This document shows positions 1 to 64,000 of a stretch of 64,000 nt of DNA, one piece after another; position 1 is the stretch's first letter; every line of letters begins with the position of its first letter. The translations under genes were made by a program, and so were the position numbers. Source of the DNA: Rosellinia necatrix (lineage: Eukaryota > Ascomycota > Sordariomycetes > Xylariales > Xylariaceae); NCBI GenBank assembly GCA_021209875.1, contig JAGYVD010000001.1:5828001-5892000 (forward strand), in the 5' to 3' direction. The notes beneath the pieces are model-generated. The model ran no database searches and was not told the DNA's origin. It saw only the letters and a program-made list of their open reading frames with translations.

Positions 1-277
1 TTAATACTTTTTAAACGTTTTTAAATAGTTTAATTTATTAATATATTATATAATCGGTATTAAATCGTAATATTTAAACATTTTAAGTTTTAATTTACTG
101 TAAACTTTGTTTTTATACATGTCTGTTTTTTAATTTTAAGCTTAAAACGCTATTAATAATTAGAATTTTTAATATTTATATTTGTTTAATAGCTAATATA
201 ATAGTTTATATATTAGTTAGATATATTTTTTCGATATATTTTATTTTATGTTTTATTGTTTTATAAACTTAAATTAT

Positions 278-491
278 TGATAGAGTCCCCGAAGGGGCCT
301 GTATTAATTAAGCCACTGGCTCGTGTATTATTAGATTAAATAAGCTAAAAATAGGTTGCACAGGCTACGGCTGGCAACAGGTGGCCTACAGCCACCCCTG
401 CAGGGGCTAAATCTAGTCCTACTAGATTTTCTTACTTAGCAGAAAAATTAATCGAGCATTTTTTTTTCTACTTTTATACTAATTTTTTTAA
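278..491. repeat. Left LTR of the 278-7841 element
   Basis: Direct-repeat partner of 7629-7841. It is much less mutated than its surroundings and contains serial perfect hairpins: GGTGGC/GCCACC (380-385 with 391-396), CCCCTGCAGGGG (395-406), and an AAATCTAG/CTAGATTT pair around 409-429. Confidence 0.6.
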
Positions 492-3158
492 AATAATATA
501 TTTACGTAATTAACAGATCTTATTATTAAACTAAACTAACACTATTTTTTAAATCTTTTAAAATTAAAAAATTTTGCTTATAGCTAAAAATTTAAACATG
601 CGCGCTTTAATCTAGCTATAACTAAATAATTAACGTAGATAAAACGCTATTTTAACAACTATTTTTATTATATAAATTATATATTTTACTAAAACTTATA
701 AATAAATAGTTGTTAAAAATATTTAATAGTTTATTTTATATTTTAAAATTATTATTATTAAAGTTATATATTTAAACATATTTAATAACTAAAATATATT
801 TAAATTTATAAATATAATAAATTATTTATTTTTATTTATTATTAAAAAAACGTTAATAAATATGTTTATTAAACAACTATAAATATATATATTATAATTA
901 AAAGCTGAAATTTTTAAAAAATAGTTTTATTATTTTATTTTTTACGCGCATAATTTACTCTGTTTTATCCTTCTAAAGCTTTTAAATTACAAGTTAATAA
1001 ATTAAAAGCAATAGCTAATAATATTTATATATAAAAATATATTATATATATATTTAAACATTTTTTAATAATATATTTAATTTTTTAAGCTTGTAATAAT
1101 ATTATGTTATTATATTTTATTGTATATATTAAGCTTAAATATAAGCAACTTTAAAAAACTTTAGCAAAATATTTTAAATTAATATAATTTTTACTTAAAA
1201 TATACTGCTGTTAAAACAACTTAACTTAAATTAAAAAACCGGCGATTATTTTTAAAATATTAAAAATAAACTAACGTTTTAATTAATATTTTATATAAAA
1301 ATATAAAAATTATAAAAATATTTTTTAATTTAGTTTTAAAATTAATTAAACAAGTTTAAAAGTTTTAAACTTTTAAAAATATTAATATTAAATTTTTAAT
1401 AACGCGGAACTTAAAACCGCAGCTAATTAAAAATAATATTAAAGCTAATAAAGCTGTAAATTAGTTATTTAAAATAAAACCTGCTAATAAAACAAAAATA
1501 AAACAGCTATACTAACTAATATTTAAATAATTAATATATAAAATATAACTATAAATATTTTAAACAAATTAAATGTTATAACTATTATATTTTTTTATAT
1601 ATTTTATTAAACAAAAACTTTTTAAAAGAATAATAACTTAAAACTTTTTATTAAATATTAAACCAATTTTTATAAGCGCTATAGTAATAAAAATAAAAAT
1701 AATAACTGCTGTTATAATAAAAACTATAATAATAATAATTTATTTAACTTTTTAGTTTAAATAGTTTTAATAATAATAAACGTAGTTATATTATATTAAA
1801 TTAATAAAAATAGTTTATATTAAATATAGCAGCTAAAATAAAAAAAGCATATATAAAATTAAATAAAATAATATTAATATTTTTAATTTAAAATAAAAAG
1901 ATTTTAATAATAGAAAATATATAGCTAATAAAAAAATATAATTTATATAAACATTTATTTATTTATTAATTATATTAAGTTATTATTAAAAATAAAAACA
2001 TTTAAACATTAAATATTTAATAAATAATTAATCTATTTAATTATTTATTAGCTAGATTAATTTTATTATAATAAAACAATAAAGTTTATATAAGCAACTA
2101 TTATATATATAAAAAACAAGCTTAAATATACTGCTTAAAAACTATAAAAAATTTTCAAACATAAGCTAATAAAACGTTTTAAAAGTTTATAAAAAAAACT
2201 TATTTTAAAAATATTATAAAAATTAAAACACGCTTTTTAGTTTATTTAATATTAAATATAATATACTAAAGCTATAAAAACGCTGCAAAAAATAATAAAA
2301 ACTAGCATAAAATTATAAAAATATTTACAACTAATAAAAAACATAATTTTAAATTATATTTAATTTTTAAATTAAAAAACTTTAGCTAATTATATATATA
2401 AAATAAAAAATAGTTAATACAAGCTAAAACATAAAACTAAAAAATATATTTAAACATTAAACTAAAAATAATATTAGCAAATTTAATACTAGCTATTAAA
2501 ACAATTTATTAAAAAGTTATAATTATCGACCTGATTAAAAAAAACGTTAATTAAACAACAAATATTTTAAAAATTAAAGCTAGAACAGCTGTAAACATAG
2601 TCGCAAACAATACTAAAACTGGAGTAAAAATTATAACAACTAAAATAACAGCCGCAAAAAAAGCTATAAACATTAGAACTAAAACTGCAACAATTATTAA
2701 AAAAACAAAAAAAACAATCAAAAACTAAGAAGTTATAATTAAAAACTAAAAAATTATAATTAAAAACATAACTAAAAATATAACTATAATTATAATTAAA
2801 ATTAAAATTATAAATATTTAAATCGTAAAAATTATAATTAAAATTAAAAAAACGATTAACGTTTATTTTATATATATTTTATAAACAGCAGTATAAATAA
2901 ATAAAAAACTAAACAAAATAACAGCAAAAAACGCGCTTTTTTATCTAATATTAGATTTAGCTTTTATTTATTACTAATATTATTAAATTTATAAATTAAA
3001 AATTATGTTAAAATTATATATAAAAAATATAACTTTTATATTAAATTAGAAAAAGTTATAACATTTTTCTAATTATATACAAAAACGTACTTATAAGTAC
3101 TGTTTTTAAAAACTATTTTTATAATTAACTTTTAAGCACCTGCGAAATTATATTAAAG

Positions 3159-3214
3159 CTAAAAATAAAACTATTAAATAAACTAAAACTAAAAATAAAA
3201 CTATTAAATAAAAA
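3159..3214. repeat. Tandem duplication, 30-bp period
   Basis: A segment beginning CTAAAAATAAAACTATTAAA occurs twice, offset by 30 bp, inside the RIP block. The second copy runs into an A-rich tract. Confidence 0.5.
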
Positions 3215-5267
3215 AAATTAAATTATAACATGTTAAAAATATTTTTAACGCGATATATAAAACAGTTAATAATATTTTTAACAGCAAAATTTTTATAATT
3301 AAAACATTAAATATTAATAATAAATATAATAAAACATTTTAATTAAATTATATATATTTATAAATTAATACCAGGCTATTTTAGTTAAACAAAACTAATA
3401 AATTTATATCGACCTAAATATTAAAAAACTATTATTAGCAAATCGTTTTTAAATATTTTAATATATAAAACGGCCTTTAATTAAATTAAATTCGTTGTTT
3501 TAAAAATAAATCGGTTAAACTTAAAAACTAAGTTTATTTTTATATTAAAAAATAAATAGAACTAAAAGATTTAAAATATTTAAACATATAAAAAAAATAA
3601 GTAATAAAAATTATTTAAAACTAAAAATATTATTTAATAATAATTTCTTATATTTATATAAAATAATAATTAATTATAAATTAAAAATATTTATTTATTA
3701 AACTAAAAAATAAATAAATTTATAGTTTTATTTAATATATTTATTTATAGTTATAAATATATATAAAAGTTATTAATTAAAAAGTATAAAACTATAAAAC
3801 AGAAAAAAGCTTATTTTGCAGTAAAATATAAATTTTATTAAATAATAAAAGCTTCTGTTTTATAACTATATATAAAAACAATATATATAATATAATCGAC
3901 GCTAAAACCTCTAAAATAATACTAGTAGTAAATATTTTAATAAAAACTATTAAAATTTATAAAAATATTAAGCTAGGTTAAATCTAAAAAATAAAAATAA
4001 TAAAGTATATATAAGCTTTTAAAAATAATAATAATAATTTTATAATTACAGCTACTGTTTTATTATTAGCAGAAACAGCTCTAGCTAAAACTAATAAATA
4101 ACTTTTAATAAATATAATTATTACAACTAAGATAAAGTTTAGGCTAAATTTTTATTAACCGTAGTAATAACTAATATAATATTAAACGTAAAAATAATTA
4201 TATATTTAAATAAAATAAATTATATATTAAACCTTATAATAATTTTTACGTTAGACATGTAAATAATTAATACGTTTAATATTATATAAAAAATATTAAA
4301 TATAAAATAATACGTTTAAATATAGCAATAAAAGTATTTTTTTATAAACGTTATATTTAATATAATAATTAATTTAAAAGCTTTAAAAACTTTAAACTAA
4401 ATTTTCTAATACTAAAAATAAATTTAAATTAAAAATATATATTTTTTTTAAGTATTAAAAACCAAGCAATTTTTAAAACTGTTATTAAAAAAATATTTAT
4501 ATATACGCTAAAAAACGTCCAAAGCTTTTTAATTTATTAAAATAATTAAATTTTATAATATTTAAATAGATCGCAAAAAATAAACATTTTTAAAAAAGCA
4601 ATTTAAAATATTTTTATTAATAATTAACAAAAACTAAATTAAATTTAAAACAGTACTTTTTAGTAAACATAATATAAAAGTATTAAATAATATTTATAAC
4701 AAGCTATATAAAATAAATCGACTATAATAAATAAATAAACTAATATTTTTATTTATTTTGTTTTTATTATATAATAAAAATATATAAAGTTAATAAAAAC
4801 TAAATAATAGTTGATTTTTAATAATTTAATAAAATAAAGTAATTAAAAGCTTGTTAAATAAAAATATATTATAATTATTAACGCGACAAGATTTTTTATT
4901 AATTTTTAATATATTTTAAATCTAGAAATATATTTATAATAATTAGTTCTTATAATTTAAAATAATTTAATATAGCATTAATAAAATATAATAATTTTTA
5001 ATATATATATAAAAATATATAAACTAATTACTATATAAATATATATATTATTATTAATATTTTATTAATAACGTTATTATATATTTTAATAGTTATAAAA
5101 ATTATTTTAAACATTTTAAAACAATTTTATAATATTTTATAAAAAAACAGCCCGATATTTTTATAAAATTTTTATTAGCTATTTATTTATAAAGCTTTTA
5201 AAATTTTATATAAACATTTTAAAACTATTAACTATTATTAAATAAATATAAATATTTTAATAATTAG

Positions 5268-5365
5268 TTTTTTAAAAATATTATAAACTTTTAAAAATAT
5301 TTTAAAACAAGCAAATTTTTTTAAAAATATTATAAACTTTTAAAAATATTTTAAAACAAGCAAAT
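5268..5365. repeat. Tandem duplication, 49-bp unit, two copies
   Basis: The unit 5268-5316 is repeated without visible change at 5317-5365. Identity between copies in a heavily mutated block suggests that the duplication arose after RIP. Confidence 0.7.
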
Positions 5366-7628
5366 TTTTTATAATTTAATTCTATATTATGTTTAATTAA
5401 CAGAACTACTATAAAATTAAAAACTAACTTATTAGCTAAAAATATAAAAAAAAAATTTTAAATAAAAAATATATTTATTATATTTATAATATATATTATA
5501 AACTAATAAAAATAAAAATAGCTTTATTTAAAACTATTTAAAACATTATTTATTATAAAATAATATTATAATATTATAATTTAAAAAACTGTTTTTTATA
5601 AGTAAATAAAACTAAAAATATAGTTTTAAAATTATATTATTTTATATAAATAAAAATATAACTAAAAGCTTAAAAGCTTAATTTTATTAATATAAATAAA
5701 ACTAATTATATATTTAAATTATAGTTTATTATAAGCTAAAACTAAATATAAACTATTTAAATTAAAAATAGCTTGTTTTATTTAAGCTGCTAAAAATTAT
5801 AAATAATAGTTTAATTTAATAAAAACAATATAATTATATTTATAAACTATTTAATAATTAAAAATATAGTTAATTAAATATTATTAAATATAGCTGCTAT
5901 AGATTATATAAATATTTAATAAATTAATTTTTAATATACTTTTTCTATTATAAATTTTAAATATATTATTTATTAAAAAATTAAATTATATATTAAATAT
6001 ATTAAATAAATTTAAATTAATATAAAATGTTATAAATAAAATAAATAAGTTATAAAATTTAAAAACCCGCAATATTAAACTTAAGATAAAACGTAATAAA
6101 ATATATAATAAAAGCAGTAATAAGCAATAAATAAAAACAGAATTTAAAAAAATTATTAAACTAATATATAATATAATAAAATATTAAACAAATTAAATAT
6201 TTTAAAATTTTGTTAAAACAATAAAAACGTTATAACATTTTTTAAACTTAAGCACTTTTTTTATTATAAATAATTTAATTTATAATTAATATTAAAAATA
6301 AAATAATTATATATTTTATATAATATAATTAAATAAATATTACGCAGGTTTAAAAAATAATAAAAAATCTTAAAAGATTTTTATTTACTACAAGTTTTAA
6401 TTAATTAAAAATATATTAAATGTTGTTTAAGTTGCAACTTTAATTGCACAGATAAATTTAAACTAATAAAAGTTTTAAACTAATATGTTTAAAAAATATA
6501 TTATTTATATAAATAATAATAATTAACTTTATATTAAAATTATTTTTAATAAATATTAAAAATATTTTATAACAGTTAATAAACAAAAATATTATAATAT
6601 ATATAATTATATAATAATTATATTATATTATATATTTAAACAAAGCTTATTTATTTTTAAAATAAAAATATATAATTAAAAATTAAGCTAACGTATTTAT
6701 AACACAACTGCTAATACATAATTAAAAAATTTTAAAAGTATTATTTCTAACTAAAACTAAAATTTATGTTTAACTTTTAAAAAAATATAAAAAGCTTTAA
6801 ATATAAAACTATTAATAATTATAGTTTATTATTTATAAAATAATAAATTATTAAAAAAAAAAAATTAAACTATTAAACTAATAATATATTATTATAATTT
6901 TAAAAACTTTAAGTTTAATTAAGTTAATTTATATTTAATATTATAATAAAACTTTAATATTATATAATTATAAGCTATATAGTTTATTTTATATAAATAA
7001 CTATTTAGATTTAAATTATTAAAACTTTTAAATTTTATTACCGATTAATTTAATTAATTAAATATAAAATAAATAAAAACTTTAAAAACTATTTTAAATA
7101 AAACGCTAAGCTAATAATAAATTTTGCTGCAGCATAAACTAAAAATATTTTTAATAACACGTAAAACTTTAAACAATAAAAAAAAATTAAAGATTTAATT
7201 TATAAATTAAACTTTTAAAATATTATAAAATCTATTTAATAATATTAATAGTTTTTTAAAACATATATATAGCTAAAATAATTTTTTTAAATAAACTAAA
7301 CTAACGCTTAAACTAATAAAAGCTAATTAATATAAATATTTAAATAATAATAATAAAAAATATATAAAATTAAATAGATTTTTAAATACTGCGTTAATAA
7401 AAAAAACAAATTTAATTATTTAATTAAATAATAAAACTAAAAATATAAATATAATTAATAATATATTAAAAACTAACTGCGTTATTTAAAACATATAATA
7501 ATCGACTATTAAAAAAAAAACAGCTTTTGCTTTAAAATAAAAAAAAAGATTAAGCGTAAAAAACGGCCCTATAAAACAATATAACATATTACTAAAAACA
7601 GTAGCTGTTTTTCTATCCGCCGGCATTT

Positions 7629-7841
7629 TAATAAAGTCCCCGAAAAAGCCTGTATTAATTAAGCCACTAGCTTATATATTATTAAATTAAATAAGCTAAA
7701 AATAAGTTGCACAAGCTACGGCTGGCAACAGGTGGCCTACAGCCACCCCTGCAAGGGCTAAATCTAGTCCTACTAGATTTCCCTACCTAGCAGAGGAATT
7801 AATCGAGCATCTTTCTTTCTACCCTTATACCAATCTTCTTA
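7629..7841. repeat. Right LTR of the 278-7841 element
   Basis: Direct-repeat partner of 278-491 with the same hairpins. Its first third carries more RIP-type changes, and its last third carries fewer than the left copy. Confidence 0.6.
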
Positions 7842-9952
7842 ATTATTTAGCTTGCTGTTTAACAAGCTTAAATAAAAAAGTATATAGTTATGTTTTATAT
7901 AATATTTAATGTTTTTAAAATAGTTGTAGTATTATTAATAAAATTAAAAGTAGTTATAATATAATAAATAATAATAAAAATAGTTATAATATTATGCTAA
8001 ATTAAATTAATAATATAGATAAAAATATTAAAAATAAATACCTGATAATATTTTATAATATAAACTGCAGTAAAATAATGTTTATTTTAAACTTAATTAA
8101 TTAATTAACTGTTTAAATTTATAAATAAAGATTTAAAAATAGTTAGCTTTATTTTAAATAAAAGCTGGAATTTTATTATAAGCTTATATTAGTCGATTTT
8201 TTTTTATTGTTTATTATATTTTTATTATGTTATAAGCTTTTAATTAAATATTTTTGTTTATTAAACGTTATAATTTTAAATATAAACTTAAGCTTATATT
8301 ATTAATAATTTTATAAATAACTGCTTTGTTTTATTTATAATTTAAATTAATATATTATAATATAAAAAAATAAAAACAGTAGAAGCAGTAGTAATAAAAA
8401 AAAAATAAAAGCTTTTATAAATTTTCTGATTTTTTATTTTTTTTTATTTTTGCTAGCAGGTTATATTTAGCTTAAGTTATTTTATTTTTTCTGTTTTAAT
8501 TTTACTAGCAGGTTTTTAAAGTTTATTTAAAAAAATAATTTAAAAATATTAAAACTTAATATAGTTTTATAATTTTATATAGTTAGTTTTTGTTTTTATA
8601 AATATAAATATTATATTTATTAGTACAAGTTTTTAAAAGTAATACTATTTTTAATAAAATAATATTTAAAAATAAATATAAAACTAACGTTTTATTATTT
8701 TAATATAAAAGTATTAATTATTTTTTTAATTAATTTTTAAGTAATTTTAAATAAATTTTCTGCTGATTAAATCAATATAAGAGTAGCTAGGTTTATTATT
8801 AAAAATTTATATTATATTTTATAAAAATAATAAAAATAATTATTTGTTTTTAATATTAAAAAAATAATTAATATATTTAATAAAATATAAGTTTTAAAAT
8901 TAGTTTTTTTAATTTATATATAAATTTTATAAATAAGTTTTATTAACGTTTTTAATTAATTATTAATTATATTTTAAATAATTTGCTAGTTAAAAATAAT
9001 TTATTTATTTTAAATTTAATATAAAAATTTTTAAATAAAATAAATAAAAATTAAATTTTTTATAATAATAATAACGTTAAATTTAATAAAATTAAATATT
9101 AGTTTTAGCTTTTATTTTAATATATTAAATAAAAATAAATTATTTTTATTTTAATAAATTATTTTTAATATTTTTAAAATAATTGTTTTTTATTATTTAT
9201 AAATAATTAATATATATAAAAAATTTTAAATATTATTTTTAAAAATTTTAATAAAATATAATTAAAAAACTTTATAGTTTTATATTTAATATTTAAATAT
9301 TATATTAATAATTAAATTTTTTAATAAAATTATAGCTTATTTTATATAATAATAATAAACTATTTTATATATGCTAAGCTTTTAAAAATTAAATATAATT
9401 TTATTATATAATATATTAATAATAAAATTAATAATAAAATCTTTTATTAAAAATTTAATAAATAATTTAATTAAGCAGATCAGTTAAAATTAATTATTAA
9501 TTTAAAATTAAATTTTATAATAATAAGTCAAATTTATTTATTAAAAATTGTTTTAATAAATAAAAACGCTTAAAATAATTATTAGCTATTATATAAAAGC
9601 CAGCAGTATATAAAATAATAATATTATATTATTAGCTATAGTTAATATAATAAAAATTTTAAATTAAAATTAATATATAACTTTAATTTCTTTATTAATA
9701 AGAAAAAATAAAGCTAATAATACAGCAGTTCGTAAATAAAAGCACAAGGGATCTAGTAGGTCATTAGTAGATCCCTAAGTGGGTCCGTAAGGTGATATAC
9801 TTCCGTATCTCAATCTGTACTCTTGTATCTTAACAGATATATTTCTTGTGCCCTCGCATCCAGTCATTCTCACCAAATAGGTCCCGCACCGAACGACTAC
9901 TGAATGACTACCGACTTCCGAATAACTACTCGTGTGGGAGTGAGCAGTAGCT

Positions 9953-12363
9953 ATGATGCCGATAGCCACCAGCACACAACACGATGAGGATTGGCAGGAT
10001 CGAAGACGGAGCCAATGGTCGATAGATTCGCTACTTGACAATGAGCCAGCACCGAGGAGTTCCCGGCGAGTCGACAACCAACACCAGTCCCCAGAGTTGG
10101 AGCCGTGGTATGATGTGACCGTGGGCGGGACGCCTACGACCACGTCCGCGAAGTCGTCTCATTATCAGCAGACACTCCATCATGCCAACACCCACGAGGT
10201 ACAATATGCTACCGGTACGGGGAACTATTCACCACTGCCGGCGGGACGGATCGATCCACCCATCACTCGACCGAATCTCATGCGAAAGGTGCGCCGTGCC
10301 TGGAACTACGGTTGGGCCGCGGAGATGGTCTGCCTGGCCCTCGCTACCATCTCGCTAACGGCCATTGTGATCACGCTTCGGATACACGAGGGCAAGCCGC
10401 TTCCGCGATGGCCTTTCGGGATCACCATTAATGCCCTGATTGCCGTATTCACCGTGCTCATGAAGGCCGGGCTAACAGTCCCACTATCAGAAGGTACGAG
10501 GCGAGATACCACCTACGGAGAATGCGTAAGGGGGGAGGGGAGCAGCAATGCTTGAGATTTGGTCTATATAGTAACCGCGGAAATAGGCATCGGCCAGCTC
10601 AAATGGCAATGGTTTGGGGAGCAGCCCAGAAAGCTCATCGATATAGACGACTTTGATACCGCAAGTCGTGGAGCTTGGGGGTCGTTTCTGTTCCTCTTCA
10701 CCGCAAGCAATAATAAGGCCGCGCTTAAATATGAACCATCGTATGATTCATACACGGCCGAGAAGGTCTCACGCGACAGGAAAGGGGGTATGTGTTTTCC
10801 TCATCCCCTTCATCCCCTTCCTGGTCCAAACCTCCCCTCCCCCTCTCCCCTTTATTTTTATTTTTATTTTTAGTAAGACAAATCACCGACTCACGACTCA
10901 CTGATAATAGGAACTTCCCCGGCTACCTGGCCAAGTTCGCCGCCTTCATCACGGTCCTGACGGTGGCGGTGGACCCGTTCGCGCAGCAGGTCGTCGCGTA
11001 CACGGACTGCCGGCAGGTGGACGCGGGCCTGCGGTCGAGCATCGCGCGCACGCACCGGTACAACGCGACGGGCGGGCACGTGTTCGCGACCGAGAGCGAC
11101 ATCGACGCCGCGATGGCGGTGGCGATCAACCGGGGCGTGGTCGACCCGCCGGCGCACATCCCGTCGCTGGTGGCGACGACGTGCAAGTCGGGCAACTGCA
11201 CGTTCCCGCGCTTCGCCAGCGTCGGCCTCTGCCACGCCTGCGAGGACCTGACGGGCCTGACGCGCAACGTCACCGACGCGACCGCCGCCGACGGCGCCGG
11301 CTGGAACTTCACCCTGCCGGCCGACGACCACTTCCCGGCCCTCTACCTCTACCAGCAGTTCGCCTTCAGGACCGTCGCCATCACGCCGCCGGGGCCGCAC
11401 GTCCTCGACCTCCGCATGGTCGGCGAGAGCGCGAGCGCCGCGAGGGACGCCTTCCGCATCTCGGCCTTCCGCTGCACGCTGTCCCCCTGCGTGCGCACGT
11501 ACGAGGCCGCCATGACCGACTCCGTCCTCGACGAGACGGCCGTGGCGTCCGCGCCCATGGGCTTCAACCTCAACTTCGCCGACGACCAGGCGCGCGGCGT
11601 GACCACGTCGCTGCTGCGCCTCGCCACGAGCCATACGCCGCGCGGCAGCAATGGCAACGACGACGACAACGACAACGACAACGACGACGACGGTGGCGGG
11701 GAGGAGGAGGCCTGCGTGCCCAGCGAGACGGAGGCCCCGGGCTTGGTAAAGGTGGCGAAGGCGAACGTCGACGCCGCGCCGACAGAGAGCCCCCGCCGGC
11801 GCGGCGGACACGGCCTGGTACCCGGCGGGCTGCGTCTGGTCGTTCGACCTGGGCGCGCGCTACGCCATCATCCAGGAGCTCGGCGCGCAGCTCGGCGGGC
11901 TCGCGATGCAGCGCACCGGCGGCGTCGCCGTCGGCCCCGTCGCCGCGAAGAACCTGTGGCTCGAGGGCCGCGCGGACCTGGCCGCCGTCGACGCCTACTT
12001 CCGCAAGCTCGCGGGCGTCATGACGGCCGCGGTCCGCAACGGCGGCAGCCGCGGGCCGCCGAGCACGCGAGGGGCCGCGTCGAGGTCCTCGAGTCCTGCG
12101 TCGTCGTCCGCTGGCCCTGGCTCGCGTACCCGGCCGCCCTCGTCGGCCTGACCGCGGCCTTCCTCGCGGCCGTGCTGGCGCGCGGGGCCGGCGCCGTCGC
12201 CGTCTGGAAGTCCTCGCCGCTTCCGCTGCTGTTCTCGTCCGTCGACGAGTCCGCGTACGACGTCAACTACTACGGCATGACACGGAACGACATGAATCAC
12301 TTCGCCGAGACGGTCTCGGTGCAGCTTAGGCATGACGAGGAGGGTAGGGTCAAGTTCGCTTGA
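9953..12363 (+). CDS. DUF3176-type fungal four-TM membrane protein
   Basis: Function is unknown. I recognise the fungal DUF3176 family from the exon 1 segment ending in the GKPLPRWPFGITINAL motif, the GQLKWQWF motif after intron 1, the PGYLAKFAAF to VDPFAQQ segment, and the VVVRWPWLAYP motif before the last helix. Proposed exons are 9953-10493, 10587-10740, 10911-11745 and 11786-12363, giving about 700 residues. The introns are phase-consistent (gtacga/atag, gtatga/atag). Membrane segments are predicted near residues 122-142 and 157-177, just after the second intron, and near the C-terminus; the Cys-rich loop between the third and fourth is probably non-cytoplasmic. The 40-bp intron 11746-11785 is unusually short but restores frame. 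A missing base near 12070-12073 (a run of G) is needed to join the VRNGG segment to the VEVLESC segment. An acidic Asn/Asp run lies at about 11657-11690. The start is the first of two adjacent ATGs. Confidence 0.75.
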
Positions 12364-13061
12364 AGGGGGGTGCATTGCGCTTGGGGTCTTGGCGGCGTTG
12401 GGTAGATAGAGCCTTGGGTAGACGGACTGGGACGATGGGCGCTGTTGTCCTGCATACATACATGAGCCGAGGTGGCTCCTACATTAGAGCGTTTATATCT
12501 ATGGTGCTGCATATATGGAATTGATGATTGTGTTTAATTTTCTTGTTATATGTTCACGTTGTCGAGTAAGCTCGACTCAGTCCCCTATTAATCTATGCTC
12601 TTGGTCTCGGTCTTCGCTAGCTATGATGGCTGTTTCGCTAGCGATACAAAAAGAGGTAGTCCGTATTAAAGGCAGTTGGTATTAGGATAGGGTATTTAAA
12701 CTCGCTATGTCTATTAGTACTGCCTGGTAGTATGATGTATATGGAAGATATCCCACGATGAGTTGATCAAAAATAGGGCCCCAGCTTGAAGGGCACTGGT
12801 ACAGAGAAAAGAGTCGATAACAACAATTCGGCCCGACACCGCTGATTTAGTAACATAATCGATAGATATCTGCACTCGTTAGACTGCGCCGTAAATACGA
12901 CAAATAATGCTTATTGAGTTGTACAAAGAAGCCTTTGTGCGTTAATAATACTTCCTTGGATCGCCCGAACCTGTTGTAACGGAACCATTCTTTTGCTGGC
13001 TTTATAGTAGCAAGCTTTGAACCCATCTACTATCAGTGAAAGAGCTTGTAGCAATGGTAAC
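12364..13061. other. Intergenic, no gene seen
   Basis: About 700 bases of ordinary composition between the DUF3176 gene and the small repeat-protein gene. I see no coding pattern or RNA gene here. Confidence 0.6.
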
Positions 13062-13063
13062 GT

Positions 13064-13073
13064 CTATATAAGG
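13064..13073 (+). promoter_or_regulatory. TATA-like box of the Gln/Tyr-repeat gene
   Basis: CTATATAAGG lies about 135 bases before the ATG at 13205. It is followed by a C/A-rich leader with repeated ACACCACAACAC-type words, typical of highly expressed fungal genes. Confidence 0.5.
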
Positions 13074-13204
13074 GGAGAATCGTGGCAACTCTAAGATGAT
13101 TTTGTCCCAGCAAGGCCTCTCAGGTTTACAACATCGACCCTTGGGAACACGACACCACAACACTAATAAACAAACCACACCTAGAACCTCAACATCTGTA
13201 AGCC

Positions 13205-13462
13205 ATGGGCAAGATTTACCCTAGCCAGTACGGTGCGAACGGGGACCCTACGAAAGTGCTGGTCGCCGAGAATTGTCCCCAGTACCAGTACGCGGAGGTT
13301 CCCCAGTACCAGTATGCAGAGATTCCCCAGTGCCAGTATGCAGAGATGCCTCAGTATCAGTATGCAGCGCTTCCTCAATACCAGGGTGGATCTACGTCGA
13401 GTTCGAGCTCAAGCAAGAGTAAAAGCAAAAGCAAGTCGAGTTCTAGCAAGAAGAGCAAGTAA
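13205..13462 (+). CDS. Small Gln/Tyr tandem-repeat protein with Ser/Lys tail
   Basis: An 85-residue protein of no family I recognise. After a 24-residue leader it has four 8-residue repeats starting at Pro25, Pro33, Pro41 and Pro49 (PQYQYAEV, PQYQYAEI, PQCQYAEM, PQYQYAAL), then a partial PQYQ. The last third is only Gly, Ser, Thr and Lys. There is no signal peptide, membrane segment or dibasic processing site within the repeats. The start is supported by an AAGCCATGG context and an upstream TATA-like box. The low-complexity Q/Y core resembles prion-like or phase-separating sequences and the tail should be strongly basic and disordered; both are inferences. It could also be a fast-evolving orphan gene. 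Confidence 0.6.
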   Translation: MGKIYPSQYGANGDPTKVLVAENCPQYQYAEVPQYQYAEIPQCQYAEMPQYQYAALPQYQGGSTSSSSSSKSKSKSKSSSSKKSK

Positions 13463-14004
13463 GGCACCCCAAACGAAAGTTCGCGCGTGATGGCGCTGGG
13501 CGACGTGACTGATGTTAGGGGCCAACAGCCTCGCCGTTTCTTTACACTGCTATGATTGATGTTTTAGCACGAAAAAAGATAATTAAAATCAAATAAATTT
13601 GTTTTTATAAAAGCTTGTATAACTATCGGTAGACATGTATATCTCCGTAAAAATTATTTTATAGTATAAAAGTAGACGTAATGCAGGTCTTGACTAGAAG
13701 TCGGTCTAGCCTTTGGCACCCAGATCCAAGTCGGCGAAGGGTTACTCTATTTTGCAAGCCTTTAAGCCACGAATTTCATGCTTGTTTGGCATATATTAGG
13801 AAATTAGGAAGGGAGCCCGATGTGAAGAATAAGCGACAATACCCCGAAACCAATTCCTTGCGCCCACGTGAAAGATGTAGCAAGAGTCACAAATGACCTA
13901 GCCTTACCCCCATTCATTCATCATGTCACCACGCCCATTACGCCACGCGTAGCCGACAATTATACGTCATAGAGGACACCGCTCGTCAGTCTATAGTATA
14001 GATA
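13463..14004. other. Intergenic, no gene seen
   Basis: Contains a short AT-rich patch (about 13560-13680) and a 71-codon open frame at 13681-13896 without family features. I do not annotate it as a gene. Confidence 0.5.
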
Positions 14005-15003
14005 TTATAGATATGGTCGAAGGACATCTTCCGTATGAGACCAAATCTTGGCCGTCGCCTTCTCCCGGAGCAGGGGCATGACCTTCGCGTTCGGCGTGCA
14101 GTCGCACTTATAGTTGACGAGGAAGAGCCCGTTCCCGTGCCGCAGCCGGGAATTCGTGCCGGGCTTGCCGCCCCAGGGCGTGCCGCGGCCGCCGAAGGCG
14201 GCGCTGGTGATCTGAAACAGGTGCCGCTGGGCGGACTCGTCGTGGCCGAGGGAAAACAGGCGGATGAGCGGCTCGAGGACCAGCGAGACGACCCAGCGCA
14301 TGACCGTCGCGTCCGGGTCCAGGCCGCGCCTCACGTTCCCCGTGTTCACCCACCCGGGCCAGGAGTGGACGAAGCTGACGCCCGGGTTGTCGTCGGCCAG
14401 CCTCTCGAGCGCGACGGTGTTCATGGTGATGTACTGCATCTGCGCGGCCACGCTGCCGAAGCGGCCCGGCCCCGCCAGCCCCGGGTCCTCCACGTCGACG
14501 GACGCGCGCTCCAGCCCGCCGCCGAGGACGCTGACGACCCGCGGGGCGTCGGCCGCGCGCAGCAGCGGCAGGAGGCGCCGGACGAACAGGATCCGGCCGT
14601 AGTACTCGAGGCTCTGCGCGACCTCGACGCCCTCGGCCGTCGCCCGCCGCGCCCCGAACGGCGCGTACCCCGCCGACAGGAACAGCAGGTCGACGGACGC
14701 CTCCCGCGCCCGGATCACCCCGCACACGCGCCGCGCCTCCGCGAGCAGCGCCACCTCGCCCTCGACCCAGACCACCTCGGCGCGCGGGCCGGCCGCGCGC
14801 AGCTCCGACGCGAGGGCGTGCGCGCGCGCCGCCGCGCCCGGCCGCCCGACGAGGTAGATGCGCACGCCGGCGCCCGTCGCGGCCAGCGCGCGGGCGGTGA
14901 GCCTCCCGATGCCCGAGGTGCCGCCGACGAAGACGGCGACGCGGGGCGCCGTGGCGTCGCTGATCAGCGCGTTGGAGGCGAGTATCTCCTTGTAGGCGAC
15001 CAT
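14005..15003 (-). CDS. Short-chain dehydrogenase/reductase
   Basis: An intronless 332-residue NAD(P)-dependent oxidoreductase of the SDR family. The Rossmann glycine motif GGTSGIG is at residues 27-33, LSAG (in place of NNAG) at about 109-112, and the strand with VVSVLGGG at about 156-163. A PGWVNTG motif follows at about 216. The expected catalytic YxxxK appears as Tyr191-x-x-x-Asn195, so the canonical Lys is absent; similar fungal SDRs near secondary-metabolite genes also have irregular active sites. The substrate cannot be inferred. Third positions are very GC-rich, unlike the adjacent DNA. The start is the only ATG before the Rossmann fold. No recognisable biosynthetic genes flank it. Confidence 0.85.
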   Translation of the reverse strand: MVAYKEILASNALISDATAPRVAVFVGGTSGIGRLTARALAATGAGVRIYLVGRPGAAARAHALASELRAAGPRAEVVWVEGEVALLAEARRVCGVIRAREASVDLLFLSAGYAPFGARRATAEGVEVAQSLEYYGRILFVRRLLPLLRAADAPRVVSVLGGGLERASVDVEDPGLAGPGRFGSVAAQMQYITMNTVALERLADDNPGVSFVHSWPGWVNTGNVRRGLDPDATVMRWVVSLVLEPLIRLFSLGHDESAQRHLFQITSAAFGGRGTPWGGKPGTNSRLRHGNGLFLVNYKCDCTPNAKVMPLLREKATAKIWSHTEDVLRPYL

Positions 15004-15160
15004 TGGGGGGTGGGTTGTTTATTAGATGTGGTAGTTACGTCACGTTAAGATACGTTACTTTACGTTACGTTATGTTACTGTCCTGTGATGAAGGGAGACA
15101 TGTGGGTTTGGTTCATAGTTGGGTTGGGTGAGAAGAACGTATATAAATGGAAGTGAAGGG

Positions 15161-15201
15161 GTGATGGTGGTGATGGTGGTGGTGGTGGTGGCGGTGGTGG
15201 C
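15161..15201. repeat. GGT/GAT trinucleotide microsatellite
   Basis: A run of GTGATGGTGGTGATGGTGGT followed by more GGT units, in the region upstream of the dehydrogenase. Confidence 0.8.
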
Positions 15202-15495
15202 TATGGCTAAGCTACATAACTAGGCACCTAATCTAAGTGCTTATGGCAGCTTTGGGATAGGTTAGATCTCTATACCCCTACCGATAACTACCGATACGTG
15301 CATAGTCGTCGGACATTCAGCATCACACTACCAGCAAGAATGTCCGACTACCAAACCTAGTCAACAAACGTCCATTCCATTCGACATACAGTTGAGTAGC
15401 TGCAACGGATGGAAGGCTATGAAGTATAGAATAGTGCAGAATAGTAGGGAAGACCTATCTTTTGCCCTCTTTCGAAGCGTGCGTCGCGCAATCGG
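15202..15495. other. Short intergenic region
   Basis: Lies between the dehydrogenase start and the end of the next minus-strand gene. No gene or RNA was recognised. Confidence 0.5.
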
Positions 15496-17766
15496 TTAGT
15501 CAGAGTCGTCGTCGTCGTCGTCGTCGTCGTCGTTAGGCGTAGGTAGCAGACCCGCGTTGTATAAGACGGATAGGACACACGTAAAAGAGTCGTCTTCATC
15601 ACACAGGCCCCTCGTGACAAGAGCGTTGCGGATTCTGTCGACGGCGTGGTCACCAATGTCCTCGACGGCTTGCAGGATGGCTGTTAGAAACATGACATAG
15701 ATTTCCTGGGCGCAATTCTGCATCAGCGAACAGTTGGACTTAGCCAAGGGAACCCAGAGTTCGCCACCGTCGGCCCGGCCGGCCCGGCCGACCCTCATGT
15801 TGTACCAGCCGAAGATCCGGGCGTTTCTTCCCGTTCCCGGCCCTCCTGGCACGGAAGCGAGGCAGTCTCCGCCGTCCCGCCATACTGCGTTCTGGGCCGT
15901 CATGCAGCTATTATTATCCCCCCATACTCGGATCTTCCTCGGTCGGGTCGTACGGTAGAGATCTGGATGCCAGGAAAATATGTAGTCGAGCCCCCTGAGG
16001 AGATCATGGGGCTCGACGTCTGCATCCACACACGTTGTCGAGACTATCCGGAATATGTCCTCGGCAGCTGTCTCGGGGCCTGCTCCTCCCTGACCTGGTT
16101 TCAAGGACCATAGCCACAGGCCCAGCACGGCTTCCAACTCAGACCGATCGGATTTCCATGGGCCGACAGGCTCTTCACGCCAATCCAGATCCCGTTGTAA
16201 TGACATGTAGATGCTATCGTCCTGCCGGTTTTGCGCGAGGGGGTCGAGTACAGAGCATCCGATTCTCCAGAAGATGTGACACGCTCTTTCCCATCCGCCG
16301 CGCAGCTTCACGGGTTGGCTGGAATCCGAAGAGGATAGAATCTGCATGGTATCCTCGATGGCATGCGCCAAAGCCAGAGCGGTGTCTCGCACCGCGACGA
16401 ATCTCCCGCCCCAATGACTGCTGAGCCCCGACTCTGGTGCCCCAGAAACAGGTCTGGCGAGCCCCACATGAAGCTGCCTTCATTTCCTAGGCGTCGGGCT
16501 CGGAGGCCGGAGCGGATGACGCTCATTATAATCGTAATACCGAACTGGACAACCGCCACGGAAGAGTGGCAGGCTCGGAGGCCGAGGAACTGGATAACGA
16601 ACCCGACGGAAGTGATTGTGACAGCAGCCCAAATCCATATCATGTTCAAATCCTCCCTTTCATCCTTCCACGACGTCGTGTACCTCCGGAGTGCACTCTT
16701 GGCATCAGAATGGCCGAAGGAGTCGAAGACCTGGTCGCCTATAATTTGATTTCCGGGCTGGATCCAATACATTGTCGACCGGGCTTCGCCGAACTCGTGC
16801 TCGCGTCTCTCGTAGATCTGTTCCTTCGTTTTGCTCTCGATCAGGTGGGCACACAGACCCATTCCTAGGCAGAGCAAGACCGTGCCAATGGCTGTCAATG
16901 GAACCGCGTAGGCATCTGGGGGGGGATATACTCTGTCAGCCCTTCCAGCACCGACGCATGCGCCCTGTCCTGAAATCTGCCCCTGGGGTGAAACAGGGAG
17001 ATTTCAACGCAGGTGAATCGCACGTGTATCCCTTGCTACCTAATGGGGTACTTATTTACCTTCACGACTATTCCTGATCCGCCGATAGTGGTATCTCGTT
17101 AGAACAGCCCATACCAAGACGAACGACTGCGCGATAAAGCCAAACGCAGCAGCGGCGATAAACCAACCGCGGGCATGCCGCTTGATTCCAATATTAAGAG
17201 AGAGGTTTGGGTTAGGTGCAAAACGTGGCAGGGTTTGTATATCGTGGCCCTGTTCATAGTCATGTTCGTGGTCCTGTTCAGAGCCCTGTACATGTTGTTG
17301 CAGCTTCCATTCCGTTTGCCCTCTCCCCGCCTCGACGTATTCCTCGAACGAGTAGATACCCGCCGTTGCTTTCTTGTCCCCGGTGAGGAGAATTCTTCGA
17401 GGGGGCCTGGGGATCGTGCACGATCTCCAGTAGTTTCAGGCGGCCGAAGACGCGGGCGATGCCTCCGTTGGTATAAAGCTCGCAAACGTCGCGACTGGTG
17501 GATGAGCACAATTCTGCTTCGGCGAGGCCCGCCGCTTCTTGGGCTCTCCCAACAAAGGCCCTGAGCGAGGGCGTTCCACGTACTCGGATTGCCGACACAA
17601 TGGCGGTGATGACTCCTAGAGGGGCAAAGGCGAAGATGATAATGTCTTCAATTGTCACGCATTCGCTGAGGTACTGTTTTGTGGGAGCTTCGCCAAAGAG
17701 GGCAATAAGGGGAGCAAGATCCGTGGCAAGGTTATTTGAGAAGTCATCCCACCAGCTGTCATCCAT
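15496..17766 (-). pseudogene. Fungal multi-TM protein with two broken frames
   Basis: A common but uncharacterised fungal membrane-protein family. I recognise its N-terminus (DDSWWDDFSNNLATDLAPLI, then the LSECVTIEDIIIFAFAPLG and IRVRGTPSL segments). The start is taken at 17766 (MDDSWW) rather than an upstream ATG. One clear intron, 16916-17059 (gtaaat...cccag), joins the helix ending SFVLVWAVL to DAYAVPLTAIG. Two frame changes cannot be explained by introns. One is near 17395-17405, beside a run of five G, between EIVHDPQAP and LLTGDKKATAG. The other lies near 16380-16450, between SPDLFLGH and FVAVRDTALALAHAIE. Downstream the frame stays open to 15496 and ends in about nine Asp encoded by GAC repeats. 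It is either an intact gene with two assembly indels or a decaying gene. At least four hydrophobic segments are visible. Confidence 0.6.
15505..15535. repeat. GTC/GAC trinucleotide repeat
   Basis: A run of about nine GTC units on the plus strand, encoding the C-terminal poly-Asp of the minus-strand gene. Confidence 0.85.
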
Positions 17767-19042
17767 AGCTATTGCTTGTATCGGACTATTATGAAAGAAG
17801 TGTCGGCAGATTGTTGGCTCGTTGGGTGGCGGTGATAGGAATATCAGGCGGCTCACGGCGGGTTTAAATACATACCACGGTTTCTTCCCAGTATTGCTCC
17901 AGCAGCTAGCACGATCTGAGCGGAAGTCAACTTGGGTAATCAGTATATTCGACAGCCAAGGAAGGCGAACAAACAAGCAATGATATCTCAGAATATCCTA
18001 CGAGCTAGTATCCATCCCATAGTGGATTGTACTACTGGTGCATTTGGCCGCATGAAGCGCTTATGTTCACACATTAGACTGCGCTAAGCATACGCGCTGG
18101 CTGAAAGGATGAGAGCTGAAATTCCATTATTGCGACTTGGCTAAAATGACTCTATGTTTAGCTAAAATGCATGTATCTAGACCCATTACGGAAATCCAAG
18201 GAACAGTACCAACGTTGCTTTACGAGAAGTACCTGAGTAAGTAGTTCTATTGAAAATTTACATTGATTAACTAACTAACTATCATTGATATATATTTATC
18301 ATTAAAGAGCACTGTTATTTCAAAGAAAAACGATTGTTTTCATATTAGTTACATATAAGTTTAGCCAGCCTAATGTCGAGCCTTACCAGCTGTCACCACA
18401 ACAAATCCCCATCGTCACCTAACTGTCAGGTGTGTTCGACGTGAGATAAGTCGCCCTTACGCTCCCATCTGGAGTCCGTTTCACTTGCGTAGTTGGGGAA
18501 TTATTTGATCAAGCGATCGTAACGTATTTAATTTCCTAAAATAACAAATAGTAAAAATCAACGAGATTAACAACGAAGCTGGCTGATGACTTCAAGTCCG
18601 AGAATTACCTTCTAATACGGTGAGACCTCTGTCCCCCGGCCGCCAAGAATGCTCGTTGTGTTTAGTTGCTCATCGACGCTAGCGCCATTATAGTGGGCAA
18701 AGTCAGTGAATTCTTAAAACCACCTAAAAATAAATATGAAGATCTATAACTACTAGCTCCTTGACACAGCTAACGCTTTCGGCGAGCCTTTGCATGCACC
18801 GCCAACAGACGTGGGGCTTAACTACGATGGCGATTCTAACCGTAAAAGGGGGTTTGAGTTGCACGTGTTCCGTTGTTCCGTCCCCGTGGGCTTGCTAATA
18901 GAGCAACGGCAGTGTGATGTCTTATAAGCAGGCCCAAAGTTCCGTTGCCGCGCTTGTAAACCAATTGTGCTTGTTTATTCTTTGCACCTTCGCCTAACTT
19001 CGCTTAGCAACAACTTCAACTTCTCCTTTGGTGGCTACGGCA
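17767..19042. other. Intergenic, no gene seen
   Basis: About 1.3 kb of normal to mildly AT-rich sequence. No coding pattern or tRNA was recognised. A possible promoter for the next small ORF lies in its last 150 bases (CTTATAAGC near 18920, followed by a pyrimidine-rich leader). Confidence 0.5.
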
Positions 19043-19234
19043 ATGTTTTACTACCTTGCTCATATTTTAGCTTGCGAGATTGAGTGTGAGGGCGCTAACA
19101 AGCTCACTCCTATCGTGGCACATTGTTCATCTGTGAAGAATGAAGTCTTGCGTGATCGCATTATGGCGCAAGTGCTTCTGGTAACAACCCTTGAAGAAGT
19201 AGGCGAGTCGGATCATTTGATCGTATTCAAATAA
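19043..19234 (+). CDS. Possible small hypothetical protein
   Basis: A 63-codon open frame from an ATG at 19043 with no recognisable family. It starts with a hydrophobic stretch (MFYYLAHILACEIE) and continues as an ordinary soluble-looking sequence. Support is indirect: a TATA-like word about 120 bases upstream and a CT/CA-rich leader ending TTCAACTTCTCC. It could be a chance ORF. Confidence 0.25.
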   Translation: MFYYLAHILACEIECEGANKLTPIVAHCSSVKNEVLRDRIMAQVLLVTTLEEVGESDHLIVFK

Positions 19235-20692
19235 CCAAGTCTATTAGGCACACCTAGAACCTGCAAGTAGCTATGCCATAGTATAATAACGGTATGTCGC
19301 ATCCTGACACCATTCTCCCACGTTTGGATATCTCAGCGCCTACATACTCCTCGAGCTGTCTGTGCGCCCAATGAATGAGAGCCAGGATGTGAGATATGAG
19401 ATACAATAACCTGTCGATGCTTGGACTGCTTGATGGCAAGCCAACAGGTAGAGTTAACCCGTATAACATAGGCTGACCCAAAGCTCTGCCTCATTCGAGG
19501 CGGGTAATGATGAATCAAAATATTTGAACAAGAATCCAATTAGCCTCCTTAACTTTAAGTATATTTTTATATTAATTGTTTATGCATTAATTATTTAAAA
19601 TTGAAATGTACGACAATGCACGATTCTATTCAACTAAATGTACTGCCCCAGGTATGTTGAGACAACTAGTTAAGCTTTTATGTATTTTTGCTTGCATTAG
19701 GGGCATGTTCCGTCAGCCACCTAGCCGGGTTAGGTACCGAGAGCAGCTAATAGGTGCACCAGAAAGTAACCCCTTGTACAGCTATGGCGGGTAACAGGCT
19801 CTCCATATATGATTCTAGCAGCACCCATGTCAAGCCATCCATAGGGCTGAGAATTCAGCCCTGACTCGTTCTTGAGGATCCCTGCGCAAGCATGATGCTG
19901 TATCACTGTACGTGGGTAGTATATACCCTACACGGAGCGAAACGCATTCCCCAAGTTTTGAAGACATCACGAGCGTCCTTGATACGCCACCATTCATCGC
20001 GGAAATGTCAAGTTATATGCAAACAGGGTAAATAGACTTGATTGGGTAGGGAGTATAAATCTGCTTGTAATCGGCTATGGACGCTCGGCGAAGCTACCGG
20101 TTACTAGTAGTTATGGCGGCCATTTAGAACATCTCGGAATTTTAGTTCTCTTGATACCAATCCCCAAGCAATATGCAACATACTATGTATGTATGGTATA
20201 AAACTGCGGGGGCGGGAAGCGTGGTCTGAAACAGACAAGCCGGGTGCGGCGTCGCCCGCGTTGGCTATTAACCCGGGAATCTAATATTCCTCATTACGAA
20301 CCTAAGCACGTTCGCGTTGCCTCGCCGTACTACCACCTATTGGTCTTCAGTGTACCCGAGTACATGCTTCCCTCTCGCTCTCCGTGCGCCTTTTCTACTT
20401 CTAAAAAAAAACACATCTCGCTTTTATACAGGGAATTTCTGTTGTGGGCAGAAACAACAAAGGACATGCAACACTGGTTTGGGCCACTTCGCCCCATCGC
20501 TGAACATAGAAAAATTTCCAAGAACCCAGTAGAAAATCCTGCTACTGTCGTCGGCCCCAGTAATCCGTCCCATCATGTTGGACGTCTCACCTAATCCGAC
20601 GTGCGGTCCCGGTAAATAAATGCCCAGGGCCTCCCGTGCCTATGCACCGAGGCAATCCGTGCCTGTCCCAGCGATTACCATTACTTTTTCTA
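19235..20692. other. Intergenic, no gene seen
   Basis: About 1.45 kb downstream of striatin (which reads the other way). Contains a short AT-rich patch near 19540-19600 and several unconvincing open frames. Confidence 0.5.
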
Positions 20693-23350
20693 TCATCGGG
20701 CAAATACTTTGACAAGACCATCGCCACCAGCACTGACAACCCACCGGCCGTCTTGACTCCACACCACGGCGCAAACGCCCTCGCCTCTCATGATACGGTG
20801 ACTTGTGATCTCTTGCGTGCACGTCCGCTTTTCTAGCGACCAGAACCTCAGGCTGGCATCGTGACCGGCCGAAACGAGCTCCCGGCCGTCAGGGCTCAGC
20901 GAGAGGCTCGAGATAGCCGCCGGATGCGCGAGCATGTTGTATGTGCATTGGCCTGCGCGTCGTTAGGATGGGCCTATACGTGAAACTGGGGACTGGGGTT
21001 TCGTTAGACTTACCACTGTTGGCATCGAAGAACCTGATGAACTGATCCTCGTGCCCGGATATGATGACGCCTTCGATACCGCTACCCGAGGACCCGCTGC
21101 TGCCGGTAGGACCACCGGCCTCTTCCTCACCCAGTCCCGTGTTGGGGCCCTGTTCCAGGCTGGCGGTCGTCGCGACGACCGCATTGACGCTCGTGGCCAC
21201 CGTGTTATCGTACGTCTCCAGACTCGCCATGGAGCTAATCTCCTCGCCCGTCTTCGTGTTAAACACAATCACGGCGGCATCGGAAAAACTGACTACAAAG
21301 GCCTCTCCCGTCGTCGAAAGAGGTGTGATACACGTAGGAGAGGCTTTGGAGCCATCGGATCTCCGTATATCGTGAACTAGAGTGGAATGGAAGGGAGAGT
21401 TCGAAGCCATATTCGGCTGAGGGGAACTGGGAAACTGCGAACCTGAGCTCATTGAATTGCCTCTAACACGTCCGCTGCCGGCCGCACGTCTCCCCGCGGG
21501 TCCTGGTTGTGGTGATGTCAACTGGGGCGGCGCGCTCACCGCCCAGATCTTGATAGCCCCGTCCGCTGCGCCGGATGCCACCAAGATGCGATCTGGAGTG
21601 CCGTACGAATTCGACTGCCCAAATACGGTCCCCAGAGTAGCGGGGAGCACACAGATCGCCCACACGGCATCGCTATGGCCGTCCAGAGTCGCCTTCGGGT
21701 CAACCCTACCGCGTTCCCACACCCGGATCGTCGCATCCTGTCCACCTGAAAATATCCAGCCATCGCCTTGAGCGCGACCGCCTGTAGAGAAGTTGGGGGA
21801 TGGGGACCATGAAGTGAGACAAAGGACAGCACCGGTGTGTCCGCGATGAGTAAAGTCGGCTGGTACGTCGAGGTCAGATGGCTGGGTGCCATGGCTAGGG
21901 TTCTCGCGAGGAATATGAAATCGTTTGATCAGGCCATCGTCACCAGCGGTGCAGATTTCGGGCTCTCCGGGGCTTCCACCCCCAGAGAAGATGACGGTTC
22001 GCACGGCATTTAAATGCCCACGTAGCCCATATCGAAGTTTGAAGTTCGCGCCGTCCATCTTTTGGGCTAGGGCATTGAGGGTGATCTCTTGCTCGGCGCT
22101 TCGCCTGCGAGACAAGGAGCTTTTCCTACGGTGAGAGTTAAGCCCACGATTCGGTGACTTGGGGGGGGGTTTTCGGCAGCGGGGAACACATCAGTGTCGG
22201 GCCGTTGTGGAAACGGTTGAAGGGGCTGCGATGTGGGATCCGGGAAGGCGGCTTCGTTAAAGTCCCATCCCTCAGCTTCCCCGGCTCGCCTATCCGCAGA
22301 AACCTGACTGTTCTCCGTTCTCGGGAGCTCAGTCACGTGATTCATCTTAGAGGACCGATCGTTTTGAGCATGTGTGTTCGAAGTAGCGGCCGGCGCGGAC
22401 CAATCGCCGGGATGTGGATATCCCCCGGCCGAGCTCTCTCCGGAACGGACCATAGGAGCGGATTGCAGCTCGTTTACTTTGGGCGCCATGTTGACACCAC
22501 CGGCCTGCTGCATCGGTGGGGCATGGTGGTTTGCATTCGGGGGCAGGCGAGAGGCCGGGTCCTTGCCATGATTCTGGTTTAGTCGTAAGGCTTGGAAAGC
22601 GGCATCAAGCGGTTGCTGACCGTGGGGGAGGGCAAATTCCCCCTCCCTCACTTCCTCCATCATGGGAAGTGGAGGGGAATCTCGCGGCGGTAAGGGATTG
22701 GCGGGCGTCATCATCAGGTAGGAAAACTCTGCCTGGCACTGGTCCAAAAAGTTTCTCAGATCATCACGGTCGCGTTCGTCATCGCCCTGTATCCCAAGAA
22801 GTGCTTCGGGACGTGGGAGGTTATTTTTCAGCTTGTCGTTGGTGGCTACAGGACGCATAAGTTAGTCAGTCTTCGGGATTCTGAACCGGCCAGATGGATG
22901 AGACGAACACTTGAGCTTCTCTTGGATCAAGGCGGCCCTGTCCAGCTTAGAGGGCCGTTTCACGGAGTGATCTGGCCCGCCGGGCACCCGGTTCGCAGCT
23001 TCGAGCTGTGAAGTCTGATCCTTAATCTTCTTTTCCAGAATCTGCACGTATCTCCTCAAGGCCTTCTGAGTGGCGTCCCCACGTCTGGCGGCGCCCTCCA
23101 GCGCGGCGATCCTGCCCTTCATTTCTTGGCGTTCGATTTCCCACGAATTTCTATCCCGCTCGTGTCGATGCCACTCGGTCTGGAGAAAACGCATGACACC
23201 CTGTAACGTGTACTCGGTGGCATGCGGCACATTATGCTGGTGCATAGACGGACCACCCCCCGGCATCTCCTGCACGGGGCCAGAGCCGGGGCCAGGGCCG
23301 CCAACTCCAGTACCGCCAGGGTTCATGGCGGAGCCTTGTGACCAGCTCAT
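20693..23350 (-). CDS. Striatin homologue, STRIPAK scaffold
   Basis: Striatin is the scaffold of the STRIPAK phosphatase-kinase complex. In filamentous fungi (Sordaria PRO11, Neurospora HAM-3) it controls hyphal fusion and fruiting-body development and sits at the nuclear envelope and endomembranes. Exons are 22909-23350, 21014-22845 and 20693-20952. The introns are 22846-22908 (gttcgt...CTAAC...gtag) and 20953-21013 (gtaagt...cgcag). The N-terminus has the caveolin-binding/coiled-coil block ([20 protein letters not shown]), followed by the PRPEALLGI and [13 protein letters not shown] motifs, a disordered linker, then C-terminal WD40 blades beginning near [12 protein letters not shown] and ending [11 protein letters not shown]. 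The phases fit only if the C run complementary to 22161-22169 has ten bases instead of nine. With that base the protein is 844 residues; as written the frame breaks just before the [13 protein letters not shown] segment. I judge it a real, probably intact gene. Confidence 0.9.
22161..22169. other. Homopolymer frameshift site in striatin
   Basis: Nine consecutive G on the plus strand (C in the gene). Upstream coding is in one frame and the downstream [15 protein letters not shown] segment in another; exactly one added base joins them and also satisfies the phase of intron 2. Confidence 0.8.
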
Positions 23351-24076
23351 AAGGTGTCCGGTGCTTTGGTATGATGGAGCAAGCCGGTGTTGAGCCCTCG
23401 CACTAGTTCCACCGTCTTGAGTGGGTAAAATCGGTCGGCATGCGCCTGGGACGACGGTCGAAATCGAGGACAGGATGACGCAGAGCTCGCATCTAGAGGT
23501 GGACTAGACAAAAGGCTGGATTGAACGCAGCAGACTCGTGGCTGAATTGGACGAAAGAGCAGGTCCAGGTCCGGGCGGTCGAGAATAATACACGATAGTT
23601 GGGATCGCTTGTTTACAAAGAATCGAAAAGAGAATCGACGGTCCGGCTTGCTGTGACACAATGCACAGTGACCAGGCGGCTAGGGACTCGCCCTTGGGAT
23701 GTCGGGAAGCGAGCAACGGAAGGTACTATGACGGTTAGGGACAGAAAGCCTAGGTGGCGCAATGGGAAGGTATGTGCCTGAATGGACGGCCGGCATGCAA
23801 CAGGCCAGGGGCGCTGTCTGATGCCACGAACCAGCCGGCGGTGCTGGGTGGTGCTTGTGCAAACAAAGAGCAAAGACGTAGAAACGAGGACGTAGAAACG
23901 AGGACGTACAACAAGTAGAGGCCGGGAAAAATAAAGGAGGGACGTTGAAGAAGACGATGATGACAGTGATATTGGCGAATAAGCATCAACAGTTGGCCAT
24001 CAATGAGAGAAGCGCCAAGAATAGCAGAGTACACCAAGACTATACTATAACAATGGCATCAGTCGTCACGACTTCA

Positions 24077-24138
24077 CTCTGTCTTGTCTTGTCTTGTCTC
24101 GTCTTGTCTCGTCTTGTCTTGTCTTGTCTCGTCTTGCC
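24077..24138. repeat. Pentamer minisatellite (TTGTC/TCGTC)
   Basis: About twelve tandem five-base units alternating CTTGT and CTCGT. Confidence 0.85.
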
Positions 24139-24169
24139 TTAACTTGTAGGGTGTTGTGTAGGACGGTGT

Positions 24170-24314
24170 GAGATCATGAGAGATCGTGCTGGATCGTGCT
24201 GGATCGTGCTGGATCGTGCTGGATCGTGATGGATCGTGTGGGATCGTGTCGTGTCGTGTTGTATCGTGTAGAGTAGTGGTAGCGTCGTGCTGTGTCGTGT
24301 CGTGTCGTGTGGTA
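24170..24314. repeat. GGATCGTGCT minisatellite grading into GTGTC repeats
   Basis: About five near-perfect ten-base GGATCGTGCT units from about 24190, then degenerate GTGTCGTGTT-type units to about 24314. Together with the adjacent pentamer tract it makes about 240 bp of simple repeat upstream of striatin. Confidence 0.8.
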
Positions 24315-25866
24315 TCGTAATATTCTGGTCCGGACAAGATCAGGATCGGTGGGCGTGGGGTGTAGTTCGTCCACCAGTTGGGCAATAAAGATTAGATAGG
24401 CGGCGACCTATGGGCAGGTCAAGGCCACCAAGGTATGGAGAAGCAGATTACTACTAGAGAAGATGTGGTGTGGCATATACTAAGTAGTTATGGTCGGTGA
24501 TCAGGTCGTCGCGCAAATGCTCTGCTGTTCGACAGCCGGCCTACTCTCTCGCTTGGTGCGAACAGTCCTGAAGAAAGAAAAGCTACCTGTCACACAGGTA
24601 TACCTGGACATCTGGGCAGGTACAGACCATGGCCTGCCTATCGATTACCTACCTACCTAGAGTAGATAGTTTAGGTGGGCCAGGAGATAGATACATACCC
24701 AGGTACGCTGAATAAAAGCTGAACTGTGTAGTGGAGGTACCGTACCTTCTGTAAATATAGACATTGGGTAGGGAAGTACTCGGAGTAGGTACCTGGGTAG
24801 GTAAAGTGGGTATCCACGTACATTGGATTGGATTGGAATGTGGTATGTGGTCGGAAGCAGACAAACAGCCCCTGATTATGTAAGACTGCGCCTTGGCTAC
24901 AGGCAATTGCACCACAGCACTCTTCTTCGCGCCTACCGAATGAACATGGGTAGGTAGATCTGACAGCCAGAGATGGGAGTAGCTACTGATGCACATGCCC
25001 CAGGTTAGATGCTTTGATGTAGGTACCTAAGGCGAAACTACCTGCTTATCTAAGTACTTACCTCCACTCAAGACAGGACTTTGGGGCATGTGATTATAAC
25101 ATAACTAGGTGCTGAGGCGTATTTAATATAGGATTGGTTTTTTTTTTTTTTTGGACTGGTTGATGGGGGTAACAGCAGTGAGTCCAATTAGTTAGTTACT
25201 ACCTATAGTGGCCGACATATTGAAGTCAACAAGTCTGGGTCTACCCATGTCACCAAGGATGTTATCGCTATTACTTCAAAACTAAAGCGCAAACTGCAGA
25301 ACTAGTAGCTACCAGGTAAAAACATACAAAAGACGAACTATATGCCGCCCGCCAATGAGACCCCATAAATTAATCTCATTGCCTCCCACTTAGGGAACTA
25401 TATGCATAGTGTACATGTGTGCCTATTGGGTTATTGAAATCTAGACAATAAGCGTCAGTCGCTTATATGAACAAATATCAAAATATTACTAGATTTATCC
25501 TGGTAAGGCAAGCTAGCGCTAACCTCGGCTGCCAAGAGATAGCTTAACCCATTCGTCAACTGACCTTGGTTAACGAAAGGTCGCCTTCCTCTTGGCCTAT
25601 CCACTCAAGTAGTTATCTCTTACTCACTCACTCACTTTGGTCTCTCGAGCATTTCAAGCAGATCTACAATCTTTATGAGTCTTCCCTTCCGCTATATATT
25701 CAATCGCTTTCTCTCGACCAAGTTTAATCTTCAGAATTTGAAGTTGCATTTAAATGAGCGACAAATTTCACCCCACCTTCATTTTGTTCCCCTCCCGGTT
25801 GTTCTTTAACTTACAACAGCAACCTATTTCTCTCATCATCAACCCGCCTCGCTCCCCAGCTCCAAC

Positions 25867-26621
25867 ATGGCAAATAACCAGAAGCATACCACAGATATTA
25901 GGCAGACTAGAGATGCAATCGGGAAATTAGAGGGGTTTTTAAAATCATTTGTCGAGGCATATAAAGACCCTCAAAACTACGTAAGTAACTATACCCCGGC
26001 GGTCTTACAGTAAATCTCCTCAGTTTTTATTCAACTACCTTGGTATGCAGATAGGTAGGTAGGTAGTTGGTGGTCGCATCACGGACGCCTCATATCTATG
26101 CTCCACTTTCTGTATCCCAATCACCTCTCCCTCTCTCCTCCGCCCAACCCATCTCACGGAGCAAGCACCTAATCCTCGGGCTCACATCTCTCGAGAAGGA
26201 TTGGTCGACGGCCATCATACAGAACATATCCATCGTCTCCCACTCCGCGTCGCCGCCCCATCCCCGCGTCACCTTCAGGTTCGCCGTCCAGCCCATACAC
26301 GCCAACACGCTGGGCAACCTGCATGGCGGATGCACCTCGACCATCTTTGACATATGCACCACCTTCCCGCTGCAGATGATCTCGCGGCCCGGCTTCTGGC
26401 AGTACGGCGGCGTGAGTCGCACGCTGAACGTTACCTATTTACGGCCCGTGCCCGTCGGCACTACCGTGGACGTCGAGTGCGAGATCGTGCATGCGGGCCA
26501 GAGGCTGAGCACCCTGCGGGGCGTCATGAGGACTGCGACGGACGATGGGACGAATGGTCCCGTATTGGCTATTTGTGAGCATGGCAAGGTCAACATTGAC
26601 CCGCCCGCCGAAAAGCTATAA
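25867..26621 (+). CDS. HotDog-fold acyl-CoA thioesterase (PaaI/ACOT13-like)
   Basis: Predicted to hydrolyse acyl- or aryl-CoA thioesters as a HotDog-fold oligomer. Exon 1 is 25867-25980, and a phase-0 intron 25981-26066 (gtaagt...gtag) leads to exon 2, 26067-26621, giving 222 residues. The fold is shown by the loop-helix motif [12 protein letters not shown] with His124-Gly-Gly and Asp133, the usual catalytic region. It continues with the strand [20 protein letters not shown] and the terminal [11 protein letters not shown] and CEHGKVN strands, all typical of fungal thioesterase-superfamily proteins. Upstream AG acceptors at the intron end give a stop or the wrong frame. There is no clear targeting signal. 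Substrate is unknown and no pathway partner is adjacent. Confidence 0.85.
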
Positions 26622-28064
26622 TCAACAGCAGAAGCCAATGGATTGGCTATAATGTAGTCTACTCCAATTCCAGATAAAATAAGATTACCTTTGTCTATTT
26701 TGAAGGCCGAGCTTGGGCTGCGTCTTTTAGCGTTGGTATTGGCTAAAAGAAACTTGACGACCTTGGGCAGTACAATGCTATCTTTCATCCCAGGTACAAG
26801 GGCTGGACAGTCTTTTCGAGGATTCTGCTAATATATTTCAACCATCACTACCATTAATACCCGGATGCATTCATTCGCTGTAGCTGTGAGAGGGGTGTTC
26901 TGCTGTTTTTACAGGAAGCTGGTCCTCCTGCCTAGATCGTCCTTTGGGGACCATCACATACATGGGAGCTGACTGCAGCAAAGAGGGGTCATGAGATCAG
27001 TACGAATTACTAAAATACACCGTATAGAAAGACATGGTATAAATAGCAAGATTCGAACTCTGGGGTCGCTGAGCAAATCTTTCCTTTTCCATCTAACCTT
27101 ATGGCTGAATAAGTATAATAGCGAAATAGGTTTTAGGTCTTTTATCATATGGACCTGATTGATTGATTGCCGTCTTAGTATGAAGCCATACATACGCTTC
27201 CTAATTCTATTTCATATTCAGTAGCCGGCCTATTTGATCCTCGCGAATTCTTTCACATAGTATATTCTCTAGGTGCACTGTATCCAATCGCCCAGGTCAC
27301 TTACTTTTGTTTTATTCCACTACCTAACTGACCTGCAAGCTTTTTCTCAGCGCTTATACGGCCCTCTTCCTGTCATAACACAGCTTTTCATATCGATCCC
27401 CGATCGTCCGGAATTCCCCAGGAAAGATGAGGGTGTCGTCTTGCCGTGCCTACGGAACGGCCGAGATACAATTGGTGTTGCTATTCGCCAACGTATTCTT
27501 TATGTACGATGTGCCCACTCAAAACTGCCTCCTCGGGTATGCTTGACACGCTACCTCATCATCCAATCACGCCTCAGGTATCGTCCTGTCCCCGGCAATC
27601 GCCCGATAGTCGCTACATCTATGTTCGATTCCGTCTATGTACATCTAGAATTGACCGATCTCACGCCACCTGGTAGAGGACTACTGTAGCTGGGAAGTTA
27701 CCGATCATACGGAGTCTGCGAACAGTCCGCATTCATCCTTCACTCAGACACCAGGGGCCCAGAACCAGGCGCAGCCCAACATGCCCATGGAAATGCAAGA
27801 CTTCTTTCTCGCCTTTCAACCAGACCCTTACAACGACCGAAGGCTGCGATGAGCCAGTCCGTTTTGAAACGAGCCGGTACCAAACTGCTTGTCTTCCACC
27901 TAACAGACCAGGCATGATTAACTCCATTAGTAGTCAAGAAGTGGGCGTTCTACATCTTATCACTATTTATACATGAAAACTTATTGAATCACGCAGGTTT
28001 ATAGTTGCTAGAGAACTATTTCACATAATCATAGCTATGGATAATTATCGATCAACATTGTTAT
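26622..28064. other. Intergenic, no supported gene
   Basis: About 1.4 kb between the thioesterase and the second RIP block. A 138-codon open frame at 27273-27689 shows no family features. A T-loop-like word near 27048-27060 is not part of a foldable tRNA. Confidence 0.5.
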
Positions 28065-28224
28065 TGTCACAGTTTATACTGCTAGTAGTTCTAGAAATGA
28101 CTTATGTTATTACATAAGGAGGAAAACTCTTCGCTTAGTTAATCGCCAGCTATTTATTTTTTTATATATAATATTCTAGCTTATGTTTTAATAAAGTTTT
28201 TAAGTTAGAACTAGTTCTATAATA
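28065..28224. repeat. RIP-mutated copy of the solo-LTR family
   Basis: 160 bp aligning along its whole length with the clean solo LTR 47389-47550. It starts TGTCACAG and ends CTATAATA where the clean copy ends CCGTGACA, all explained by C to T and G to A changes. It forms the exact left edge of the large AT-rich block, so it may be a terminal LTR of an element inside that block. Confidence 0.75.
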
Positions 28225-30302
28225 ATATTTTTTTTTTTAAACTATAAATGCTTTTATTTATAAAATAAAATCTTTAATAAATAATAGCTAAATATTTTTT
28301 TAAAATTTTAGCGTTATAAAATAAATATTATATAATATGTTTTTTTTTAAACCGTTAAATAAATGTTTTTTTTGTTTTTTTAAAATAAGTCTGCAGCAAT
28401 ATAAAATTTATATACTGTTTTTATAAAATAAATATTATATAATATATATTTTTTTTAAACTATTAAATATATGCTTTTTTATTTTTTTAAACATAAGCCG
28501 CCGGTAATATAAAGCTTGCTTATTATTTTTAAATATAAATATTTTTTAATTTATTTATTTATTTTTTTTTTTAGTTTTTTAAATTTTTTTTTATTGTTCT
28601 GTTTTTATTTTATTTTTCTGCTTTTAAAAACTTTCTGTTTTATTTTTTTTTTTTTTGTTTTGTTTTGCTGCTTTTTATACTTTTTATTATTTATATATTT
28701 AAACATAAAAATATTAAAAAGCAGCTTTATTATTTAAAAACAGCTAAATTATATATTTACTGTTTTTATTAATAAAAACTATTAAATATTAATAATATAT
28801 AAAATATAAAAATATTTATAAACTTATAAATATATATTTATTTATTGTTTTTATTATTATATTTTAAGCTTTTTATTTTAAATATTAATTTATAGCTGTT
28901 AAACTATTTTAGTTATATTAAATAACGCTGCTAATTTAATAGTAATTTTATTTAATATAACTGTTTTTAGTTTTTTAAAAAAAGCTAATAATAATAACAT
29001 ATTATTAAACTAAAAATATAATTTTTATTTAAGTTTTACTGCTGTTTTAATAAGCTATATGTTAATTTAGTTTTTTTTTAAAATATAAAAAAATGCTATA
29101 AATAGCATTTTTAATTAATATTAAAAAATAAAAATAATATATTTTATTTTTTTTATTTTTTATTATTTTTAATATATTTTTAATAGTTTTATAAACAAGC
29201 TTATAATATTTTTTTATTTTTACTGCTAATTTGTTTTTTATTTAATTGTTTTTTATTATAAAAATATTGCTATTATTATAACTTAAAAAATAAACAGCTT
29301 TTTGTTTTTTTTAATAATATAAAAGCTGCTGTTTAATAAATTGTTAAAAAATTTTATAAACATTTTTATTATAAGCTTTTTATATTAGCTTTTTATAACA
29401 AGTTAATATTAAAATATTAATTTTTAGTTTAAAATTATTAATAAAATATAAACTAATAAGCTTAATACTATTATTATAATAAAAGCTCTGCAGGATTTTT
29501 TATTAAAATTTAACTATATTATTTTAGCGTTAATATTATTAAAACTAAATAACGTAAAATTTTAAACTTTTTAAACTTTTAAATATATAAGTTTTAATTT
29601 TATTAATAATCGCTTTTATAGTTTTATTTTATTGTTATGTTTTTGCTGTTATATTAGTTTTTTTAAAGTTTTTTAATATATAATATAATTTTTCGGTTTT
29701 TTTATTAATTATTTATTTTTAAGTTTTTTAACTTCTATTTATTTTTATATTATATATTTTTAATAAAACTTATTAGCAGCGTTTTATTTATAGTTTGTTT
29801 TGCTTTTATTTTTATAATAACTTTGTTTTATTTTACTACAGCATATAAAAATTAGCATTTTATTTTTTTTTTTTTTTTTTATTAATTAATGCTTTCTTTT
29901 ATATAACCTATAGAATCAAGTATATATGTTTTTTTTTTTTTTTTTAAAAGTATAATTATGCTTGCTTTTAAAGCTATCCTAAAAGGCCTGGTTTTTTTAG
30001 GTTTATTTTATAGAACGTTTATAATTTTATATTATATTTTTTAAGTTTTTGCTAGTTTTTATATTAATTTATAAAAACTGGCTATTAAATCTTATATATT
30101 AGCCCTTTAAATAATTAATGTTTTAAATTTAAAACAGCTTTAAATAACTATTTTATTTTTTTTTTTTTTTTTAATAAAATAATACTATCTGTTTTATTAT
30201 TATATTATTTATTAACTAAGTTTTGTTTTTTAGCCTAAATTATATAAGCTGTAATAATAAAATATAAAAATAAAAAATATTATATTGCTTTAAAAGCTAT
30301 AC

Positions 30303-30615
30303 TGTTAAATGGGCTTTGTATGTGCGATGCACGTACTGTTCACGCGTGAAACAGAATACAACTTCTTGTTATACGATATCTATTATGCTTAATGATTCTA
30401 TTTAAGTAATTATCGTGCGTAGCATTATTTCAAGTTTTGCACGAGAATTCTGCTAGCGTACGACCTACTGAGATAACAGCGATAACACAGCTTATTTTAC
30501 GTATAAAACATACACGCTGTATATATATACGTGACATGTACGCCATATGCTTATACGAAACATATGCACGTACGACAGCTGTAAGTAACTGCAACCAATT
30601 GCCATAGTTCTAATA
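30303..30615 (-). repeat. 3' LTR of the Gypsy relic (LTR copy 1)
   Basis: Begins TGTTAAATGGGC and ends TTCTAATA (CA mutated to TA). It is nearly free of RIP along its length although the flanking DNA is saturated. Confidence 0.7.
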
Positions 30616-30931
30616 ATACAGCTATTAATCGCTAATAAACTTTAGTTATTTTAAAAAGCTAATTTATTTGTTTGCTAGTTTTAAAAAGTTATATTATTTA
30701 TATGTTTTTAATGCTAATTTATACTCTATTTTTAGCTTTATAAATTAAAACATTTAAACAGTATATGTTTACTAAAATAACGTATTAGTTTTAAGCTTTA
30801 TTTATAAACGCTTTAGCTTTTTATTATTTTTAGATTTTGTTAATTATATTTTCTGCTGCTAAAAATTTGTTTTATTAAGTTTTTATTTTATGTTTAATAA
30901 AGTTTTTAAAAAGTTTTATATTTATTAAAAA

Positions 30932-30975
30932 GTGCCAGCCGTAGTTAATAAAAAATAAGCTAAATCCGGTTGTTT
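30932..30975 (-). pseudogene. Gypsy integrase C-terminal remnant
   Basis: The minus strand reads TTGFSLFFINYGWH, which corresponds to the TGFSPFFxxYGxHP segment of Gypsy integrases. Downstream codons are broken by RIP stops. It is non-functional. Confidence 0.75.
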
Positions 30976-32759
30976 TTAAAGTCTGGTTATTTATTATAAA
31001 TTTATTAAATAATAGCTAGTTTATTTAATTATTTTAGTAGTAGCTATAATATGCTTAAAAATATTATTTTATTATAGCATTAATTATTTCTGTTTAATTA
31101 TTAGTTTTAAGTAATATATTATTAATGTTTTAAGCTGCATATTTAATTTATAATTTAGTTTTTTTAAAATATAAATATAAATTAAAGTTTTTGTTTAAAA
31201 TTATAATTTTAAAGCTTTATACAGCTGGAACATTTCCAACATAAAAATATTTGTAAATATAATTGCTTTTATATTTAAAACAGCTATAAAATGCTTTATT
31301 TTAATAAGCTTGTTTATTATTATTAATATATGCTAATATTTTATTTTATTTTATTAACAAGCTAGTAATAGCTTAATATAATTTATTAATATATTTATTT
31401 ATAGTTTAAAAGTATTAGTAAAAGTTTTAAAATTTTGCTAGTATTATTTAAAAATTCTTAGTTTTTAGCAGAAATAACAGCTTTTAATAAATATAGCTAT
31501 ATTTTATAATATATTAAACTAAACATATATTTTTAAAGCAGGTCTTATATTTTAAACCTGCTAAAATAACCTGCTAGCGCTGCAGTATAAGTTTAATTAA
31601 TAATTTTAATTTATACTGCTTTATAATTTAAAATAAAAACCCGGCTTTTTATATATATACGTCTTTTTTATTTTATAGTTTATTAAAGCTATTCGGAATT
31701 TTTTTTTTAAATAACAGAATAAAAACAAGCCTGCAGTAATTTAATAGCTTTTATTATTTTATAAGCTGTTTAAAAATATTTATAAGCTTTATTTATTAAT
31801 ATATTTATTATTTTTTGCTAATAAATACATATAATTTTATAAAAAGCTTAATTTTTTTTTATTTATTTTTAAAAGCAGTATTTATAATCGGTTTATAAGC
31901 CGGTTATTTTAAATCTGTTTTTTTACTAGTTAATTGCCTGGTTTTAAAATAAAACATTAGGAATAGTAGCTTTATAGCCCGGTTTATATATAATTTAAAA
32001 CTTAAAGTTGTTAAAAATTCTGACCAGCAAACTTATTTTTAATTTAAAAGTTTTATAGTAGTAAAATACTAAAGGTTTTTATAATTTATAATTATTTTTA
32101 TTATATTTTATAATTTTATAGTTTTAGTTGTTATTTTTAAAAGCTTTTATAATAATAAATAGTTTTTGTTATAAATTTTATAGTTATATTTTGCAAAGGT
32201 ATATTTTATTAAAAAAAACAACTAAGTGTTATTTTTTGTTAGTCCGTTTTAATATAGAACTTTTTTAATGCTTAATTTAAAGCATTTATTTTTATAATAG
32301 TTTTATATGCTAGTTTATAATAAACTAAAACAAATATTTTTATAAAAGCTTTTTAGTTTTTAAACGCTGTTATTTTGTTTGCTAATAACAAGTTTAACCA
32401 GCTGTACTTATTTATTAATTTTATTAAAAACAGGCTATTAAAAAAGCTTTAAATAAAACGGCGGTAATAGTTTATAAAACTAATAAACCGTTATAAATTT
32501 TTAACGTTTATAATAGTTTTTATTTTTAATTGCTTATATTTTTATTAAATTTATACTAATTTTATTTATAAATATTATAAAGCTAAAATATTTTGTTTTA
32601 ATAATATTAAATTTATATTTAGCAATATTTATAATAAGTTCTGCTTTAATTAGTTTTATAAACATATTATACATATGTTATTTATATTTTTTATAAGTTG
32701 CTATAAATTAATATATTATTTAAATATATAATAATATATTTATTTAATATATTAAAAAA

Positions 32760-33080
32760 TATATTGTTTATATAATATTAAAACAAGCTAAAAGCTTCTG
32801 TTATATTAAAATTAACTATTAAATATTTAAACAAGCTTAGCTTAATAATAAACGCTGTTTTTTATTTATTGCTAAAAGCGATTTAAAAATAGTTAAACGC
32901 TGCTGTAATATTTAGTTTTATATAAACTTTAGCTTTATATAATATATTTAAAATTTTTATATTAAAAATCAAGTAGCGATTTTTAACTATAATATTATTT
33001 AGTTTTTTATAGTTTATATAAATTTTAATACTTTTTTAAATTTTTAGCTAATAATATAAACGCAGCTGCTAATAAGTTGC
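32760..33080 (-). pseudogene. Gypsy reverse transcriptase remnant
   Basis: Minus-strand translation keeps the pattern of a Gypsy RT through many stops: NLLAAAFILLAKN (compare PAAAPVLFVKK), then a YRKLN-like segment, a KAKVYIKLNI-like segment (compare GAKxFTKLDV) and an AAFN segment (compare AFNRIR). Several stops fit TGG or CAG/CAA codons mutated by RIP. Confidence 0.65.
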
Positions 33081-35388
33081 TTAATTTAATAAATTTTTTA
33101 TTAAATATTTATTTAAATATTTTTATATAATAAATAGTTTTTATTATAATATCAGCTTTATTTAATAGTTTAATAATATTATTTTAAGCATTAAATTTAT
33201 TTTATAGTTAAAAAGTCTATATAACAGTAGTTTTTCTACGTTTATTAATAAAAAGCGTTAATAAAGTCGTAATATTTTTTAATAGTCTGGCGTAGATTTT
33301 ATTTTTAGTCACAGGTTTTTTTTTTAAATATTTTTATATGTTTTTATTTTTTATTTTTTAAGCTATAATATTTTTATATTTAATTATAATAACTTTTGAG
33401 TTGCTTTAGTATTACTGTTTTTTAACTAGGTTTTTTTATAAAAATATGTCAGATTATTTCTAAAAATATATTTATTATTAATACGTTTATTAAACATTAT
33501 ATTTTATTGCTTTTTTTTAGCTTTTATTGCTTATATTACGTTTATAACTTTAATAAACTTTTTATTATTATATATTTAATTTAAATGCTTAGTATTTTAT
33601 ATAATAATAAAAGTTAAAAACGTTAAAAAGTTATATAATTTTTAGTTTAATAGCTGTTTATTTTTTTATCGATAGTTTTTTTAAACATAATATATTAAAT
33701 TTAAACTTTTATATTTTTATTATTTTTTTGCTTTTAATTTATAAAGTTTTTTTTATTTAGTTAATATTAAAGTTATATTAGCGCAGCTATAGCAACTTTA
33801 ATATAACATCTAGGCCTAATAAAAGCTATATATATAATAAAAGAATTTTAATATATTTAGCTAGCATATATTTTATTTTATAATATTTAGTTATTATTTC
33901 TGCTAGCGTTCTGTTTATAAGTTAAAACAGTTTTAATTATAAAGCTTAAATTAAAAAAATTATATAATAATATAAAGTTTATATTAATAAAGCTAAATAA
34001 AAAAACATTTTAAGTTAATTAATATTTTAAATAAAATTAGCTTTTAATTATTATATTATATATTAATTTTAAAACTTAAAAATATATTAAGTTTTATTAT
34101 TTTTATATATAAGTTTTTATTTTTGCTTTTATATATATATTTTTTTTTTATTTTTAGCTGCGTTTTTTGCTAAAGCTTATTTGTTTTTTAAACCGACCAG
34201 GCTTTTATTTGCTTAAATAACGTTTTTTAATCAGGACTTTTTTGTTAGCTTATAACAACAAACATATATATAATAGCTAGCTTTTTATAATATTTATAAA
34301 GCTTTTTTAGTTTTATTTTATTTTTTATTTTTATAATAAGTTTTTTAAATAAAGTTTTTTAATTTTGTTTAAGTTTATTAAATCGTTTTATATTCGGTAT
34401 TATTTTACTGCTGATTTATTAATATAAAAAAAATATTATATCGTAGAACTTTTTATTTATTATATTATTAAATAGTTTTTTAAAAGTTTAATTTATTGAT
34501 TTATTTTATTTAATATTAATTAGTTTATTTATAATATTAAAATATTTTAAAGCTTTTTATTTATTTTAAATTTTAATATTTTAACTTGCTGTTTTTAAAC
34601 TTTTTATTTTTATTTGCTAATTAAATAAACTTAGAAATAAAATTAATAAATAAAAATAATTTTTATACAAGTTGCTTAAAGTTTTTAATTGTTTTAATAT
34701 ATATATTTATTATAATATAAACAGTATTAAATATATATAATATTATTTTATAGTTAATTTAAATTAATAATTATTTTATTATATTATTTAAATTGCTAGT
34801 TCTTATTTTTATTTAAGTTTAAATATAAACATACGTTATTTTTTAAATTATAAACATATATATAATATTTTATTAAACAAAATAAAAAATATAGTTTAAT
34901 TAAACGTTAATTTAATATATATTAATAATTATTAATTAATATATTTAATTTATTATTTAAATAAGTTAGTTTTTAATTTATTAAAAATAGTAGTTTATTA
35001 GTTTAAAATTAATATAACGTTATTTTAACGCTTATTAATTATAAATTTTATAACAGTATAACATTAATTTAAAAGTTTAGTTATATAATTATATTAGTTT
35101 AATATTTAACCTGTTTTATTAGCATATTATTAAATTATTGCTATTAATTTACGCTTTTATAATTAAATTAATAATTTTAATTTTTAAAAATTAAAATATT
35201 ATTTTTAGCTAAACCTGCACGTTTTAATTAAAACTAATATAGTTTATTAAAGTTTTTATTAATATAATATTATTAGCGCTCTATTATAGGTTTAAAAATT
35301 TTATAGCAAAATAAACATAATATATTTTAATAAAACTAATATATTAATAAATATTAAATTAAAGCTTAACTTTAATAATAATATAACT

Positions 35389-35697
35389 GTTGAATGGGCT
35401 TTGTACGTGCGATGCACGTACTGTTCACGCGTGAAACAGAATACAACTTTTGTTATATAATGTTTATTATGTTTAATAATTTTATTTAAATAATTATTAT
35501 ATATAGCATTATTTTAAGTTTTATATAAAAATTCTGCTAATATATAACTTATTAAAATAATAGTAATAATACAGCCTGTTTTATATATAAAGTATATATG
35601 CTGTATATATATATAATATATATATTATATGTTTATATAAAATATATATATATATAACAGCTATAAATAATTATAACTAATTATTATAGTTTTAACA
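35389..35697 (-). repeat. 5' LTR of the Gypsy relic (LTR copy 2)
   Basis: Begins TGTTGAATGGGC and ends TTTTAACA, preserving TG...CA termini. The first 60 or so bases are clean and the rest is saturated with RIP changes. Confidence 0.7.
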
Positions 35698-38600
35698 TTA
35701 GCTTTTTTTTTATTAATTATAGTTTTTTATTTATATGTTGTTTTTTGTTTATATATAGTTGTTTATATATATATAGTTGCTTGTTTATATATAATTGTTT
35801 TTTTATATAAAGTTTTCTGTTTATATGCAGCTTTTAATTTATGCATGCTTTATATAGCTGCTGCCCGGTGCTTAAACTTAGGCCTAAAATTGCTAATATG
35901 CTTTCCGCTGCTTAAATATACGTACGGCTTTATTTATAGCTAACTTTTTGTTTTGCTGTTCTGTTTGTTTTTTTTTTTTTTTATATATGCATATATATAT
36001 ATATATATACACGTATATAATAGCTTTTTTTTTATATAGTATAAATGCTAACTTTTAAAAGCTGCAGCATTAATAATAATAATAATAATAATATTTACTG
36101 CTGCTTCTGCTGCTACTGCCGCTGCTTTTGCGCCGCCTGCCTGTTTTTATTTTTGCTCTGCGTTTTTTTTAATAAAAAATGTTTTATAGTTTATAAACTT
36201 TATTTATATAAAAAAAACAGCTAGATAAAAATTTATTATTTTTTATAAAAATTTAAATTTGTTAAGCTTTAATATAATTTTTATATATTAATATATATAA
36301 TTTTTTTTAAACAGATAATTATTTATATATTTTTATTTTTTTTATTAATAAGTTTTTATATATAATAAAATATTAAAATACTATTACCGCCGTTTTTTAT
36401 AATATTTTATTTTAAGTAGCAGCTTTAAACGTTTTTATAAACGTTTAAGCTAAATTATCTGTTATAAAAACTATTTTTAAGCTTTTTAATTTAAAACTAA
36501 AAATTTAATATTTAAAATATATATAAATAAATTATATAATAACTGCTGCTATAATTAAAAAGCTTTATTTAATTTATATTATTAAATTTTAGTTTTTAAA
36601 AAACGTTTATATTTTTATATCTAGCGTTTATATAAAATATAATATTTTAATTATAATTAAAAAAAAAAAAAAAAAAAAAGTAACTTTTGATTTTTTTTTT
36701 AAAAAAATTAATTATTATATATAAAAAAAATATAAAGCTTAAAGTTTATTATATTAGTTTATTTATAGATTATAAACTTTTAAGCTTTGTTAGCTTTAGT
36801 TAAAAATTAAATTTAAAACGTATAATAGTTAATTGTTGTATATATTATTACTATATTACTAGGGCTTATTTTTAAAAAGTTAAGCTTTTAATAATAGTTA
36901 TATGTTTTTTTATATAAATAAAATAAAATTTAAGCTGTTATTATATAAAAAAAATAAAAAATATTTAAAAATAAAAAAAATAATAAAAAAATAGCAAAGT
37001 TTAAGGTTTATAATGTTTTTATAAACTTTAAACTTTGCAAGCTTTAGTTAAAAATTAAACCTAGGTTGTATAATAGTTAAATATAGTATATATTATTATT
37101 ATACTATTAAAGCTTGTTTTTTAAAAAGTCAGGTTTTTAGTTATGTTTATATTTTTATTATATAATAAAATAAAGTTTATATTATTATTATATAAAAATA
37201 ACGTTTATTATTATATAAACTTTGCTTTTTATTATTTTATTTTTTAATTTATTTTATATATATTTTAATTTATATAATTAGTTTATTTATAAATATTAAG
37301 TTTTTAAAGTTTAGTTTAGTTTTTATTTAATAAATATATTTATTAAATTATTAGCACCGTTAATTTATTATATTTTAAAAAAAAAAAATTTTTATACAAT
37401 TTTTAAAGCAATATAATATTTATTATTAAATGTTTTTTATATTATATTTAGTTTAATTAAACAGTTATATAATAATTTTAAATTTAAACATAAAATTATT
37501 AAAATTAAAAAACGTTTAAAATAATTAAGATTTTTAAATTATTATATATAAAGCTATTATATTATTAAATCTATTAATTATATTATACAGCTTATTTATT
37601 AAAACACTTCAGGTAACTTTTTATATTTGCTAAAGTTTTAGTATATAATATTTTCAGTTATTTTAAAACTTGACTTTTTTTTATATAATGCTTTATTATT
37701 AATATAATAAAAAATCTAAGCTAAAACTTATATTAGTATTATTTATAAAAATCTGTTAATAAAATAAACAGTTTTATATATATTAGGTTTAATAATATAA
37801 AAGTTAAACCTTGTTTAAAGTTATTTATTTATTATTAAATTTTTAATTTAAATTTTTAATATTATTTAAAACTAGATTAATTATTTAAGCGGCTATTAAT
37901 AAGTTGTATAAAACTTTTAGTTAATATATACTGCTAATATAAGCTTTTTTAGCCTGCTGTAAAACATAGTTTTAAGCAGTCTCTGTTGTGCGGAAGTTAA
38001 CCTGGGCTAGTTGTTTGCTTTATTTTTTTATATTAGGGTTATATTCTTTTATATGATAATATAATTTAATTATTATTAAATTTAATTAAATGTTTTAATC
38101 GAAATATTTTTTTAGCTTTATGTAAAAATTAGCTTGTTTTAGCTTATGTTTTTTTTTTTTTAAAAAGTTTAATATAATAAAACTAAATATATTATCTGTT
38201 TATAGGCTAATAATATTAAAATTTTCTAGTTGTTTTATTATATATAATAAATATAAGTTAGATATAAATATAAACATGTTTAATTATTTTTAGTAGTATT
38301 AATAATAAGTTTTAAACTAGTATAACTTTAATTCTGCTAGTTTATACAGCGGTTATACGATTTTTAAAATTGTTTTTTTAAAATATTTTAGTTTAAGTTT
38401 GCTAAATAGTTATATAAAGATCTTTTTTGCTAGCTTGTTTTTTAATTATATATACGTTTATATAATATTTTAAAGTTTATTTAAAATATTATAGTTATAA
38501 ATTAATAAAAGTTTAAATATTAACAGCAGTTTTTAGCTTATTTATTAAATAATTAAAAATTATATAAATATTATTTTTTTAGCATTATTATATTTTTATA

Positions 38601-41600
38601 TAACAAGTTTTAATTTTTATATAGTTAGGTTGTTTTTTTTTTATTTTTATATAAGTTTAAACTTAAAAATTTAAGCTTTATTATGCTTAGATTTAATATA
38701 TTTAATAAACTAAAATATTTTTATATAATAAAATCGTTAATTTTAATTACGTTTGATTTTTAAATAATATTTCTAATAAATAATTATACTGTTTTTTAAA
38801 ACTTTATTATTAAAACATACGCCTGCTGTTTTTTTGCTGTTATAAAAATATTGTTTAGCTTTTATATAAATATAGCTTATATATTAGCATTTATAGTAGC
38901 GTTTTTTTTTAGTCTGCTATGCTTTTATATAATAAATAGTTAAACAGTCTAAAATATTTTTATTTATTAGTTTATTATTTATTTATTATATAATAATATA
39001 GTTTAATTTAAATATATTAAAATTATATCGGGCTATTAATTAAATTAATAATTATATTAAATCTTTTAATTAATTAAATCTTATATAGTTTTTATTAACT
39101 TTTTTTTTTATATTAAAACTTTGTTTTTAAAAGTAATAAAATATATTATATATAATTAAGCTATTATGTTTATTAATCGCACAGTTAATTTTAACTTTAG
39201 CCTGTTTTTACGCAATTTTTTATAGCTTTTTTATTGCTTTTATTTTTATATAATATCTAGTAAAAAATAAATTTTAATTAATTTTAAAGTATGCTTTAAA
39301 TATTAATAAAATAAGTACTAGTCTGTTTAGACCAATAGTATTATTTAAAGCTTTAATTATTATTTATAAAATTAATTTTGTTTTATATAATATTTAATTT
39401 CTGCTTTTAATATATTATATATACAGCAAAATAGTTTATATGCTTATTTAATCTTATTTATTGCTTAATAAGCTTTAATAAACATTATATAATATTATAT
39501 ACCAGCTATTCTAGCTTAATTTTAGAATTTTTAATAAAAATTTATATTTAAATTATATATAATATAATTAAAAGTTTTTAATATATATTAATCTAATATT
39601 TATATAATACTTTTTAAACGTTATATATAAATATAAATTTTAAAATATTGCGGTTTAAAATAATATTATAGCATTAATAATATAAAGTATTTATTTATTA
39701 TTTATTTATATAGTATTAATTATAACTTTATAATTAAAATTATAGTTGTTTTTAATTAAAAACTTAAAACGTTTTAATATTTAATTATATAACTAATAAT
39801 AATAATAAAACTTTTAAATTTTTTTAAAATTAAATAGTTTATATTATATTTTATATAATTTAATAGTTTATATAATTTTTATATAAAAATATTTAAAGCA
39901 GCAATATAAACGTTTTAGCTCTGTTTTAATAAAATATATTCTAGCTTTTAAAAGCTTGTATTAAAAAATAAATGTTTTTATTTACGTATAATAAATATAA
40001 TTTTTCTGTTTTATTATATAATAACGTTTTTTATATTATTAAAATAGGCCTATAAACAGTTTATATTTTTAAAAAAATAAAAACAGTATTAAAATATTTA
40101 AAATATAATATATTATTATATTAAAACGTTTTTATTTTAACTATTTTAATTAATATAATAGTTTTTTATTTTTAAATTATATAAAAACAGTTTTTTTATT
40201 TATTTAGCTTATATATAAAAATTTATTTAAACATATATTTTTAATTATATTTTATTTATTATTAAATAATTAAAAATATTTATATTTTATAATTTATTTT
40301 AATACTTTATATAATATTAATTGTTTAATATAAATTAATTAAACAGAATATTTGTTTTTAATTTTAAATGTTTTTTTTATTATATAATATATAAATATAT
40401 TATTTATTAAAAACTAAATTAACTATATATTTTATTTATTATTAATTTTTTTTATTGTTGTTTAAGTCTAGCTTAAAATATTTTTTATATTTTATAAAAT
40501 ATGCTAAAAATCGTCAGGCAATAAGAAGCAATTAAAAATTATTTCGTACGAGTTAAAATATATGCTTTTTATACAGGCTTTTTTAAAATATATAGTTTAT
40601 TAATTAACAGCCCGTTTTTTATATATAAACATTTTTATTTATATAAACGTTATAATTAAGCTGTTTTTAAATTATAAAAGTTCTATTATATATTAAGCTA
40701 GCTTAAAAGTCTATATATATTTTTAAATTAAAAAACTTTTATATTATTTTTTAGTTATATTTTTAATTAATAAAATAAACGTTATTTATTTTTATATAAA
40801 ATGTTTTATTTTATTTTTATTTATAACTTGCAAACATGTTTTAAATTAATAAAAAGTTTTTACACGTAAGTTTTAAAATATAAAAGCTGTTATTAATTCT
40901 AGTATATTTTAGCATGCTTATATAATAATTATATTTAGCTAGATTTTATTTTAATAATTTGCTTTTAAAACTTGTTATATTTTCGCTAGCTTAATAATTA
41001 TTAGATTTAATGCTTTATATATAGCTAAATTTAAATTGTTTTATTTTGTTTATATAAAAATAATATTAGTTTAATCGGCTTAATATTAGCTATAATTTAT
41101 ATTTATATTAAAATAAATGTTTATTATATAATAAATTTTATTTTAAATTTTATCCGGTTTAATATTATATATATAAAAGTTTTTAGCTAAACTTTTAATA
41201 TAATTAAAAATATAACATAATATTAATTTTTATTATTTTAAATCGTTAATATAAACTAATAAACAGCTATACTTTATTATATAATAAATTATATAGCTTG
41301 CTAAAATAATTTTTTTTTTTCTATGTTTTTAAAAATAATATATTTATTAAAAATATATTTTATTTTATATGTTTTAAAAAATAAATTAAAAATATATTTA
41401 TTATAATTAAATTAAACGTTATATATATATATAATAATTATTTAAAAGTTTATAAAAATAATATATAATAAAATATTTATAAACTAGTTAAAAATTTAGT
41501 TTATATTTTATAAATATTATACGTTTATTTATTAAATTAAAATATATTTATATTTAATTATCGGTTATATAAATAATTTATTAGTTTTTTTTTTAAAGTT

Positions 41601-42537
41601 TAAAAATATATATTAAATATTAGTTTTAGTTATAATATATTAAATAATATTTTAAGCTATAAAATGCTTATATTATTTATATTTATTTAAAGCTGTTAAT
41701 TTAAAATAAACAAATTAAATGTTTATATAAATATTAATATAAATATAAACAAAAACGTTTTAATTTATTTAATATATATTATTTTTATATAATTTATATA
41801 AACTTAATTGTTTATATAAAGCTATTATTACTATTAAATTATATATTTTTTTTATTTAATATATTAAGCAGCTTTTGCTAGATCAGCTTATAAAATTAAT
41901 TTTATATTTTATATGTTTATAGTTTAAAGTTTTTAACGTATAACTTTTATAATAGCTAGCCGGTTATATTTAAATATTTATATTTTAAAATATAATAAGC
42001 TGTTTATATATTAAATATAATTAAAGTTATAGTTGCAATATTAAGCTTTTATTTTTAATATTATATATTAACAGCATTTTATATAATATGTTTATTAATT
42101 CTATAGTTTATTACGATTTTATTATATTATTTAATATTATTGCGTGTAATAAAATTTTTTTTTATTATATAATTATTTTAAAATTATTATAAAAATATAT
42201 TAAAAATAAATAAATAAATATTAATAATAAGTTAATAAACAGGTTTTAAAAGTTTATTTATATATTGTTTAGTTTTTATATAATAAATAGTTTTATATAA
42301 TTATATATTATCGCTTTTAATATTTAATTTTATTTTATAATTTTAAAATATAATAAAATATATAAAAATATAAATATTTAAAATTAATTTTTAAGCTTTT
42401 ATTATATAAAAATAACTTGTTTATATAAAACAAAATTTTAAAATATAATATAAAAACTTGTTTAAGTTTATTAAACTTTAGGCGCGTTTTATTTTTACTT
42501 TTATTAATTTATAGTTACGTTTTATAACTACTAATTA

Positions 42538-42845
42538 ATATTAAAAAGCTTTATATATATAATATATATATTTATTTATATATAAAACAGAATATAATTT
42601 CTTATTATATAATATTTATTATATTTAATTATTTTATTTAAATAATTATTATACGTAGTATTATTTTAAGTTTTATATAAAAATTCTATTAACGTACGAC
42701 TTATTAAAATAACAGCGATAACATAGCTTGTTTTACGTACAAAGCATACACGCTGTATATATATATGTGATATATACGCTATATGCTTATACAGAGCATA
42801 TGCACGTACAACAGCTGTGAGTAACTGTGACCAATTGCCATAGAT
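42538..42845. repeat. Third copy of the same LTR family
   Basis: Aligns to LTR copies 1 and 2. The left half (to about 42640) is fully RIP-mutated while the right half is almost clean, ending CCAATTGCCATAG. The last few terminal bases are lost. No partner LTR is visible, so it is a solo or truncated copy. Confidence 0.65.
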
Positions 42846-45472
42846 TAGTTTATATAATAATTATAATATTATCTTAATTTTTATTATTAGCGTTTAAAAT
42901 TTTTATAGCTTAAATATATTTTAGTTTTTTATATAAATATAATAAAATAGTATTTTGTTATATAATATTTTTAATAATAATTTAGTTTAAATAAAACGTT
43001 TTGTTATTATAGCAGGTTATATATTAAATTAAATAATTATTTTATTTAAAATAACGTTTAATTTTTATATTTTAAATTTAAGTTGTTTATTAATAATTAG
43101 CTTATTATTTTATTATAAAACTGCTAGTTGTTTTAATAATATTTAAAATATAATTAAAATTTATTAAGTATTTTGTTTTATTATTTTAGATCTTTAAAAA
43201 ATAAATTAATTTTTTTACAAAACAAAATATATCGGTAAAAATAAGCTTATTTTTATTAGCTATTATTTTTATATTGTTTTTATTTTTATTTAAATTAAAT
43301 TAGCTAATATCGGCCTGTTTTATATTATTATTATATAATAAAAAGTAGAACTATTAAATATTTAATGTTTTTTTAATTATTTTTTGTTTATATTTATAGT
43401 TATTTTATTATTTTAACCTTTTTAATTAAAAAGTTGTTTTAAAATTTTTTTTTACTTTTTTATTATTATTTATATTTAAGCTATTTAAATCGCTAAAATT
43501 ATTGTTTATTAAAAATAATCTAAGTAAGTTTTTATTACCTGCTAAATATTATAGTTTTAAAATATTATAACAAAAATATTATAAATATATTATATTTAAA
43601 CTAATATAAAATAAAAAACTTTATATATTATTATACTGCTTTAATAAATAAAGCTTTTATTAACAGATATATAGTTTATATTTTAAAGCGGACTTTTAAA
43701 ATAATAAGTATTAATACTATTAAAACTTATGCTAGTTTTATTAAAAGTATTAAAATAAACGATTTAAATAACAGTTCTAGTGCTAATATAGCTGTAGTTA
43801 AGTATTAATAACTAAAATATTAAAATTAAATAAATAATGCTGCTATATATTTAATTATGTTTAATATAGCTTTAAATAATTAATTAGCAGCGCGATAAAA
43901 TATTTTAAAAGCTAAAATCTTTATGTTGGCTAATATTCTAGCGTTATTTAGTTATTATATTAGTTAATCAACTGTTTTTACTGCTTTAATATTTCCGGCA
44001 TGCTTTTTTGTTTTAGTTATATTATTTTTAATTTGTTATATTAATTCTATAAAAAATTTATAGCTAAAATAAATAATTTAAAAGCTTATTTATTTAGTTT
44101 AAATTTTAACTTTTAATTTTATAATTTAAATTGCCATTATTATAATAATTTATCTATATTTTTAGCGATATAGTTTTTAAAACTCTTTATTTTTTAAAAA
44201 AATTAAAAACTGTTATAATTATTAAATATTGTTTTTTTAGTTTTAAATTAAATAATAATTTTAAAATTTTTATTAAATTTTTATTAACTTTATATTATTT
44301 TTTAAACAAGTTTAAAATATAAACTTATAATTTTTATTATTGCTTAATTTAAACTTGTTATTAAACTTATTTTAAACTATATTTTTTTTTAATATAAAAT
44401 ATTTAATATTTATAGTTTTAGTTTTTAATTTTTATATAAATTAAAAAATACTAGCTTAATAAACTTAAGTTTTATTAGCAAAAATAACGTTTTTTATTTT
44501 ATTTTTAAAACTAATAGTTTAAGTTAAACTATATTAAAGCTAAAGATTTTTTAGCTTTTATAACTTTTAAAACTAAATTTTTAACTATTAAAACTATTTT
44601 AAATTTTTTAAAGGTTAAAAGTTTCAAGTTAGTTTTATATTTTAATATATTAATAATTATTAAATAAATTAATAATAAAACCAATATATATAAGTTGTTT
44701 TATAATTAAGCTAATAAATATTATTAATTATTTTATAAATTTATATTTATATATATATTTTAAAACAAAATTAAATTTTAAAATTAAAAATAAAATAAAA
44801 ATATAATTAAATAATGCTAAAATTTACGTGCTTATTAAAAACTTAACATAAGCTTTTAAAAAATAAAACTAGTAATAATTATGTTTAAAATATATAATTA
44901 CTACTATTTAAATATAATATTAATTAAAGTTTAAAAAATAACTAATTATAATATTATAAATATTAAATATTTAATATTAAAATAATTAAAGTTTAAAAAA
45001 CAACAAATTATTTTAATATATTAATAGCTAAATATAAGAATATATAAATAACTAATAATTTAAACTGTTTAAAATATAATATAAAATTAAATTTAACTAT
45101 TGTTATATTTTTATTTTTATATTAGCAAAAATAAAATAATTAACAGGCTAACATAAAATATATTAAATCGATTAATTAATTAAATTTATAAATTAATAAA
45201 TATTAGTAAATTTTATTAGCAACAGCTAAACTTAAAAGCTAACAGTTTTATTTTTTAATAAACAGCGCTGCTTAAAATATAAAAAAAGTTATATTAAAAA
45301 TAAATATATATAAACATTAAAAAACTAAACATATTTTATCTGCTAGCATAAAAAAATAAACTAAAATATAAAATTATATAATTATAAAACTTATTATATT
45401 ATTTAATAAAGTTTACTAAAAGTAATATAGTTAAGTTTATAAAAATATAATATAGAATTAAAAAAAAAAAAG

Positions 45473-45585
45473 CTTCTGGTCTCTGCAGGACTAGAAGCCT
45501 TAGGCTAGTACTTTATCTAATCTACACAATCCTTATCTAGCTAGCTGCGCTAGCTAAATAAGGAGCCCCCCTCTTCCTGACTATG
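45473..45585. repeat. Hairpin-rich, RIP-free island
   Basis: About 110 bp of normal composition inside saturated AT-rich DNA. It contains CTTCTGGTC/GACTAGAAG arms and a second stem built on CCTTAT-CTAGCTAG with CTAGCTA-ATAAGG. Probably an LTR end or a small non-autonomous element. Confidence 0.5.
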
Positions 45586-46085
45586 TTAATTATAAATAAA
45601 ATAAATATTAAACTATAATAAAGCTTAAAGTACTACAGCATTAAAAATAATAAGCACATAAATAAATTAGCTAAAAAAAAACTTAAAAAAAAAACTTAAA
45701 AACTTTAAATTAACATTTATAGCAGCTGGACTTAAAATAATAACTAAAAATTAAATAAAAAAAATAACTAATAAATAAATATTAAATAAAGATATAAATA
45801 TTTTAAACAATATAAAAGCTGCAAAAATGTTTTATAAACTAAACAAATATTTAAAAATATTTATTTTATTTAAAAAATATTTAATTTATTATTTAAGTAT
45901 TATATCTGCTTATAAAAATTATAGTTAATATTATAATAAATTTAATTATTATAAAATAAAAATTTGCTGCTTTTATATATTTTATTTTTAAAAAAAACAA
46001 CAAAAAGCGCTAAAATATATAATTTATTATAAAACAATAATTATAAGCTAAAAAAACTAGCTTTTAAATAAAACAGATTTAAATA

Positions 46086-46290
46086 TAACTGAGAGGTGCA
46101 CCATGGGGGGGGTGAAAAGTGTATTGTAGAAGATGAAGATCTAACTATTCTGATCTAACTTGTGGATCTAGCTAGGTGCGTGGGCCAGGGCCCACTTATT
46201 AGGGCTAGTCCCAAGTGGTGGGGTGCGTGGCTTTGCCACGCTACAGGTGGGGCTACAGCGCTTATATAAGCGACTCCCCTGTCGGCGCGT
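46086..46290. repeat. Hairpin-rich, RIP-free island
   Basis: About 200 bp of GC-balanced DNA in the AT-rich block. Perfect stems are GTGGGCCAGGGCCCAC (46180-46195), GCGTGGC/GCCACGC (46225-46231 with 46235-46241) and CGCTTATATAAGCG (46259-46272). Includes a run of eight G near 46107. No coding potential. Confidence 0.5.
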
Positions 46291-47388
46291 ATCAATAACA
46301 AAAAAAACTAGCTAATAAAACTATATAATTTAAACTTAAAATTTTTTTGTAATAAATATAAATACTAACAATAATTAATTTAAAACTTTACTGCGTTTTA
46401 AAAGTTCTGTTAAATAATTAAATATTTTAATAAAATCTGTTTTGTTTTTTCAATTTAAAAAAAAAATAGTGCTGCATTAAAAAAAACGCTTTTAAGCGCT
46501 AATAAAAAAAAAATAAAAAAATAAAAAATAAAAAAAAATAAAAAAATAAAAAGTTAAAAATATAGATTTTTAAAGCTTTAAAAAAATAAAATTAAAATAA
46601 TTATAATTTTAATTTTATAAGTTTTAATATTATAAAATTAAACTTAATAATAAACTTAAATTTTTAAATTAATAAAAATATATATAAAACATATAAAACT
46701 TATAAATATATTATATTTAATTAAACTATATAAATAATATTATTTAAAAATTTATTTAAACAAATATTTTAAACTTATAAAATAAAAACAAACGTTTAAA
46801 TTAATAAAAATTATTAAAAAACTTAATAATTTAAAAATAAAACATATATTTAAAGCTTAAAAAACTAAAACATAATAACTATAAATAATATAATATTAAG
46901 CTTATAAAAACATAATTTAATACTATATTTACACTTTATATTATATAAATAAAGCCTGCCACGTCTTAAACTTTCAGGGAAGTATATAAAGTGGTGATTA
47001 AACGCCCCCGTACCGACGTTAAACTTAATTTAATTCCATTCAATTTAATTCAATTCACTCACGTGCTCGAGCAAGGGGTCGGGGAGCTCGTTTCTCTATA
47101 AAGATCACAACCCAACCCGGGCGACCACGTCGAAAAGGAACCGAAGCCGACAGAGCTTCGTGCGTAGCGTTGGAATAACCAGATCACTTACGGAGAACCA
47201 TGCATATATCATAACATCTGTATAGCCATGGGAGAAACCCGTTTAAAACCAGAGGGCATACATGTGCGCTACCTTTTTAAAGCCATATTGTACTAAAATA
47301 CCACTAAGAATGTAGTAGTTGAGTCAATCTGTGTTTTTTTCCTGCAGGGTGTCCAGGGGATTGTTGACTGTAGGTAGCTTTTGGGTCT

Positions 47389-47550
47389 TGTCACAGTTCT
47401 CACTGCTGGTAGTTCCAGAAATAACTTATGTTATTGCACAAGGAGGGGAAGTTCCCTACTTGGTCAGTCGCTAGCTACTCATTCTTTTTATATACAGTAT
47501 TCTGGCCCGTACCCCGGTGGAGTTCTTAGGTCAAGACTAATTCCGTGACA
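47389..47550. mobile_element. Solo LTR with intact target-site duplication
   Basis: 162 bp with termini TGTCACAG and CCGTGACA, flanked on both sides by GGTCT (47384-47388 and 47551-47555). TG...CA ends plus a perfect 5-bp duplication are diagnostic of LTR insertion followed by LTR-LTR recombination. A RIP-mutated relative lies at 28065-28224. Confidence 0.85.
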
Positions 47551-48399
47551 GGTCTGACAGTACCGTCTCTCCTTCACGTCTATACACACAAATTGTGGCC
47601 TGGTCGTATTCTTTTTCTTCTTCTTTTATTATTATAAATCTGTTAATATTAAAAGCACTAACTTTAGCGAAACAAAAAATAATGATCAGCTTTAATACAG
47701 AAAGTGTACGGTTAATAATATACTCAAGCAATAACTACTCATAACGTATTATCTGCCCAAGTTTCACGTCCATGTCCTGGCTTCATAACTGGGAAGTGCA
47801 CTACAACGGCCAGACCACCACTGATTCCTCGATCTTTTCAGGAGGCTAAATTGATCAGCCACCCCGTGTCAAACTTCAACTACAAACCCCTTACCATACC
47901 AAAGACATTTCTTTTTCGAGGATGTTTATTCAGTCCAAGGATTCAATCAGCCAAGTTGTCTTGATGTATTCACAGATTACAAGTCTGATGTTCTGCAAAA
48001 GGTGCATGAGATAAACAGGAGACTACAACGCCCTACTACGAGGCCTAATAGAGAATATCCCTACCCATGCTATCGGGATGACCCTATAGGGGGCGTCGCG
48101 TATGTCCTCTGCTTTTCCTCTCGTAAGGACAGTGATTATCTCCTTAGTGGGGACTACTTCCGGCATTTATATTGGGGTCTGCCCTAGTACGGCTCAGTTG
48201 GAGCGAGAGATTTCCTTCACACTCTATTTTAGTGAATGCACCTATTGCACACACCACCGCTTCGTACGTATGCGGGATAGTAAGATTCAGCATGTACGAA
48301 CACTACCCTGAGAAGAGGGATGCCGAAGCTATCTAAAATGTGTGTTCTCAAAGGGCAAAACATAGATTTATACCCCTTTGGTATTGAAACGCCTTTGCT
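47551..48399. other. Intergenic, no gene seen
   Basis: Ordinary composition with short open frames only; none shows family features. Confidence 0.5.
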
Positions 48400-48942
48400 C
48401 TACCCCCGTTGGTATACGTGATTCCCGGTCCCAGACACATTGGTGACATTGATCACAGTGGTTGGGTAGCATCGCTCGCAGAGAACAAGGAGCAGTAAGA
48501 CGCTGATTAAACCCACATCACAATGTATGTGCAAATTGATAACTCGTATTCGGTTCGGTGGCTCCGAGGGCTGAACAGGATCGCAGATTGTGCTTTGAAG
48601 GCGGACGACGTCGAGTCTGAAGAGGATTTCTCGGAGAAGAAAAAGGGGTCCCATTGATGGGCGTATGACGGGTTGTTCTTTTGTGGGTGCTCGCGTATCC
48701 TTCCACAGCCTGCATTGGGATGCCCATGCAGCGGCGATATGGACAATTTTATGTCTAGTGAATCCATTGGTGGGGGGATAGTTAGGGTGGTGTACGTAAG
48801 ATGCGACATCAGTTCGGTGCCTGTAACGCATGATGGACCAAGTGAACAACCGTCGTAGAGTTGCATGTTGACTTATGTCTTGTTTCGGTGACAAATTAGA
48901 AACATGGTGGCGAGCACGCCGTCGACGCCAGTCAGTTGCCAT
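48400..48942 (-). CDS. Hypothetical ORF ending in a partial amyloid-type motif
   Basis: A 180-codon uninterrupted frame with no recognised domain. Near the C-terminus it has a hydrophobic segment (VGLISVLLLLVLC) followed by the tail NVTNVSGTGNHVYQRG and a stop. That tail matches five positions of the 9/18-residue repeat in the nearby genes (N, G, N, Q, G at the right spacing). The middle of the ORF has unremarkable composition and other frames are also partly open, so it could be a chance ORF or the remnant of a motif protein cut short. Confidence 0.3.
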   Translation of the reverse strand: MATDWRRRRARHHVSNLSPKQDISQHATLRRLFTWSIMRYRHRTDVASYVHHPNYPPTNGFTRHKIVHIAAAWASQCRLWKDTRAPTKEQPVIRPSMGPLFLLREILFRLDVVRLQSTICDPVQPSEPPNRIRVINLHIHCDVGLISVLLLLVLCERCYPTTVINVTNVSGTGNHVYQRG

Positions 48943-49780
48943 GGCGGATTTGGTGTTGCTATCCCTTCTGCGTTGTATGGCGGATTAGACATATTGGGAA
49001 AGGAGTTAACAGGACCTCAATCGGTAAATTATAGCACCGTACCCATCAAGCCAGATATGCCATAACGAGTGGAATGATTATACCATGGAAACCGGAAGAA
49101 AGGAAAAAAGTGCACTTTGATATCTCTTAAGCAGCCGACCAGTTAGTAGTTAGATACAACCCCCTCGAGGACGCCACCACCTCTGCTGCCTATCAAGTCA
49201 AGCAGGGGACTATCCTGTCGGGTTATTCATAATGTCACCGTATTATGTTCACCGAAAAGTATTGGCCCTAAGACAATCGACTCAATGAGGTCGTGGACTC
49301 ACTTTTAGTATGATCAATACGGATATCACGACTACAACAGACAGTATAGAGTCTAACAACCGCCACACGATGCTATGCTACAAACGTAACCATTCAATCC
49401 AAGAATACCTTATCTTGCAAGATCAATATTATGCATAGGTTGGGATCTTTTAGTAAAATTCGGTTGTGTGGTAACGCCACGTTTGCTAAAGTTGGGTATG
49501 ATTCGCATAAGCTGAGCGGGGGCCCTTCCACACCGGTTATGTACTCCTCATTTCTTCTGCATATCTCGGCGTTGACATAGATAGCCTCCCGCCTAAGAGC
49601 TGTTGCCTGAGAGGTTCAAGGATACGGGAAAGATGAGAGGTACAGTTTGACCTTGTCAGCATATCTTTCGGTGTGTATAGCCTTCATGGCATATACCACT
49701 TGCCCGCTGATCAGAAGGGCGTGGTATAGCGATGAATGTTATATCCTCGGTTCAGAGTGGGCATGACTGCTCCTCTATGA
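48943..49780. other. Intergenic, no gene seen
   Basis: No coding pattern was recognised before the promoter of the repeat-protein gene. Confidence 0.5.
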
Positions 49781-49782
49781 AG

Positions 49783-49790
49783 TATATAAT
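49783..49790 (+). promoter_or_regulatory. TATA-like box of the curlin-like gene
   Basis: TATATAAT about 112 bases before the ATG at 49902, followed by a pyrimidine-rich leader (CTTCATTG..., TCTACCTTTGTTCCC). Confidence 0.45.
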
Positions 49791-49901
49791 TGTTACTCGT
49801 CTGAAGATATTTCCAACGCTTTCATTGCTTAATCCCCAGCCCTACTCACGTCGTCTCAATTCTACCTTTGTTCCCAACTTTAGTTTAATATATATCCCGA
49901 T

Positions 49902-50369
49902 ATGACATCTCAAGATGGTAACCGCGTTGATATTAGCGGGGAAGATCATACGACTTCACAGAAGGGGAAACACAACTGGGCCGGCGTAGTCGGGGAATTA
50001 AACCTGATATCCCAAACTGGGACCTCGCACTCAGCCGAAACTAAAGGCAAACGCAATCGAACGGTGCAACGTGGCCAGGGGCACGTCAGCGCAATAACAC
50101 GGGACGAAAATCTGACAGGGCAAAAAGGGAAATGCAACAGGAGCACCACAGTGGGCACTTCCAACAGCGCTATACAATATGGCGAGAACAACACACATAC
50201 AGCTGAAAACGTTGACGGTGTCGATGCAGCAGTTCATGGCACAGGTTCAACCACTATTGCAACAGAGTCTGAGCAACAAATCGTTATAGACGCTGATGGC
50301 ATCTACGGAAGCATTCTCAAGACTTTTAGGGAATGGGTAGAGAGCAGAAGAGCTGGAGATATGCACTAA
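49902..50369 (+). CDS. Curlin-like amyloid-repeat protein (10-rung repeat)
   Basis: A 155-residue intronless protein made mostly of one repeat. Gly falls at residues 13, 22, 31, 40, 49, 58, 76, 85 and 94, and Asn (or His) at 16, 25, 34, 43, 52, 61, 70, 79, 88 and 97, both every nine residues. Gln falls at 20, 38, 56, 74 and 92, every eighteen. Such ladders of Asn and Gln are typical of stacked beta-solenoid or beta-arch amyloids; bacterial curlin uses a similar Q-x-G-x-x-N signature with a longer unit. After the repeat there is a Thr/Gly linker and a predicted amphipathic helix (ILKTFREWVESRRAGD). No signal peptide, so it is probably cytoplasmic. Two neighbours carry the same repeat. A role as amyloid signal or template is inferred; a structural or storage amyloid is an alternative. 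Confidence 0.8.
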   Translation: MTSQDGNRVDISGEDHTTSQKGKHNWAGVVGELNLISQTGTSHSAETKGKRNRTVQRGQGHVSAITRDENLTGQKGKCNRSTTVGTSNSAIQYGENNTHTAENVDGVDAAVHGTGSTTIATESEQQIVIDADGIYGSILKTFREWVESRRAGDMH

Positions 50370-50453
50370 GTTTGCTGCGTGGAGATTTAGATTCAATAGT
50401 TATGGAAAACTACTTAAACTCGCTTGATGTCCTTGCTGATACTCAACGTTGAG

Positions 50454-50753
50454 TTATCCAGTGATCCAGAGACGAATTTTACTCAACGACAGCAGCAACA
50501 AAGCCACGGTGATCACAATAATAGTAACCTTCAAGTATGGGAAGGGATTCGATGAATCCTGACTAGTAATATTCCGATTCCCTCTGATTACCCCACGGTT
50601 CAATTTACCAGTCTGATCGGTCGTATTCTCCATTCCGGAAATTGAGAGGTCATTTGTATATGTACCTTTGGTATTTCGTAGTTTGGGATTGGTCTGACCG
50701 GCGCTTGATTGATGAGGAGGTGGTGATTTAGTCCGGTCTTGCTTAGAAGACAT
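50454..50753 (-). CDS. Membrane-anchored protein with the curlin-like motif
   Basis: A 99-residue intronless protein, convergent with the neighbouring repeat gene and ending 84 bases from it. Residues 1-30 are polar and Pro/Ser/Gln-rich. Residues 34-65 hold the repeat, with Asn at 34, 43, 52 and 61, Gly at 40, 49 and 58, and Gln at 47 and 65. Residues 74-91 form one hydrophobic helix (LKVTIIVITVALLLLSLS), followed by a short basic tail (KIRLW), as in tail-anchored proteins. The expected topology puts the motif in the cytosol. No known family. By analogy it could be the membrane-acting or membrane-docking partner in an amyloid-triggered pathway; that is inference. Confidence 0.7.
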   Translation of the reverse strand: MSSKQDRTKSPPPHQSSAGQTNPKLRNTKGTYTNDLSISGMENTTDQTGKLNRGVIRGNRNITSQDSSNPFPYLKVTIIVITVALLLLSLSKIRLWITG

Positions 50754-51597
50754 GGTGAATAACCTGAAGATAGGTCTTGAACGATGGGCGGAATCTATGC
50801 TTCAAACACAAAAGGTTAGTGTGTGAGTCTGCTGGATGCAAGATGTCTAATGGAAGCTACGTACGAGGCTTTGCGCTACCACTAGTAGATAAAACGACGT
50901 ATTATTGAAAGGAAGACTTGAATATTCTGGCAGAATATATATAGAATGTAACAATGAAATTAAGATCTGCTCGACCGTACACTGATAGACCGGAATATTT
51001 GAGAAACTGCGTACATAAGTAAAGGGTGAGAAATGCCGCTAATAACGGACAGCTGGGCGACGTGAGGATATTATATACAGCACGAAGAATGTGAGCGGTA
51101 GGCTGTAGTTGATCGCTGCACAAGCCTGCTAAATTGGTAACATGAGTGAAAACCGTGCCGCCACCACTGTAACCCCTCACCAAGGGTCCGTTAGTACATG
51201 ACACGACGACACTTTCTTCCTAGTCAAAGGTCGAAGAAATATAGCCGACATGTGCCCAGTGTACACTACCTAGCCGGTTCAGCCAGGCCAGTCAGGTCTT
51301 ATACTCATTTAAAAATAGTCTATAACATGTTATTACAGGCACCTACAGGCGCCCGACAGTTGTAACAAAACGACAGTGGCAAATTTAGAAGGATCATATG
51401 ATTTTGTTAAATAATATGATAATAATGTACCTAACAGAATTATTTATATATCAGACTTTATAAGAGGAACTTGGAAATTTGTCTTCTATAATTTAATGTA
51501 CATTACATGGTTGGTTAACTAGTTATATATAAATATATAAAGAATATATTAATGTATGATTTATATATATGAAATACACGAGCAAACGCTAGGTCTA
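50754..51597. other. Intergenic, AT-richer, no supported gene
   Basis: A 100-codon minus-strand frame at 50902-51204 has a hydrophobic stretch but no motif or family. 51300-51600 is markedly AT-rich. Confidence 0.4.
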
Positions 51598-51921
51598 TGT
51601 TAAAAGTGTACACTATCGGCCTTCAACTCGAACAGTGCTTCGTAGTACAATGTACTTATGGTTCTGATAAGTCTGGTCAGGGGTATGAAGCTGTAAATAG
51701 CTGTATTTGCAGTATACTGGTCTGTATTGTGGTGTTGTATGTGTGTTGGTGATGAAGATGGTGGAATTCTAGGTGCAGTCCTAGAATTCCACCTACTAGT
51801 ACAGGTAGGTGGGTGGGCCTAGCCCAAGTGGGTCTAGCCCAGGTGGCCTGGGCCACCTTATCTAATCTTACAGTGGGGCAACTGGTGGTGCCAAGCCTGG
51901 CACCCCTTGCCTACTCTAACA
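51598..51921. repeat. LTR-like, hairpin-rich element
   Basis: Termini TGTTAAAAG and CTCTAACA form a short TGTTA/TAACA inverted end, as in LTRs. It includes a perfect 14-bp stem (GGTGGAATTCTAGG at 51760-51773 with its complement at 51780-51793) and smaller GGTGGC/GCCACC and GGTGCC/GGCACC stems. No target-site duplication matches, so the borders are provisional. Same style as the islands at 278-491 and 46086-46290. Confidence 0.4.
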
Positions 51922-51962
51922 GGTTCACTGTCCAATGAAGCTGCAACCATTTTGGTGGCAAT

Positions 51963-52014
51963 GAGAAGTGGCAGTGAGAAGTGGCAGTGAGAAGTGGCAG
52001 TGAGGAGTGGCAGT
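51963..52014. repeat. 13-bp tandem repeat, four units
   Basis: GAGAAGTGGCAGT repeated four times with one change (GAGG in the last), about 200 bases upstream of the SesB-like gene. Confidence 0.8.
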
Positions 52015-52212
52015 GGGCTTGGTCAAATAATTTAGGCGAACGTACGATTGGTCCACGGTAGCTTATTATAACATGCTTGTATGAGAAGATGGCTGCAAAC
52101 GATCATTGTGTGGAGTGATGTTCATCGCCGATTTTTCTTACTTTCTAAAACAACTTGCTCGAGATCTCTGTAGCTCGACACGAGTTCTAATTTACTATAC
52201 CAAACGCACACA

Positions 52213-53631
52213 ATGCCTATGTTGGATCTTTTCCGTTTCAGCAACCCTATTGCTTCTGGCCCTCGACAGGGGCCTGCTGAGGCTAACTATGCGCCCAGCC
52301 CTCACGAAATCGGCCAAAACTTCCTCAAAACTCTCGTGGACCCATCGAATGCCAACATAGAGTAGGCCGCAAAGATCAACCAAATTGGTGGTTCTTACAA
52401 GACAAGTCGCTAACTCTAGATTCCAGCATCGTCGCCGTCCATGGCCTAAATCCACTCAACAAGCAATCCCACGCAGAGGATACGTGGACGTCTGAAGGCC
52501 ACCTCTGGCTGAGCGAATTCCTCCCAAAACGAATGCCTCAAGCGAGAATATGCCTCTTTGGATATAACTCCAATGTGGCCTTTGGGTCGTCGGCGGCAGG
52601 GGTTAGGGAACAAGGCGAGAACATACTGAATCACCTGGAACAAATCAGAGCAGTACGTCTGCGTCAAGAATCACCCGTCGTCGTGGGATCTAACGCATTT
52701 CAGGACAACCCATACCGTCCACTAATGTTTATATGTCATAGTCTAGGGGGTTTGATCATCAAAAGGGTGCGACGCCTATCAATCGCCAAGCACGCTTGCT
52801 TCTATGAAAATAACGCTGACTGTCTCACAGGCGCTGGTTCACGCGAAGGCTGATGCAACATACAACAAGATCTGGCAGTCGACATTTGGACTCGTATTCT
52901 TCGCCACACCCCAGCAGGGAGGAAACCATACCTGTTTCGGGGATGTAGTGGCGAGTATCGCCCGCTGTGTATCAAGGAGCCCAGCAAACACATTCATGGC
53001 CGCATTGAAGGGAAATTCCACGTTTCTCAGTACGATCACAGACGATTTTCGCCAAATGCTGGAAGATTTCCAGATTCTCAGCTTCTACGAAACCAAGCCA
53101 CTGGGCTCCTTGGGCATCGTCAGTATTACTGTCCTACTGATTGTGAGATTTGGGTCTCGCTGACACCCGCTCTAGGTGGTTGATCGCAAGTCGGCGTTGC
53201 TTGGACTCCCGGGGACACGCGAGCGCCAGATACCAATCGATGCTGATCATAGAGGTATTTGCAAGTTTGCCAGCAGCGAGGACCCCAGGTACAGGCTAGT
53301 GGAGGATAATATAGCGCAGATGGTTATGAATGCCACCTCGCCTGCTTTACACCGGCGCGGGAGCGACGAAGAAGAGCTGAGCGACGATGTGGGGAATACG
53401 TCTCACGTCACTGGCGAAGATAATGCCATCAACCAAGCCGGCCACACCAACGAAAGCATCACGAATGGGAATAGGAACAGAACAGATCAGTTTGGGCACC
53501 GAAACAAATGCCAGGTCGATGGGATGAGCAACAGCACCACCCAAGTCTCTCTGGAATCTACGGGCGTTCTATTGCTGGGGCTAAAGCTCATATTGGATAG
53601 ATGGGCCGCAGGTGAGAAGGATATCACGTAG
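52213..53631 (+). CDS. SesB-like alpha/beta-hydrolase with C-terminal amyloid motif
   Basis: A lipase/esterase-like protein of the fungal SesB type. Exons 52213-52361, 52427-52766, 52831-53118 and 53176-53631 give 410 residues. All phases agree and each intron (57-65 bp) has clean borders; the first has gtaggc, GCTAAC and CAG. The hydrolase fold begins DPSNANIDIVAVHGLNP (the oxyanion-strand HGL). The nucleophile elbow is CHSLGG with Ser155, then FFATPQQGG, then DADHRGICKF with the likely catalytic His284. Residues 333-382 are the shared repeat: Gly 339, 348, 357, 366, 375; Asn 333, 342, 351, 360, 369, 378; Gln 346, 364, 382. A hydrophobic helix and WAAGEKD tail close the protein. In the Nectria sigma cluster a SesB lipase shares an amyloid motif with an NLR; here the motif is shared with two neighbouring non-NLR genes. 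Lipid or membrane damage as output is inferred. Confidence 0.85.
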
Positions 53632-56113
53632 GTGTGAGATTTGCGCCCGATTTCATGCCGTGATAACTTCTCCTTCTACGACATTATCCGGATTAGGTAT
53701 TCCAGGCGTCTAACCTATTCCTCCCCCTGCCCCTCTTATCTGTCTAGAGAAATCACCGTCCAACACGTATGAACTTCAATATCTACTACTGCGACCATCG
53801 AAAGCTGCGGCAGGGATGGGAGAGATCGAACACAGGCTCCAGGATGGTTGGTAATGCCAAGCATCGGCTATAACATGTACCCGGAAATTATTACTTATAG
53901 ACTGTATATTTCACAAGTCGGCAAAAATATCATACTCGCGAAGACATATGGCTTACCAGAATCCCTCGTATATCTTACTCTTAAAATCATATAGTCACAA
54001 CTGCATGGAAGGCAGAATGTATAACTAGGTACTGTTTTTACAAAACCTACGCGACGTTGGAGAGAGGGTTGCTGCCTTAGGCACCGTTACCGAAGTGCAC
54101 GCTGCGGGGGAAGGGGGCGTGGGCGTGGGCGTGGGCGTGGGCGTGGGCTGCGCCTGATCTGCTGTAAGATCGGCCTTCTATAATAAGGCTTCTGTAATGG
54201 GGCTTCTGTGCCAGGCTTGTTGGATTTATCTAGTCAACTGTCGGACAACGATTGAATAAATTCCAACCGTAAGTCAATATTTAATTAAATATTTTCATGT
54301 TGTTGAAATTTCCAGTTCGTATATCCAATTGTTGACACCCCGTTTTCCAGTCCTAATTTATTTCAACGTTGGTCTCAATGTTAGACTCTTGTATCGCTGT
54401 TAAGCAGCTGTATAAGTCAGGTTGAGAAGCTCTAGAAACGATTGCGCCCACGGTTCTAGTTTTGTCAAATAGCCTGGTAAGCCAGTGGTTAACGCGTGAA
54501 TAAAAGTGCCATAGCTTGATTACATTCCACGCCACGGCGTCTAATCACACAAAGCTTGCGACCGTGAAGTAATACTAGTCACAGCCCACCACCCGCAGCC
54601 AATCTAGCTGGCCTCGTATTTCCCTCCAGGGCTCACAGCGGGTGCCAATGCTGATTCAATGTCCGCCGATATCAGCGAGTAGCGATTAGCATTTGTCGAA
54701 AACCTCCACCCGAGAACTAAAATACTATCCGGGAGACTATCCTGCCAGAGGCGGCATTCCGTGGATAGTCCTTTTAGGATTTCAATTTCCAATAGCGATT
54801 TCCAAGCCACCGCTGCCTCGTTCCCCTGCGATGGCTTCCCTGCTACTTGTGGCGTGGCACCAATAAAGCACACCAAAGCTGATGTACAGACCGGGAATGG
54901 GCAAAAGGGGAGGTTGCATCCGATCGGGGAGATACAGCGGCAATAGTGTTAACAGCCTGCTTACTCAAGAATTTGCTCACATGGCCAAGGGGGAGCGGAC
55001 GGTCCGAACCGATATCCCGGCGCAGCTGCATGAAAATACCACACGAAAACCGCCATTGTACCAAATACGACGGGAGGCAATGCAGTATCCTACATGCAGT
55101 ATCCTACATGCAGTGTCTTACACGCAGAATGTATCAACCAAACCGGTGGTTTCTCTTGATTTGTGGCGTATTCAAGACATTCCTTCCGGACAATGTCGTA
55201 CGTGCTCGGTACGTGCTCGGGTGCGGACATGCATGCGTCCTCCTCAAGCTCATAGGCACTCTCTCCCAGCCTGCCTGCCCTGCCCGGCTCTGTAAGGGTG
55301 GACGGTGGACAATGTAATCCGGCCGACTACCAGGTATTTCTCAGAGCCCATTCATTCATACTCAAGTGCCCCCTATCCTATAGGCTATAACTGAAGTGCC
55401 CAACGTAAACCATGGTCCATGTCCATGGCTTTCGGGGCGCCCACAATGGCTAGACACAGTTGGCATAGCCCCCCTTAATTAGCACTACTTTGGTAGCTGT
55501 CGTGAAACTTGTTTATACATTTATCTCTAGATTAACGCTGTTGAAATTGGTGACGCGGTGGTGGTTGGTATCCGGTAGTGGCCCTGTTTTCGCCTCTTCC
55601 GGCACCGCACTGGACTTGGACCCATGCAATTGGCTATCCCAATCTATGCCCCTACCAAATCCAGAGAGTGCGTATATTCGTCCTCTCTAGCCACCACCAG
55701 CCACCACCAGCCACCACTAGCCACATACCCTCCAAGCCACGCTCTTAGACGTGAACACCTGCACCCACAGTTCCTTCTCCGATCCCCTCCGAAGCCGGTG
55801 CTAGCCGATAGTAGTCTTTCAGGCATGGGTTAACTAGCCAATGGGAAAACATGGAAATTGCGGTTGGTTCTTCCTCTTCCTTGATGAATATTTCTCTGCA
55901 CCCATGCTTGTAAGTAAGTAGCGTAAGTAGCACCTAGCCTACGAATGTAGGTTACAGGTACCTACCGACAGACCACCGCATAGTTACATACTACCGTCAT
56001 TAATGACTAGGTATCGTCATGAATTGAGAAAGTCTACCCATCATTGCGGACCCAATCCTGTCTATCTCTATCCGTCCTACCACCACAACCAAACATAGCA
56101 TGGTAGAATAGAG
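53632..56113. other. Intergenic, no supported gene
   Basis: About 2.5 kb. It holds a GGGCGT hexamer repeat (54115-54148), short tandem words near 55080-55130 and 55690-55720, and a 90-codon minus-strand frame at 54604-54876 that looks mildly protein-like (RLWQDSLPDSILVLGWRF) but has no recognised family or start context. Confidence 0.45.
54115..54148. repeat. GGGCGT hexamer repeat
   Basis: Five to six tandem GGGCGT units following a G-rich run. Confidence 0.85.
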
Positions 56114-57517
56114 ATGGCCTCGACCCCAGCCATGATACAACAACATATACGTGCACCACTCCAACGAGTAGTCTCGGCGTCTGCGAGGAGCATCGCCGTC
56201 TCTTCCCGCCCATATGCGACCATCCCCACCGGTAACAGCGGGAACACATCCTCATCCTCATCCTCATCCTCATCCTCATCCTCATCCGCATCCTCATCCG
56301 CATCCTCGTCCGCATCCTCATCGCCATCTTTCTCGAACGCCGGCACTACCGCTACCACTACTGCCGCCACCACCACAACCACAACCACACTCCGTCGACC
56401 GACATATTTCAAAGACGCATCCCTAGCATCACTCGACGACTTCCTCCCCACGTCCTCAAGCCCTGCCCCCCTGTCACCCGGCGATGCCTATACCCTTCGC
56501 ACAGCCGAAGTCGGACCGGCGTCGAATCGGCGGACCATCACACGGCTGCCCGAGTGGCTGAAGACGCCCATACCGGCCGGCAACGACAACTACAAGAAGA
56601 TCAAGAAGGACCTGCGCGGCCTGGGCCTGCACACCGTCTGCGAGGAGGCCCGCTGCCCCAACATCTCCGAGTGCTGGGGCGGGAGCAACAAGAACGCCGC
56701 CACGGCCACCATCATGCTGATGGGCGACACGTGCACGCGGGGGTGCCGCTTCTGCAGCGTGAAGACGAACCGGAACCCCGCGCCGCTCGACCCCCACGAG
56801 CCCGAGAACACGGCCGAGGCGCTCGCGCGCTGGGGCCTGGGCTACGTCGTCCTGACCAGCGTCGACCGCGACGACCTGGCCGACGGCGGCGCCCGCCACT
56901 TCGCCGAGACCATCCGCCGCATCAAGGCCAAGAAGCCGAGCCTGCTGGTCGAGGCCCTCACCGGCGACTTCCTGGGCGACCTGGACATGGTCCGCGTCGT
57001 CGCCGAGAGCGGCCTCGACGTCTACGCCCACAACGTCGAGACCGTCGAGGGCCTGACCCCGTACGTGCGCGACCGGCGCGCCACCTTCCGCCAGAGCCTC
57101 GCCGTCCTGGAGCACGTCAAGAAGGTCAAGGGGCCCGGCGGCATCATCACCAAGACGAGCCTGATGCTGGGCCTCGGGGAGCAGGAGGCCGAGGTCGTGG
57201 ACGCGCTGCGGGAGCTGCGCAAGGTCGGCGTCGACGTCGTCACCTTCGGCCAGTACATGCGCCCGACCAAGCGCCACCTCAAGGTCGACAAGTACGTCAC
57301 CCCCGACGAGTTCGAGATGTGGCGCCAGCGCGCCGTCGACATGGGCTTCCTCTACGTCGCCAGCGGGCCGCTCGTCAGGAGCAGCTACAAGGCCGGCGAG
57401 GCCTTCATCGAGAACGTGCTGCGGAAGCGCGCCGGCGGGAGCGCCCCCGCCGGCCTGTCCGGGAAGCTGGAGGACGCTGCCGTCGTCGAGGAGATGATGA
57501 AGGCCGGGTCGGCTTGA
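56114..57517 (+). CDS. LIP5: Lipoyl synthase, mitochondrial (LipA/Lip5)
   Basis: A radical SAM enzyme that inserts two sulfurs into octanoyl groups on lipoyl domains (pyruvate and 2-oxoglutarate dehydrogenases, glycine cleavage H protein) in the mitochondrial matrix. Intronless, 467 residues. The auxiliary cluster ligands are in [12 protein letters not shown] (Cys176, 181, 187), and the radical SAM cluster is CTRGCRFC (Cys207, 211, 214). It continues with conserved [15 protein letters not shown] and MLGLGE segments and ends with the diagnostic RSSYKAGE. The first 40 residues are Arg/Ser/Ala-rich without acids, as in a mitochondrial presequence. Residues about 45-72 are nearly all Ser, encoded by TCATCC repeats, an expansion not needed by the enzyme. 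The start fits this presequence. Confidence 0.97.
56247..56332. repeat. TCATCC hexamer repeat inside LIP5
   Basis: About thirteen TCCTCA/TCCGCA units encoding poly-Ser/Ala between the presequence and the catalytic domain. Confidence 0.9.
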
Positions 57518-59109
57518 GCGTGTGGGGTCCGTCCGCCCGGTCCGCCCCGTCCGTCCGTCCGTCCGGCCGGCCGGCCTTTTAGCGTATCGTAGTGCTCGCC
57601 TTCGGACACGCGTTCCCCCCCTCCCTTCAGCTTTGTATATATGGAGGGCTCAGATTAACTACTTACTCTTGTATCATTCCTGTACTTTGGGATAAATTAG
57701 ACGAGGAGGCATTGGAAGAGTCGTCGTGTCCACGCCGCCTCTTTCGACGCTGGCGTAAGGGGATTCTTTCAACGAGAAATGCTACGGCAACCCCCCTATC
57801 ATGAACCGAACGATCGCATTTTTACTTGATCGTCCCTGTCCCCTCGTTGCATCTCCTGTCCCGTCCTGCCTAGTGCCTTCCCATCGTGCATCATTGCCAT
57901 GCTCTCTCAAACCTGGACGACGCGATGAGCCTGACCGCAGGCAACTCTCATGACCAGGTGCTGTGCAGTATTTACGCAGGTATATTCCTTGCGCCGTTCG
58001 GCTATCTATTAGCAAGGAAGGGGTTTTGGTATCTATTATATCGTCTTTCGAGGAGCATATAGTTTCACCATGTGCCCTTTATTTGAGGAATTCTTCTACA
58101 AGAAAGCCAATATCCATAGAGCCCACATAAACACAAAGCCGCACCAACATGCACAAACTAGGCGTGTCACAGGCCTATCAAAATTTAACGTTGTATTTAT
58201 CGATGAACCTAAACCGAGATTTTGGAATTGCATGTCGGCGGTTTCCCTTCGCACGAGAAAAGGCAGGCGGCGCACCGCCTCTGCACGAAGCTCTAGCGGG
58301 AGCGTCCGGTGTCTAGTCTTGAGGTCTAACTCCTGAACCGGTAACTAAGAACAGCTCTTTGGTCAGAACACGAAGACATCCGCGGCTCACCATGACCCAT
58401 GGCGCGGTGATGGGACGGCGTGGTCGATAACCACATCGACGTGACGGATATCGAGCACGGGGGGAAAGCACGGAAGAAAGATGGAAGGACGAAGGACGGC
58501 CGAAAAGGCGACGGAGCGCGCTCGAGCGCACGGAGGTGTTGTTGTTATCAAAACTTGTGCGCTGGTAGTACGAGACGCGCAAGCTTGTGCACATGGACCT
58601 CGCGGCGGTGATGCTAGGCCCACTGTTCACGAGAGGTTCCCGGGCCTCGCAGCTGCGCCGTGTCCCCGGGTAGGCGTTCGAGTTCACGGCACCGCGGGGG
58701 GGGAATGTCGGCGTTGTTCACACGCCGGTCTTGGTCGATCCGTATGCGGAGTAGCACCGTATCACCATACCGGACTGAAGAGATGGGTGGCACAGTTGGG
58801 GGGAAATCATCAGAACGTATCTTGTATCTTGCCATACCTTGGGGCCTGGTCCCCCCTTGGGTGGAGAGTGAGCGGGCGCTACGGCAGCTCCTAGTCTAGA
58901 TACTTCTTTTATCTTGGGCATGCCCCTCGGAACATACGCGTCTATAGGCTTGATCTCTACCGCAATGCTAGTTCTAAGTCCCTTCGGCGTTATCCCTACG
59001 CCGAAAAAAGCAGTGCGTTTATTGTGACCCCCTGTCCCGGTAGCAAGTTCAGAGTCGCTGTGTTGAGGCATCGGCCCAAGCGTCGATCTGGCGAGCGACG
59101 GCACGGCCC
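57518..59109. other. Intergenic between convergent genes
   Basis: About 1.6 kb between LIP5 and the Nudix gene. Open frames (for example 58718-59113, minus) lack family features. Runs of G occur at 58697-58703 and 58798-58804. Confidence 0.45.
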
Positions 59110-59994
59110 TCAAACCCCCCAGACCTTGGCGGCCTCCAGACCCTCCGCAAACGCGCCGAGCTTCCCGTCAATGGCGTAGCCTTGGGCCTCCAGCCGTCTG
59201 CACTCCTCGTATAGGTCCTTGAGCGGGACCCAGAAGCACTCGATGAACTCGCCGTCTTCCAGCTTAGGCATCGGGTTCTTGTTCTCTTCTCGGTCGGCGT
59301 CGATCTCGATCTGGACCATGAACGTGGTGGAACTAAAAAAAAAAAAAAAAAACAGGAACGGCGGGTTAGGAGATTCAGCAGCACAGAGAAATGGGGGGAT
59401 GGAAGGAATGAGAACCAGAGAGCGCCGATTCTTACCTTGAAGATCCGGGAGCTGGAACACTGTCGTTAGTGATGCATACAATCCGGGTTACTTCGCATAG
59501 TTTTCAAGAGTGCAGGAAAAGCGAAAGGCAAAGCCAAAAATCAAAAAAAAAAAAAAAATCAAAACGAGATGAAGGCAACACAAGAACTCACAGCTAAAGA
59601 AGACGGGCTGGCGGGCGGCGCGCTCCTGGACAATATCGCCGACGTAGCCCGTCTCCTCGCGCAGCTCGCGCAGGGCGGCCTCCCGGACGGTCTCGCCCTC
59701 GTCGACGAGGCCGGCGGGGAACTCGACGACGAGCCTGCCGGCGGGCGGGCGGAACTGCTTCTCAAGCAGGACCTCGGCGGCCCCGTCCCCCGAGGCGCCC
59801 TCCCCGCCCCGCCGCCGCCGCACCGCGAGCATTTGCACCGCGTCCACGGCGCTCGCCTTCGGCCGCGTCGGCCGCCGCGTGCCCTCCCAGGTGCGCACCT
59901 GGCCGTCCTGGTCTTCGTAGGTGATCCTGGAGAGAGAGAGAGAGAGCGCGCGCGCGGGGAGGGTTAGTTAATGGATGGATAGATAAATATATAT

Positions 59995-60028
<34 letters not shown>

Positions 60029-60233
60029 GTACGCATATATCCGTATGAACGGATGGATGGTCCCCCCTTTCCCCCCCCGAGTGCGTGACTCACTTGACTA
60101 GGTTGATCCACCTCGCATCCTTATTCTCCTGTATTTGGTTTTACGTCAGCCGGGTTACATGTTATTGACTTGGCTCTTGCTATCCACTTACGAGGAGCTC
60201 CGTGGAGATGACTTTTGCCATTCTGCCCGACAT
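59110..60233 (-). CDS. ADP-sugar pyrophosphatase, Nudix (Ysa1-like)
   Basis: Hydrolyses ADP-ribose and related ADP-sugars to AMP and sugar phosphate, a housekeeping clean-up enzyme. Five exons: 60192-60233, 60094-60128, 59592-59926, 59436-59451 and 59110-59332, totalling 216 residues with consistent phases. Exon 1 encodes MSGRMAKVISTELL. The Nudix box is visible as G-LVDEGETVREAA-LRELREETG in exon 3. The 16-nt exon 4 supplies the PGSSSS loop that precedes TTFMVQIEID. The C-terminus has the family segment EDGEFIECFWVPLKDLYEEC and the AQGYAIDGKLGAFAEGLE end. Intron 2 carries GA, CGCG, AC and AT microsatellites; introns 3 and 4 carry long T tracts on the coding strand. The microexon is my reconstruction; alternative acceptors a few bases away do not keep the frame. 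Confidence 0.9.
59931..60028. repeat. GA, CG, AC and AT microsatellites in a Nudix intron
   Basis: AGAGAG (59931-59946) runs into GCGCGC. AC repeats (about 59993-60009) and AT repeats (60009-60028) follow. All lie inside intron 2 of the Nudix gene. Confidence 0.85.
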
Positions 60234-60853
60234 CGTTTTTGGAATGGCGATGGTGATTGTGATGGTGATTGTGAGGTTCTGGAGTTGCTTGATTTGTACG
60301 ACTAATAAGTCCGGTTCGGAGTAAGTATGTTAGTGAACATATGACATATCATATTGGTAGAACTGCCTATAAGTTCGAATTTAGAGGGGGACCAAGCACC
60401 GCCACAGTGGCTGGAGTACATGTGCACGCTAGGTACGTACCTGGATAGGTAAATGTGTGTGAATGTTTGTCTTTTAGATAGTTAGATAGCATGGGGAAGA
60501 CAGTAGGTAACGGACCAACAAAGGGTCATCACCTCATTGCGCAGTATATCCGTGTTATTTTAACTTCTGCCATTTTCGCCAAGTCAATAATGGTCTGACC
60601 TAGAGATTGCCTCTATCCTTGTCATCCTCATCGACAAGAGGGAGGGGAGGAGGGAGGGAGGGAAGAAGGGGGATTCGAGAGCTTGGAGGAGAAATCTTGC
60701 TGGCCTGGTTGGTTTACCAGCTCATGCCCATGCTGTGCGGTCTCCCCCCTTCCTCCCCACCCCCCCAGAGCAGAAACACCATCTTCGTCGCCTCGGGGAA
60801 CAAGCAGGCTACTAGTCATCTGCTAATGCCGGTGTCTCGCTACTAGCCGAAAT
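60234..60853. other. Intergenic between two minus-strand genes
   Basis: Promoter region of the Nudix gene and 3' flank of the NLR gene. Contains a GGGAGGGAGG-type purine repeat (60640-60670). A 79-codon plus-strand frame here is judged spurious. Confidence 0.5.
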
Positions 60854-63800
60854 TTATTCCTCCAGTTTGTTAATCTCGACCTCGTCAAATAAATCCATGC
60901 TAAGTATTTTGACGACCTTCAAGCCCCCCACCCTGAAAGCCTCTGCCGTCAAGCGACGGGCGTCCCTACTATACACCCCATCAGGCTTTACGATAAGCCG
61001 CAGTTGGTACTGGCCATCGCGTTCGACTCTCCCTGTTATAAACCTGTGCCGGGGGTTCTCTGGAAGCGAAGAGATGGCGCCAACCACACCAGGATGACCT
61101 GTGCGGCGCTCCCGCTGTCTTAGCGACTTCACGCCATCGCTGGCGCTTATGCAATATATGTCATAATCTTCGATAACTTTCTTCTTCCATAATTCCCAGG
61201 TTATAGACTTAGCAGCGCTAAAATACCTTGTATGGGAATCCCAGTTCGCAGATGCATACTCAAGCAGCGGGTGTCCCTGAGTATATTCTGCCCCCGATGA
61301 ATGACTGCCGATGGCATTCATGATGGGCTCGATGTTGATAGGCACGACAGGTGATGCCGGGTCCGATATGCTTCGAAGTAGAAGGGCTGGGATAGCGCGT
61401 TTACCATAGGCTTTTTCGATAATGGCCAACGGTGAAGGGAGTAATACCGACCTACGCATTTGAATCTCTTGAAAGTTGAGATAAGTCAGACAAATCTCGC
61501 CCATGGTGTGATCAGCGTCGCGCATTTTGAAGTGGAATGAAGTGAGATCGAGTTCAACAGGGTCCTCCAGCAAAAACTGCCTAACGGCTTGGTGCACAAA
61601 CCGAACCGTAAGGTCCTCCTCGTCTGTCTGCACAAGATTTTGGCACCATAAGGCAATGCGATCTAGGTCATTAAATAAACGTTCTCGGGCTAATCGCTGC
61701 TGCCCAATTTCAACCGCCAGTGCTGCTTGTAATTCGTCGAGAGACAGGGGCCGGACTGCAGCAGCGATCAATGGGAATGTCCTAGTGGCAGCTTGAGCAT
61801 GATTTTCTGCCTTGATGCGACGAAGTGCTCGGCGGAATGTTTCGGGGAGGCCACGAGGGAGATTTTGGATGGCATTTCGGACGTCCTCATCGCAATGTTG
61901 TGAGCAGATCTCCTGAATCTGGAAGAATACCCAAAGAAACCTGTTCGGCTCGTCAACTAGGATAGCAAAGGCGACGAGGTTTGTGCTTGTACCTACATGC
62001 CATCGGCCCCTTCAGTCAACGCTGTTTTGACTTCTTCAAGAATTCCAGCATTCCCAATTCTGAGTTCACCGTTCGTTGCTCTTTCGTCAACGACTCCCGT
62101 CACGTAGGTTGCGATATCACCGTAAGTACCAGTCCCGCCCGTGGCAATCCGTTGGAAACTTGGGAAACACCTGCAAATTTCGTCCAAGAGGCTTTCTCGG
62201 CTAGCTAAAAGCAACTTGACATTAGTTCGGCGAGAGGAAAGATACGCCAACCCCTTAAGCAATGTAGTGCGCTCCCACTTGTCACACTCATCCAGGCCGT
62301 CAATAATGATATAGAATTTTGTTCTGCCCGTCGTTATATCAACAAGGAGTGCTATAATACGTCCAACATCTTCCGAAGATACGGAAACCTGGATTTTATT
62401 TTCCATTTCATCCGACAACTCTGCAGCGCATGGGAGTCCCTGCCGGAGGATGGATTTGATGATTGTTTCAGCTTTTAATGACACCTTGTCATCTGATCGT
62501 ATGAAGAAAAAAAATACCATGGTGTCTGTATCGGTTTTCGTCAGTAATAGATGATCTATTACACTCGTTCTTCAAGGTCGTTAGTAATGTTGGACTAGAT
62601 CATCCACCCATGCACTATCCACTCACATGGCAACGGTCTTGCCCGAACCGACTGGACAAGCTGTCAGCGAAACCCTCAAGTTATTTGGCATGAAACCCTG
62701 CCTACTCTTTCCAGAACACCATAGCAGTGGATTATCAAGCTGATTAGCCCAGCTAATAAATTCAGAGGCTTGAAATACCCAATTTGCCGTATCGCAACTG
62801 GACGGTTTACAATCAGTAACTATGTTGATACACCAAGTTACAAAATGTGCAATAATGTGTGCGGTCTTTGCAGTTGAAATGGGCATGAGCTAAATGGCTA
62901 TTTGATTTCCAAGAACGCCAAAATCATAGGAATAAAAGGGAACCCCACTCACTATCGTTTTCTCTGGTTTTGTTTTAGAGACCTGAGGTGATTGTACGTA
63001 GAGAGGGAATCAAGAACGTGCTGTTTTCGTTCGCCTAGACTGCTGATGAGAAGACTGCTGAAGTATATTTCAATACTATATCTTTTCAGCTTACGTGTTC
63101 GTCTGAGGTCACACTCAAGTTGCCACTGACGGGTTTCGCGCCAACCGTCGTCGGTTCGCTTAACAAGCTGCGATATCATAGCTCGGCCCTGCAAAGCCTC
63201 TTTGCGTTCCCGAGCTTGAAGCTCATGTTCTTTAGCATCGGCATGCGCCTTGGCTGCGTCGATCGCTTCCTTCACACAATTGCTGCAGCCGTCTAAATCT
63301 ACTAGATCGACTTTGAACTCGTCATCGAATGGCCTCCACATTGCGCTGAGAGTTTGATTGATCCCTAAGTAGGTGGATAAGCCATAAGTCTAACAAAGCT
63401 ATACGCTTTGAAAACAATCCAAAATCACGTACATGGTTTCTGAGATGCGTGAATTACGTGCTTGCAACAGCGGATTATAGCAGCATGAAAGTCAGATAAG
63501 GCATCTTGTAATCGCTGGGATGCAGGATAGAGGGCCTGATATTCAGTGAAAAGGGGACAAAGGCGGCCGATTCGCATAAATAGCTCTGACGTGGCCTCAA
63601 AATACGAGGTATAGTTTACGATTATCTATCACGGCTGAGCTCGCTTCTAGAAGATGGGATAAGCACACCTACTTGCATCGTCAATTTCACACTACCCCAA
63701 ACCAAGGCGGCAACCTCTGGATGGGACGAGACGAATACATCGACAACAGTGCAGAAGTTCCGAACGGACGATAAGACCGTGTAAAGTCGGCTGCCGATGC

Positions 63801-63990
63801 TTTTGCCCCTACGATTCCTATTGGCAAGGTCTAGTTGGGCTGTGAAGACGAGTATGGAGTCAGCGTCGGGGACGGTGTTGAGGCCGGATAGTTTGGTCCG
63901 TTGATCGCGGTCGAGAACAAGTTGAAAGTCAGCGATGGCGTCCTGGAGCGGCGAGCGCGGATTAGCCAGCTTTGACGATTCCGCGTCCAT
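60854..63990 (-). CDS. NACHT NOD-like receptor, repeat-less, DUF7708-type N-terminus
   Basis: A STAND ATPase of the fungal NLR group, whose members act in non-self recognition and regulated cell death. Seven exons (60854-61940, 61997-62569, 62627-62651, 62706-62797, 62953-63364, 63433-63625, 63673-63990) sum to 2700 nt, 899 residues, with all phases consistent. The N-terminal domain (about 20-200) carries the SSHPEVAALVWGSVKL signature of the fungal DUF7708-type domain. A linker leads to ANWVFQASEFISWA and LLWCSGKIGSGKT (P-loop near 336-344). Walker B is FYIIIDGLDECD near 432-443. The winged-helix region follows (FLWVFFQIQEIC, LPRGLPETFRRAL, RPLSLDELQAAL, FVHQAVRQFLL). The remaining 250 or so residues show no ankyrin, WD40 or TPR repeats. 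The P-loop is split by an intron before a 25-nt exon. No curlin-like motif was found in it. Confidence 0.88.
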
Positions 63991-64000
63991 CGCATCGTTC

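Follow-up and report, generated by a model that had tools for sequence, protein, structure and literature searches.

Three open reading frames in the window (the whole 64-kb stretch of DNA analysed) carry tandem copies of a nine-residue motif. The initial annotation had placed them at the positions given below, with the motif in a single common register, and the ORF list and the translations bear this out. The features of the locus are as follows.

49902..50369, plus strand: ORF of the stand-alone repeat protein, single exon, 155 aa
49938..50207, plus strand: ten motif nonamers of the repeat protein, residues 13-102
50454..50753, minus strand: small ORF of uncertain gene status, 99 aa, with a predicted C-terminal membrane anchor
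50556..50636, minus strand: three nonamers of the small ORF (Q-type, non-Q-type, Q-type)
50481..50537, minus strand: hydrophobic stretch of the small ORF, residues 73-91, predicted membrane anchor
52213..53631, plus strand: gene for a SesB-like alpha/beta hydrolase, five exons, 393 aa
52213-52361, 52427-52652, 52704-52766, 52831-53118 and 53176-53631, plus strand: exons of the hydrolase gene
53413..53547, plus strand: five motif nonamers at the hydrolase C-terminus, residues 322-366
53548..53628, plus strand: hydrophobic tail sequence of the hydrolase 3' of the motif, residues 367-393
60857..63999, minus strand: NLR-type gene nearby (DUF7708, NPHP3_N/NACHT, GPIID_WHD), motif-free, reaching the window end

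The NLR-type gene lies nearby and is at most a candidate member of the cluster. The ORFs at 48400, 48507, 50902, 54604, 54882 and 54946 gave no Pfam match at E <= 0.1, and a search with the NCBIfam profiles yielded no match.

The motif consists of consecutive nonamers of the form G-x-x-[N/H]-x-small-x-(Q or V/I/T/A)-x. Position 6 is a small or beta-branched residue, with the exception of one H, and at position 8 Q alternates with V/I/T/A, which places Q at 18-residue intervals. The periodicity described earlier, with G and N every 9 residues and Q every 18, holds overall, but not for three of the ten nonamers of the repeat protein, in which N is replaced by H, nor for its nonamer 7, from which G is missing. 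With H counted as N, the defining positions are occupied in 24 of 25 cases in the repeat protein, 8/8 in the small ORF and 13/13 in the hydrolase. The best of 3000 shuffles each, made from the last 103 residues of the hydrolase and from the other two sequences as they are, reached 10, 6 and 8 positions for the repeat protein, the small ORF and the hydrolase, respectively; since none of the shuffles (0/3000 for each sequence) attained the observed count, the motif is beyond chance. The remaining parts of the proteins fail to align where compared, which agrees with the earlier description of a common motif on otherwise unrelated proteins. A C-terminal tail shared by the repeat protein and the hydrolase was considered and rejected: the hydrophobic tail of the hydrolase gives no alignment with the C-terminal part of the repeat protein, and an equally high score is reached by 1893 of 2000 shuffles. 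Recent duplication of the motif is also disfavoured, because the DNA of the copies compared is just 44-52% identical. Protein searches of the genome for further copies (the repeat protein at E <= 1, the small ORF and the hydrolase at E <= 10) were insensitive, each query missing both known partners, and their negatives therefore carry no weight.

The hydrolase is a SesB-like (DUF676) family member and putative lipase/esterase. The type assigned initially is confirmed by the spliced protein of the window, which scores 25.4 bits against a DUF676 cut-off of 20.3; P0002 scores 24.7 bits. The serine nucleophile elbow reads CHSLGG (by sequence). The coordinates 52213-53631 are correct for this gene, but it is no single ORF, as its five exons are separated by four GT-AG introns. 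Unspliced read-through of 52362-52766 lowers the DUF676 score to 14.6 bits, below the cut-off. A frameshift was rejected, as the introns and the R. necatrix protein account for the breaks. The structure prediction of the hydrolase (pLDDT 35.7) was set aside.

Both the hydrolase and the repeat protein have counterparts among R. necatrix proteins. The spliced hydrolase is 94.7% identical to SAMD00023353_3200950 without gaps, with 43 of 45 residues identical in the motif and 24 of 27 in the tail (residues 367-393). The repeat protein is 73% identical over its full length to SAMD00023353_3200960, and the substitutions leave the defining positions intact. The two locus tags are consecutive. Of the three genes, these two are thus conserved side by side in R. 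necatrix.

Codon use of the repeat protein is coding-like. Its structural model is a beta-solenoid (pLDDT 64.6), in which the strands are spaced 9 residues apart early in the array and merged further along. With low to moderate confidence, the model suggests a two-sided beta-solenoid built from about five coils of 18 residues each.

The designation of the motif as curlin-like is supported by a profile search of the PDB, by structure comparison, in which ties occurred, and by the published curlin rule (PMC10192328). Curlin repeats, represented by CsgA (PF07012), the curlin-repeat protein of PDB 8c50 and the E. coli CsgA fibril 8enq, are among the nearest described systems. In the PDB search with the motif profile, a curlin protein ranked first (E 1.2e-4), and the CsgA fibril was the best VIA match to the model of the repeat protein, tied with other solenoids. 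When the PDB was searched by sequence, P0001 remained unmatched at E <= 10 and P0002 at E <= 0.1. Curlin_rpt had no match in this genome at E <= 10, while the positive controls, E. coli included, were detected. As stated in PMC10192328, curlin repeats of ~23 residues carry N-x-core-x-core-x-Q on both strands, and in curli the symmetry of the core is not imposed on outward residues. The fungal motif resembles this arrangement in the N at the start of the strand, the alternating inward small or beta-branched residues, the Q at the strand end and the x-G-x-x arc, present by sequence (PMC10192328), and would also do so in the beta-solenoid predicted for the repeat protein. In contrast, strand and arc together take 9 residues instead of 11 and the repeat 18 instead of ~23, and Q is found on alternate strands only. 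Its residue pattern, N-x-core-x-Q, is that of the curlin rule minus one core position in each strand. Further differences are the fungal host, the hydrophilic N-terminus of the repeat protein with no obvious signal peptide (judged from hydropathy only), and a Pfam Curlin_rpt score of 12 bits, under the cut-off of 20.7.

Membership in the known fungal amyloid families was not borne out, as the sigma, PP and HET-s profiles were all unmatched. NACHT_sigma (PF17106) was not matched at E <= 1 by the repeat protein, the small ORF, the hydrolase, P0001 or P0002, nor was there a match in this genome. Ses_B (PF17046) had no match in the cluster proteins or this genome, and the HET-s 218-289 profile (PF11558) none at E <= 1 in the cluster proteins. 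The patterns G.G.QF or GGTQN, N.G.Q.G.N and GDQN are absent from the three proteins. One trait of fungal NLR-associated amyloid signalling pairs is present, a C-terminal effector motif in common with the product of the adjacent gene (hydrolase residues 322-366 and the repeat protein). The sigma motif, as described in PMC3321046, has 25-27 residues in three sub-motifs with patterns such as ABA. At the ses locus of Nectria haematococca (sesA, sesB, het-eN), it resembles the present motif in its C-terminal location on a SesB-type hydrolase and its presence on neighbouring genes' products (PMC3321046), but the present nonamers depart from its sub-motif consensus GxGxQFNxx / GGTQNINT, the arrays here are longer (5 and 10 nonamers), and a motif-bearing NLR was not found. 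The HELLP/SBP/PNT1 locus of Chaetomium globosum comprises three genes with the PP motif on the putative lipase SBP (PMC5485727). It shares with the present cluster this three-gene layout with a motif-bearing putative lipase and the N-x-x-x-Q-x-G spacing, but PP is a single pseudo-palindrome, FxGx(x)NxGLQLxGxNxGxL, and not a 9-residue tandem. HET-s and HRAM are similar in being beta-solenoids of repeated coils; HET-s, which templates HET-S and is itself non-toxic (PMC3321046), provides a precedent for a free template. They differ in their 21-residue repeats, another consensus, and a HeLo effector instead of SesB. Motifs of this class have been tested in vivo in the laboratory fungus Podospora anserina (PMC9815663). 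The GDQN motif, recently proposed as an amyloid signalling motif on an NLR/SesA pair of Fusarium oxysporum (PMC12261475), is also fungal and rich in G, N and Q, but its consensus there, NxxxGxQYxxxGxGDQNxVSxxxxQxN, is no 9/18 tandem.

We infer an amyloid state, templating and cell death for the cluster. A switch of the amyloid type, with the stand-alone protein seeding the repeat copy of the hydrolase and so activating the enzyme, has close to an even chance of being correct. The solenoid ends of the repeat protein would stack into filaments, which the hydrolase could join through its five-strand segment and the small protein through its segment of three strands. The hydrolase would thus be gathered, perhaps at the membrane via the small protein, lipid hydrolysis would be switched on, and cell death or growth arrest might follow. 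As no motif-bearing NLR was found, the stand-alone protein would itself provide the trigger through its amount or its state, for instance upon fusion with another strain. A more specific proposal, taken as a whole, is rather unlikely: an intracellular, shortened curlin fold would act in fungi as a switch for immunity or self-recognition, the SesB-type lipase would be activated by a free curli-like template instead of an NLR, and a membrane-anchored copy would localise the filament.

Within the reported cluster, the weakest element is the membrane-anchored member. Its motif (8/8) and its hydrophobic stretch stand as described (residues 73-91, mean Kyte-Doolittle 2.24 across 19 residues, from which the anchor is predicted), but its codon use is not coding-like and, among ~5.8 billion proteins, the search gave 3 candidates and no homologue at E <= 10. 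Against Pfam, there was just a weak match to Rv1476 (E 0.19, below cut-off). Its status as a real gene is therefore uncertain and without independent support. It is possible, with a chance somewhat lower than that of the switch, that the system consists of two genes, those for the repeat protein and the hydrolase, and that the small ORF does not represent a gene. This would fit with the absence of an annotated gene between the R. necatrix partners, if the tags run in tens, although small genes commonly go unannotated. Moreover, a chance ORF would be unlikely to have eight of eight motif positions in frame and a hydrophobic stretch of 19 residues after them.

The amyloid-type switch also has to be weighed against a role as a scaffold, in which intracellular curli-like filaments would cluster or store the hydrolase, or a soluble solenoid would sequester and restrain it, without a death signal. 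Judging from the model, ten strands in a row could close as a stable monomeric solenoid, and the strong conservation of the hydrolase and its motif between the two fungi, as well as the lack of a receptor at the NPHP3_N places scanned, would suit such a role. However, PMC3321046 and PMC9815663 link SesB-type domains bearing tails of this kind indirectly to cell death and altered growth, and the repeat protein diverges far more than the hydrolase (73% vs 94.7%), which a plain scaffold would not need. This role seems somewhat improbable.

Less probable still, and distinctly unlikely, is a conventional NLR-driven system of which the receptor was missed, being located elsewhere, split by introns, far from NACHT or lost in this strain. 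The known fungal motif families are described from NLR/effector pairs (PMC5485727, PMC3321046, PMC9815663). In addition, two HET-s-like matches below the cut-off indicate that the genome may well use NLR motifs: one on C1 (C1:2733405, 15.3 bits, E 0.96) lies 55 codons upstream of an NPHP3_N match (2733570) in a common 882-residue open frame, and a second was found on C4 (E 0.0016). However, an NLR with the motif at its N-terminus, for which the initial annotation had proposed to test, did not emerge. In this genome, the motif was absent within 900 bases upstream of each of the 84 NPHP3_N places scanned and from 38 NACHT and NB-ARC loci, although intron-split copies could escape such scans. The NLR inside the window, ~7 kb from the hydrolase gene, has an N-terminus of its own, which is DUF7708-like. 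Regular expressions for sigma and PP had no matches in the NLR stretches examined and thus provide no positive control.

A low-complexity coincidence without shared function is already disfavoured. Bare G/N/Q spacing is not diagnostic of the motif: a strict DNA pattern matched 119 or more stretches of bacterial and archaeal DNA, and the spacing is common in bacterial low-complexity tandem repeats. Among the matches listed, 113 stretches have an in-frame match, and in 82 of them even the least-alike match has nonamers at least 70% identical. The rules for positions 6 and 8, which arrays in both the repeat protein and the hydrolase satisfy, are obeyed by none of the 295 in-frame bacterial and archaeal matches among those listed. 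The fungal nonamers, in contrast, retain four positions at a mean mutual identity of only 24% in the repeat protein and 29% in the hydrolase. With three copies inside 3.7 kb, a best 27-residue score of 5/8 positions in the remainder of the window and no 27-residue segment with at least 6/8 across 109 further stretches of this genome, which total 245,658 bases and were read in six frames, coincidence is highly improbable.

Mycoviruses are under consideration for the control of R. necatrix, a root-rot pathogen of trees; their spread is limited by rejection between strains, to which a new candidate self-recognition locus would be relevant. If the proposal is correct, the cluster would add to the fungal amyloid-signalling motifs one with bacterial curli grammar, the first among the entries listed from the open-licence PMC literature, and a free protein, in place of a receptor, may serve as the template of such a system. 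It would then be directly testable whether curli and signalling amyloids have one design in common.

Among minor observations, P0001 showed a weak Pfam match to DUF3830 (E 0.0062, 17 bits against a cut-off of 26). The weak HET-s-like match on C1 is the sole sign of NLR motifs within the upstream distance scanned, and both HET-s-like matches sit away from the cluster.

The initial annotation placed one periodic, curlin-like segment on three neighboring ORFs, and this is borne out. The features concerned, including the nearest NLR-type gene, are as follows.

49902-50369, plus strand: repeat protein, 155 residues
50454-50753, minus strand: small ORF, 99 residues, with three nonamers
52213-52361, 52427-52652, 52704-52766, 52831-53118 and 53176-53631, plus strand: SesB-type hydrolase in five exons, with five nonamers at residues 322-366
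60857-63999 (to the window end), minus strand: NLR-type gene with DUF7708, NPHP3_N/NACHT and GPIID_WHD matches

Nonamers alternate between G-x-x-[N/H]-x-s-x-Q-x (odd) and G-x-x-[N/H]-x-s-x-[V/I/T/A]-x (even). The residue s is small or β-branched (T, A, I, S, C, G), the one exception being an H in the final nonamer of the repeat protein. The defining positions (G and N/H every nine residues, Q every 18) are occupied in 24 of 25 cases in the repeat protein, 13 of 13 in SesB and 8 of 8 in the small ORF, against maxima of 10, 8 and 6, respectively, in 3000 shuffles per sequence, the SesB test being confined to the last 103 residues. Pairwise local alignments between the three motif segments all scored above 2000 of 2000 shuffles. 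Mean identity between nonamers is only 24% within the repeat protein and 29% within SesB; thus, judged by their sequences, the arrays are not a copied low-complexity repeat. Relatedness of the tails of these two proteins was ruled out, as they gave no alignment and 1893 of 2000 shuffles scored equally high.

In the repeat protein, which has gene-like codon use, residues 13-102 form ten nonamers in an unbroken row. Its sole match (12 candidates, E ≤ 1) is SAMD00023353_3200960, with 73% identity over all 155 residues. Defining positions are identical between the fungal sequences in 23 of 25 cases and other positions in 38 of 65 (Fisher p 0.002), while nonamer positions 1, 4, 6 and 8 are unchanged in 35 of 40 cases and the remaining ones in 26 of 50. 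This pattern suggests that positions 4, 6 and 8 face inward along a strand, with G1 in a turn. The spliced hydrolase (393 residues; DUF676 score 25.4 bits, cut-off 20.3) aligns without gaps with SAMD00023353_3200950 at 94.7% identity; the latter is also the sole match to its C-terminal 86 residues (32 candidates, E ≤ 10; 92% identity), and codon use in the last exon is gene-like. The stronger divergence of the repeat protein (73% vs. 94.7%) is compatible with a recognition role, but equally with plain tolerance at outward positions.

Rosellinia necatrix, a root-rot fungus, is the source of the protein matches found for the cluster. Since the two locus tags are consecutive and their contigs have identical stated lengths, the counterparts are taken as neighbors there too. 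The three-gene neighborhood is thus supported for this pair; in the protein search with the small ORF, none of three candidates reached E ≤ 10. The codon-use score of the latter, 0.033, is equally low in 8 of 247 real 99-codon segments and is reached by 308 of 1231 null segments; a different frame over the same stretch scores 0.101. The case for a putative gene here rests on the in-frame motif and a predicted membrane anchor, i.e., a hydrophobic stretch at residues 73-91, C-terminal to the nonamers.

A strict DNA pattern of four nonamers, run on bacterial and archaeal genomes, hit at least 119 stretches. Among those listed, 113 contain an in-frame match (295 matches altogether), several appear RTX-like by eye, and in 82 of the 113 the nonamers are at least 70% identical even in the least alike match. 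None of the 295 listed in-frame matches keeps the small-residue and alternation rules, which are kept by two repeat-protein matches and the single SesB match. A Melainabacteria frame (stretch L135, 1316-1408) has near-identical GTQNTMLQT nonamers that fit N-x-core-x-Q strands with x-G-x-x arcs, every strand having Q.

In known fungal systems, a motif is shared by the N-terminus of an NLR and the C-terminus of an effector, and SesB-type hydrolases carrying such tails are known from sigma and PP loci, according to excerpts of PMC5485727, PMC3321046 and PMC9815663. The sigma motif, with three sub-motifs spanning 25-27 residues altogether, is built to similar dimensions but follows a different consensus (PMC3321046), and the cluster proteins match none of the Pfam sigma, PP and HET-s profiles. 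No fungal curlin-like signaling motif or such an arrangement appeared among the matches listed, which covered open-licence PMC papers, or in the excerpts of PMC12881547, PMC9815663 and PMC12261475. By precedent, the motif may form filaments, the repeat protein may template motif partners, and membrane recruitment could follow, with cell death as a possible outcome.

The window corresponds to C1:5828001-5892000 of the source genome (49.1 Mb, 12 contigs). This genome has 84 NPHP3_N places, some being pieces of one gene, plus 29 NACHT and 9 NB-ARC matches, partly overlapping. An NLR with the motif at its N-terminus, which the initial annotation proposed to look for, did not turn up when 900 bases ahead of each of the 84 NPHP3_N places (83 in fetched loci, one in the window) were read in six frames as unspliced DNA, where intron-split motifs would escape. 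The 109 fetched loci (245,658 bases; six loci covering the cluster left out) contain no 27-residue window with six of the eight motif positions and 16 with five; L035, one of the scanned stretches, has one looser five-position match. The fetched loci of other SesB-like genes likewise lack a six-position window. The hydrolase query gave 39 genome matches, exon pieces included; SesB-like domains are therefore numerous. The nearest NLR-type gene lies ~7 kb from SesB, and its N-terminal DUF7708 match scores exactly at the cut-off. Two HET-s-like matches fall below cut-off: one on contig C1 (2733405-2733464; 15.3 bits, E 0.96), which precedes an NPHP3_N match (C1:2733570) by 55 codons in the same 882-residue open frame, and one on contig C4 (2112743-2112898; E 0.0016) in a 310-residue frame. 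They hint that NLR motifs of this genome lie within the scanned distance. The two are possibly an unlinked HET-S/NWD2-like pair.

Window positions 1-10000 and 28001-46000 have ~10-19% G+C and flank the gene-bearing parts, which mostly have 43-64%; such blocks are what repeat-induced point mutation would leave.
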